This document shows positions 1 through 45,192 of a stretch of 45,192 nucleotides of DNA, one piece after another. How positions within the stretch are numbered: the stretch's first letter is position 1; every line of letters begins with the position of its first letter. The position numbers were made by a program, and so were the translations under genes. Under the pieces are notes generated by a model. The model had not been told where the DNA came from, searched no databases, and saw only the letters and a program-made list of their open reading frames with translations. This DNA comes from Magnetococcales bacterium DCbin4 (GTDB taxonomy: Bacteria > Pseudomonadota > Magnetococcia > Magnetococcales > UBA8363), in the NCBI GenBank assembly GCA_002753735.1, contig PEAN01000031.1, positions 1 through 45,192 of the forward strand. Direction: 5' to 3'.

Positions 1-2229
1 AGGACACGGTGACGGTGACCACCACCAGCACCTCCATCCGCCAGGTGATCGGCGACAATGGTCAGATCGACTACAACAGCGTTGGTGGCATGCAGGTGAT
101 GACCTCGCTCGATACCGTGACCACCACCGGCGACAACGATGTCATTGTGATTGCTCCAACTGCGACGACACAAGATCTGGGAATCAATTTCGTCATCGCC
201 GGGATGGGGGCGGACAAGGTGATCGTTGCCGCAGCGCTTGATCCGGTGACCGGAGCCCTGACGCCCAATGCCGCAACGGCAGTCGATGTTCTCCTTGGAG
301 ACAATGGCACCATTACCAACTGGGTCGCCACCCCTGAAGTTCTTCTGCATTATCGCCAACAGGTAATCAGCACTCAGTTGGACAAGGGGGGCAACGATCT
401 CATCCACGCCGCCAATGGCGACAAGACCATCATCGGTGGGTTTGGTCAGGACACCGTGACGGTCACGACCACCAGCGCTTCCATCCGCCAGGTCGTCGGT
501 GACAATGGTCAGATCGATTACAACAGCGTTGGCGGCATGTTGATCATGACCTCGCTCGATACCGTGACCACCACCGGCGACAACGATGTCATCGTCATCG
601 CTCCGACCACGACCACTCAGAACCTGGGGCATAATGATATCATCGCCGGGATGGGCGCCGACAAGGTATTGGTCGCTGCTTCTTTGGATCCCGTTACGGG
701 AGCCATTACTCCCAATGCCGCCACTTCCGTCGATGTCATCCTCGGGGATAACGGCACGATCACCAACTGGCCTTCTTCGCCTGCCGTGGGGCTGAACCAT
801 TTGCAACAGGTGATCAGCACTCAATTGGACAAGGGTGGCAACGATCTGATTCAAACTTCCAACGGTGACAAGACGATTGTGGGCGGTTTTGCCCAGGACG
901 CCATCACCGTCACGACGACCAGCACCTCGATTCGCCATATTGCGGGTGACAATGCCCGGATCGAGTTCAACACGGTCGGCGGCATGATGTTCATGACTTC
1001 GCTGGATACCGTCGTGACCACGGGTGACTCCGATGTCATCATCGTTGCACCGACCGCATCGGCGCAGAATCTGGGCACCAACTACATCATCGGCGGCATG
1101 GGGGCTGACAAGGTATTGGTTGCCGCCTCCCTGAATCCGGTAACGGGTGCCATTACCCCCAATGCGGCGACTTCCGTTGATGTCATCCTGGGTGATAACG
1201 GCTCCATTGAAAACCATCCATCCTCGCCGGTTGCCCCACTCAACGTTCTGAAACAGGTGTTGAGTCTTGAACTCGACAAAGGGGGGGTGGACCTGATTCA
1301 GACCTCCAATGGCGACAAAACCCTGGTTGGCGGTTATGGACAGGATACCATCACCGTGACCACGACCAGCAATTCCAAACGTCAGGTTGCCGGGGATAAC
1401 GCCCGGATCGACTTCAATACGGCGGGGGGGCTGCTCTACATGACCTCGCTGGATATCGTCACGACGACCGGGGACAATGATGTGATCGTCATTGCTCCCG
1501 CGACCACAACACAAAATCTGGGCTACAACTTCATCATCGCCGGCATGGGGGCTGATAAAGTGTTGGTTGCCGCCTCCCTGGATCCGGTGACGGGGACGGT
1601 TACCCCCAACGCCGCCACCTCGGTGGATGTCATCCTCGGTGACAACGGTTCCATCACCAATTGGCCTTCATCGCCAGCGGTTGCGATCAATCTGCGCAAG
1701 CAGGTCGTCAGCGCCGAACTGGACAAGGGGGGCAACGATCTGATCCAGACCGCCAATGGCGATAAGACCATCATCGGGGGATTTGGTCTCGATAAGATTA
1801 CGGTGACCACTACCAGCAACTCCATGCGTCTGATCACCGGCGACAATGCTCAGATCGATTTTGATACCGCCGGCGGGATGATCGACATGGTGACACTCGA
1901 TACCGTGGTGGAAACGGGTGGCGACGATGTCATCAACGTGGGTCCAACGGCGACCTCTGCGCATGTCCTGGGGACCAACTTCATCTTTGGCGGCATGGGC
2001 AATGACGAAATCTACATTGCGGGTGCCTACAAAAATCCAGTCACCGGCAAACTGGTTGCCGGGGCGGCATCGAGCGAGGATGTGGTGATCGGTGACAACG
2101 GTGAGGCCCATCGCGAACCGTTGAGCAATATCATGTTGAAGGTGTTCACCAAGGTCAACGACAAGGGGGGCAACGACATCATCGCTGCGAGCAATGGTGG
2201 CAAGGTGATTCTTGGCGGCTTGGCCAACG
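1..2229 (+). repeat. Five tandem ~444-bp coding repeats
   Basis: Successive units begin near 6, 450, 897, 1341 and 1788 with codons for (D)xVTVTTTS and continue through GDNGQ/GDNAR, SLDTVTTTGD, GGMGADKV and DKGGNDLI blocks. The copies are similar at the DNA level, so unit number could change by recombination, and short-read assemblies may collapse them. Beyond 2230 the units become shorter and divergent. Confidence 0.85.
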
Positions 2230-5200
2230 ATCAGATTCTGGCGCTGGATGGGACGCACCTGGTCATCGGCGACAACGGTGAACTTGATTACGATCTGGTG
2301 GCCAAGAATGGCCTTCTGCGCGACATGTATGCCACCGACATCACCCTGGGTGGGGCCGATACCATTACCCTGGGTGAAGGGTTCACGGTGGTCATGGGTG
2401 GGATCGGTGCCGATGTCGTGGAGATCCTTGCCCAGGGAATCGCGGCGGCCACGGGTCTGCACAACGTCACGGGCATCCCGACGACCATCGGTGCCCCCAC
2501 CAGCGAAAAACCGGGACGGACGGGACGGTTCATCGCAGGCGACAATGCCCGTGCCCGTTTTGACGTCAAGGCGGGTCTGACCGACTTTGAAACCATTGAT
2601 GCCATCTCGGCAACGGGTGGTGACGACACCATCACCCTGGGCAAACCCGATATCGCTGCCGGAACCGACCTGGGTTATCAGGTGGTCATGGGAGGGATGG
2701 GGGCCGATACCATTCTGGTGCGCCAGGATTATCGCAGTCAGGACGTTTTGCTGGGAGACAATGGCGAATTGCATCGCAAACCACTGGGATATGCCCATGT
2801 CTCCATCGGCAGCCTTGTGACCAATCTGGGGGGATCGGATCAGATCCGGACCGGTCGCGGTGACAAGATCATCCTGGGTGGTTTTTCCAGCGATGTCGTC
2901 AACGCACTGACCATCCGGGAAAGTGGCAGGGATGAACGGGTCATCGCCCTGGGCGACTCCGGATTGCTTTCCTACGACCTGGGTGGCGGTGGAACCCTGC
3001 AAAAGGTTGAAAGCCTATCGAACCAGTTTGGCGGTAACGATACGGTCACCGTCGGCGATGGTGATATCACGTTCATCGGAGGATATGGTAATGATTCCCT
3101 GGCGGTCGATTCATCCGAAACCGCCTTTCGCAGTGCTGCAGGTGACAATGCCCAGTTGACCTTTGCTGCAACGGCGGTCGTTGCCGATCAGGGGGCGAGT
3201 CTCCTGAGCCTGTTGACCCTCGACCTCACGGGTGTGACGGGGGGGGTGGACAATTTGCGCATCGGTCCGGTGGGCGGAATCATCGGTAACCTGGGCGAAG
3301 TGGTCCTGGCAGCGGGAATGGGTTCCGATACGGTCCGGGTTTCGGGAGATACCGTCAAAACGACGCTCCTGGGGGATAACGGTCAGATTTTGCGCTCCAC
3401 CGGGGTTGCGGGTGAACGGCTTTCGGTGATCAGTCTGCTGCCTGAACAGGGGGCGGGCGATATCATTGAAACGGTGGGCGGTGATCATGTCGTGGTGGGG
3501 GGCGCGGGTGGCGACACCCTGAGGGCTGGCAAGGGTGAAGGGGTGGTCTTTGGTGATTCCGCCCGCATCACCTATGACGCCGGAGTGATCCGTTCCGCCA
3601 CAAGTGCCGGTATTGCCCAGGGGGGGAACGACATCATCGAGTTGGGGGCGGTCGGCAGCATCGACGGTTTCCAGATTGTCGTCGGTGGTTTCGGTGCCGA
3701 CAGCATCAGTATGCAATCGGATACGGGGAACGGCATTTCGGCGATGGAACGGGCGGTCGCGGGTGACAACGCCAGTATCAATTTTGATGCTTCGGGCCGG
3801 TTGACCGCGTTTGCCACTTCCGATTCCGACGCTTCCACGGGGGGAGCCGATATCCTGACCGTGATCATGGCGGGAACCGCCCCGGTGAATACTCCGCTGA
3901 CCGATCTCAACATCGTCGCGGGGGGGATGGGTGGCGATACCATCAATATTTTCGGCGTGACGCGCAGCATTGATGTCGTGGGTGGTGACAATCTGGACTA
4001 CCGCCGCACCAGCCCGGATGCCTCCAACCTGTTTGGTCAATCCATTTTCTTCGATGTGCTGCAACCGACGACCGGTGGCAACGATTCCATCCGCATCGGC
4101 TCCGGGGTCAAACTGGTCGCGGGTGGTGCAGGTGATGACCGCATCGATACCAGTACCCAGGAAGGTGATTTCAATATTGTCTTCGGTGATGCCGGATCGA
4201 TCTCCTTCGATCCGAGCGGCAGTGGGCGTCTGCAACAGATCGGGACCACTTCGGTCAGCACGGGTGGCCGGGATACGGTGGGCATCGGTGCCGGGGAAAC
4301 CTATCTGATGGGTGGCATGGGCAGTGATACCCTGACGGTGAGTGGTGCCGACAATGTGGTTCGGGTGGTGGCGGGCGACAACGCGCAGATCAATTTTGAA
4401 ACCGCCACCAGCAGTTCGAACCTGGGTCAGCCCATCCTGGTGCAAAGCACGGGCAGCGATACGGTCGATGCCTCATTGGTCATCGATTCCCTGACCCTTG
4501 GCAGTACCGGGACCAACATGGTCCTCGGTGGCCCGGGGGTCGATACCCTTTCCGGCAGCCGGGGAACCAATCATTTCGTGGTCCCGGGCAGTGGTACCAT
4601 CGATCCGATCAACCGGATCATCAGTGTCGTGCTCCTTGGGCAATACAATGAAATGGGGATCACCGATACGACCCTGGTCTATCCGCTGGCCTCCTCGGGT
4701 GGTTCGAGTGGCTCAGGTGGGTCGAGTGGTGGGTCGAGTGGTTCGGGAGGATCAAGTGGTTCAAGTGGATCTGGCAGCTCAGGGGGTTCGAGTGGTGGGG
4801 ATTCGACGACCACGGGAACCATCACCGGCGAAGGGAGTGTCGCCGAAGATGGTACGTTGACGGCTACGGGAAATATTTCCTATCCCGCACTGGATGGCGG
4901 ACAGGCAACCTTCGTCGCTTCGGAGACGGCTGGATCCTTCGGTAGCCTGAGGATGCAAACCAACGGAAGCTGGACCTATACCCTTGATAACGCATCGACG
5001 GGGGTTCAGTCTTTGGGGGCCGGAGAAAGTTCCAGTGAGATGTTCATGGTTCAGACTGCCGACGGCAGCCAGACCACGGTATCGATCACCGTGACCGGGG
5101 CCAACGACACACCGCAGTTTGCTGCGGTGGCCAATGGCATGCTGACGGACAGCGATCAGGGAGACGGTTTCGCGACCATTACGCGTACGTTGAGTACCAC

Positions 5201-8200
5201 CGATGCCGATGCCGAAGCGGAATTGACCTATGGGATCAGTGGTGGAACCATCTCTGATGGTGTTGCGGTCCGTGTGGGCAATTATGGCATTTTGAATGTC
5301 GATACGCTGACCGGTGCACTCACCTATACCCCCGACGCAAACGCAATCAACGCCCTGACCGGTCTGGCCAGTGATACGTTCACCTTGAATGTCAGCGATG
5401 GCGTGGCCTCGGGAACGACGGTGTTCACGGTCGATCTGGTGGGGACCGATGATGCACCGACCCTGGGTGGGGTGTTTTCCGGAAGTGTTGTCGAAGATGG
5501 TGCCGTAACGGCACAGGGGAGTTTGTCGATTACTGATGCCGATTCAGGGCAAGGAGCCTTTGTTGCCCAGACTGGAACTGCCGGGACCTACGGAACCTTC
5601 AATTTAACGTCCGAGGGATCGTGGACCTACCGTCTGGCCAATGATGTCGCCAATGTGCAGGCTCTGGTCTCAGGTCAACAGGTCAACGACAGTTTTGCCG
5701 TTGTCAGCGCCGATGGGACGACCCGTTCGGTCACGGTGGCCATTACGGGGGCGGCGGATGGTGCCATCATCGGGGGAACCTCTGCGGCAACCGTGACTGA
5801 AAATGGAACGACCACAGCCGCGGGAACGTTGACCGTCGCCGATGCCGATACGGGGGATGGATCCTTCATCGCCCAGACGGATCAGGCGGGGACGTACGGA
5901 ACCTTCAGCATCGATGCGACGGGATCCTGGCGTTATCTCCTTGCCGATGAAGGTGCTGCGGTTCAGGGATTGCGCGGAGGTCAGGCGGTCAATGATGTGT
6001 TTACGGTTTCGAGTACCGATGGCACGACAAAAACGGTGACGATTGACCTCATCGGAACCAATGATGGCGCGATCCTGGGTGGTGATGCTGCTGGAACGGT
6101 CATGGAGGATGGCGTAACCACGACGGGTGGACGTTTGACCATCGCCGATACCGATGCGGGCGAAGCGGCATTTGCCGCCCAGACCGACGTGGCGGGTACC
6201 TTTGGCCGGTTCAGTATCGATACGGAAGGGGCATGGCGTTACCTGCTGGATGATGGTGCAGCACAGGGTTTGATGACTGGGGAAACCAGGGCCGAAGAGT
6301 TTACGGTCTCCGGGATCGACGGGACTGCCACGAAGGTGACTGTGACGATTCAGGGGGCGGATGATGTTGCTGTGATCGGGGGAAATGCGGTGGGCGCCGT
6401 CATGGAAGATGGGGCGCTGATGACGGAGGGACGGTTGACGATTGCCGATCCTGATGCGGGACAGAATCAATTCGTCGCCCAGACTGCAACGGAAGGTCTT
6501 TTTGGGGTCTTTCACCTGAACGCCGATGGTTCATGGAATTATCATCTCGCCAATGACCTCCCCCAGGTCCAACAATTGACGGCAGGCACCCTGGTGGCCG
6601 ACATGTTTACGGTGACCAGTATTGATGGAACTTCCCAAACGGTCGCGATTGCAGCTACCGGAGCGGAAGATGGCGCGATCATCGAGGGAACGGATGTTGG
6701 TGCGGTTGGCGAGGATGGCGTGACGATGGCCGAAGGGGTCTTGACCCTCGCGGATCGGGATGGAGGACAAGCCCGGTTTATCACGCAATCGGAGATTGCT
6801 GGATCGTATGGTATCTTCAACATGGATGCCGAAGGGGTATGGAGCTATCTCCTGGCCAACGATTCCTCCGTGGTCCAGGGATTGGCGGAGCACCAGGTCG
6901 TTCAAGAAACATTTACGGTGGAAAGTATCGATGGGACGGCCCATGACGTTGTCGTGACCATCCAAGGATCGAATGATCCCACCGTATTGGGCGGAACGGT
7001 TGTGGGCGTGGTGACCGAAGATCGGGGATTGACGACGGGTGGCGTTCTGACCATCTCCGACCATGATGCAGGTGAAGCGATGTTCACTGCCCGGACCGGT
7101 GTGGCGGGAACCTATGGATTGTTTTCAGTGGATGCGACCGGCAATTGGGCCTATGCCCTGGATCACACGGCGACAGCGGTCAATGCACTTGCGGCGGGCG
7201 CTACGGCAACGGATACGTTTACGGTCGCCAGTATCCGTGGTGATCTCCTTGCGGTATCGGTCACGATCAACGGCAGCAACGACGTTGCAACCCTGGGTGG
7301 TGCGACAACCGGAACGCTGATCGAGGATGGGGCCACGACGACGGCAACCGGTACGTTGAGCATTTCCGATGTGGATCGTGGCGAATCGCGGTTCATCGCC
7401 CAAAGCAATACCGCTGGGGTTTATGGCAGCTTTGTTTTGGAAGCATCCGGGGCCTGGAGCTATCTCTTGTCCAATGCCGCGACGGTGGTGCAATCATTGG
7501 CAACGGGGCAGCAGGGGATTGATCAATTCGTGGTCACCAGTGCCGATGGCGCTACGACATTGAACGTGACCATCACGGTCAATGGTGTGGATGAACCGGT
7601 GGTCGTCCAGGAAGTGTCGACTCCAAGTGCACAAGCCGCAGCCGCGGTTGAAGCAGCACGCAACGCAACCACGCAGGCGGTTTTGGCGGCGGTTTCGTCG
7701 GCTCAGGCAACCGCCGCCGCTACGGGAACGACTGCTGCCACGACCGGTGGCAATCTCGGGGCGACGGGGCCACAGTCGGCGGGCAACAATGGTTCGTTGA
7801 TCGGTGCGCCGTTGGGTCAGGTGATTTCCACCTCGGGACCCCAAACCGGGGCGACGACATCTTCACCGCAGGCGGGCGGTCCCAATGGGGGTGGAAATGC
7901 CAATAATCCAGGGGCAACCAACAGTTTTGCGACGCGGTCCGATACGGGTCCCACCGGCGGCGGAATCGGTGTGGGCGGATCATCGGCACCCACTTCGGTT
8001 GAGCCACCGGTTCCCGTCACTTTGACGACTGGCAATCAGATTTTCTTCAGGTCTCCGACCGTTCAATTTTCCAATTCGACCCCGCCCCCGAGTCCCACGG
8101 TGACGCTGATCGAAGGGCTGGGGACGACAGTCGGGGCTGGGCAGCAGATGCAAACGGGGCAACAGACGAATATTTCGCTTCCGGGTGTTGGCGTGAATGC

Positions 8201-8684
8201 GTTCCAACCGACCACGGCGGAAGCTCCCACGTTGGGCAACACGGCACCTGGCCCGGGAACCGGGACCACCACTGAAAGCCCATTGGGGACCACCAATACC
8301 GCCCCGACGGGCGAGGCAACCCCTGACCAGCTCACTCCGACCGAGGGACAACCCCCAGCGGAAGGGCAACCCCCTGCCGAAGGGCAACCCCCTGCCGAAG
8401 GGCAACCCCCTGCCGAAGGGCAACCGCAGGCAGAGGGGGCACCGGCAGCCCCTTCGGGAACTCCAACGGCGGACAATGGTACCACCCCTGACGCCACTAC
8501 GACCCCCGATACCGCAGCAGGTGGTGAACCTCTTGCGTTCAATGCGGCAACAGGGGCGGTTGTCGGTGCCGTCATGGCTTCAGGTGGGGGCCAACGGATT
8601 TCCTGGGATAAACCGGTCAATCCCGCTTCATCCAACGCCCGGCGCATCGTTTCGCTCGGTGTACGTTCGATGCGCGTGAGGTGA
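1..8684 (+). CDS. Giant RTX-like/VCBS repeat surface or secreted protein (5' end outside window)
   Basis: The frame is open from the first base. The codons before the GTG at 9 continue a repeat unit (Q-D-T), so the start lies upstream. From residue 1 there are about five 148-residue repeats (period about 444 nt), followed by diverged copies to about residue 1550. Each carries GDNG/GDNA motifs and single RTX-like nonapeptides of the GGxGxDxUx type (GGMGADKVL, GGAGDDRID, GGYGNDSLA). A Ser/Gly linker (about 1560-1600) leads to one VCBS repeat, a cadherin-like segment and seven more VCBS repeats (about 1812-2535), each with an ..EDG..T..G.L.I.D.D.G signature. The last 350 residues are Ala/Thr/Pro-rich, include five EGQPPA-type hexapeptides, and end in a basic tail. 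Proteins of this type are normally calcium-binding adhesins exported by type I secretion. The ligand is unknown. No canonical type I secretion signal was recognised at the C-terminus. Confidence 0.9.
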   Translation, partial: DTVTVTTTSTSIRQVIGDNGQIDYNSVGGMQVMTSLDTVTTTGDNDVIVIAPTATTQDLGINFVIAGMGADKVIVAAALDPVTGALTPNAATAVDVLLGDNGTITNWVATPEVLLHYRQQVISTQLDKGGNDLIHAANGDKTIIGGFGQDTVTVTTTSASIRQVVGDNGQIDYNSVGGMLIMTSLDTVTTTGDNDVIVIAPTTTTQNLGHNDIIAGMGADKVLVAASLDPVTGAITPNAATSVDVILGDNGTITNWPSSPAVGLNHLQQVISTQLDKGGNDLIQTSNGDKTIVGGFAQDAITVTTTSTSIRHIAGDNARIEFNTVGGMMFMTSLDTVVTTGDSDVIIVAPTASAQNLGTNYIIGGMGADKVLVAASLNPVTGAITPNAATSVDVILGDNGSIENHPSSPVAPLNVLKQVLSLELDKGGVDLIQTSNGDKTLVGGYGQDTITVTTTSNSKRQVAGDNARIDFNTAGGLLYMTSLDIVTTTGDNDVIVIAPATTTQNLGYNFIIAGMGADKVLVAASLDPVTGTVTPNAATSVDVILGDNGSITNWPSSPAVAINLRKQVVSAELDKGGNDLIQTANGDKTIIGGFGLDKITVTTTSNSMRLITGDNAQIDFDTAGGMIDMVTLDTVVETGGDDVINVGPTATSAHVLGTNFIFGGMGNDEIYIAGAYKNPVTGKLVAGAASSEDVVIGDNGEAHREPLSNIMLKVFTKVNDKGGNDIIAASNGGKVILGGLANDQILALDGTHLVIGDNGELDYDLVAKNGLLRDMYATDITLGGADTITLGEGFTVVMGGIGADVVEILAQGIAAATGLHNVTGIPTTIGAPTSEKPGRTGRFIAGDNARARFDVKAGLTDFETIDAISATGGDDTITLGKPDIAAGTDLGYQVVMGGMGADTILVRQDYRSQDVLLGDNGELHRKPLGYAHVSIGSLVTNLGGSDQIRTGRGDKIILGGFSSDVVNALTIRESGRDERVIALGDSGLLSYDLGGGGTLQKVESLSNQFGGNDTVTVGDGDITFIGGYGNDSLAVDSSETAFRSAAGDNAQLTFAATAVVADQGASLLSLLTLDLTGVTGGVDNLRIGPVGGIIGNLGEVVLAAGMGSDTVRVSGDTVKTTLLGDNGQILRSTGVAGERLSVISLLPEQGAGDIIETVGGDHVVVGGAGGDTLRAGKGEGVVFGDSARITYDAGVIRSATSAGIAQGGNDIIELGAVGSIDGFQIVVGGFGADSISMQSDTGNGISAMERAVAGDNASINFDASGRLTAFATSDSDASTGGADILTVIMAGTAPVNTPLTDLNIVAGGMGGDTINIFGVTRSIDVVGGDNLDYRRTSPDASNLFGQSIFFDVLQPTTGGNDSIRIGSGVKLVAGGAGDDRIDTSTQEGDFNIVFGDAGSISFDPSGSGRLQQIGTTSVSTGGRDTVGIGAGETYLMGGMGSDTLTVSGADNVVRVVAGDNAQINFETATSSSNLGQPILVQSTGSDTVDASLVIDSLTLGSTGTNMVLGGPGVDTLSGSRGTNHFVVPGSGTIDPINRIISVVLLGQYNEMGITDTTLVYPLASSGGSSGSGGSSGGSSGSGGSSGSSGSGSSGGSSGGDSTTTGTITGEGSVAEDGTLTATGNISYPALDGGQATFVASETAGSFGSLRMQTNGSWTYTLDNASTGVQSLGAGESSSEMFMVQTADGSQTTVSITVTGANDTPQFAAVANGMLTDSDQGDGFATITRTLSTTDADAEAELTYGISGGTISDGVAVRVGNYGILNVDTLTGALTYTPDANAINALTGLASDTFTLNVSDGVASGTTVFTVDLVGTDDAPTLGGVFSGSVVEDGAVTAQGSLSITDADSGQGAFVAQTGTAGTYGTFNLTSEGSWTYRLANDVANVQALVSGQQVNDSFAVVSADGTTRSVTVAITGAADGAIIGGTSAATVTENGTTTAAGTLTVADADTGDGSFIAQTDQAGTYGTFSIDATGSWRYLLADEGAAVQGLRGGQAVNDVFTVSSTDGTTKTVTIDLIGTNDGAILGGDAAGTVMEDGVTTTGGRLTIADTDAGEAAFAAQTDVAGTFGRFSIDTEGAWRYLLDDGAAQGLMTGETRAEEFTVSGIDGTATKVTVTIQGADDVAVIGGNAVGAVMEDGALMTEGRLTIADPDAGQNQFVAQTATEGLFGVFHLNADGSWNYHLANDLPQVQQLTAGTLVADMFTVTSIDGTSQTVAIAATGAEDGAIIEGTDVGAVGEDGVTMAEGVLTLADRDGGQARFITQSEIAGSYGIFNMDAEGVWSYLLANDSSVVQGLAEHQVVQETFTVESIDGTAHDVVVTIQGSNDPTVLGGTVVGVVTEDRGLTTGGVLTISDHDAGEAMFTARTGVAGTYGLFSVDATGNWAYALDHTATAVNALAAGATATDTFTVASIRGDLLAVSVTINGSNDVATLGGATTGTLIEDGATTTATGTLSISDVDRGESRFIAQSNTAGVYGSFVLEASGAWSYLLSNAATVVQSLATGQQGIDQFVVTSADGATTLNVTITVNGVDEPVVVQEVSTPSAQAAAAVEAARNATTQAVLAAVSSAQATAAATGTTAATTGGNLGATGPQSAGNNGSLIGAPLGQVISTSGPQTGATTSSPQAGGPNGGGNANNPGATNSFATRSDTGPTGGGIGVGGSSAPTSVEPPVPVTLTTGNQIFFRSPTVQFSNSTPPPSPTVTLIEGLGTTVGAGQQMQTGQQTNISLPGVGVNAFQPTTAEAPTLGNTAPGPGTGTTTESPLGTTNTAPTGEATPDQLTPTEGQPPAEGQPPAEGQPPAEGQPPAEGQPQAEGAPAAPSGTPTADNGTTPDATTTPDTAAGGEPLAFNAATGAVVGAVMASGGGQRISWDKPVNPASSNARRIVSLGVRSMRVR
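8343..8432 (+). repeat. 18-bp coding tandem repeat, five units
   Basis: Five in-frame 18-bp units encode EGQPPA four times and then EGQPQA. The middle units are identical (GAAGGGCAACCCCCTGCC). It is a Pro-rich, probably extended spacer near the C-terminus of the giant repeat protein and a likely length-variable minisatellite. Confidence 0.9.
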
Positions 8685-9062
8685 AACGCGCCAAGGAATC
8701 TGGAGAAATAATAAGGCTCTTCTAGCGGTAGGTATAGAAGATCGGTATAATTCCTCCAAAGGTTGATTTACTGAAGGTTTGCCATGGGCATGATAGTATT
8801 TTAATATAGCTATGGTTATAGTATGCTGACAGTTCTACAAAATTCCAATATAAATATAAGGCTCTGTCATCAAAACGTGTTACCAACACGCTCTGGTTAC
8901 AGAGCCAAAGATAATTTTTTATATTTCCAGCAGTTGGGCAGAGGATGGAGTCCCCCAAGGTTTTGACTTTGGTGACTGGCAAAAGTCATCAAGAAGAATC
9001 CTGGGGCAATCCCCAATACCCCTTTTTGTTTTTTGATCGTTTCCAATAGCGAGGTAATCTGA
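8685..9062. other. Gene-free stretch: cassette left end, nested palindrome, decayed dispersed repeat
   Basis: No convincing gene. It holds the left terminal repeat of the cassette (8715-8727) and a nested palindrome at 8860-8906: GGCTCTGT and ACAGAGCC flank an inner CGTGTT/AACACG hairpin. A decayed copy of the dispersed palindromic repeat lies at 8951-9022 (CCTGGGGCAATCCCC followed by CCCCTTTTT). A GAGG ribosome-binding site at about 9051 serves the membrane-protein gene that follows. Confidence 0.7.
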
Positions 9063-10349
9063 ATGGGTACGACAGATTTATCGGAACCATCTACCATTAT
9101 AGAACGTTATGCGATTTTTCGCTTCATTTTCCGCGCAGGGGAATTTTCTCCTTTCAGGCAGATATACGCCTTAGCATGGCGTATATTGTCAATAATGGCG
9201 GCACAAATACCATTTAGATATTCCAATGAGATTACGAAAGATTTCATATGGGGCAATGTGAGATATGCATTCATTGCAACATTTATTATTTGTTTCGGCG
9301 GTTCAGAAATTATAGCCTTTTTAAACAGCTCGCTCCACTCATTCAATCGTGGGGAAATATCTTTCGCTTATGATACTGTGAATATTATAAACTATGCTAT
9401 TATTTGTCCGCTTTATGTTAGTTTTGGGTTGTCACTTTGGCTCTCAATATCTCATATTTACAATTCAAATGCGATTCAGAATATTGCTAACCACTTCGGT
9501 GTTGGTCTATTGAACCATGATACAGAATTTTCAGGCATGAGAAGTCGTGATTATTTTTATTATCTATTGTAATTTATGTATTAGGCACTATGAATTTTGT
9601 TGATACAATGCTTGATGCGCAAAGTACAGAATTTCTATTTTGGTCAGTTGATATTCGATGCGAAAAAGGATTGCGTGGTTATGGTGGCTTAGGAACCTTC
9701 TATATTATCATGAATTTCGTTCTTTTGTTATTTACGATATTTTCAGTTGCAGCTTATTTAGAGCTATTTTCTTTATCTGTGAGGATAGGACGATTGATTG
9801 ATCGGGCCAGTATGTCAGCTCCTTTAGATAGTGATAAAGTTAGAGAAATCTTGTGGGGTTTTTCTCACGCCTATCTTTCTGCAAAAATTTGCGTATTGGC
9901 CTATTTTGGAAACATTATTACTTGGCATCTATCAAGCCCGTCTGGCCTTGCCCTATCAACAATGGCTGTGTCAATCATAGTGTTATCAGTGTTTTTTTTC
10001 TTTATCCTTCCGTTGCCTTGTTACCTGATAAACCATAAATTACTTAAATTTCACCAAGTTAAATATCAATACAGCAGTGAGCATTACATAGAATGCGATA
10101 GAGTAGCCTATTTTGACTTCCGCAGTATGGATACACAAGTTATTTCAAAATACGTTAATTACTTTGTGATGTTTGGTATGGCCTATTTGCCATTTTCAAA
10201 GGCTCTTCAAGCGTTATATGTGGGGTAAACACATTGTTTTACTGCGATATTCTAGTTTAGATAAGGAAATCCGCGATGATGCCCACAATATGTGTCCATT
10301 TATTTTGCTATGGTTTTTCAATCCAACCACATTAGACGCTAGAAGAGCC
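8715..10349. mobile_element. Transposase-less mobile cassette with 13-bp terminal inverted repeats
   Basis: The left end GGCTCTTCTAGCG (8715-8727) has its exact reverse complement at 10337-10349. The bases just outside are AATAA on both sides (8710-8714 and 10350-10354). Extended to 8 bp they read AATAATAA and AATAAGAA, one mismatch. The GGCTCTT end and an 8-bp duplication would fit ISL3-family transposition, from memory of that family. The interior is AT-rich and carries one frameshifted membrane-protein gene and no transposase, so it resembles a mobile insertion cassette moved in trans. A near copy of the end (GGCTCTTCAAGCG, one mismatch) occurs at 10201-10213. Confidence 0.7.
9063..10228 (+). 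pseudogene. Six-TM membrane protein, split by a frameshift
   Basis: Two adjacent reading frames (9063-9572 and 9590-10228) join into one protein if the frame shifts by -1 in the T/A-rich run at 9551-9565. The downstream frame then reads LFLLSIVIYVLGTMNFVD, completing a membrane helix that the upstream frame cuts short. The joined product would be about 385 residues with helices around YAFIATFIICF, INYAIICPLYVSFGLSLW, LFLLSIVIYVL, FYIIMNFVLLLFTIF, and two near ICVLAYFGNIITW and VSIIVLSVFFFFILPL. The start has a GAGG about 8 nt upstream. The motif T TTT TAT is not a good canonical -1 slippery site, so an indel (real or from sequencing) is likelier. It is the only gene in the cassette and is much more AT-rich than the flanks. 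The family was not recognised. Confidence 0.55.
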
Positions 10350-10360
10350 AATAAGAAAAT

Positions 10361-11650
10361 ATGCTAACTTCCATGCAACTGAAAAATTTCAAGGCCTGGG
10401 GAGAGACGGGCTTCGTGGCATTAAAGCCGGTGACCATGCTGTTGGGTACCAATTCATCGGGAAAATCGTCGCTTATCCAGAGTCTGTTGCTTCTCAAGCA
10501 GACAGTACAGTCACCTGACCGGACCATTCATCTGAATCTGGGAGGGGATGAGGTCAATGATCTCTTTGATTTCGGTAGTTTCTTTACTGTCCTGAAAAAA
10601 GGGTCCAAGAAGAACCAGTTTGAACTGGCTTTTTCTTTTCAGCGTGGTGATGGCAAGGGGCGAGTCAGCGAAGGGTCTTTTCGCGGATGCTACGGGACCG
10701 ATTCCAGAAAAGCGGTCGTCGTCCTGGAGATGGCGCTTGCTTCCGATCAACGTCTTTTTACCCTGAAACGCAGTCAAAGAGATGCATACTCCATCCATGT
10801 TGATGATCAAAAACCACTGAAAAAAGGGCGCGACTTTGCTCCGGAACGCTCGATTGCGTTTCCTGCCAGTGCGATTGCAGAATTGGACAGCGATGACGGC
10901 GCTTTGATCTCTGATCTGAGTTTGATCATCCGCCGAGAACTGGAACAAATCATTTATCTTGGTCCTTTGCGGCGCAAACCTGAACGGGATTATGTCTGGA
11001 ACCGGTCAAAACCAGGTGAGGTTGGCAGTGACGGTCACAAAAGTATCGATGTATTGCTTTCCAGTGCTTTGATTAAGAATGAAGAGCATCTTGCGGTCAT
11101 CGAGGGCGTTTCCAAGTGGCTTTCCAGGATGAACGTCGCTGAAAAGCTGGAAGTACGCCAAATAGGCCGGTCCAGTCGATACGAGGTGGTGGTCCATCGC
11201 AATGGGATGGTCGCCAATTTGCGTGATATCGGTATCGGTGTCTCCCAGGTTTTACCCGTGTTGATCATTGCCTATTTTGCACCACCAGGCAGTACGGTCA
11301 TTCTGGAGGAGCCAGAAATCCATTTGCATCCACTGGCCCAATCGGTATTGGCTGAACTATTTGTCGAGGTCAGCAAGACACGAAAGGTCCAATTCTTGGT
11401 GGAAACCCATTCAGAGCATCTTTTTCGTCGCATGCAAACATTGATTGCCCAAAGAAATACAACCGTCGATACCTGTGCTTTGTATTTCGTTGAATATCAG
11501 GATGAAAATTCAAAATTACGTAGTCTGGACATCGATGAGTTTGGTACAGTGAGAAACTGGCCCGATCATTTTTTTGGCGATACGGTCGGCGAAGTTCGGG
11601 CACAGGCGATGGAACGGGCCAAACGGATGAAGTTTAAATCCAATGGTTGA
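10361..11650 (+). CDS. AAA/ABC-like ATPase with DUF3696-type C-terminus
   Basis: The 429-residue protein has an N-terminal LKNFKAWG strand, Walker A GTNSSGKSS (29-37), an ABC-signature-like GIGVSQVLPV (291-300), Walker B VILEEPEIHLHP (313-324) and a switch histidine in ETHSEH (348-353). The C-terminus (about 376-428, with WPDHFFGD) looks like DUF3696. This is the RecF/OLD/PtuA-like class of ATPases found in many defence systems, where it senses or drives a partner nuclease. It starts 11 nt after the right end of the mobile cassette and overlaps the next gene by 8 nt, so the three genes from 10361 to 12915 are very likely translated together. A missing Toprim domain separates it from full OLD nucleases. 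The role is inferred from context. Confidence 0.85.
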   Translation: MLTSMQLKNFKAWGETGFVALKPVTMLLGTNSSGKSSLIQSLLLLKQTVQSPDRTIHLNLGGDEVNDLFDFGSFFTVLKKGSKKNQFELAFSFQRGDGKGRVSEGSFRGCYGTDSRKAVVVLEMALASDQRLFTLKRSQRDAYSIHVDDQKPLKKGRDFAPERSIAFPASAIAELDSDDGALISDLSLIIRRELEQIIYLGPLRRKPERDYVWNRSKPGEVGSDGHKSIDVLLSSALIKNEEHLAVIEGVSKWLSRMNVAEKLEVRQIGRSSRYEVVVHRNGMVANLRDIGIGVSQVLPVLIIAYFAPPGSTVILEEPEIHLHPLAQSVLAELFVEVSKTRKVQFLVETHSEHLFRRMQTLIAQRNTTVDTCALYFVEYQDENSKLRSLDIDEFGTVRNWPDHFFGDTVGEVRAQAMERAKRMKFKSNG

Positions 11651-12185
11651 ATCGAGAGTTGTCGATACTAATGTCTTGATCGTTGCCAGTGCTGCGGACG
11701 ATGGCTCTCCCTTTCGTCCTGACGCGACTCCAGTGGAAGAAGCCCAACTGAGAGAGATCGTGTTAAAATGGTTTCAAAATTTTGAAAGGGATGCCAAACG
11801 CTATATCGTTTTAGATCATCATTGGTTGATTCTCACCGAATATGGGAACAAACTAAATGTGGACCAGGATTATGCTTATCTGGCGATGATGGCAAAACAG
11901 GATCGAGGGGAGGTACTCTGGGTCGGATTTGAGGTCGATCCCCATGGCCATGCTGTGTTACCGGTTCATCTTGCCAATAGTGTCACTGATCGGGCTGATC
12001 GCAAGATGGTTGCAGCAGCCTTGAGTGCTTTGAACTCAGGTAATGCATGCAAGTTAACCAATGCATGTGATTCAGACTGGTTAGATTGTACCCAGGTATT
12101 GAAGGACTATGGTGTAGAAGTAGAACAATTATTGGAAGAATGGTTGCTCCAACAAAAATTAAAGAAAAATAAGAACTGTGAGTGA
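11643..12185 (+). CDS. PIN-like nuclease domain protein
   Basis: This 180-residue protein begins VESRVVDTNVLIVASA, with the PIN hallmark Asp (D8) and Thr/Asn. Further acidic candidates are E66 in LTEYGN, D116/D119 in VTDRADRKMVAAALS, and D143/D145 in ACDSDWLDC, spaced as in PIN-fold metal-dependent ribonucleases. It overlaps the ATPase gene by 8 nt upstream and the RNA ligase gene by 8 nt downstream. Known PIN proteins often cut tRNA, rRNA or mRNA. A nuclease activity controlled by the ATPase and repaired by the ligase is inferred. The family match is by motif only and somewhat divergent, and no VapB-like antitoxin is adjacent. Confidence 0.7.
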   Translation: MVESRVVDTNVLIVASAADDGSPFRPDATPVEEAQLREIVLKWFQNFERDAKRYIVLDHHWLILTEYGNKLNVDQDYAYLAMMAKQDRGEVLWVGFEVDPHGHAVLPVHLANSVTDRADRKMVAAALSALNSGNACKLTNACDSDWLDCTQVLKDYGVEVEQLLEEWLLQQKLKKNKNCE

Positions 12186-12915
12186 TTTTTTTCGTTTTCC
12201 TCATACACCTCATCTTGCTTGGTTGGGAAAAGGACAACCCAGAGATGACAAGTTAATACCGCCTGATGAAGCGTTGCAATTTCTGTCAGATGAAGTCGTG
12301 ATCGAAGAAAAACTCGATGGTGCCAATTTGGGAATATCCCTGACGGAAGATGGCAAAGTGCAAATTCAGAATCGTGGACACTATCTTGTTCCACCATTCA
12401 AGGGACAATTTTCTCGCCTCAATACATGGGTTACACCTTACCAATTCCACCTGATGGATTCCCTGGAGCGTCATCTCATCGTTTTCGGAGAATGGTGCAG
12501 TGCCAAGCATTCGCTGGATTATGACGCTTTACCAGACTGGTTTATCGTGTTTGATGTGTATGATAGAAAGCGTAGCAGTTTTTGGAATACTTCCAGGCGT
12601 AATGAGTTGGCAAACATGTTCGGGTTTGCCACCGTTAACCAGATCTCCAAAGGCCGGACGACGATGGAAAAACTTAGAGCACTATTAGACTCACAACCAA
12701 GTGCTTATCGTCAGGGACTTATGGAAGGAATCATCATTCGCAGGGAATCCTCTGAATGGTGTAAAGGCAGAGCAAAATTTGTCCGATCCGATTTTACTCA
12801 GAACATCAATGAACATTGGCAGCGGAACCGTATTGAATGGAATAGAACGTTGATTTGTTCATCATTATCCAATCAAGATCCAGCTTTTTCCACAACCACC
12901 CCCTCAGGAGAATAA
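12178..12915 (+). CDS. RNA ligase family protein (covalent nucleotidyltransferase)
   Basis: The GTG start at 12178 overlaps the end of the PIN gene by 8 nt. The 245-residue product shows the ordered motifs of ATP-dependent RNA ligases: motif I EEKLDGAN with catalytic Lys45, a downstream NRG, motif III VFGEWC (102-107), IIIa FDVYD (125-129), motif IV EGIIIR (183-188) and motif V KGRAKFVR (196-203). Such enzymes adenylate themselves, transfer AMP to a 5'-phosphate and seal RNA nicks. The length suits a minimal Rnl2-like nucleotidyltransferase core with little C-terminal domain. Next to a PIN nuclease it could reseal RNA cut by phage, by a host nuclease or by its partner. The substrate is unknown. 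Confidence 0.85.
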   Translation: MSDFFRFPHTPHLAWLGKGQPRDDKLIPPDEALQFLSDEVVIEEKLDGANLGISLTEDGKVQIQNRGHYLVPPFKGQFSRLNTWVTPYQFHLMDSLERHLIVFGEWCSAKHSLDYDALPDWFIVFDVYDRKRSSFWNTSRRNELANMFGFATVNQISKGRTTMEKLRALLDSQPSAYRQGLMEGIIIRRESSEWCKGRAKFVRSDFTQNINEHWQRNRIEWNRTLICSSLSNQDPAFSTTTPSGE

Positions 12916-12919
12916 CTCG

Positions 12920-13216
12920 ATGGTTACACCGCCAGAAGAACCAAAAGTCACCTCGACCGTCCCTGCCACCCAGATCGTGTGGGATGACAGTCAGATGCAG
13001 ACCAGTTATGCCAATGTGTGCAACGTGTTGGGAACGCGTGAGGAAATCATGGTTTTGTTCGGTGCCAATCAGGCGTGGCAGGCGGACCAGAAAGAGGTCA
13101 AGGTGGTGCTTTCCAACCGGATCGTCCTGAATCCATTTGCTGCCAAAAGGCTCATGACCCTGTTGGAAATGGGGCTGCGCGAATATGAATCCCGTTATGG
13201 TGAATTGAAACTTTGA
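12920..13216 (+). CDS. DUF3467 family protein
   Basis: The 98-residue protein matches the pattern of DUF3467: a central SYANVCNVLGTREEIMVLFG strand region and a C-terminal NRIVLNPFAAKRLMTLLEMG helix. The function of this small family is unknown. It starts 4 nt after the RNA ligase stop and overlaps the next gene by 4 nt (TTGA), so it is coupled to the HlyD-like adaptor and may belong to an export locus rather than to the ATPase-PIN-ligase set. Codon usage returns here to the GC-rich style of the rest of the window. Confidence 0.75.
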   Translation: MVTPPEEPKVTSTVPATQIVWDDSQMQTSYANVCNVLGTREEIMVLFGANQAWQADQKEVKVVLSNRIVLNPFAAKRLMTLLEMGLREYESRYGELKL

Positions 13217-15087
13217 TTGATCGGGGGCATCGCCCCGTGGCCGCAACCGATCTTTCCACCCATGTTTCCGATCCCTGGCTGATTCTTGGCCGGGAGGATG
13301 ATGCCCATGCCCATGCGACCTGGCTCAAATGTCTGGTCGCGGGGATGGGGGGCGAGGTCCAGGAGGCAGTCCTGGTCCTGGCTGATCCTGCGTCACAACG
13401 GTTCCATCCGGCAGCGATCTGGCCAGGTGAAACCGTCAGCAAGGATTTGGCGCAACTTTCGGAACAGGCGCTGGATAAACGGATGCCCCTCACCGCCTTT
13501 CGCGGTCGGGGATTGATGGCTTGGTTGATCGAGCGTGAGGGTACGGTGCGGGGTGTGGTTGCACTGGCCTTTTCCGCGGGGGTCCCACGTCATGCCATGT
13601 CATGGTTGCGTTGGGGCCAGGGATGGTTGGAGCAAACCTGGCGTGAAGCGGAGGTCACCGCTGAGTCCGAATTGCGGGAACGTCTGCTGCTGGCCCTGGA
13701 TTTGACCATGATTGCCCTTGATGCCCCGAATGCCGAGGCATCGGTTCATGCGGTCGTGACTGAAGCGGCTGCCCGGCTGGAGTGTGATCGGGTTTCCGTT
13801 GGTTTTGTCAAAGGTTCCCAGGTCAAGTTTTCGGCCCTTTCCCATTCGGTGGATGTCGCTCGGCGAATCGATCTGATCCATGCCATCGAAGCGGCGATGA
13901 ATGAGGCGATGGAACAGTCTACCCCCATTCACGTCGGACTCTATACCCACGCCCGGGATACGGATGGACCCAAAAGTGGCGGAAGTGCCGATTGGATCAA
14001 CATTCGGGAACATCAACATCTGGTCCGTGATTTTGGTGCCGAAACGGTCTTGTCCGTTCCCTTTGCGGCAGGAGAAAATGAATCGCGAAGGATGGGGGTG
14101 TTCCTTTTTGAATGGCCGGAGTCGAACGTTGCCGATGTCCGGTTACAGCAAGCGGAAACGTTGACGCCCATTCTGGGCCGGGTATTGCTCAACCGGCGCC
14201 GGGTCGAACGTCCGTGGTACGAACGGGCGTTGGAGGGGACACGCGAAGAGTCGGAACGGCTGACCGGTCCTTTGGGGGGACAACGCAAGCTACTTGTGGC
14301 CTTGGGTTTGGCGCTGCTTTTGTTCTTTTCTTATATGGAGGGGGATTATCGGCTGTCAGCCACTGCCAGTCTGGAAGGGGGAATTCTCCGGGTTATTGTT
14401 TCGCCCTATGATGGTTATGTCGCAACCGCCAGGGTGCGTGCCGGACAGGTGGTCAAAGAGGGGGAAGAGCTGGCGCGGTTGGACGACCGTGATATTCGTT
14501 TGGAACTTTCCCGCTGGACCAGTCAACAGGCGCAATATCAAAAGCAAACCGATGATGCCCAGGCCCAGCACAACCTTGCCCAGATTCAGATTGCCATGGC
14601 CCAGGCTAGGCAGGCGGCGGCGCAACGTGAATTGTCGGAAACCATGCTTGCCCGGGCACGGATCGTTGCCCCTTTCGATGGAATCATTGTCAGTGGTGAT
14701 TTATCGCAGCATCTCGGGGGGACGGTCAGCAAGGGGCAGACCTTGTTCGAAATCGCTCCGTTGAATGCGTACCGGATTGTATTGCAAGTGGAAGAATATG
14801 ATATCGGTCGTGTCAGCGTTGGGCAACGGGGCACTTTGATGCTTGCAGCCCTTCCGGGAAAGACGTTTCCCTTCCAGGTTTCATTGGTAACCCCGGTTGC
14901 CAGTGTGACCGAGGGACGCAATCATTTTCGGGTTGAAGCTGCCTTGGCGAGCGTCAATGAACGTCTGCGTCCAGGAATGGAAGGGGTTGGGAAAATCGAT
15001 GTGGGCCGTGAATTGTTGATTTGGATCTGGACCCACCGTTTCTTTGAATGGATGCGCTTGCAACTGTGGTCGCTATTGGGAATCTAA
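13213..15087 (+). CDS. GAF domain-HlyD family membrane-fusion adaptor
   Basis: The TTG start overlaps the stop of the DUF3467 gene (TTGA). The 624-residue product has an N-terminal cytoplasmic part with a GAF-like domain (about 155-325), a single TM helix (about 358-378, LLVALGLALLLFFSY) and a periplasmic adaptor with split lipoyl halves (VSPYDGYVATARVRAGQVVKEGEEL near 400; IVAPFDGIIVSG near 490) around a coiled-coil hairpin rich in Gln and Ala, then a barrel domain. HlyD-type adaptors bridge inner-membrane transporters to the outer-membrane channel. The N-terminal sensor half suggests cytoplasmic control of export. No ABC transporter or TolC lies next to it. Export of the giant RTX/VCBS protein is a reasonable but unproven role. 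Its TAA stop is the first triplet of a dispersed repeat end, so the native C-terminus may have been altered. Confidence 0.8.
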   Translation: MIDRGHRPVAATDLSTHVSDPWLILGREDDAHAHATWLKCLVAGMGGEVQEAVLVLADPASQRFHPAAIWPGETVSKDLAQLSEQALDKRMPLTAFRGRGLMAWLIEREGTVRGVVALAFSAGVPRHAMSWLRWGQGWLEQTWREAEVTAESELRERLLLALDLTMIALDAPNAEASVHAVVTEAAARLECDRVSVGFVKGSQVKFSALSHSVDVARRIDLIHAIEAAMNEAMEQSTPIHVGLYTHARDTDGPKSGGSADWINIREHQHLVRDFGAETVLSVPFAAGENESRRMGVFLFEWPESNVADVRLQQAETLTPILGRVLLNRRRVERPWYERALEGTREESERLTGPLGGQRKLLVALGLALLLFFSYMEGDYRLSATASLEGGILRVIVSPYDGYVATARVRAGQVVKEGEELARLDDRDIRLELSRWTSQQAQYQKQTDDAQAQHNLAQIQIAMAQARQAAAQRELSETMLARARIVAPFDGIIVSGDLSQHLGGTVSKGQTLFEIAPLNAYRIVLQVEEYDIGRVSVGQRGTLMLAALPGKTFPFQVSLVTPVASVTEGRNHFRVEAALASVNERLRPGMEGVGKIDVGRELLIWIWTHRFFEWMRLQLWSLLGI

Positions 15088-15185
15088 TTCTACTTTGTCA
15101 CATTCATTAATCAGGGATTGTTGACACTCAAAATATTATTGAAAGAAAAAATGGGGCTTAAGGGATTGCCCCCAGGACTTTGATT
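15085..15185 (+). repeat. Half copy of the dispersed palindromic repeat
   Basis: It begins TAATTCTACTTTGTCAC, matches one arm of the complete element at 18748-18924 for about 60 bp, and runs to the GGGATTGCCCCCAGG core and ACTTTGATTTTT. The opposite arm is absent. The first three bases are the stop codon of the HlyD-like gene. Confidence 0.8.
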
Positions 15186-15219
15186 TTTATTTTGTTTTTT
15201 ACGCGCTATTTCACCCGAA

Positions 15220-15254
15220 GCGATCTTCCCGCGTGGTTTTTGCGGGAAGATCGC
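15220..15254. repeat. 13-bp perfect inverted repeat (hairpin)
   Basis: GCGATCTTCCCGC (15220-15232) pairs perfectly with 15242-15254 around a 9-nt loop. There is no T run after it on the plus strand, so it is not a textbook intrinsic terminator, although it is the first strong hairpin after the HlyD-like gene. Confidence 0.75.
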
Positions 15255-15270
15255 GCAGACGCGAGCCTTG

Positions 15271-15310
15271 GTTTGCCTTTCTTCGCGCTTTAAAGCGAAA
15301 AAAGGCAAAC
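15271..15310. repeat. Inverted repeat, 10 + 5 bp stem
   Basis: GTTTGCCTTT (15271-15280) pairs with AAAGGCAAAC (15301-15310). After one C/A mismatch, TTCGC (15282-15286) pairs with GCGAA (15295-15299) around an 8-nt loop. It is the second of three hairpins in a row. Confidence 0.75.
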
Positions 15311-15333
15311 GCATTGCATGTGGTCATGCCTCA

Positions 15334-15398
15334 CCCCCTGCAATGTGTCCCGGTCTTTTCGCGGTTTTTGCAAACAAGACCGGGACCATTGTAGGGGG
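15334..15398. repeat. Large inverted repeat, 23-bp stem with one bulge
   Basis: CCCCCTGCAATG (15334-15345) pairs with CATTGTAGGGGG (15387-15398), with one G-T wobble. After a single bulged T, GTCCCGGTCTT (15347-15357) pairs perfectly with AAGACCGGGAC (15376-15386). The loop is 18 nt. A 12-bp palindrome, TGGTGGCCACCA (15403-15414), follows at once. Confidence 0.75.
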
Positions 15399-15414
15399 TC
15401 TTGGTGGCCACCAT

Positions 15415-15757
15415 GGTTTCATTCATTCTTGTAGCCTGTCCGTCACCCTGTTTCCATAAGTTGATAGCCCAGCAGTTTCATTATACTCCAGGAGTGGTCC
15501 GTCAGCCCAGCAGCCGCCATGGCTGGAGTTTGATGACAACTGTACCGGTCCCCGATGAAGTTCCACAGGGTACGTGGTTTCCAAACAGAAATTGTAATGG
15601 TCCACCATCCAGGTTTTGCGAAGAGGGGAACGCAATGCCCGAGTGCGCCAGATGCAACCTGCGAACCAGAGAGATCTGAATGGTTACTATTACTTCCTCC
15701 CCCCCACCATCCCCCGGTGCAACCTGCGAACCAGAGGGATCTGATTGGTAACCCCTG
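15415..15757. other. Gene-free stretch with a 35-bp direct repeat
   Basis: No credible gene. Two direct repeats of 35 bp (15653-15687 and 15718-15752) begin TGCAACCTGCGAACCAGAG and agree at 32 of 35 positions, with a 65-bp period. The second copy abuts the 3' end of cheW. The surrounding sequence has no recognisable coding pattern. Confidence 0.6.
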
Positions 15758-16273
15758 TCATGCCGCCCGTTCATGTTGATTGGGTAAAGGTACACTGGTA
15801 TTACGGATAGTGTTGAGCTCGTGCACAGAGAAAATCTTGTCCGTGTCCAACAAGATAACGAAGTTATCGTGTAGTTTGCCCATGCCGCAAATATAGTCGG
15901 CGCGCAAGCCAGTACCTACTTTTGGTGGGGGTTCAATCTGATCGGGGTTCAATTCCATCACCTCTTTGACCGAATCAGCCATGGCCCCAATGACAGTTGT
16001 ACCATTTTCTTGCTTAACATCAATGATGATGAAGCAGGTATTGACAGTTCTTTTCCCATTGGCCATGCCGAACTTCAATCGCAAATCAATGATCGGCACG
16101 ACACTGCCACGCAAGTTGATCACTCCACACATGAAGTCCGGAGTACTGGGAATATGGGTCAGATCGGTAAACTCCAGCACCTCCTTAATTTTTGAGATAT
16201 CAATGGCAAATACCTCTTTGTCCAGGTGAAAAGTCAGAAACTGCGTTGGTTCCACGATGCCTACGACACTCAT
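15758..16273 (-). CDS. cheW: Chemotaxis coupling protein CheW
   Basis: The ATG at 16273 was chosen because AAAGGAG lies 6 nt upstream; a start 7 codons earlier (16294) has no such site. The 171-residue product is a full CheW domain: FLTFHLDKEVFAIDISKIKEVLE, THIPSTPDFMCGVINLRGSVVPIIDLR, and DSVKEVMELNPDQIEPPP. CheW links chemoreceptors to CheA at the cell pole. The gene follows the MCP gene by 17 nt on the same strand, so the two are probably cotranscribed. No cheA, cheR or cheB is nearby, which suggests a dedicated coupling protein for this receptor. Confidence 0.93.
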   Translation of the reverse strand: MSVVGIVEPTQFLTFHLDKEVFAIDISKIKEVLEFTDLTHIPSTPDFMCGVINLRGSVVPIIDLRLKFGMANGKRTVNTCFIIIDVKQENGTTVIGAMADSVKEVMELNPDQIEPPPKVGTGLRADYICGMGKLHDNFVILLDTDKIFSVHELNTIRNTSVPLPNQHERAA

Positions 16274-16290
16274 AGGGAAACTCCTTTGTA

Positions 16291-18480
16291 TCAAAAGGAT
16301 TCAAATTCTTCATCCGAATGCTTCTCGGGTCCGATTTTCAGGTCAACCCCTTCGGGTTTGCGTGGGCTGGATTCAACTGAATGTTTCCCAACGTGGGTCA
16401 GTGCCCTGGTCCCTGGTTTTGCACCATGAGCGATTTGCGTTTTGGAGCCACTCTTTGGTTTTTGTGTTTTCCGGCTTGCGGGCTTCTCACGATGGCCAAT
16501 ATTGAAGAATGACATGGTTTGATTCATCAGTTCGGCTTGGGAACGCAGTTCCTCCGCAGTTGCGGCCATTTCTTCGGAAGCACCTGCGTTTTGTTGAATC
16601 ACTTGGTCAAGTTGTTGGATTGCCTGGTTGATCTGGCCCGCTCCCTGACTTTGCTCCCGACTGGAGGCAGCGATCTCCTTGATAAGCTCCGCTGTTTTCT
16701 GAATGTCAGGAACCAGTTTGTTGATGATTCCTCCGGCCCTCTCCGCCACATCAACACTTGATGCGGAAAGTTGGCTGATTTCCCCGGCCGCTGTTTGACT
16801 ACGTTCCGCCAACTTTCTCACCTCTGCAGCAACTACCGCAAACCCCTTGCCATGCTCTCCGGCCCGTGCAGCCTCGATGGCTGCATTCAAAGCCAGCAGG
16901 TTGGTCTGTCTGGCAATCTCCTCGATAATTCCAATTTTTGAGGCGATCTCTTTCATGGCACGTACCGCCTCACTCACTGCCTTCCCCCCTTCCTCCGCAT
17001 CCTTGGCGGCCTTTTGCGAAATGCTTTGGGTCGTATTGGCGTTGTCGGTGTTTGTCTGAATATTCGCCGACATTTCCTCAATGGCCGACGAGGTTTCCTC
17101 GATGGAGGCTGCCTGTTGGGTCGCGCCTTGGGAAAGATTTTGTGCGGAATCGGATATTTCATTGCTTCCGGTAGTAACCTGGGTAGCCGCCGTCGAAACC
17201 CCTTCGATGATTTCCCGCAGCTTTTCCACCATGTCCTTGATGGACAAGAAAATGCCCGTTGCCTTGCTGGAAGCGTCAAACCGCATGCCTAAATCACCAG
17301 CAGCCACTTTCGACGTCAACTCACTGATGGCTTTTGGTTCACCACCGACCTGAATGAGGACCAGACGGATGATGTACAATCCAAACCCCATACTCAAGAT
17401 GATGGACGCCACGATGGTCGAGGAGATGAACGTGAACGTGTTGCCGACCGTTGCCTTGTTGGCTTCCTGGCGCTTGCCCATCAACTCTTTTTCTTCGTTG
17501 CTGAAGTCCGCCATGATCTGACGAAATTTGTCAAAATACAGCTTGCCATGACCCGCTCCAACCAGTCTGGACATGTCATCCATGGTTTTTGCCGAGCCAA
17601 TCTTGCGACGCAAGGCGATCTCGGGATCTACGATTTCTTTCATCCAGCCACCGATGGTGGACTCCATCTCACCCAGAAGTTGCACCTGGGCAGGATTGTC
17701 CTCCACCATTTTTTTCAAACTGGACGTCAGTTCGAAAAACTTTTTTCTGCCATTGTTGTATGGTGCCAGAAAGTCCTCTTTGCCAGCCAACAGGTAGCCA
17801 CGCATACCGGTTTCCATGTCCACGGCGGACATCAAGATTGCGTTGGCTTGACCGATGACCTGGTAGGTGTGGACAACCCATTCGACGGATTTTTTCATTT
17901 CTTCGCCACTTTGTGCCCCACTGGCACTCATCTCTTTCTGGCGCTTGTCCAGGAGGGTGGATTCCCGATCAATAAAAGTCTGAACCTGCTCCCTGAACTT
18001 GTCGAAAAAAACCTTGCCACGGCCCTCACCCACCAATTTGGCCATGTCATTCATGGTTTCGGCGTTACCGATCTCCCGACGCAGGTTGATGGAGGGCATC
18101 GTATCTTTCTCCTGCCACTCCCGCAAAATCTTATCCACCTCTGCCAACCGATTGACCTGTATTGGATTATCGCTAACCGTATCCTTCAGGGATTCGATTT
18201 TTGCATAGGCATCCTTTTCGCCACCCTTGTAAGGGTCGAGGAACTCTTCCTTGCCGGCCAGCAGGTAGCCACGCATACCGGTTTCCATGTCCACCGCCGA
18301 ACTGATGATGGATGCCGCCTGGCCAAGGACCTCATAGGTATGCACAACCCTGTCGTTGGTGGCACTGATGCCGTTGATGTTTTGTATGGCGACCACGCCA
18401 AGCAGTATCAGCATGATCAAGGGTATTGCGATGCCGGTTATTATCTGTGTTCTCAGCTTTAATTTGTCCATGTTCCACAC
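16291..18480 (-). CDS. Methyl-accepting chemotaxis protein with two CHASE3 domains
   Basis: The 729-residue receptor has a TM helix near residues 13-32 and then two CHASE3-type periplasmic modules. Both contain the near-identical strings [18 protein letters not shown] and VVHTY. A second TM helix lies at about 350-375, followed by HAMP ([23 protein letters not shown]) and a full signalling domain with hairpin tip [23 protein letters not shown]. It acts in the inner membrane by controlling CheA through CheW, whose gene follows 17 nt downstream. The ligand is unknown. An in-frame ATG three codons further in (18471) is an alternative start; neither has a strong Shine-Dalgarno. The repeated CHASE3 half arose by internal duplication, since the DNA copies are still similar about 470 bp apart. 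Confidence 0.93.
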
Positions 18481-18747
18481 ATTCCACTATGATGATAGTA
18501 ATGAACAAAAACCTGAAGTGCCCCATTTCCTTTTCCAGTCTCCTCGGACGACCTTGCCCGGGCATGGCCCCCCGGGCAAAAAAAGTCAAAACCAGAATCT
18601 GGAGAAAACCAAACCAACGTCCCATCATCTCTGCAACACCGATACTTCAAAAGAACACATTTGAACATGGTACCCATTATTGAAAAAAAATGTCAAAAAA
18701 ATAAAGAAAAATTTTCACCGCGCCCAGCTTGGAATTCATAGTTTTCG
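18481..18747. other. Upstream region of the MCP gene, with hairpin and promoter candidate
   Basis: No gene. TTGCCCGGG (18554-18562) pairs with CCCGGGCAA (18571-18579), a 9-bp perfect stem with an 8-nt loop that would lie in the MCP transcript leader. A sigma70-like promoter candidate lies further out, at 18667-18696. Confidence 0.5.
18667..18696 (-). promoter_or_regulatory. Candidate sigma70-type promoter for mcp-cheW
   Basis: On the minus strand, TTGACA (18696-18691) is followed after 18 nt by TACCAT (18672-18667), 4 of 6 matches to TATAAT. It lies about 190 nt upstream of the MCP start. Spacing is slightly long and no flagellar sigma28 pattern was seen. Confidence 0.3.
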
Positions 18748-18924
18748 TTAATTCTACTTTGTCACGTTCATTAACTGGAAAGGATAACTGACAATTGACT
18801 GATATGTATAAAAATATTGAAATAAAAAAGGGGGCTGAAGGGATTGCCCCCAGACCCCTTTTTTATTTCAATATTTTTGAATGTCAATAATCCCTGATTA
18901 ATGAATGTGACAAAGTAGAATTAA
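18748..18924. mobile_element. MITE-like palindromic element, complete copy
   Basis: Terminal inverted repeats of 27 bp (18748-18774 and 18898-18924) differ at one base and start TTAATTCTACTTTGTCAC. Internal arms at 18810-18833 and 18855-18878 are a perfect 24-bp inverted repeat (AAAAATATTGAAATAAAAAA then GGGG). The 177-bp element is too small to code for anything. Related half or internal copies lie at 8951-9022, 15085-15185 and 40254-40420. Being short, non-coding and bounded by inverted repeats, it fits a MITE. Confidence 0.8.
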
Positions 18925-19199
18925 TCAACCGTGGTATCCTTCAGCATGCTGCACTTTTCGGAAAAGGGTGCATCATGTTAAAGGTCAACCTCGCTCGTTG
19001 GACCAATCGCCGGATGATTTCCGGATCCTGACATTTTAAACGCTGACCATCCTTGGAGAGCGCGAGCGTTTTCTCGCACTGTATACTTCAATCCCTTTAT
19101 ATGTTCTTATCCCGCGTAGATTTTCTCAAGATGCGAATCTTATTGGAGATTCCGTGCTGGTTTTACGGGCGGTGATGGGGGCCGATGTCTTGTCCCTTG
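18925..19199. other. Non-coding stretch next to the MITE-like element
   Basis: No gene, RNA or clear regulatory signal was recognised. It separates the palindromic element from remnants of a mobile-element gene. Confidence 0.4.
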
Positions 19200-19537
19200 T
19201 CAGTGACTGGGTTACGATAAGTTCCGGTGGCCTTTTTGATCAGGACGTGCGCACGAAGCAGGAGGAATTTCTCTTCCTTGCTCGTTCCGCTCAATGGCAC
19301 ATCGTGCAATGGTCGGAACGCTTGCCGAGACCATTCTACCGAGACACCTTATCAGGCGTGTCGCCATTTCGACGACGTGTCCGGCAAATCTTTCAGCAAC
19401 ACCCCTGCCGAGTAGAGTTGGGAACTCATCCCTCCCTTGCAGGCCAGGGAACGGAGTATTCCCCGGAATACCAGCGGATCAAATCCCGAAAGTGTTCCGC
19501 TGTCATCTTCTTTGTATTTCGATAAAAAAGTCTCCAT
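19200..19537 (-). pseudogene. 5' fragment of a mobile-element-type gene, frameshifted
   Basis: Reading leftwards from an ATG at 19537, the frame gives METFLSKY, then SGFDPLVFRGILRSLA and GMSSQLYSAGVLLKDL. This is the opening of a widespread ~400-residue protein family, often multicopy, with the pattern GFDxLVFRGxLR...GVLLKDF. At about 19390 the frame breaks, and the next frame continues with FAGHVVEMATRLIRC, as expected for the same family. The remainder becomes unreadable by about 19200. Only the N-terminal quarter or so survives. The family assignment is from memory and moderate. Confidence 0.4.
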
Positions 19538-19630
19538 GGCATTCCCCTTTTGGTTTCGCTGTTAAGCCTATCAACTACCGGATCAAAAGGTGGAACGCCT
19601 GTCTTTCCATCTGGTTGCGGCGATGCCGCG

Positions 19631-22600
19631 CTATGGTAATATTATGATATTTGCGTTGGGTATTTCGGCAAACTGTTCCGGGGCATACATCGCTTCCACA
19701 CGGGTCGACGGCAGTTGGAAATCACCCGCATTATTCAACCGCAACGTATATTCCACCTGCCACGTTCCTTTGGGAACCCATTCATAATAGGCACGATAAG
19801 ACTCGAAATTGCGCTCGGTGAACGCAGGCCAGATCGATCCCGAGCTTTGTTCCCCTGCCGTCATGGTCGCTGAATCCTTGCCCAAACCACCCCCCAGGAT
19901 GGAACTTCCCGCAGGGATTGGATCCGCTACCACCACCCAGGTCATGTCCCCCTGTGCTTCCAATTCCAAATGCACCCGGTACACATCACCCCGATGCCAT
20001 TCCCCTTCCCGCTTGCGTTCCACCGCGGTCACCGTCCGTTTCACCCGGTAACCGGCCAATAATGGTTCCGTCAACGGAATTGCTGCACGACTCTCCACCG
20101 TCAGCCAAGGTTTACCTTTTCCTTGGTGCCGAACCCGTAAGGATGCGGTTCCCTGCGGCCAGGGATGCAAAACCTGACCTCCCCTGGGCTGATTTGACCA
20201 GTCGAATTCCTTTTGATCTTCGGCCAATCGTGACGTCGTTGTCCCCGAAACCCGTTCACCCTCGAACACTGAACCAAAACGACGTGCCGCAAGGGTTCCC
20301 CAGGCATTGGCAACACTGGTACTCCAATGTCCTTCCTGTCGCCGGAACAGACTGCCCCGCATCATCCGTCCCACATCCTCCCGCCACCCTTTCTCCTTGA
20401 GTACCGCCAGAATCGCGCGATTGGCATTGACATCGGTTGATACCATCAACCACCAAAAATAATCGCTTGCCTCGGTGGAAAAACTCATGGTGCTTCCGGA
20501 AAAATTCAAACGCGACCGTAGAATGTGCAATGCCTGATCCTTCCGGGCATCGCCTTCGGGCCAATCCTGAACCCGGTTGAGCAAATCGATCCAATCCACG
20601 ACCGTCGAAGTGGGCCACAGGTTGGGTTCAGCCGAAATCGAACCCACAAGCTTGGGATCGATGTGGTCATACCGGGCCAACGCCGCCAAAGCAGCGATAC
20701 GTCGCATGGTCAGATCAGCAGTGGCCAGGGATGAATCCCGGTGGATACGCCCCTCGACAAAAGCCAGTAACCCTTTTTTCATCGAAGCCAAGGGCTTTTC
20801 AGGAATCTTCAAGCCTGCCGTCTCTGCAACAGCCAACAGATAGCTGGTCAGGGTATCGTTGCCCCAGGACATTTGTGGAAAATATTTGAGCAGGCCATCA
20901 CCATCCAGATAGCTGGGCAAGGAGGCGACGATCTTGTCCCACAGTTGCCGGTCTTCCAAAGAAACCGCCTTGGAAATCTGCTGCTCCATACAGGTGTAAG
21001 GATAGCGGAGCATGTATTCACGTACCCCCGTCAACCCGGATGCCAGGCTTGACGTCAAGGAGACGCCGATGCCACCGCGTCCTGGCAAGGCACCCGCGGG
21101 CATGGCCCAATCCATCCGCGTCTCTCCTTCCAATTGGGACAACGTGGATTGAAGAACGCGCACCGGGATTGCTGCCTTGACTTCCTGGGTCACCTTGACC
21201 CGATCCTGGACCCCACCCATATCCGCTTCCACATCCCACGAAAGATTTTCTGATGTGGGAACGGTCACCTCCCAGAATACCTCCTGTGCCTCACCCGGCG
21301 CCAGCGTCACCTTCTGAGCCGGCAGGCTTCCCACCCCTTCCGGTTTGACCAGCGCCCGGACCTTCCCCTGGACCGGTTTTTCCCCCGCGTTTCGGATCGT
21401 GAACCCCGCCCGGAAATGATCTCCCTCCCGAACGACGGGTGGCAGACCGGAAAAAAGAACAACCTCCCGCGATACGCGAATGATCGTCGAACCGCTTCCG
21501 AATAAATCAACTCCCGCCGTGGCAACTGCCATGATGCGAAATGAGGTGATGGAATCATTCAACGGTACCTTCACCCGGGCCATGCCTGAAGCATCAAGTT
21601 TGACACGTCCCTGCCAGAGCAACAGGGTTTCAAACAATTCCCGGGCCGATTTTCGGCCCCCACTGCCCCCCTGGGGAACCGCCTTTCTGCCGAAATGCCG
21701 TCGTCCCACCACCCGCCCCATGGCGGTTGCCGTCTCCACTTCCAAGCCCCGTTCGCTCAGCATCCCTTCCAGCAGTTTCCAACTGTCATTGGGATACAAC
21801 GCCAACAATCCTTCATCGACCGCAGCCAATGCGATTTCACCCCCGGACGGCAAAGGTTTGCCATTGGCACGGTGAACGGTCACCGTGACATCCGCCGTCT
21901 CCCGGGTTTGATAGGCGGCCCGATCCGCTGTCACGCCGACATTCAATTCATAATCACGCCATCCGACCTGTAACTGGGTGATCCCCAAACGCATTGCCGG
22001 TCGCCCCATGTCGATGAGTGCGGTGGGTTGGATTTCGCCTGTGCGCCCACGAACCGCCAAGACCGCCACAAACACATTCGGCCCGTAATTGCCCAGGATT
22101 GGCACGTCGACTCGCGGCGATTGTCCCGAAAGTGGTTGGACAAAGGTTTCCATCACCCCTTCCCGTTCCACGACCACCAGCCCGGTCGCATCCCGAAACG
22201 GCATCCGAACCTGGATAGCTGCCTTTTCACCCGGTTCATAACGCCGTTTTTCCGGAAGCAGGTCCATGCGATCCCCATCCGAAGCACCAAACCAGGTATC
22301 TTCAGTTGTCGGCACCCACAATTCCGTATGGGCATGACCCACATTGCCCCCCTCATCCATCACACGCGCCTGCGCCACCAAACTGCCGGTCCCTGGCGCT
22401 TCCCCTTCGCAGGAAAAGGTCCCCTGTTCATCACTGTTCCCGGAACACCATTCTTTGATCCGGGTCAGTTCATCATGTTGGTCGTAGGAGTAGAATCCAC
22501 CCAACAACCGCTTGCGATGACTGAAGGTTTTGCGTTTGAAGAGTTCCAGGACCACCGGAACCCCTCCCTTGGGCTTGCCGTGAAGATCCACGGTCATGAC

Positions 22601-25600
22601 CTTGACCCGGATCGATTCCCGGGATTGCATCCATCGATCCGGTTTAATGCCCACCACAACCGCCGTGGGCCACAGGTTCATATGGGCCGAAGAGACCATG
22701 ATTTCACCATTGGGATCAAGATATTCCAGTTCAACCAAAAGGCTTTTCGGCGTTTTGACCGTCCCCAGATCACCCAATGTCACACGTCCCCCACCCGCAG
22801 GATCGAGATGGGTGGCAACGACCGGCAGGGAATATGGTTTGGTTGACGCTTCTTCAGTGACCTCTTCGTCATCCCGGGGTTGTTCTCGTGATCGCAGCCC
22901 TTCCTTGATCTCCCCATTGGCCCATTCAAAATCTTCATGATCGGGAAAGGTGACCTTTCGGGTTAAGCGCATCCCCCGAACCTTGACAGGTATGTTGGCC
23001 GCCGGTCCACCTGCAAGATAGTTCACCTGGAGATCAACCTCTGCCCGGGATGGACGCACCAGATCGGTGGCAACCGGTTTGACCAACCCTTGCATGAGCG
23101 GTACCCGGAAAGCCTCGACACGAAAATGGCCACTGGAAACGTTGCCGATGGAAATATCGTAGGTCCCGGGTTTGGCCTCCTTGGGAAGCTCAAACGTACT
23201 CTCAGCACTCCCGAATTCATTCCATGACAGGGGAATGTCATATTCCGCAGACCCACCCGCATGTTGGATCCTGACTTTTCCCGGCAACGATTTTTTATCC
23301 GGCAGGGAAAATCCCCGGCGATCATGGATGCGCATCAGGTGTTTCATGTGGACCGTTTCTCCTGCCCGGAACAGGCTTCGGTCCAACACGGTATGAATCC
23401 GGTAGGGTTTATCCTGATGGTTGCTGGGAAGATTGAAACTGTAGCGTTCGATTCCGTTGTTCCAAGTGGACATGACAAAGGTCACATCCTCTCCCAGGCG
23501 TGCGGCAATCAGGAATGCTCGATCTCCTGTCGGACAATCGGGCAGCGAATAGGGTTCGGGCAATCCCAGTTCAATCTTCAGCAGTCCATCCCGGTCACTG
23601 TTCCCCCGGACAAAGACTTTGCCGTTGCAATCGGAAACGGTCACCTCAGCTCCTGCAACCGGATGACCGCTGTCGAGTTCGGTGACCCAGACCAGAGAGG
23701 ATTCCCGACCGCGAAAAAAGTGCGCCGCCATGTGCGTGACCAACGCCGCGGTTTGCACATGATAGGGTTTGGGAGTGCCATGCAACGCTGCGCCCAGACG
23801 TTGGCTCGCCAATTCAACCACGTAGAAACCCGGTTTGGGCATGGGGATGCCCATGACCTCAAACGCTTTGGCCCCATTGGGTTTGGGCAGGATAAACGTG
23901 GAGAGTGAAGGATGATCGGTGGAAGTAAAGACCGATACCTCACCGATGGCCTGATCGGTGACATTGATTTGTTGTTCCGGATCCCAATGACTTTTCCCCC
24001 ACTGGACTTCATTGATGCGTTTCATCCACCCCGGAAAATCACCGGGATTGACGACCCGGAGCATGCGTCCCCGAATTTCGGACGGTTCCGTGGCAGGGGT
24101 CGATTCATTGATTCGGGGACCCTTTTGTTTCTCTGCCCGGGAGGAGGAAAACTGATTGGGATCCTCTGACACAAACGTTTCCAGATGACGCAAGGTGACC
24201 GGCAAGGCGGGTTCGCCCTTGGCCTCGATAATCCCAAAGCTGGCGGGAAATTTGGCCAAGGGTGGGAGTTCGTCAATGCGAATTTTGAGGGGGAATTCTC
24301 TCTGGTTGACAAGATCACGTCCTGAATCATCCTTGATCCCATTGGGTAATTCCAGGAAAAATTCACTATTTTCAGGAAACGGCTGTGGGAAGTGGATCCA
24401 TTGCACAAATTCGGATTTGGACGATTCATCGTCATCAATCCTGGGCTGGCGGCGTTCACCGGTCCCCTTCAGGACAATCTGTTCCGCCAGCGTCCGCGCA
24501 ATGGGGGCATTGAAATACAATTGCAGGGGACGAATGGGAAGACAGTCGGCATCCTTGTGGGTGCGGTTACAGGAAAAACGGGCCTGAAATGGTTCACGCA
24601 CCTTGAACCGCAATACCTGTTCCTCTTCCGTCGCCACCCCTGAACGGGATTGAACTCCTTTGCCCCAGACCAGACTGACCTCGGTGCCAGGTGGCAGATG
24701 ACGTTTGCATTGCACGGCCGCAAGGGGTGCGCTGGGCGCATCAAGCAATTTGAGGAGGTCGTTTTGATGGCCTTCTCCCTGTTGGACCGATCCCAGATCA
24801 ATGGCCGTTGCGTTTTCGCCCTTGCCCAAGGCACGATCCTGATAATAATCGACCAGATCATCCGCGACCCGGATCAGTGGGGCACGTTCTTCCGGAGTCA
24901 GGAGACGTACACCAATGTTTTCGGCGATTCCCGATATCTGACAGTGGACATGATCCTGAATGGAGGATGGATCGGCAGCAGTATCCAAACCTAGGATAAA
25001 TACCTGTTCCTCATCGATTTCATGATTCCCTTCCGCAGGAAATGCCTGGAGTATGGCCGGGCCCCCGGTTGAAAAGGAAAAATCACCTGTTTGCGCCAAG
25101 GGCTGACCTGCAAGGGTGTTCAATGATTTTTTCAGTGCAAAGGAACAGAGGATTCCGGCAGGGAGATCACGGTCGAAGTCGAAGATCCAGTTCCGGGAGT
25201 CGGCCCACCGCCCTTTCCCTTTCCAGGGACATTGGATGATGAACGGATCATCCAAACGGGGATCCCCCATGGGAACCATGGGATGGGTGAAGCGAACGGT
25301 GACCTGGCGCACCTGTTTGACAACCCCTGTGGGATTGGCCCATTCCACACCCGGGATTGTGTCTGTGGATGAGGCGGTCAGGTCGCGGATACGTTGCTGA
25401 TAGAGGGGGGTCAGGCAGGCAACTGCCGCTTTGGGGTCATCGGGATCCTCCCCCCGTTTGTTGGAAATATTGCAGTGCTGCAAACGTTCGGACAACCATT
25501 GGCGTTGCCCTTTTTGAATGAGATCAACCCGGGCATCACGCGCATTCTTTTTCGCCTGAATGAAGGCGGCACCCATCTCGCCATCAAGACGGGCCAATGC

Positions 25601-25726
25601 CTCATCCTGACAAATCAATGACTCGATCGGCAACCGCGCCCGGTTACAGTCGAACGAGGGGGCTGCATCGGATGGCGTGGAAAAAACGGCCATCAACAGG
25701 AACCATACCCATTGAATCCATCTCAT
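19631..25726 (-). CDS. LprI-domain/alpha-2-macroglobulin family protein
   Basis: The ATG at 25726 was chosen because GGAGG lies about 8 nt upstream and the product then opens with a signal peptide (RWIQWVWFLLMAVFSTPSDAA); the frame is open 24 codons further upstream. The mature N-terminus (FDCNRARLPIESLICQD, then LDGEMGAAF and RQWLSERLQHC) is an LprI/DUF1311-like domain. The rest of the 2031 residues is a bacterial alpha-2-macroglobulin: MG repeats, an MG2-like segment, bait-region-like middle, and a thioester motif CMEQ with Cys near residue 1579, then a TED-like helical domain and C-terminal domain. Such proteins trap proteases in the periplasm, with the Cys-Gln thioester linking covalently to the attacker. 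LprI-like domains include lysozyme inhibitors. The usual partner pbpC is not adjacent. It starts 28 nt after the DAC-like gene and is probably in its operon. Confidence 0.92.
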   Translation of the reverse strand: MRWIQWVWFLLMAVFSTPSDAAPSFDCNRARLPIESLICQDEALARLDGEMGAAFIQAKKNARDARVDLIQKGQRQWLSERLQHCNISNKRGEDPDDPKAAVACLTPLYQQRIRDLTASSTDTIPGVEWANPTGVVKQVRQVTVRFTHPMVPMGDPRLDDPFIIQCPWKGKGRWADSRNWIFDFDRDLPAGILCSFALKKSLNTLAGQPLAQTGDFSFSTGGPAILQAFPAEGNHEIDEEQVFILGLDTAADPSSIQDHVHCQISGIAENIGVRLLTPEERAPLIRVADDLVDYYQDRALGKGENATAIDLGSVQQGEGHQNDLLKLLDAPSAPLAAVQCKRHLPPGTEVSLVWGKGVQSRSGVATEEEQVLRFKVREPFQARFSCNRTHKDADCLPIRPLQLYFNAPIARTLAEQIVLKGTGERRQPRIDDDESSKSEFVQWIHFPQPFPENSEFFLELPNGIKDDSGRDLVNQREFPLKIRIDELPPLAKFPASFGIIEAKGEPALPVTLRHLETFVSEDPNQFSSSRAEKQKGPRINESTPATEPSEIRGRMLRVVNPGDFPGWMKRINEVQWGKSHWDPEQQINVTDQAIGEVSVFTSTDHPSLSTFILPKPNGAKAFEVMGIPMPKPGFYVVELASQRLGAALHGTPKPYHVQTAALVTHMAAHFFRGRESSLVWVTELDSGHPVAGAEVTVSDCNGKVFVRGNSDRDGLLKIELGLPEPYSLPDCPTGDRAFLIAARLGEDVTFVMSTWNNGIERYSFNLPSNHQDKPYRIHTVLDRSLFRAGETVHMKHLMRIHDRRGFSLPDKKSLPGKVRIQHAGGSAEYDIPLSWNEFGSAESTFELPKEAKPGTYDISIGNVSSGHFRVEAFRVPLMQGLVKPVATDLVRPSRAEVDLQVNYLAGGPAANIPVKVRGMRLTRKVTFPDHEDFEWANGEIKEGLRSREQPRDDEEVTEEASTKPYSLPVVATHLDPAGGGRVTLGDLGTVKTPKSLLVELEYLDPNGEIMVSSAHMNLWPTAVVVGIKPDRWMQSRESIRVKVMTVDLHGKPKGGVPVVLELFKRKTFSHRKRLLGGFYSYDQHDELTRIKEWCSGNSDEQGTFSCEGEAPGTGSLVAQARVMDEGGNVGHAHTELWVPTTEDTWFGASDGDRMDLLPEKRRYEPGEKAAIQVRMPFRDATGLVVVEREGVMETFVQPLSGQSPRVDVPILGNYGPNVFVAVLAVRGRTGEIQPTALIDMGRPAMRLGITQLQVGWRDYELNVGVTADRAAYQTRETADVTVTVHRANGKPLPSGGEIALAAVDEGLLALYPNDSWKLLEGMLSERGLEVETATAMGRVVGRRHFGRKAVPQGGSGGRKSARELFETLLLWQGRVKLDASGMARVKVPLNDSITSFRIMAVATAGVDLFGSGSTIIRVSREVVLFSGLPPVVREGDHFRAGFTIRNAGEKPVQGKVRALVKPEGVGSLPAQKVTLAPGEAQEVFWEVTVPTSENLSWDVEADMGGVQDRVKVTQEVKAAIPVRVLQSTLSQLEGETRMDWAMPAGALPGRGGIGVSLTSSLASGLTGVREYMLRYPYTCMEQQISKAVSLEDRQLWDKIVASLPSYLDGDGLLKYFPQMSWGNDTLTSYLLAVAETAGLKIPEKPLASMKKGLLAFVEGRIHRDSSLATADLTMRRIAALAALARYDHIDPKLVGSISAEPNLWPTSTVVDWIDLLNRVQDWPEGDARKDQALHILRSRLNFSGSTMSFSTEASDYFWWLMVSTDVNANRAILAVLKEKGWREDVGRMMRGSLFRRQEGHWSTSVANAWGTLAARRFGSVFEGERVSGTTTSRLAEDQKEFDWSNQPRGGQVLHPWPQGTASLRVRHQGKGKPWLTVESRAAIPLTEPLLAGYRVKRTVTAVERKREGEWHRGDVYRVHLELEAQGDMTWVVVADPIPAGSSILGGGLGKDSATMTAGEQSSGSIWPAFTERNFESYRAYYEWVPKGTWQVEYTLRLNNAGDFQLPSTRVEAMYAPEQFAEIPNANIIILP

Positions 25727-25754
25727 GAACGCAACCCTCCGGCAATGGACCCAT

Positions 25755-27773
25755 TCAGTAGGTACTGATGTAGTCCGGAACCCAGAACACCGCATCATTG
25801 CTGAACGTCATGGCGGATACCGGACCGTCGTGGGACAGGACAAACGCAACTGCCCCGGGATAACGGGCGACGAAATCGACGGCGGAGCCGTGACGGGTGC
25901 CGTATTTGGATCGATCCACGTCGTGTCCAGAGCGTGTACCATCACGGTTATCGTAGAGGACTTGGCCATTCCAGGTATTGGCCGCCAGAATGGCCCCAAA
26001 GGCGATGGGCTTGAGACGATGGGAAATGATCACGGCACCGTCGATCCGGGTCAAATGGGACAAGAATTCGGTATGTTCAATCATGCGCCGCTTGACATCA
26101 AGCAATGCCTGACCGATCGCCTTCAATCCCTGATCATCCGGTGGTGAAACCGAATCACCCAAATTTCTTTTTTTGAGTTCCAATTGACAATATTCATCAA
26201 TAATCTTTGCACCTTCCTGGCTTTCCAACAGGGGGTAACGGTCGATCAAGGATTCCTGTGTTCGAATGGTATATGCCTCGGGCAACCAAATGACGGTTCC
26301 CCCCGTACTGTCTTCGGCAGAACGCCTCAATAGCAACATCAGGATCGACCGATAGATTTCCCAGTACAGTTCTCCCGATGTCCGATATTCGGGGTGAGCG
26401 GAAACGACCTCCATCAGCGTTGAAGCGATGATACAGTTTTCAAAGGGATCCGCGACCGGTTCGGAAAAATGGCCCGACTGGAAATGGGCCAGCATCCTCT
26501 CGCCCCATCGGATGACCAGGGATCCCGTCTTGCGGGTGATAATCGTCAAAACCTGAAGTGGTTCTTGCTGGAAGGGAAAGGGGTCCAACATGCCTCGCCC
26601 ACGGGTACTGGAAAACATCGCGCCCCATATCTCCAGGTTTCTGGGGGCATTGTGTTTGGCACGAACGAACAGTGAGGTGGTGGCGGGATCAAAACCGGGA
26701 CCCAGTTTCACCAGGGAATCGACGGTGAAGGGAACGGGGGTGTCGAAGTGGATGAAAGGAGCATCGAATCCTGGCGTGTTGGAAATCAAGGTTTCATCAC
26801 CCAAGGTAACGCTGACCTTGACCGGCAAATCTTCCTCACGACGCAATCCGGCAAGGAAAACGTTTTCCATGATCGATTTGACATGGTGAAATTCCAGCAG
26901 ACCTGCTCTTTGAGGATGAACCCGATTGACCAGTGCCAGGATCTGGTCGATGATGTGGAAATCAAAGAGGGCCAACCCCTCCTGCCCGCCCAAGGCTTTT
27001 TTCCGTTCGCTGATATCGCGAATGACCGCAGAGAAAAACATTTTTTTCCCGGCGTACCAGTGGGTGATGGAGATTTCCATCGGAAATTCTTCGCGACTCT
27101 TCCGTTGCCCCAATAATTCCAGCAACCGGCCCGACATTTTCATCTTGCCCGTTTCACGAACGCGGTTGACCGCTTCGATATGTTGGCTGGCAAACCGGTA
27201 CGGCATCAACATGGTCAAGGGGCGGCCCAGAACTTCTTCTTTGGTATAACCGAAAATCAATTCGGCACCCCGATTCCAAAAAACGATATTTCCCATACCA
27301 TCGGCGGTGATGATGGCATCGCTCTGGGAGTCGGTTGCGAGGCGGATTTGCTCTTCTTTTTCCCGCAGGGCGAGGAACGAGGCTTTGTGGCGCAGAATAC
27401 GCCGCATTCGTTGTCGGAGCAGATCCCAGTTGATGGGTTTGGAAATATAATCTTCCGCTCCCGCCTGAAACACCCGGTTGATGGCCTCGCCACTGGAAAG
27501 CGAGGTCACGATGATGACCGGGACATCGTCACCTCCCGGAAGGGTTTTGATTTTGCGGCAGGTATCAAACCCATCGATCAATGGCATCTGCGCATCCAGC
27601 AATACCAGATCGGGATGATGTTGCTCAAAGATTTTCAAGCCATCGAATCCATTGTCCGCCAACAGGACGGAAAAATGGTTTTCGCGCAGAAAGGCATCGA
27701 GCAGTTGCAGAATGACGCTGTCATCATCCACAACCAGAATCAGATGGCGATCCTCGTTGATCATGATATCCAT
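25755..27773 (-). CDS. Response regulator-PAS-diadenylate cyclase-like (DAC) protein
   Basis: The 672-residue protein begins with a receiver domain (10-125): acidic D16/D17, phospho-acceptor D60 in LVLLDAQMP, T90 and K112. A PAS domain (about 140-258) ends in VIRDISERKKA. A middle region (about 265-500) is unrecognised. The C-terminal domain (about 565-672) matches DisA_N/DAC: LTRIDGAVIIS (DGA at 578-580), AFGAIL, KYGTRHGSAVDFV (625-630) and AFVLSHDGPVS. DAC domains make c-di-AMP from two ATP. Here the usual RHR is RHG, so activity is uncertain. Phosphorylation of the receiver would plausibly control output. Neighbours: a membrane protein gene 79 nt upstream and the macroglobulin gene 28 nt downstream, same strand. 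A second ATG three codons in is an alternative start. Confidence 0.82.
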   Translation of the reverse strand: MDIMINEDRHLILVVDDDSVILQLLDAFLRENHFSVLLADNGFDGLKIFEQHHPDLVLLDAQMPLIDGFDTCRKIKTLPGGDDVPVIIVTSLSSGEAINRVFQAGAEDYISKPINWDLLRQRMRRILRHKASFLALREKEEQIRLATDSQSDAIITADGMGNIVFWNRGAELIFGYTKEEVLGRPLTMLMPYRFASQHIEAVNRVRETGKMKMSGRLLELLGQRKSREEFPMEISITHWYAGKKMFFSAVIRDISERKKALGGQEGLALFDFHIIDQILALVNRVHPQRAGLLEFHHVKSIMENVFLAGLRREEDLPVKVSVTLGDETLISNTPGFDAPFIHFDTPVPFTVDSLVKLGPGFDPATTSLFVRAKHNAPRNLEIWGAMFSSTRGRGMLDPFPFQQEPLQVLTIITRKTGSLVIRWGERMLAHFQSGHFSEPVADPFENCIIASTLMEVVSAHPEYRTSGELYWEIYRSILMLLLRRSAEDSTGGTVIWLPEAYTIRTQESLIDRYPLLESQEGAKIIDEYCQLELKKRNLGDSVSPPDDQGLKAIGQALLDVKRRMIEHTEFLSHLTRIDGAVIISHRLKPIAFGAILAANTWNGQVLYDNRDGTRSGHDVDRSKYGTRHGSAVDFVARYPGAVAFVLSHDGPVSAMTFSNDAVFWVPDYISTY

Positions 27774-27852
27774 TCATTTTATAAAGACGGTGGCTTCCCG
27801 GAGATCTCGCCCAAGGGATTGAGTGTCAAACCGAAGCAACCTCATGAACGGC

Positions 27853-28542
27853 TTAACGCATCAATGCCAACTCTAACAGTTCTTCCCGGGAAAAGGGATT
27901 ATTTTTCAGTTCCAATGATAATTTTTCTTCCGTTCCCTGTGAAAAGTATGTGGGATCCGGGGGTTCAGCAACTGATTTCAGCATTTCCGGATCGATTTCC
28001 AGCCAGCTTGAATCAATTTGCTGTGTCAGCGTCGTGTGCGGCGGAGCTTTCAGTTCCAGATTGATGTCCATCAACTCCTGTACCACCGCTACGGTTTCGG
28101 CGGGACCATTCCTGGCCGCCGAGGGGTCTCCAGGTAGGGAAAACTTGAGACCGCTGGAGGATTGCGGCAACCATGAAAGGGTATGGGTCAAACCTGGTCC
28201 TTGCGTTGCATCCGCACGTGAAGGTTGAACGTTCGAGAGTGATTCTGAATGTACATTGCCGTCCAGGGAAAAGTTCATGAAGTTTCGGTCCAGGGCCAGA
28301 CCCGCTTTGGCCGCAATGAGGACCGAAAGGGCCAGCAGCGAAAGTTTTCCCCATGGATAGCGGGAGAAAAAACGGTTGTCGCCCGGTTTGGGAGATGGAT
28401 TCGTGCCCATTGCATCTTGCCGACGGGGAACGGCAACCTCTGAAGTGTGGATGGAATCGTGTTCTTCCCGTCGATCCGTCTGCGCTTCATCATTGTTAAA
28501 GTCAATATTGAAATCAAACTCTTCTATCGTGTTTTCCCTCAT
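27853..28542 (-). CDS. Hypothetical single-pass membrane protein
   Basis: The 229-residue product has an acidic N-terminal cytoplasmic stretch (EEFDFNIDFNNDEAQ), a basic run, one TM helix at about 64-84 (WGKLSLLALSVLIAAKAGLAL) and a low-complexity periplasmic part that becomes helical and acidic near the C-terminus. GAGGTG lies about 6 nt before the ATG. No family was recognised. It is the first gene of the probable operon with the DAC-like regulator and the macroglobulin, so it may be a periplasmic sensor or anchor for them. Confidence 0.7.
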   Translation of the reverse strand: MRENTIEEFDFNIDFNNDEAQTDRREEHDSIHTSEVAVPRRQDAMGTNPSPKPGDNRFFSRYPWGKLSLLALSVLIAAKAGLALDRNFMNFSLDGNVHSESLSNVQPSRADATQGPGLTHTLSWLPQSSSGLKFSLPGDPSAARNGPAETVAVVQELMDINLELKAPPHTTLTQQIDSSWLEIDPEMLKSVAEPPDPTYFSQGTEEKLSLELKNNPFSREELLELALMR

Positions 28543-28732
28543 GGGTGCACCTCAATGTCAAATAAATGAACCATTTTCGAACCGTAATTTACTATCGATA
28601 ACCTCCAAGCAATTGTTGCGCCACCTGTACGATTATCCCTTGAATATCTGCCCGACCCCATGGAAAAGTATCGTTATTGAACATTGATTCTGCGCCCACG
28701 ATGAATGGCCTGTTCCCCCCAAGGAGTGTCCC

Positions 28733-29707
28733 ATGAGTGTTAACCGACCCTGTCCCGGTCCTGATCTGGAAGAATATTGGCGTTATGACCGTCTGATCGA
28801 TTCCTGTGCTCCGGTATCGCCTTTGAGGACGGCCGTCATTCATCCCTGTGATCGTGATTCCCTGTCTGGAGCCATTCAGGCCGCCCAGGCGCATTTGCTT
28901 GAACCTTTGCTGATCGGTCCCGTCGCCCGGATACAGAGTGCTGCCGAGAATGCCGGATTGGATCTTTCACCCTTCAAGATCATCCCTGCCGAACATAGCC
29001 ATCATGCAGCGGAAATCGGCGTCGCCATGGCGTTGTCAGGTGAAGCGGATGCCCTGATGAAGGGAAGTCTGCATACGGATGAAATCATGGGACAGGTCGT
29101 CAAAAAAAATGGGGGATTAAGGACTGAACGGCGCATCAGCCACGTATTTCTCATGGATATTCCCGATTTTTGCCGACCGCTGTTGATCACCGACGCCGCC
29201 ATCAATATCGCTCCGACCCTCGCCACCAAAGTGGACATTTGTCAAAATGCGATTGATTTGGCAATTTCCATGGGGATTTCCAATCCCAAGGTGGCGATTC
29301 TTTCGGCCGTTGAAACGGTCAATCCCGAGATGCAATCAACACTGGATGCGGCGGCGTTATCGAAAATGGCCGAACGTGGCCAGATCGTCGGGGGCATCAT
29401 CGATGGTCCCCTGGCCTATGACAACGCCGTCAGTGTAGAGGCGGCAAAGACAAAAGGGATCAAGAGTTTGGTTGCGGGCCACGCCGATATTCTGGTCGCC
29501 CCGGACCTGGAATCGGGGAACATGCTGGCCAAACAATTGACCTGGCAGGCGCATGCCGATGGTGCTGGCATCGTGTTGGGGGCCAAGGTGCCCATCATTC
29601 TGACCAGCCGTTCCGACAACACCCGTACCCGTCTGGCATCAGTGGCGGTTGCGGCCCGGGTCGTGGATGCCCGCAGAAAAGGGTTGCTGAAAAAGGGACA
29701 CTCCTGA
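28733..29707 (+). CDS. pta: Phosphate acetyltransferase (short PTA/PTB type)
   Basis: The 324-residue protein is a complete PTA_PTB domain without the long N-terminal extension of E. coli Pta. Motifs include LLIGPVARI, ADALMKGSLHTDEIMG, ISHVFLMDIP, LLITDAAINIAPT, KVAILSAVETVNPEM, GIIDGPLAYDNAVS and DILVAPDLESGNMLAKQL. It interconverts acetyl-CoA and phosphate with acetyl phosphate and CoA in the cytoplasm; phosphate butyryltransferase is a related alternative. AAGGAG lies 6 nt before the ATG. The acetate kinase gene follows 100 nt downstream, completing the pathway to acetate and ATP. Divergent from the membrane-protein gene at 28542 with a 190-bp spacer. Confidence 0.9.
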   Translation: MSVNRPCPGPDLEEYWRYDRLIDSCAPVSPLRTAVIHPCDRDSLSGAIQAAQAHLLEPLLIGPVARIQSAAENAGLDLSPFKIIPAEHSHHAAEIGVAMALSGEADALMKGSLHTDEIMGQVVKKNGGLRTERRISHVFLMDIPDFCRPLLITDAAINIAPTLATKVDICQNAIDLAISMGISNPKVAILSAVETVNPEMQSTLDAAALSKMAERGQIVGGIIDGPLAYDNAVSVEAAKTKGIKSLVAGHADILVAPDLESGNMLAKQLTWQAHADGAGIVLGAKVPIILTSRSDNTRTRLASVAVAARVVDARRKGLLKKGHS

Positions 29708-29740
29708 ACCGCAGAGCGATACCATAAGTTTAAGAATGGA

Positions 29741-29771
29741 AAGGGGCTTACAGGATGGTCACCAGCCCCTT
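29741..29771 (+). promoter_or_regulatory. Hairpin between pta and ackA
   Basis: AAGGGGCT (29741-29748) pairs perfectly with AGCCCCTT (29764-29771) around a 15-nt loop, followed by the weakly T-rich GATTTCTTG. It may be a leaky terminator or an mRNA-stabilising stem that sets relative expression of pta and ackA. Confidence 0.35.
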
Positions 29772-29807
29772 GATTTCTTGATCCTGTCAACCTGTCCAGG
29801 AGACCCG

Positions 29808-30980
29808 ATGGATCCCCAGACCATTGCCGTCATCAACGCCGGTTCTTCCAGCCTGAAATTTTCGCTGTTTGAAGTTACGTCATCCGGTCCAGTTCGCCGA
29901 ATACGGGGACAGATCTCCGAGATCAATACGGCCCCGGTTTTTTCCGCCCGCATCGGTAGCCAAACGGCAGCCCGGGAACAAATCCTGGGCGAGGCCCACG
30001 CCGGACACCAACGTTGTCTGCACTATTTATTGGAATGGTTGGGTCAGCACGCTCAGGTTCATGCAGCGGGACATCGCGTTGTCCACGGCGGTTTGGCTTT
30101 CAGTCAGCCGATTGTGGTTGATTCTGCCGCCATCAAGGCACTGGAAGGTCTGATTCCTCTGGCACCTTTACATCAACCGTACAACCTTGAACCCATACGC
30201 GCACTTTCCCGGTTGTATCCGGGATTGATGCAGGTTGCTTGCTTCGATACCGCATTTCACGCAACCAAAAGAAAAGAAGCACGCCGATTCCCCCTGCCCC
30301 GCGCACTTGCCGACGCAGGCATACGGCGTTATGGATTTCATGGTCTGTCCTATGAGTACATTGCCATGAAGCTCAAGGAGGTGGATCCGGTGCTTGCCCA
30401 GGGACGGACGGTCGTGGCACATCTGGGTAATGGCGCCAGCATGTGTGCCATCCATGGTGGGAAAGCGGTTGATTCGACCATGGGGTTGACTGCGGCGGAT
30501 GGTCTGCCCATGGGAACCCGGTCAGGGGCGCTGGATCCAGGTGTTCTTTTATTCATGGCTCGGGAACTGAACATGTCCCTGGAGACCATTGAGGATGTGC
30601 TTTATCGGCAATCGGGTCTGAAAGGGATTTCCGGACTGACCCACGACATGCGTCTATTGGAACAATCGCAACATCCGGGAGCCCGTGACGCCATCGATGT
30701 GTTCGTCTACCGGATTCAACAACAGTTCGGAGCCCTCTGCGCCGTGATGGGTGGCATCGATGGCGCGGTCTTCACTGCGGGAATCGGGGAAAATTCAAGC
30801 CTGGTGCGGCGTCAAACGTTGCGCGGTCTTGGATGGCTGGGTTTTGAACTCGACGATACCGCCAATGCGCAACATGCCACCCGCATCACCACCGCCAACT
30901 CGAACATTCCCGCCTACGTCATCCCCACCGATGAAGATTTGATGATCGCACACCATGTGCAAAACATTCTTGCGGTCTGA
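29808..30980 (+). CDS. ackA: Acetate kinase
   Basis: The ATG at 29808 was chosen because AGGAGA lies 5-6 nt upstream and the product then starts as acetate kinases do (AVINAGSSSLKFSLFE); upstream in-frame codons are not family-like. The 390-residue length is normal. Motifs: GHRVVHGG, CFDTAFH, YGFHGLSYEYI, HLGNGASMCAIHGGKAVDST, TRSGALDPG and AGIGENSSLVR. It transfers phosphate between acetyl phosphate and ADP, making ATP and acetate, or works in reverse to activate acetate. Paired with the upstream pta. Confidence 0.96.
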   Translation: MDPQTIAVINAGSSSLKFSLFEVTSSGPVRRIRGQISEINTAPVFSARIGSQTAAREQILGEAHAGHQRCLHYLLEWLGQHAQVHAAGHRVVHGGLAFSQPIVVDSAAIKALEGLIPLAPLHQPYNLEPIRALSRLYPGLMQVACFDTAFHATKRKEARRFPLPRALADAGIRRYGFHGLSYEYIAMKLKEVDPVLAQGRTVVAHLGNGASMCAIHGGKAVDSTMGLTAADGLPMGTRSGALDPGVLLFMARELNMSLETIEDVLYRQSGLKGISGLTHDMRLLEQSQHPGARDAIDVFVYRIQQQFGALCAVMGGIDGAVFTAGIGENSSLVRRQTLRGLGWLGFELDDTANAQHATRITTANSNIPAYVIPTDEDLMIAHHVQNILAV

Positions 30981-31121
30981 AATGATTGACCTTTCATTGA
31001 CCTTTTATGGCCGATCATGAAAACAAACGGCATGGGATACCGTCTTCCGATATATTTCCTGCGCGGGAATGACGGAGGATTGTCCCAAGGAATTTTGATC
31101 TTGATGGGGCATCAACACCCT

Positions 31122-32810
31122 TTACGTTTTTTCTTCCCCCAGGCGCAACAGGATACGAATTCGTGACAGCAGGGGCCGTTTGGTATCCGAGATTGTTTCC
31201 ATCAGATCCCACAATCCTTGCGATTGAACCAGGGTGAACAGCAGAATGATGGCTGAAAAGAAAAATGTGATGAGAAAAAATCCCCAACGTACTGGGAATG
31301 ACGAGCCAGCCTCATCGAAAATGTTCATTCCGAGAAAACCGGTGGTCAAGGTTCCGATCAGACTGAAGGCTGTGACCACGGTCAACTGGATGACCGTTTT
31401 GGATTGCCGACGTTGCATGTCGCTGTCCAGATATTGACTCATGTCGCGCAATTCTTCCTTCGTTTCCTCATACAGGCTGTCGTTGCCCAGATTCTTTCCG
31501 CACAGACGAAACAATGCCTGGATATCGGTCCGTTCCGATATTTCATGGAACCAATAGCGATGGGTGAAGCGCAAAAAGGCTTCAAAACACATATGGATGC
31601 GATGACGGAAGGTGCGAAAGGATTGACTTTCACGGACATCGAGATCGTGAATGGCATCCACCAGTTGGTCGGAAAAGATCAACAGCGAGGCCCGATGCAG
31701 GTGTGCTATGAGAAATAAAATGAAGTATTGATGGCGGAATTGCGCCAGCATTCCCCGGTTGCCGTTGACGAAATACCCCGCCTGGGCATCCCCGACCAGA
31801 AGCATGGTGCGCCCATGGCAGAGAAAACGGCAATTGGGCCCCTCATCGGTATTGCTCCAATAGCGGTCGAAACAATAATTCGCCTCGAAATGAATGACGT
31901 CGGGATCGTTGCGGGGAATGGGTTCATCGGGATGCAACGAGTCCGCCATCCCCAGCCGCAACCATTGGTCGCGGGTCAAAGCGCGCGGATTGTCAAGGGC
32001 GACAAAGGCCATTTTCGGCATGTGATGATTTTCGATCTGGTGGAACCGCAACATTCCCATCTCCCCGGAAACGGCGAACACCAGGGGCAGCAACAAAAAT
32101 GACCAGTGTGCCGCCGTGGCTGGAACCCGATGCTGTTTGGTAAAGGTGAGAAATTTTGATCGATCCCCGAAATCGGAGGTCATCAATGATTCTCCCGATG
32201 GTCCCAACCATTCGGCGACCGGCACATTGTGGATTCCCAACCCATCCTCGTTCCAACCGGTGGGATAGGCCCGGCCAAATCGATAGAGCAACTCCTGAAT
32301 CGTCGCCAGGGGAAGGTCGGTCCCGCTGACTTCAACTTTCAGAAACACCAGATCGATGTCATCGAAGAAAAACAGATCAATGCTGTCCACCGCCAATAGC
32401 ACCGGGGGATGTCCTACCCGTGGGACCACTTTGAGCGTCGTCACATCCCTGCGGCGGAAAATTTTGACCGCAGCATTGCCAGGATGGTCCTCCCCGCCGT
32501 TGATCCACGGACCACGGTTCTCCCCATAGAGAAAACGACGCACATAAGGCAGAAATACCGAAAATTCCTTGTAATAGATCTCCTGAAAAACACCCGACTC
32601 ATTGCCGATTTCATCGGCAATCCGCTGCCATGGCGAACCTTTGCGGATGTCATCGAAAAATTGCCAGTGACTTCTGGACTCTTCTTCAGGCAAAGGGATC
32701 AATTGCAACGGCCAAAGGAGGATCTGTCTGAATTGTCGGACTCTGTTTGTCGTTTCGCTGGAAATAATCATGATGGTATCCCATTCACCAACGCCTGAGA
32801 AAACATCCAA
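31122..32810 (-). CDS. CorA-like metal ion transporter family protein
   Basis: The 562-residue protein ends in the two-helix CorA pore: a helix starting VIQLTVVTAFSLIGTLTTGFLGMNIF, with the GMN motif of this channel family, then an acidic loop (DEAGSS) and a second helix WGFFLITFFFSAIILLFTLV. The N-terminal cytoplasmic part (about 440 residues) is longer than in classical CorA (about 316 in total) and poorly conserved. The ion is probably Mg2+ or another divalent cation, by family. GAGGAA lies about 10 nt before the first ATG; an ATG 13 codons in (32771) is possible. Convergent with ackA. Confidence 0.8.
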   Translation of the reverse strand: MDVFSGVGEWDTIMIISSETTNRVRQFRQILLWPLQLIPLPEEESRSHWQFFDDIRKGSPWQRIADEIGNESGVFQEIYYKEFSVFLPYVRRFLYGENRGPWINGGEDHPGNAAVKIFRRRDVTTLKVVPRVGHPPVLLAVDSIDLFFFDDIDLVFLKVEVSGTDLPLATIQELLYRFGRAYPTGWNEDGLGIHNVPVAEWLGPSGESLMTSDFGDRSKFLTFTKQHRVPATAAHWSFLLLPLVFAVSGEMGMLRFHQIENHHMPKMAFVALDNPRALTRDQWLRLGMADSLHPDEPIPRNDPDVIHFEANYCFDRYWSNTDEGPNCRFLCHGRTMLLVGDAQAGYFVNGNRGMLAQFRHQYFILFLIAHLHRASLLIFSDQLVDAIHDLDVRESQSFRTFRHRIHMCFEAFLRFTHRYWFHEISERTDIQALFRLCGKNLGNDSLYEETKEELRDMSQYLDSDMQRRQSKTVIQLTVVTAFSLIGTLTTGFLGMNIFDEAGSSFPVRWGFFLITFFFSAIILLFTLVQSQGLWDLMETISDTKRPLLSRIRILLRLGEEKT

Positions 32811-33051
32811 GACGGTTCCTCGAAGGAAAGATCACGCTTGCATTAACAGGAGATTGTCCGTTGGTGTCAATGGCATAAATCAATTTGCCAGGCATGATTT
32901 GTTGATTGCGGTCAGAAACCGTGGATTGCATGACTTGATGAAGTAGAGAAAATTATGAAATAATCTAAAGTTACATCTGACGACCCAATCACGGGCAAGC
33001 GGACCGGAACGATACGCTGTGGATGGGGATGGTCACTACTGAACGAAAGGA

Positions 33052-36000
33052 TTGGGTCGGTTGGATATTTTGCCCCTGCTGTCGATCCTGATGACGGGTT
33101 TGGTCATTGGTTCCCTGGTCACCCTTCGGGTGATGGGACGGCGTTACTCGACGAAAAAGGTCAAGGAATGCCAAGGGGGCGTTGTGGATCGGGAAATTCA
33201 GCGGCAGGCCGCCATGCTTGCGTTGGTCTTGGATACCATTCCGGTCCGGGTGTTCTGGAAGGATCGGGAAGGACGCTATCTGGGGTGCAACCAGTTGTTC
33301 GCTCTTGATTCCGGACATCAATCCTCTCGTGATCTCCTTGGAAAAACCGACTTGGACATGCCTTGGCGGGAAGATGCACAGGCGTATCGTGCGGAGGATC
33401 AAGAGGTTCTTTCCACTGGCAAGGCCCGGTTGAATTTTGAACGGGTACGCACGACCCGGTCGGGAAATGAGTTATGGCTCAGGACGAGCAAGATTCCCCT
33501 GCCGGGGTTCGATGGGGAAATTCTCGGGATCCTGGGGGTCTACGAGGATATTACGCGGCGCAAGGAAATCGAGGGATGTTTGCGGGAACAGGAAGCCCGC
33601 ATGCGTCTGATCCTCGACAGCGCCGGAGATGGCATCATCACCATCAACAGTGATGGCATCATTGAATCCTTCAACCGGGCAGCCACCCGCCTTTTCGACT
33701 ATTCCGCCTCAGAAGTGATCGGCGAAGATGTCAACCGGCTCATACCCGAATCCTATCGGGTCCTGCACAATGGCTCCATGAAACGATACCTTGAAACAGG
33801 GATCGCCAGCGTCATGGGCACAGGCCGTGAGGTTCAAGGGTTGCGCAAGGATGGCACGATTATTCCGCTGTTTCTCACGGTCAGTCAACTTGAAATCGAG
33901 GATGAACTCCTGTTCATCGGCATCATTCGCGATCTGACCCGCGAAAAGGAAAAGGAAACTGAACTGCTCAAGCTTTCGAGTGTGGTCGAGAACAATCCCA
34001 GTGCCATCATCATTACCGATCTGAAGGGAACCATTGAATACGTCAACCCTCAATTCGTGGAGCTGACGGGGTATGCCGTATCGGAGATCGTCGGCAAGAA
34101 TCCCAGGATTCTCAAATCGGGCAATGATACGGAAAAATACAAGCATCTATGGGCGACCATTCAGTCGGGACAGGTATGGCGGGGTGAATTTCACAACCGG
34201 AGAAAGGATGGCACCCTGTACTGGTCCGGGACCACCATTTCCTCCATTGTTGACAAGGAGGGGAAGGTCATCCGTTATGTCGGCGTATCGCGCGACATCA
34301 CCCAACAAAAGGAAAATGAAGAAAGGGCCAGGGAGGCTGAGAGCCTCAAGGAAAAAAGTGACATGCTGTTGATGTTGTCGCTGGAATCCATCCGGGATGG
34401 TTTTGCCATCTTCGACCGGGACAACCGGCTTGAAATCTGGAACAACGCCTTCCACGAATTGCATGACAAGGTTGCCGATCTGATTGTTGCCGGACGCACC
34501 TATGATGAGATTCTCCGGGCGGCAGTCGAACGGGGGCAGATCACCAAATCGACCGAATATCAAGATCCCCTGCTGCGTGATCGGATGAAGCATTCCGACC
34601 GGCTGATTCAAACCTTCGAGGAAGAATTCAGTGGTCATCGCTGGATTCGTATTTCGGAGAGTCAGATGCCTGATGGCAGCAGTGTGGTGGTCTATTCGGA
34701 CATCACTTCGCTCAAGATCGCAACCTCCGAGGCGGAAGCGGCGGCACGGGCGAAGAGTGAATTCTTGGCCAATATGAGCCATGAAATCAGGACTCCCATG
34801 AATGCGGTTATTGGCCTGTCCCATCTGTGCCTGCAAACCCAATTGACCCACCGCCAGAAGGACTACATTCAGAAAGTCTATAATTCGGCGACTTCTCTGC
34901 TGCGTATCATCAATGACATCCTCGACTTTTCAAAAATCGAGGCGGGTCGGCTGGACATGGAATCCATCGATTTCACGCTGGAGGAGGTGATGGGAAACAT
35001 GGAAGCGGTCATGTCCTTGAAGGCGAAGGAGAAGAAACTTGAATTCCGTCTGGAGACCGCTTCCGACATTCCTCCGAGCCTGGTGGGGGATCCGCTGCGC
35101 CTGGGACAGATTTTGATCAACCTGGTCAACAATGCCATCAAGTTCACTGAAGTCGGACATGTTGCCGTCCAAGTGGAAGTTGTTGAACGGGATGGGAATT
35201 CGGTACGGTTGCAGTTTATTGTCAGCGATACGGGTGTTGGCATGACTCCCAATCAACGGGAACGGTTGTTCCGACCCTTTTCCCAGGCGGATTCATCGAC
35301 CACACGCAAATATGGCGGGACGGGATTGGGGTTGGCCATCACGCGCCGTCTGATCGGATTGATGGATGGCCAGATCCGGGTGGAAAGTGAGTTGAATCTC
35401 GGATCCCGATTCATTTTTGATGTCCGCCTGGGGGTCTCGCAACAAAAAATTGAGAAAAATCTGTTCCCAGGGGTTGGACTGCGGGGATTGAACGTATTGG
35501 TGGTGGATGACAATGAAAGCGCCCGCCTGGTGATTTCTGATTATCTAAACTCTTTTTCATTCAAAGTCACCGAAGCCGGCAACGGTTTGGAAGCCTTGCG
35601 TCTGATTCGGGAGGCGCATGCGAAGGCATCGCCTTTTGCCCTGGTGATCATGGATTACATGATGCCGGATCAGAATGGGATTACGACCGCTTCCAAAATT
35701 CGTTTTGAACTGGGTCTCGATCCCCCGCCATTGATGATCATGGCCACCGCTCATGGTGGAGAAGAGATGGTCAAGGAGGCCATGGACAAGGCGTGTATTG
35801 ATGGCATTCTCGTCAAACCCATCAACCAGAATCTTCTGTTCAACACCATTATGGAAGTGTTTGGTCGGGTGGGGAATGAAAGGGTTCAACCGACACTGTC
35901 CCAGGGGAATTATCGGGATTTCGGAGTTGTATTATCGGGCGCCAGGATATTGCTGGTGGAGGACAACGAAATCAACCGGCAGGTAGCCCGGGAATTGTTG

Positions 36001-37026
36001 GAACAGGCCAACATGACGGTTCTATCGGCGGAGAATGGTCGGATTGCGTTGGAGATTCTGGCCCGCGAACCGGTCGATGGGGTGTTGATGGATGTGCAGA
36101 TGCCGGTGATGGATGGGATTACGGCGACCCGGGAAATCCGTAAGGATTCGCGGTTTGAACATCTTCCCATCCTGGCCATGACGGCCAATGCCATGTCGAG
36201 TGATCGGGAGGAATGTTTGGCGGCGGGGATGCAGGAACATATTTCCAAGCCGGTGGATCCTGGCGAAATGTTTGCCAAGTTGGTGCGATGGGTTGTCCCG
36301 TCGGTTCCCACGCCGATGCCGGTTCAGATGGAGTTTTTCAAACAGGGAGACCAGAACGAACGATTTGAGTTGCCCGATATTCCCGGCATGGATACCCGGG
36401 GTGGATTGCGGCGTATGGGGGGCAATGTTCGTGGTTACCTGGGTCTATTGGCAAAATTCAGCGACAATCAGCGCAGCGTGTGTGACTCCATCAGGACTGC
36501 CTTGGAAAACGACGACACGACGACTGCCCATCGGTTGGCGCATACCCTGAAAGGGGTTTCGGCAACCATTGGAGCCGTGACCTTGAGTGTTCAGGCCAAG
36601 GAACTGGAGTCGGCATTGAGGGCAGGAGAACAGGCATCGCACATACACAGGGAATTGGCGGAAACATCACGACAGGTCGATGTGATCATTGGCGAAATTC
36701 AGCGTGCCCTGACCCGGGTGCAAAAGGAGGCTGCAATTGCCACGGCGCAGGAGGAGACTGATGAACTTGTTGCCGAACGGCATTTATTGTTGAAGCAGGC
36801 GGCCCAGCAGTTGGCCTCCTACGATGCCGAAGTGGAGCAGACGCTTGTTCGGCTCCGTCAAGGACTGATTTCGCAGGCGATGGGGGTTTGGATGGACCGG
36901 ATTGAACGACAGGTCGCGCAGTATGATTTCGAAGGGGCGGCGGCGACCCTCAAGCAGTGTTTTGACAGTATGGGACTTGATTCGGAGGGCAACAGAGGAC
37001 CAGATGTGGCATTGAAACAGCCATGA
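33052..37026 (+). CDS. Membrane hybrid sensor histidine kinase (PAS x4, HisKA, HATPase, 2 REC, Hpt)
   Basis: The 1324-residue kinase has one N-terminal TM helix (about 6-26), then four PAS-type domains (about 53-170, 180-300, 305-430 and 438-560; the last is PAS_7-like). HisKA has His577 in [11 protein letters not shown]. The ATPase domain has N-box [15 protein letters not shown], and GGTGLGLAI. Receiver 1 has phospho-Asp868 (VIMDYMMP), receiver 2 Asp1014 (VLMDVQMP), and a C-terminal Hpt domain His1164 (AHTLKG). This is a BarA/ArcB-type multistep phosphorelay, whose final output would be a separate response regulator. The TTG start is uncertain: AAGG sits 1-2 nt before it, and a second TTG at 33061 has better spacing. 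No stand-alone regulator is adjacent. Confidence 0.93.
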
Positions 37027-37394
37027 GGACAGCCCTGATACAACCAGAGATGAAAACAGTGCGTAGCGAGAAGCCCAGCCCGTCGATTCCAGAGCACTTT
37101 TGGAAAAGGTATTCTGAAAGGAGTTTGCTGGAAAGTAACCGAACCAAGCGACCGCCCGCACCGACACTTCCATCATTATCCTGTTTTAGCTGCATTTTCA
37201 AGAGAAAATAAAGTTCAATCCCATTTTTCGCAAAAACTGCATGCAGACGGTTTCTCCACAGGATTCGGAAGTGATATAAATGAACGCGCGAACGGGAAGG
37301 TTTTTTGATTACCTGGTTGGACATACAAAGGTTGGATCTATTCGTTTTCTTTAGTCGGTATAAAATATAATTTTAATAGTTCACCCTTAAATCA
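37027..37394. other. Intergenic stretch between kinase and MCP genes
   Basis: No convincing gene. A 62-codon frame at 37023 overlaps the kinase stop but has no family resemblance. The last 70 bp are AT-rich and probably hold the MCP promoter; no confident -35/-10 pair could be chosen. Confidence 0.4.
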
Positions 37395-40220
37395 ATGTTT
37401 TTGGATATGAAAATGAACCAATTGCTTCATCGGATTGATCAGCTTTCACTTCATGCCCGCTTTTATTTCATTATTGGTTTGATTCTGATAATGACTGGAA
37501 TGAATGTCTGGCAAAGTGTGGTGATTCACAACCAGACGATTGCATCGCGGGATTTGGCGTTGATTTCCCAGGTGGCTTCCCATGCGGAAAAGGCGGCCAC
37601 CCTGTTTGGCCGGCAGGTCCAGGAATGGAAAAACACCATTCTTCGGGGCCACCTGGCAGAAGGTTCCATGGAGGAATTTAAATACTATAAACAATTTGGG
37701 GAAATTGAACGTAAGGTTCAAGAAGAGCTGGAGGCGGTCAAGTCCGGGTTTTCCAATTTGCATGAATCGGTGGATGATGTTGAAAAACTCAAGGAAAACC
37801 ATAAGGATCTTGGGGAGAAATACCGTGCTGCCCTGGCCACCCATTACCGGGTGGGTGACATTCAATCCATTCCGCGCACCGACAAGGCGGTATCGGGCAT
37901 CGACCGGCCTACGGCTCAGGGGATGGATGGTCTGGTTGAGAAGATGCGCAAACAGATCGAGCAACTCCATGGTGGTGCGATCCAGGATGCGGATCGAACG
38001 GAACGTGCCCAAGTATTATTGGCACTGATTATTTTTCTCTCCACGGTGATGGGTTTGATTGTGATCATATTGTTTTTAAGGTCCATTCTTCAATCCATCA
38101 ACAAAATCGAAGACAGTGTGGAAATGTTGAGCCGCGGAGAACTGACCCAACGCACCAATGCGGGTTCTGACAACTCATTCGGTCGTATTTTCCGTGGTTT
38201 GGACACCATGGCCGACCAGCTTTCCCATGTCATCAACACGGTGTTGTTGCAGTCGGAATCGGTGATGTCGGTGGTGGATGAAATGGTGCCGTTGAAAACG
38301 TCTTTGCGGAAGGATTCCAATGACAATCACGCCCTGGCGCGCAGCGTGGTGCAGGAAAACGACCGGTTGGATCAGGAAACCCAGGTACTCAACAGCAACA
38401 TTTTGGATGCGGTGGCCAATATTGAAACGGTATCCCTGGCGGCCCAACAGTTGAGCGAAAACGTGACGGCGATTGCTGCCGCATCGGAACAGGCCAGCAC
38501 CAACGTCAACACGATGGCCTCCGCTGCGGAACAGATGACCAGCAACGTTGCCGGAGTCAATTCCAGCCTGGATCAGGTCAATGTATCGGTGGGCAATGTT
38601 TCCCGGTCGGTGGTTGGGTTGACCCGTTCATTGCAATCGGTGCGGGACCGGTGCCAACAGGCGGATGACATGTCGGCGCAGGCGGACAAGAATGCCCAGG
38701 AGTCGATGGATGTCATGAAACGGCTGGCCGTATCCGCGGCAGAAATCGGCAAGGTGGTGGACTTGATCAAGATCATCGCCAATCAGACCAACATGTTGGC
38801 GTTGAATGCCGCCATTGAGGCTGCGGGGGCGGGACAGGCGGGTCTGGGGTTTGCGGTCGTCGCCAATGAGGTGAAGGATTTGGCGCGTCAGACCACCGAG
38901 GCGACCAAGATGATTCAGGAAAAGACCGCCGAGATCCGGGCGCAGGCCCAGGATGCCGCCAAATCCACGCTTGGCATTACCGAGCGGGTTCGGGAGATCA
39001 ATGCCACCAATCGTGAAATCACCGAAGCGGTGGATTTACAGAATCGGGAGGTCAATGGAATTTCCCGGGCCATGGAACAGGTGGGTGCGGCGGCGACGGA
39101 GGTTTCACGCAACGCCCATGAACTGGAAGCGGCATCCCAGGAGGTGGCACGTGCTGCGGTCGAAGCGGCAACCGGTACGCAGGAAATCGCCACTGCCGCA
39201 TCCAATGTCGCCACCAATGGCGCCAAGGTTGCCGCTGAAAGTTCTGCGGCCAGGGATCGCGCCATCAAGGTTCAGGCAGCGGCCCAGGAGATTTTCGCCT
39301 CTTCGACCCAGGTGCAGAAAATGATGTTGCAATCCATGCAACTCAGCCATTATCTGGACGGTTCGGTGGAATATTCGGGCAGATTGACCGAGGTGGTCAA
39401 TGAAACCAGCAATGCATTGAAGATGGCGGTCGGAGGTGTGCGCATTGAACAGGCCCGTTTTGACGTGCGCACCATCAAGCTGGCTCATTTGCAATGGTTG
39501 GGTCGTCTGGAACAGGTGATTCGTGGCCGTACCCTGCTGAAACCCGAAGAGGTTTCCAGTCATAAACAGTGCAAATTCGGGCAATGGTATTTTTCCGAGG
39601 GCCAAACGATCTTTGGTTCCATGGAACTCTATGGCGAATTGGGTGAGGTTCACGAAAAGGTCCATAACACGGCGCGTGAAATCACCGCGATGGTGGCCGA
39701 TGGCAAACATGACCAGGCCCGTGCCAGCATGGACCGGCTCAACGATCTGCGACGGATGATGTTCGAGCTGTTGGACCGCCTTTATCTGGTGCAGGATGTA
39801 GACTCTTCAAACCGACAGATCATGCCCTGGAGCGATAAGTTTTTGGTGAAGATTAAATCGTTTGACCAGGAACACCAACGATTGGTGGCGTTGATCAACG
39901 AACTGTACAACGGGATGAACCGGGGGATGGGGCGGTCCGCCTTGGGGACCATGCTTCAGGAGTTGGTGGATTATACGACGACCCATTTTCAACACGAGGA
40001 AGCCGCTTTTCTCAAAACCGGCTATCCCGAAGCCGAAGCCCACAAGGCGATGCATGCCGGTTTTGTGGATCAGGTGTTGGCATTCCAGAAACAATTCAAC
40101 GAGGGTACTGCCTTCATTGACATGAAACTGGTCAAGCTGTTGCGCGAATGGTTGATCGACCACTTCCTGGTGACTGACAAAGCCTATTCGGCCCACCTGC
40201 GCAAGGGTGGCATCCGGTAG
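37395..40220 (+). CDS. Chemoreceptor with CZB and bacteriohemerythrin domains
   Basis: The 941-residue receptor has TM1 near residues 21-41, a periplasmic helical domain, TM2 near 208-230 ([21 protein letters not shown]), HAMP, and a signalling domain with tip [20 protein letters not shown] (from about 465). After it comes a CZB-like zinc-binding module (about 695-790: [29 protein letters not shown]), then a bacteriohemerythrin domain (about 808-935) with di-iron ligand motifs [26 protein letters not shown] and [10 protein letters not shown]. Hemerythrin domains bind O2 at a di-iron site, and CZB domains sense zinc or hypochlorite in other receptors, so oxygen or redox taxis is the likely role. 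Two C-terminal sensors on one receptor is notable. The start lacks an obvious Shine-Dalgarno. Confidence 0.92.
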
Positions 40221-40529
40221 GGCGTGCGCGACGTGGCGATGATGCGCTGACGTGTTGACATTCAAAAAAATTATTGAAAGAAAAAAGGGGTCTGGGGGAT
40301 TGCCCCCAGGGTGTTGATTTTGTTTTTTAATTTAAACAAAAAGTTTTCCATGTTCCGCTTTTGACTTTGTTTTTAGAATCAAAGTCCTGGGGGCAATCCC
40401 CCAGACCCCTTTTTTCTTTTAATGATGATCATTGCCTTCGCTCCATACAGATGATGATGATGGTCCATGACGAACCGATACCGGTCATAGTATTATTCCA
40501 TGAAGATGATCCCTTCATGGAGCATGTTC
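40221..40529. other. Intergenic stretch filled by a palindromic repeat
   Basis: No gene. Most of it is a copy of the dispersed repeat. The remaining AT-rich part (about 40421-40529) would hold the promoter of the NACHT gene, with GGAG at 40519-40522 as its ribosome-binding site. Confidence 0.6.
40254..40420. repeat. Dispersed palindromic repeat with perfect 34-bp arms
   Basis: The arms 40277-40310 and 40386-40419 are perfect inverted repeats of 34 bp. Each arm contains its own hairpin, CTGGGGGATTGCCCCCAG (7-bp stem, ATTG loop). On the plus strand the right arm is followed by CCCCTTTTTTCTTTT, so it may also act as a bidirectional terminator between the two genes. The outer TTAATTCTAC ends present in the complete element at 18748 are missing. 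Confidence 0.8.
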
Positions 40530-43500
40530 ATGGAACCCATTCAAGACCCCATCCCCATAGTTCTGATCGATATGGCCGGTTTTTCCCAACAAAACCGGGA
40601 TACGAAGATTGATCATCTCAAACGTTTGCAACAGGGGATCCGGGAGAGCATCCAACCCATGATCGGATTCGCCGATCCCGACCAGGTCATTCGGCGGCAT
40701 GGCACCGGCGACGGTTATTATCTGTTTTTGAAAGGTTATCCCATCCCGGTGGCCATGCGTTTCGCCTGGAACCTGGAACAATTTTTACACGAGGACAAAA
40801 TACGACATCCGGGAGAAGAACCATTGCGGCTTCGGGTCGGGTTGACCCTGGGGGATGTCGGGTTGGTGGGTGATCAATATTTGGGAGACGCACTGACCCG
40901 GGCACAACGATTGATTGACCATGATTGGATCAAGGAACTATTGAAGGAAAACCGGGATGATCCCCTGGTCCTGGTTGCATCGGCCTTTTTTTGGAACCAA
41001 TGGAACCATCATCCACAAAAATCAAACGCCAACCTGGCGTTTCCCGAAGATCGCCCCTGGATCGAAGAAACCCTGCTCGTCAAACATGGTGATGCCATTG
41101 CATGTCGTATCCAGATCGAATCAAAAACTTTTTCCCGGATCAAAGGAGAACTTCCACCTTCACTCTTCGAGCCCCAACCTCAAGATTTAACCCCCTGGTT
41201 GCAATCATTGCGCGACCGGACGCAATACATCAAGATCAGCGGCATCGGTTCCGGCGGCGGACGCGGCAAACTGGCCAATCTCTACCCCATTGAAAAATTG
41301 TTTACCACGCTCAAAACGCGGGAAGGCCAACGTCTTGAAAACATCTCTGGACCCGATGCCATGCCGGATCGCATGAGCGAGGTCAATCTGGCCGATCTCC
41401 TCCCCCGCTACCCCCATTTGTTCATCGAAGGCGAACCCGGAGCCGGAAAAACCACCTTTCTCCATTTGGCTGCGGCCACTCTGGCCAAGGATTTGTTGAA
41501 TGAGCCATGTCCCGATGGAGCGACCTGGAGAAACCGTTACCTGGGAATGGATGATCAAGAACCTTTCATCCCCCTTTTCTTGAAACTTTCTGAATTGGCC
41601 ACCCTGTTGACCGACCAAAAGATCGGTGCAAAGGCTGATGATCGTTATCGTCTGTTGGACCTGTTGCAGACCACCCCCGATGCCAGTATGGATCAGGCTT
41701 GGCGTGATCATTGGGAACAACAATTGAAGGCGGGACGGGTGATCCTCCTCCTCGATGGATTGGATGAAGTGGCGGATGACGCTGTGCGTGAGCGGGTTTT
41801 TTCAATCTTTCAAAACGCGAAAAATCAATGGACAAAAAGCCGCATCATCGTCACCAGTCGTCCTTTCGGCGCTGAACGGTTGGAAGAGATCGGTTTTCAT
41901 CGAGCCGTCATCGCACCGTTTGATGCCAATGCCACCCAAATTTTCATTGCTCGCTGGTCGGCGGCCATCTATGCCACGGGTGAACAACCCGAAGGTGAAG
42001 CCCATCAACATGCGCAAAAACTGGAAGCTGCCATTCTGAGCAGTCATGCCATTCGTCTGCTTGCGGCCAATCCGGTCATGTTGACCTGTCTGTGTGTGGT
42101 CCATTGGAATGAAGGGGGACTGCCCGAGGGGCGGGCACGGGTCTACAAGGCGGTGATTCGATGGTTGCTGCATGCTCGGGAAGCTTTGCGCAAGGAACAT
42201 GGCTATACCAGCCGTTATGCCTTGGAAGCCTTCGCCGCCATTGCTCTGACCATGATGGGGAAAGAAGTCGTAAAGAAGGCAATCTTTGATTTGGAGGAAG
42301 CCGCCCAGGTGGCATTGCCCTTATATCAACGTCATTTTCCCACCTCCCCTCCCCCTGGGCTGCCGCAAGTGCGGGATTGGGTCCGTTTTGAATCGCTTTA
42401 CAGTGGCATCCTGGGAGAACCTTCGAGGACGCGCATCCGTTTTTGGCATTTGACCTTCCAGGAGTATTTGGCAGCCCAGGAATTGGCCTGGAGGAGTGAG
42501 GATGATTGGTGGCAGGTGATCGAAAAACAACTGATCAACGCCCAATGGCGGGAAACGGTCAATCTGTTGCCGGGAGTGCTTTTTGATGAAGGGGGAAAAC
42601 GCCGGGTGGATGAATTTTTGTCCCGGGTGTTGATCAAATATGCCGGGACCACATTGGTTGATGCTGCTCGTCAGGCGGGTATTCTGGGACGCATCCTGGA
42701 ACCGATGAAGGCGTATCAGTATCAACCCGACCCAGGCAGCCACCGCCAATATATGAATGTTTTGCATCGTGCCACGGCCATATTTACCGTTGAGGGGGCA
42801 GAAAAAGTTCCTGTTTCGGAACGCCTGTTGGCAGCAGGAGCCTTGGGCCAGGGTGGCGATGCGCGCTTGGCGGAAGACCAATGTCGAAAAAACATGATCC
42901 CTGTCCCCGGGACCGACATTTGTTTGGGGAAATATTTGGTCACGGTGATGGAATATCAACGATTCATCGAGGATGGCGGTTACGCCACGCCCGATTTTTG
43001 GCAGGAGGAACAGGGATGGATCTTTCGTCAGGAAAAAGGATGGAGCGAGCCAGACGAGTGGCCCGGACAATTGAATCATCCCAATCGTCCGGTGGTTGGG
43101 GTTTCGTGGTACGAAGCCTGGGCTTATTGTCATTGGCTGCATAATAAAAGAGGGATCCCTTTTTATTTGCCCGAAGAAAAAGATTGGGAACGGGCAGCAA
43201 GCCCTGACGGCAGAACCTATCCCTGGGGAAACGAAAAACCGACCCCGGAACTGGCCAATTTCGATCAAAGCAAGATTGGGGCACCCAGTCCGGTCGGACT
43301 TTATCCCACGGGCAATAGCCTTTATGGCCATTGTGACTTAGCGGGAAATGTCTGGGAATGGAGTGCCTGTCCGTGGGAAGAAGGTGGGGTCAAAGATGAA
43401 CATATCAAGAAGTTCGGACCACCGAAGGTGGTCAGGGGCGGGTCCTGGGACGACCCGGATTTCTACCTCCGGGCCGACCACCGCCTCGTCAGCGTTGCGG

Positions 43501-43559
43501 GCAACCGCGAAGGCGTTCTGGGCTTTCGCCTCGCCGCCCCCGCCAGCCTTGGTCTTTGA
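40530..43559 (+). CDS. Cyclase-like/NACHT/FGE-fold receptor with DGR-type variable tip
   Basis: The ATG at 40530 has GGAG 7 nt upstream; an in-frame ATG at 40500 is possible. The ~1009-residue protein has three parts. Residues about 8-140 resemble a class III nucleotide cyclase: VLIDMAGFS with metal-type D14, RHGTGDGYYLF with a second Asp near 62, and LRVGLTLGDVGLVGD; the usual NxxAR is replaced by LTRAQR, so activity is uncertain. A NACHT ATPase follows: Walker A GEPGAGKTTF (from 301), Walker B ILLLDGLDE (D409), VTSRPF, then a helical region. The C-terminal ~230 residues are an FGE/SUMF1 C-type-lectin fold (GKYLVTVMEYQRF, PVVGVSWYEAWAYCHWL, LPEEKDWERAA, CDLAGNVWEW, VRGGSW, GFRLA). It lacks the two catalytic cysteines of true FGE. 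Its last 42 codons are a hypervariable segment shared with the TIR-FGE gene. Confidence 0.88.
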   Translation: MEPIQDPIPIVLIDMAGFSQQNRDTKIDHLKRLQQGIRESIQPMIGFADPDQVIRRHGTGDGYYLFLKGYPIPVAMRFAWNLEQFLHEDKIRHPGEEPLRLRVGLTLGDVGLVGDQYLGDALTRAQRLIDHDWIKELLKENRDDPLVLVASAFFWNQWNHHPQKSNANLAFPEDRPWIEETLLVKHGDAIACRIQIESKTFSRIKGELPPSLFEPQPQDLTPWLQSLRDRTQYIKISGIGSGGGRGKLANLYPIEKLFTTLKTREGQRLENISGPDAMPDRMSEVNLADLLPRYPHLFIEGEPGAGKTTFLHLAAATLAKDLLNEPCPDGATWRNRYLGMDDQEPFIPLFLKLSELATLLTDQKIGAKADDRYRLLDLLQTTPDASMDQAWRDHWEQQLKAGRVILLLDGLDEVADDAVRERVFSIFQNAKNQWTKSRIIVTSRPFGAERLEEIGFHRAVIAPFDANATQIFIARWSAAIYATGEQPEGEAHQHAQKLEAAILSSHAIRLLAANPVMLTCLCVVHWNEGGLPEGRARVYKAVIRWLLHAREALRKEHGYTSRYALEAFAAIALTMMGKEVVKKAIFDLEEAAQVALPLYQRHFPTSPPPGLPQVRDWVRFESLYSGILGEPSRTRIRFWHLTFQEYLAAQELAWRSEDDWWQVIEKQLINAQWRETVNLLPGVLFDEGGKRRVDEFLSRVLIKYAGTTLVDAARQAGILGRILEPMKAYQYQPDPGSHRQYMNVLHRATAIFTVEGAEKVPVSERLLAAGALGQGGDARLAEDQCRKNMIPVPGTDICLGKYLVTVMEYQRFIEDGGYATPDFWQEEQGWIFRQEKGWSEPDEWPGQLNHPNRPVVGVSWYEAWAYCHWLHNKRGIPFYLPEEKDWERAASPDGRTYPWGNEKPTPELANFDQSKIGAPSPVGLYPTGNSLYGHCDLAGNVWEWSACPWEEGGVKDEHIKKFGPPKVVRGGSWDDPDFYLRADHRLVSVAGNREGVLGFRLAAPASLGL
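43431..43556 (+). other. Predicted DGR variable region 1
   Basis: The last 42 codons of the NACHT-FGE gene align without gaps to the last 42 of the TIR-FGE gene: 99 of 126 bases identical. In codons 1-34, 14 codons differ and 20 are identical to the base. Of the 19 base differences there, 18 are in codon positions 1 or 2 of codons ending in the same C or T (GAC/GTC, GAT/GCT, TAC/AGC, CTC/GGC, GTT/AAT). This is what a DGR leaves when AAC/AAT template codons are mutagenised at adenines. The constant 3' block CTGGGCTTTCGCCTC may be the homing (IMH-type) end. Confidence 0.8.
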
Positions 43560-43770
43560 TTTTCTTGTTTTTCTTGAGTTCTGTCTGGATTTCCGTCAGA
43601 AATCGTTCCACTCCGTATTCCACTCCCGCCGCCCCACCGTTCTTTCTCACACGCTTTCACGGCTCATCCAGCAAATTTTTCCGATGCCCCTTTCCGCCTC
43701 GCCCCCCTTCCAGTCATGGGGGCTTTGTCATCCCGTTCCTCCCGCATCAGTTGCCTGCTGAAAAAGGGGA
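43560..43770. other. Spacer between convergent receptor genes
   Basis: No gene, no reverse transcriptase fragment and no full template repeat was found. A short GC hairpin candidate (GCCCCC/GGGGGC in the minus direction, about 43706-43729) lies about 45-70 nt past the TIR-FGE stop. In characterised phage DGRs a hairpin downstream of the variable region aids homing; this resemblance is weak. Confidence 0.4.
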
Positions 43771-45039
43771 TCAGGCAAAAAGGCTGTAGGGGGCAGCGAG
43801 GCGAAAGCCCAGATTGACGCAGCGGCTGCCCGCACCGCCGCCGCCGCGGTCGTCGGCCCGGAGGCTGGAAGCCGGGCCGACCCAGGACCCGCCCCTGACA
43901 GAACACCAACCCCGTTCTCCTACAGTTACAAGGGGATCCTTGACCAAAAGTGAGGCACGTTTTTTATAAGCATCCGCATCCCAAACGTCCCGACACCATT
44001 CCCAGATGTTTCCAGCCAGATCGAGATGCCCAAATGGACCCCGTCCCGCAGGGTATTGGCCGACAAGTGCTGGTTTGCCCGTTTCCCAATCCAACCCAAA
44101 ACAGGCATGCCTCGGAGTCGGATCATCGTTGCCCCAGGGGAACCGACGCCCATCCATTCCACGCGCGGCATATTCCCACTGCGCCTCGGTGGGCAGAAAA
44201 AACTTCTTGCCTGACGATTTTTGCGAAAGCCATGTGCAAAACTTATTGGCATCGTTCCAATCCACCCCAACGACCGGTTGTTGGTCATTCGAGAATCGTT
44301 CATCCATCGAATATTCTGGCTTTTGGTAGTTTGGATTTGCCTCAAGGAAAAGGCGATATTGCTGGTTGGTTACCGGGGTTTCCGCAAGATGGAATGGGGA
44401 CAGTTCCACATGATGGGCAGGCTTTTCATCCTTGAATTCACCCTGATCATTGCCCATGGTAAAAACACCCCCCGGCACCGGCAGCATTCGCAGCCCTGGC
44501 AGCAGGTCAGTGATGGGGGGGCTGGGTGGGTCGTCTGGTGGGCGCTGTGTGGACAATTCTCGAATACGCTTGGCCAAATCCCGGAAAATACCCTTCTGTT
44601 CCAGGGATGTCCGATGTTCCAAGGTGTGGTCTGGAGTGGCATACCCCTGAAAACTGGCCAGATCGATGATCTTTTTCTCTTGGGTATCCGGATCCTGGAA
44701 TGGAATCTTGGCGGCATCTTCATCGAAGGGACTGACAAAAACCGGAAGGATCGTCAATCCCCGCTGCAAATGCGCGTGCAATAATGGTGGCAATTCTTCG
44801 TTATAAATGAATTCTGACGCGAGAAATGTTTGTGAAATGAATAAAATTGCCGTATTGGCTTCATTCAGAGCCTTTTTGATTTCTTTCCGCCATTGTTGTC
44901 CCGTTTGAATCTCCCTGTCGGTCCAGACAACCACCAAGCCATCCCGTTCCAAGGTATTCTTGAACGGAAAAAACGACTCCAACAAAGGATTGTCTTTACG
45001 GCTGTAGCTGATAAAAACTTTCGACTTTGAACGCTCCAT
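43771..45039 (-). CDS. TIR/FGE-fold receptor with DGR-type variable tip
   Basis: The ATG at 45039 has GGGGTGGG just upstream; a TTG four codons earlier is the alternative. The 422-residue protein starts with a TIR domain (about 5-140): KVFISYSRKD, VVWTDREIQTGQQW, and LASEFIYNEEL with candidate catalytic Glu81/82, as in NAD-cleaving bacterial TIRs. A short Pro-rich linker (RPPDDPPSPP) leads to an FGE/SUMF1 C-type-lectin fold (about 183-422): PGGVFTMGNDQGE, LAETPVTNQQYRLFLEANP, PVVGVDWNDANKFCTWL, LPTEAQWEYAARG, LDLAGNIWEW, VRGGSW, LGFRLAA. Catalytic FGE cysteines are missing at the expected place, so it is probably a binding module. TIR would be the effector, the lectin-like tip the sensor. The stop faces the NACHT-FGE stop 211 bp away. 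Confidence 0.9.
   Translation of the reverse strand: MERSKSKVFISYSRKDNPLLESFFPFKNTLERDGLVVVWTDREIQTGQQWRKEIKKALNEANTAILFISQTFLASEFIYNEELPPLLHAHLQRGLTILPVFVSPFDEDAAKIPFQDPDTQEKKIIDLASFQGYATPDHTLEHRTSLEQKGIFRDLAKRIRELSTQRPPDDPPSPPITDLLPGLRMLPVPGGVFTMGNDQGEFKDEKPAHHVELSPFHLAETPVTNQQYRLFLEANPNYQKPEYSMDERFSNDQQPVVGVDWNDANKFCTWLSQKSSGKKFFLPTEAQWEYAARGMDGRRFPWGNDDPTPRHACFGLDWETGKPALVGQYPAGRGPFGHLDLAGNIWEWCRDVWDADAYKKRASLLVKDPLVTVGERGWCSVRGGSWVGPASSLRADDRGGGGAGSRCVNLGFRLAAPYSLFA
43774..43899 (-). other. Predicted DGR variable region 2
   Basis: Codons 1-42 before the stop of the TIR-FGE gene. It pairs with variable region 1 codon for codon, beginning GTC AGG GGC GGG TCC TGG in both. The amino acids at variable sites differ strongly (for example D/V, D/G, D/A, F/S, Y/S, H/D, L/G, V/G, E/C, V/N), while the scaffold residues VRGGSW, LRAD and LGFRLAAP are constant. 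Upstream of the GTC codon the two genes' DNA is clearly divergent although the fold is the same. Confidence 0.8.
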
Positions 45040-45192
45040 GGCCCACCCCAATCGGTCAATGAATACACTTCAGGCTGGAGCATAGATGATAACAAGATTG
45101 GAATCATGGGACGCCATATGGATCTCCCGAGATTTCCGGTAGTGCGTCACCGACATTCCCCCGGCATTTCAACCGATGGTCGTGCGGCTGGG
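45040..45192. other. Region upstream of the TIR-FGE gene to the window edge
   Basis: No gene is visible. It should contain the promoter of the minus-strand TIR-FGE gene. No clear motif was chosen. Confidence 0.3.

Follow-up and report, generated by a model that had tools for sequence, protein, structure and literature searches.

An RNA ligase gene as a conserved and exchangeable third member of HEC-03-like ATPase-PIN cassettes, candidate phage-defence modules with a putative repair enzyme

The nucleases of ATPase-linked defence systems are thought to be restrained by protein contacts, and PrrC and PARIS respond to attack on restriction. RNA ligases that take part in phage-host conflict are best known as weapons of the phage. 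The described candidate that lies closest to the locus reported here is HEC-03, which reportedly stems from a 2024 preprint by Payne et al. (doi 10.1101/2024.01.29.577857) and, like our locus, consists of adjacent genes for an ATPase (HEC-03B) and a PIN-like protein (HEC-03A) whose relatives are embedded in other defence systems. HEC stands for Hma-embedded candidate, and the preprint, which is cited in PMC12988326, reportedly deals with 'guilt-by-embedding'. The locus that we describe differs from HEC-03 by adding an RNA ligase, for which there is no PADLOC model. An initial annotation had proposed the three genes as a possibly undescribed trio, which fails for the ATPase-PIN pair (HEC-03B at 1.9e-90 and HEC-03A at 1.3e-10) and stands for the ligase as third gene. 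Thus the ATPase-PIN pair is already known as a candidate, and the ligase as its conserved, exchangeable third gene is new here; the literature searched, which did not extend to key surveys where an earlier mention is possible, holds no link between DUF3696, PIN and RNA ligase.

The trio lies in a stretch of 45,192 nucleotides of Magnetococcales bacterium DCbin4 (contig PEAN01000031.1), which was analysed as a whole and is called the window below. Its relevant features are the following.

10361-11650, plus strand: ATPase gene, 429 aa; ABC-type (AAA_15/AAA_21/DUF3696), HEC-03B-like; proposed sensor and licensor
11643-12185, plus strand: PIN-like gene, 180 aa; HEC-03A-like; proposed RNase effector (D8, N10, E66, D116, D119, D143)
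12178-12915, plus strand: RNA ligase gene, 245 aa, GTG start; minimal, ATP-dependent, PF09414, motifs I-V present
11643..11650, plus strand: ATPase-PIN stop/start overlap, 8 nt, ATGGTTGA
12178..12185, plus strand: PIN-ligase stop/start overlap, 8 nt, GTGAGTGA
8685..12919, no strand: accessory AT-rich stretch between a giant repeat-protein gene and a DUF3467 gene

Coordinates and sequence confirm that adjacent reading frames of the trio share exactly 8 nt at each of the two junctions, and the GTG start of the ligase is backed by relatives that start at the same residue. From these overlaps the initial annotation had concluded that translation is both coupled and stoichiometric; as a reading of the sequence they do imply coupling, and a fixed stoichiometry does not follow from them. 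The exact 8-nt length was also considered as a special signature and rejected, since among 58 trios an overlap of 4 nt is commonest (31 and 21 cases, with 8 nt in 9 and 5). The ATPase, PIN and ligase genes have GC contents of 0.484, 0.444 and 0.439, compared with 0.544 in the remainder of the window and 0.57-0.59 in the pair of large flanking genes, so that the AT-richness noted at the outset holds, and seven related loci are likewise AT-richer than their own flanks. The same inserted stretch carries, upstream of the trio, two very AT-rich open reading frames on the plus strand (9063-9572 and 9590-10228; 36% GC) that have no Pfam or PADLOC match. The DUF3467 gene (12920) was rejected as a fourth member of the cassette, because genomes G003 and G004 have it as a resident gene where the site is empty. 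Elsewhere in the window, 43771-45051 on the minus strand encodes a probable TIR domain protein (KVFISYSRKDN near its start), possibly another defence or signalling gene.

The domain calls made at first sight, a DUF3696-type ATPase, a PIN-like nuclease and a minimal RNA ligase, are borne out, with the PIN call weak by sequence profile. The first protein matches AAA_15 (9e-23), AAA_21 (3e-19) and DUF3696 (4e-9), carries a Walker A motif (GTNSSGKSS at 29), GIGVSQ at 291, a Walker B motif (ILEEPE) and H350, and by its sequence is an ABC/OLD-like ATPase that ends in a DUF3696 tail. Among PADLOC models HEC-03B fits it best, and the AriA profile of PARIS also matches it (5.5e-26). The second protein matches HEC-03A alone in PADLOC, where relatives reach 1e-27 to 3e-33 and neither AriB nor Toprim is matched. 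The window protein itself has no Pfam match, PIN_3 is matched weakly by 16 of 49 relatives (best 0.007), a PDB sequence search returned nothing useful, and hhalign against PIN proteins of its own genome aligned the first motif (DTN) alone at a probability of 32%. Nevertheless, D8, N10, E66, D116 and D119 are invariant, D143 is at least 90% conserved, and the acidic sites fit the PIN pattern: D8 after strand 1, E66 in the helix after strand 2, D116 and D119 before the helix after strand 3, and D143 after strand 4. The AF2 model (pLDDT 96) has a PIN-type topology, and its best Foldseek neighbours in BFVD are viral PIN (probability 0.99) and DUF1308 (0.97) proteins at E about 0.01, with weak matches in the PDB. 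Residue pattern, predicted topology and structural neighbours together make a PIN protein the likely identity, sequence profiles being weak.

The third protein, a nucleotidyltransferase domain standing alone (about 230 residues), matches RNA_ligase PF09414 (2.7e-34), and its fold matches T4 Rnl2, Naegleria Rnl and archaeal Rnl (probability 1.00 for T4 Rnl2 and others); it has no PADLOC-DB 2.0.0 model match at E<=1. Motifs I, Ia, III, IIIa, IV and V are all present, and the motif residues K45, D47, G48, R66, E105, D126, E183 and K200 do not vary among 50 relatives, so the motifs are intact as had been claimed. Ligases from trios form one clade (100/100) against four cousin ligases, which in other loci are paired with an HD + AAA_33 (kinase-like) protein. 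This partner is, by its domains, probably an end-healing kinase/phosphoesterase, and the trio encodes no end-healing enzyme.

A scan of 84,980 GTDB species genomes found at least 560 relatives of the ligase, of which the 80 best were examined; among these 80 loci, six trios with over-long reading frames and, in addition, one pair were assigned by hand. Among the best 80 are 64 full ATPase-PIN-ligase trios in the same order, 7 PIN-ligase pairs with room upstream and no ATPase (L063, L065, L083, L092, L094, L100 and L106), 3 PIN-ligase loci cut by a contig end, 4 ligases without a PIN gene and 2 cut loci. The trio thus recurs, and the ligase gene lies directly after the PIN gene in 74 of the 78 scorable loci, mostly within a few nucleotides. 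Hosts are mostly Pseudomonadota, with others in Verrucomicrobiota, Thermodesulfobacteriota and one contig binned as Chloroflexota; a relative is also found on a Rhodococcus plasmid. A DNA search of complete E. coli genomes with the Lelliottia trio gave no relatives. Three full trios (L118, L120 and L121) are on contigs filed as viral in IMG/VR.

Co-occurrence was counted in an even draw of 398 genomes from the phylum, of which 14 have HEC-03A and 10 a close ligase. Far from being rarely found together, all 10 close ligases adjoin HEC-03A (10/10, with 0.35 expected; P 4e-17, kinship ignored). The converse does not hold, as 4 of the 14 HEC-03A loci have no ligase within 1.5 kb (10/14 with one), and the ligase is therefore not an obligatory antidote. 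In 392 genomes from the order of G111, the 10 close ligases comprise 8 trios, 1 PIN-ligase pair and 1 ligase without PIN, the last in a type I-like locus. A further match in this set, in G049, is a C-terminal ligase fragment that is probably a relic. At L248 (G753; 6736-8384, minus strand) a close ligase follows a 304-aa protein instead of a PIN protein in a type I restriction-like locus.

Identities across 72 trios correlate at r 0.87 between PIN and ATPase, at 0.29 between ligase and PIN and at 0.28 between ligase and ATPase; common ancestry of the loci inflates r, so that the contrast between these values weighs more than the values themselves. Near-identical ligases are found beside unlike cassettes. 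For example, L077 and L115 have their far-upstream DNA, ligase and downstream DNA in common and not their ATPase-PIN genes, and L064 and L076 have in common the ATPase (91% at the DNA level), the ligase and the downstream region (85%) while their PIN genes are unlike. The ATPase and PIN genes co-diverge, and the ligase moves by exchange among ATPase-PIN types that are unlike one another. An enzyme that is freely exchanged need not touch the PIN protein.

Homologues of the trio occur in defence islands, many of them within or next to loci of the BREX, type I restriction, methylase-helicase and Argonaute kinds. For example, L025 has BREX type I genes on both sides (PglX, BrxHI, PglZ, BrxA and BrxC) and L026 has BREX genes upstream. 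About 10 loci adjoin an upstream DrmMI/type IIG-like methylase and many are followed by an HNH gene family, these defence-neighbour tallies being raw counts without a background rate. Argonaute, type I methylase and helicase genes are also among the neighbours, some trios are flanked by a DUF1156 methylase and an SNF2 helicase, and others sit in type I restriction-like loci. Additionally, trios occur on conjugative and mobilizable plasmids, and on Aeromonas plasmids they lie near AbiEii and GASH-associated genes. Near the window copy itself no further known defence genes occur. A role of the trio in defence, as judged from genomic context, is well supported. RtcR-like regulators upstream of three loci were set aside, as their N-terminal sequence looks NorR-type.

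The suggestion that the trio was acquired horizontally is supported by its AT-richness and by a site that is occupied, decayed or empty within one genus. Between the giant gene and the DUF3467 gene, congeneric G004 has an empty interval (about 62 bp) and G003 a similar one; in G005 a trio lies there, and in G006 a relic with ATPase fragments 69% and PIN fragments 51% identical. Neither of the proteins encoded by the two AT-rich reading frames upstream of the trio turned up at the G003-G006 sites. The window trio is 69/62/60% identical to that of a genome of another family and 60/59/57% to the same-site trio of its own genus, in which the neighbouring HlyD-like protein is 73% identical. This pattern of identities fits either replacement of the trio or independent gain at the site. 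Judged from the DNA, L023 in G005 has a probable BrnT/BrnA toxin-antitoxin pair between the giant gene and the trio (about 10060-10830), and its presence at the same site suggests an insertion hotspot.

We give an even chance to the reading that the trio is a phage-defence module of the HEC-03 kind, ATPase plus nuclease, equipped with a repair enzyme of its own. In this reading the ABC-type ATPase would sense infection or the disabling of an adjoining restriction or BREX-type system and license the PIN protein, which would then cut an essential RNA, most likely tRNA, giving 5'-phosphate and 3'-OH ends. The ligase could seal such ends directly, with no end-healing partner, so that leaky or brief activation would be reversed in an uninfected cell and full activation would overwhelm repair. 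We infer the trigger, RNA target, end chemistry and resealing role of the ligase, and that the trigger is an attack on restriction is a guess by analogy with PrrC and PARIS, prompted by the embedding of the trio in BREX and restriction loci. Cleavage by PIN RNases such as VapC depends on metal and yields 5'-phosphate and 3'-OH ends. In contrast, the RNases of conflict systems mostly work without metal and produce cyclic phosphates that need cleaning before ligation (PMC9503650). From this difference, the cutting and the sealing enzyme of the trio seem to be chemically matched.

A broader proposal is that a built-in RNA ligase acts as an exchangeable enzymatic antidote in widespread defence cassettes, recognising the break and not the nuclease, with PIN effectors (possibly also PD-T4-4 and PDC-S46) swapping freely around a constant repair enzyme. 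We advance it tentatively, as somewhat short of an even prospect. Ligases of the trio clade directly follow the PD-T4-4 A/B genes at L046 (5975-8741) and a PDC-S46 AAA_13 gene at L093 (1453-4422), each a single case; PD-T4-4 was found through selection for phage defence (PMC9519451).

The alternative that survives best, which we nevertheless consider unlikely, is an RNA-repair module in which trimming by the PIN protein prepares damaged RNA ends for sealing by the ligase, so that the damage of other nucleases of phage or host is undone, with the ATPase recruiting or regulating. Ligases of the same fold repair tRNA in phages (PMC7824862), and of the seven PIN-ligase pairs without an ATPase four (L083, L092, L100 and L106) form one clade, as a domesticated repair pair would; at least three of these have a common chromosomal core-gene neighbourhood, and the clade is possibly domesticated. 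However, the ATPase co-diverges with the PIN protein and not with the ligase, ATPase-PIN pairs occur without a ligase, and the swapping of PIN genes within an otherwise unchanged frame resembles diversification of an effector. Slightly less probable is a ligase that travels in the same islands as an independent defence passenger, performing generic RNA repair with no functional link to HEC-03. Its weak co-divergence with PIN and ATPase would fit such a passenger, as would its place behind genes of PD-T4-4 and PDC-S46 and, with no PIN gene, in a type I-like locus, but not its position directly behind the PIN gene in 74 of 78 loci. That the PIN protein is a structure-specific DNA nuclease, with the ligase sealing DNA or RNA/DNA nicks, is a slim prospect: the fold is common to 5'-3' DNA exonucleases, which are present among the weak Foldseek matches, yet the fold and profile matches of the ligase are mostly to RNA ligases. 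Slimmest of all is a cut-and-rejoin effector in which the PIN protein takes out nucleotides or makes two cuts and the ligase then joins the ends into a stable but incorrect RNA as part of the attack, for although RloC is known to excise a wobble nucleotide (PMC2610378) and exchange of the ligase has kept the apparent coupling, ATPase-PIN pairs without a ligase exist.

If the phage-defence reading with a built-in repair enzyme is correct, a host cassette that encodes both cutter and sealer would provide self-immunity by repair, and reversible antiviral dormancy would become directly testable. The predicted match in end chemistry, PIN ends suiting the trio ligase and cousin ligases carrying a probable end-healer, offers a sharp biochemical test.

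Among known systems, PARIS (AriA/AriB), Septu (PtuA/PtuB) and Gabija (GajA), like the trio, join an ABC-type ATPase to a separate or fused nuclease; their effectors are Toprim or HNH, whereas that of the trio is PIN-like, and we know of no ligase gene that belongs to any of them. The anticodon nucleases PrrC and RloC, together with repair by T4 Pnkp and Rnl1, resemble the trio in having an ATPase-linked RNase beside restriction systems and in combining RNA breakage with ligation, but there the nuclease is HEPN-type, the cyclic-phosphate ends need healing and the ligase is the phage's. Bacterial RNA repair by Pnkp-Rnl-Hen1 (PMC4411300) and the ligase + HD/AAA_33 operons also involve an ATP-dependent RNA ligase, with partners that heal or mark ends, while the partner in the trio is of nuclease type and no healing enzyme is present. 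Finally, the toxin-antitoxin system VapBC is also a small coupled operon with a PIN RNase effector; in the trio, however, no VapB-like antitoxin lies beside the PIN gene, which is instead preceded by an ATPase and followed by a ligase.

Follow-up and report, generated by a model that had tools for sequence, protein, structure and literature searches.

A gene of a Magnetococcales genome was found to encode a receiver (REC), a PAS domain, a DACNV domain and a C-terminal diadenylate cyclase (DAC) domain in one protein, and we consider it probable, at roughly 60%, that this protein is an active, phosphorylation-controlled diadenylate cyclase acting as a two-component output. The nucleotide c-di-AMP is essential in many Gram-positive bacteria and has been little studied in Pseudomonadota. 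The open literature searched held no description of a diadenylate cyclase being itself a response regulator, no relevant paper on the DACNV domain or on c-di-AMP among magnetotactic bacteria, and no biochemistry of any DACNV-DAC protein; a 2015 comparative-genomics paper reportedly named such DAC-associated domains. The window referred to below is the whole stretch of 45,192 nucleotides that was analysed, and the coordinates of the features discussed are given in Table 1.

Results

Gene and domain organisation

Both N-terminal domains claimed by an earlier note on this DNA were recovered by Pfam, and the conserved residues of the receiver (D16/17, D60, T90 and K112) are all kept, as they are among the receivers listed. 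The best PDB match of the receiver is PleD. The same note had left a middle domain of about 235 residues unassigned and guessed at a DAC-associated sensor; the guess was borne out by the match to Pfam DACNV (PF21751, 47.7 bits against a cut-off of 27), but the region is not a single domain and comprises DACNV together with the N-terminal half of a DAC fold beginning at about residue 447. The Pfam DAC profile (PF02457) matched residues 569–654 with an E value of 0.0025 and 17.9 bits, under its 27-bit cut-off. The profile search that the note had proposed as a check thus stayed below threshold for this protein, while three other DACNV-bearing members reached the cut-off with the two domains as neighbours in frame, and the fold match was clear. 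Two of these three are RHR-bearing members from outside Magnetococcales. When the first 22 relatives were aligned, Pfam reported DACNV in 22 of 22 and a weak DAC match in 21. By Pfam the protein is a member of the DACNV-DAC family, and it has the DAC fold; it scores below the PF02457 cut-off and lacks the strict RHR motif.

The frame is not a chance one, as intact orthologues with 76–85% identity were found in six congeners. In comparison with one congener (L002), the differences were distributed as 87/43/329 over the three codon positions and synonymous codon changes (276) exceeded non-synonymous ones (100), which points to strong purifying selection on the gene. Translation may in fact begin at Met4 (27764), the position at which the orthologues start.

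Table 1. Positions in the window of the diadenylate cyclase-like gene, its domains and motifs, and the adjoining genes.
Feature	Position	Strand	Remarks
REC-PAS-DACNV-DAC gene	25755–27773	minus (27773 to 25755)	single open frame, 672 aa
Receiver domain, residues 12–123	27405–27740	minus	PF00072, E 1.1e-28; D16–D18 acidic pocket, D60 phospho-acceptor, T90, K112
PAS domain, residues 141–258	27000–27353	minus	PAS_9 at 152–256, E 2.4e-15; haem PAS of FixL/DosP closest
DACNV domain, residues ~272–438 (Pfam core 296–385)	26460–26960	minus	PF21751, E 1.8e-12; model pLDDT 87
DAC (diadenylate cyclase) domain, residues ~447–671	25761–26435	minus	model pLDDT 88; 40 DAC entries at Z 10.2–13.5
DGA motif, D578-G579-A580	26034–26042	minus	D and A in 67/67 homologues
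GTRHG, residues 625–629, where GTRHR is expected	25887–25901	minus	G, R and H in 67/67; fifth residue variable
S647-H648-D649, counterpart of (V/I)SEE; D649 at the metal-binding Glu position	25827–25835	minus	S and D in 67/67
Gene upstream (229 aa, a single predicted transmembrane segment)	27853–28542	minus	no Pfam match; adjoins the DAC gene across the genus
Phosphate acetyl/butyryl transferase	28733–29707	plus, divergent	PF01515, E 8e-44; matching place in L045, L046, L047 and L107
Acetate kinase	29736–30980	plus, divergent	PF00871, E 2e-110; conserved alongside the transferase
Bacterial alpha-2-macroglobulin gene	19631–25726	minus	Pfam A2M, bMG3, bMG10; directly downstream

The C-terminal region and its active site

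A DACNV-DAC profile run against PDB sequences returned chance matches only and no DAC, and so a comparison of folds was needed. The AlphaFold model of residues 262–672, built from 50 homologues, had a mean pLDDT of 88. With this model the top 45 Foldseek matches were all DAC structures (E 1e-3 to 4e-2), and VIA-align placed 40 solved DAC entries at Z 10.2–13.5, the next fold following at 4.4. The top VIA-align match was DisA (Z 13.5 over 132 residues, rmsd 2.6). The model thus shows the DAC fold for the C-terminal region, in agreement with the earlier assignment of a DAC with DGA and GTRHG motifs.

According to a review, the ATP site of Listeria CdaA is formed by the side chains of L31, D71, T102, R103, H104, S122 and E124, the last binding the metal, in addition to main-chain contacts (PMC7288161). 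The counterparts of D71, T102, R103, H104, S122 and E124 are D578, T626, R627, H628, S647 and D649, an equivalence taken from motif alignment and not from coordinate superposition, and a GALI-like strand, GGTVI, lies at residues 491–495. D578, G625, R627, H628, S647 and D649 were invariant in 67 of 67 homologues, T626 was kept in 57 of them, and the homologues with these invariant catalytic and metal positions extend to an identity of about 25%. In place of SEE the protein has SHD; the Ser is kept and the metal-binding Glu is replaced by Asp in all 67, which leaves a carboxylate that may still bind the metal. An outright loss of metal-binding residues, which the earlier note had named as a ground for refutation, was not observed.

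The replacement of the canonical RHR by RHG was also seen as claimed, and variation at the second Arg proved to be common to the family in general. The position is Gly629 here and mostly N, A, T, S or G elsewhere, with H, I and K also occurring, and Arg is kept only in the homologues of Methylobacter and Nitrospira. This second Arg is not among the ATP contacts listed for Listeria CdaA (PMC7288161), and RHG alone is therefore no argument against activity. In M. tuberculosis DacA, the change of RHR to AAA, which alters all three residues, abolished ATP binding and activity, and the second Arg alone was not mutated (PMC3328451). A decayed enzyme was rejected as the main explanation of RHG, as this position varies family-wide and the other catalytic positions are fixed.

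A possible resemblance of DACNV to the DAC fold

When DACNV was modelled alone (pLDDT 87), the top 33 structural entries were all DACs, with Z 6.0–8.0 and then a fall to 2.7, and in the model its strand order fits the DAC sheet with a loop replacing the RHR helix. Foldseek with the DACNV model gave no DAC among its best 50 matches, and no significant sequence link between DACNV and DAC was obtained by hhalign (P 0.12–0.16) or by Pfam and PDB searches. In the best alignment, which is non-significant, the canonical SEETG region falls opposite the strand 'VLTIITRKTGSLVI' of DACNV, in keeping with the fold prediction. As Z values of 6–8 may reflect a common arrangement, we hold it at about even odds that DACNV, a "probable sensor" in Pfam, is a degenerate DAC.

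Putative components of c-di-AMP metabolism in Magnetococcales

The presence of DACNV and of the PgpH-type c-di-AMP hydrolase was surveyed in 398 Pseudomonadota genomes, 48 of Magnetococcales and 350 others. DACNV was found in 43 of the 48 and in none of the 350, and the PgpH 7TMR-HDED domain (PF07697) scored over its cut-off in 46/48 and 1/350, respectively; the Magnetococcales genomes without DACNV or without PgpH are mostly incomplete. No DAC of the CdaA or DisA type was detected across the Magnetococcales sampled, the host genome included, and DACNV-DAC is the only putative c-di-AMP synthase family detected in nearly all Magnetococcales genomes. The search of the genome for a c-di-AMP phosphodiesterase suggested by the earlier note yielded a PgpH-type gene flanked by phoH and ybeY and complete in its 7TMR-HDED, 7TM and HD domains. 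The note's view that c-di-AMP is uncommon in proteobacteria stands in part only, as a DAC match (E ≤ 0.001) was present in 82 of the 398 sampled genomes, mostly of one family.

Outside Magnetococcales, an independent comparison gave a mixed picture: PgpH was found in 7 of 17 genomes, mostly drafts, that carry a solo DACNV-DAC, and five of these seven, from Desulfobacterales, had no DAC over the Pfam cut-off. The co-occurrence with PgpH rests largely on one order and shared ancestry could explain it. The c-di-AMP riboswitch RF00379 was absent from 41 Magnetococcales genomes searched, and a shallow search identified no c-di-AMP receptor in the order. DHH-DHHA1 proteins are universal and hence uninformative as an indicator of the pathway.

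Other DAC-like genes were seen in the course of the survey. A Pseudomonadota family (f18, L135–L152) nearly always carries a canonical CdaA-type DAC and PgpH was not found in it; its c-di-AMP hydrolase, if any, would be of a non-PgpH kind. Two genomes, G030 (L169:3847–4923) and G037 (L170:4494–5447), encode short DAC-like proteins of 317–358 aa that are distinct from DACNV-DAC and have the motifs GARHAT or GGRHAS, and SQDGP. The gene in L169 adjoins those of an AAA ATPase and of a protein of 510 aa that matches no Pfam family, in what looks like a separate cassette, perhaps one for defence; PADLOC names no DAC there.

Distribution of the family and origin of the REC-PAS form

The host genome, a metagenome-assembled genome (MAG) of Magnetococcales, contains three DACNV-DAC paralogues. 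Two are of the REC-PAS form, the second being encoded on contig C21 and 41% identical to the window protein, and the third, on contig C61, has a GAF domain and an RHT motif. The relatives in named records are from Magnetococcales, which are magnetotactic Pseudomonadota. Other families of the order mostly have one solo DACNV-DAC of about 415–450 aa, and solo forms were also found in Desulfobacterales, other deltaproteobacteria, Methylobacter and Nitrospira. A tree built from 74 sequences grouped the REC-PAS proteins into one clade of 23 (SH-aLRT 100), itself nested among solo forms. The GAF form also fell on one side of a branch, with a weak support of 61. The tree was a quick one that contains several long branches, and its finer branching is unsure. 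On this tree the fusion of REC-PAS to DACNV-DAC arose once, and the single, fully supported clade indicates that it has persisted through divergence and duplication.

An operon conserved across orders was not found, the neighbours of DACNV-DAC differing by lineage. A transpeptidase gene directly after DACNV-DAC in a deltaproteobacterial record (L097) and a zinc-type ABC transporter near it in Desulfobacterales were not counted as functional evidence.

Receiver and PAS inputs and the neighbouring genes

No histidine kinase gene adjoins the DAC gene in the window, and a hybrid histidine kinase is encoded at 33052–37026, about 5 kb away. The small upstream protein measures 224–254 aa in several congeners; by analogy with CdaR for CdaA, it is a candidate membrane partner. 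The upstream, transferase and acetate kinase genes are conserved in several congeners and missing from this place in another (L048). As the transferase and acetate kinase genes adjoin the DAC gene in several congeners, acetyl phosphate is suggested as a possible phosphodonor for the receiver.

The best solved relatives of the PAS domain are the haem sensors FixL (E 3.4e-16) and DosP. The column of the FixL proximal His holds His in the clade of the window protein and its sister group and has lost it in most C21-type paralogues, while the column of the distal Arg that serves O2 holds Leu in the window protein in an ungapped alignment to FixL. Haem binding by the PAS domain is thus a lead from sequence comparison.

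The alpha-2-macroglobulin, which has an N-terminal LprI (lysozyme inhibitor) domain, starts 28 bases past the stop of the DAC gene; it was rejected as a partner, as it is not conserved in the genus and other genes follow in congeners. Elsewhere in the window, the plus strand carries an incomplete giant frame (3–8684), truncated at the start of the window, which codes for at least 2893 aa and includes seven bacterial cadherin-like repeats; a row of genes (10361–12915) for an AAA/DUF3696 ATPase, a 180-aa protein that matches no Pfam family and a protein with an RNA ligase domain, possibly a small mobile or defence cassette; and a chemoreceptor (37395–40220) that combines a CZB (zinc-binding) domain with a haemerythrin domain at its C-terminus, plausibly an oxygen or redox taxis receptor. 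A NACHT and FGE-sulfatase protein (40500–43559, plus strand) and its neighbour, a TIR and FGE-sulfatase protein (43771–45051, minus strand), recall candidate conflict or defence proteins.

Discussion

In the mechanism that we propose, D60 of the receiver would obtain its phosphoryl group from a histidine kinase or from a small donor molecule, for instance acetyl phosphate, and the PAS domain would supply a second input. Through helical linkers, receiver and PAS may alter the contact between the C-terminal DAC domains of two subunits; these domains, paired head to head, would join two ATP molecules into c-di-AMP, as other DAC enzymes do. DACNV, possibly a degenerate DAC-like fold, may position or inhibit the catalytic domain or bind nucleotide, and the separate PgpH-type 7TM-HD enzyme of the same genome would hydrolyse the product.

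The protein shares with CdaA/DacA of L. monocytogenes, B. subtilis and S. aureus the DAC fold (Z about 10–11), the DGA and G-T-R-H motifs, the Ser and the metal carboxylate. The sequence identity is only about 15–20%, and CdaA is membrane-anchored with RHR and SEE, whereas the protein described here has receiver, PAS and DACNV on the N-terminal side of its DAC, and RHG and SHD in place of those motifs. DisA of T. maritima and M. tuberculosis, the best fold match, is likewise soluble with its DAC joined to other domains, but the C-terminal DNA-binding part by which it senses branched DNA has no equivalent here. Closer kin are the solo DACNV-DAC proteins (PF21751) of Magnetococcales, Desulfobacterales, Methylobacter and Nitrospira, which have the same two halves with the same variant motifs; they lack receiver and PAS, are about 400–450 aa long, and in Methylobacter and Nitrospira carry RHR. 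The GAF paralogue shares the DACNV-DAC module and differs in its GAF input and RHT motif. In wiring, the protein resembles the response-regulator diguanylate cyclases PleD and WspR, in which a receiver governs a cyclic dinucleotide synthase working as a pair, although their output is a GGDEF domain that makes c-di-GMP and has a fold unrelated to DAC.

An unlikely alternative is that the DAC domain has lost catalysis and acts as a sensor binding ATP or c-di-AMP, which would make the protein a nucleotide-sensing response regulator. The missing second Arg, the SHD in place of SEE and the sub-threshold DAC score all speak for this, but the catalytic and metal positions are invariant in all 67 homologues, a constraint not obviously expected of a domain that merely binds nucleotide, and Magnetococcales have no other common DAC to supply c-di-AMP and yet keep PgpH. 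An active enzyme with another product, such as a mixed or other cyclic dinucleotide or a linear dinucleotide, seems improbable to us. A motif change kept across the whole subfamily could shift specificity, and RHR belongs to the phosphate-binding part of the site; however, the contacts to base and ribose lie in other motifs, the ribose-binding Asp71 of CdaA and a GALI-like strand have their counterparts here, and the hydrolase that would act as partner is of the c-di-AMP family PgpH.

The least probable of the readings weighed accepts c-di-AMP synthesis and places its control mainly with PAS and DACNV, the receiver being a dimerisation module. It would account for the lack of an adjacent histidine kinase gene and agrees with the kinship of the PAS domain to haem oxygen sensors, the proximal His being kept in this clade. 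Against it, the phospho-acceptor residues are intact in all the receivers listed, orphan response regulators are common, and genes for acetate kinase and a phosphotransacetylase-family enzyme lie next door in several congeners. An active diadenylate cyclase under phosphorylation control remains our preferred interpretation. More tentatively, and with less confidence than an even chance, c-di-AMP signalling in Magnetococcales may run on a non-canonical enzyme family, a tandem of a degenerate, DAC-like DACNV and an active DAC, with one clade placed under two-component control and possibly under oxygen sensing by a haem PAS.

The protein is of interest for its direct two-component wiring and because an entire order probably depends on this divergent cyclase. 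The DACNV-DAC family bears on whether a DAC can dispense with the second Arg of RHR and on whether the "sensor" DACNV is a pseudo-cyclase. If the protein is active, it would link an environmental signal to c-di-AMP by a defined route, much as PleD does for c-di-GMP, and c-di-AMP signalling would extend to the whole magnetotactic order through a motif variant that falls below standard domain-search thresholds.
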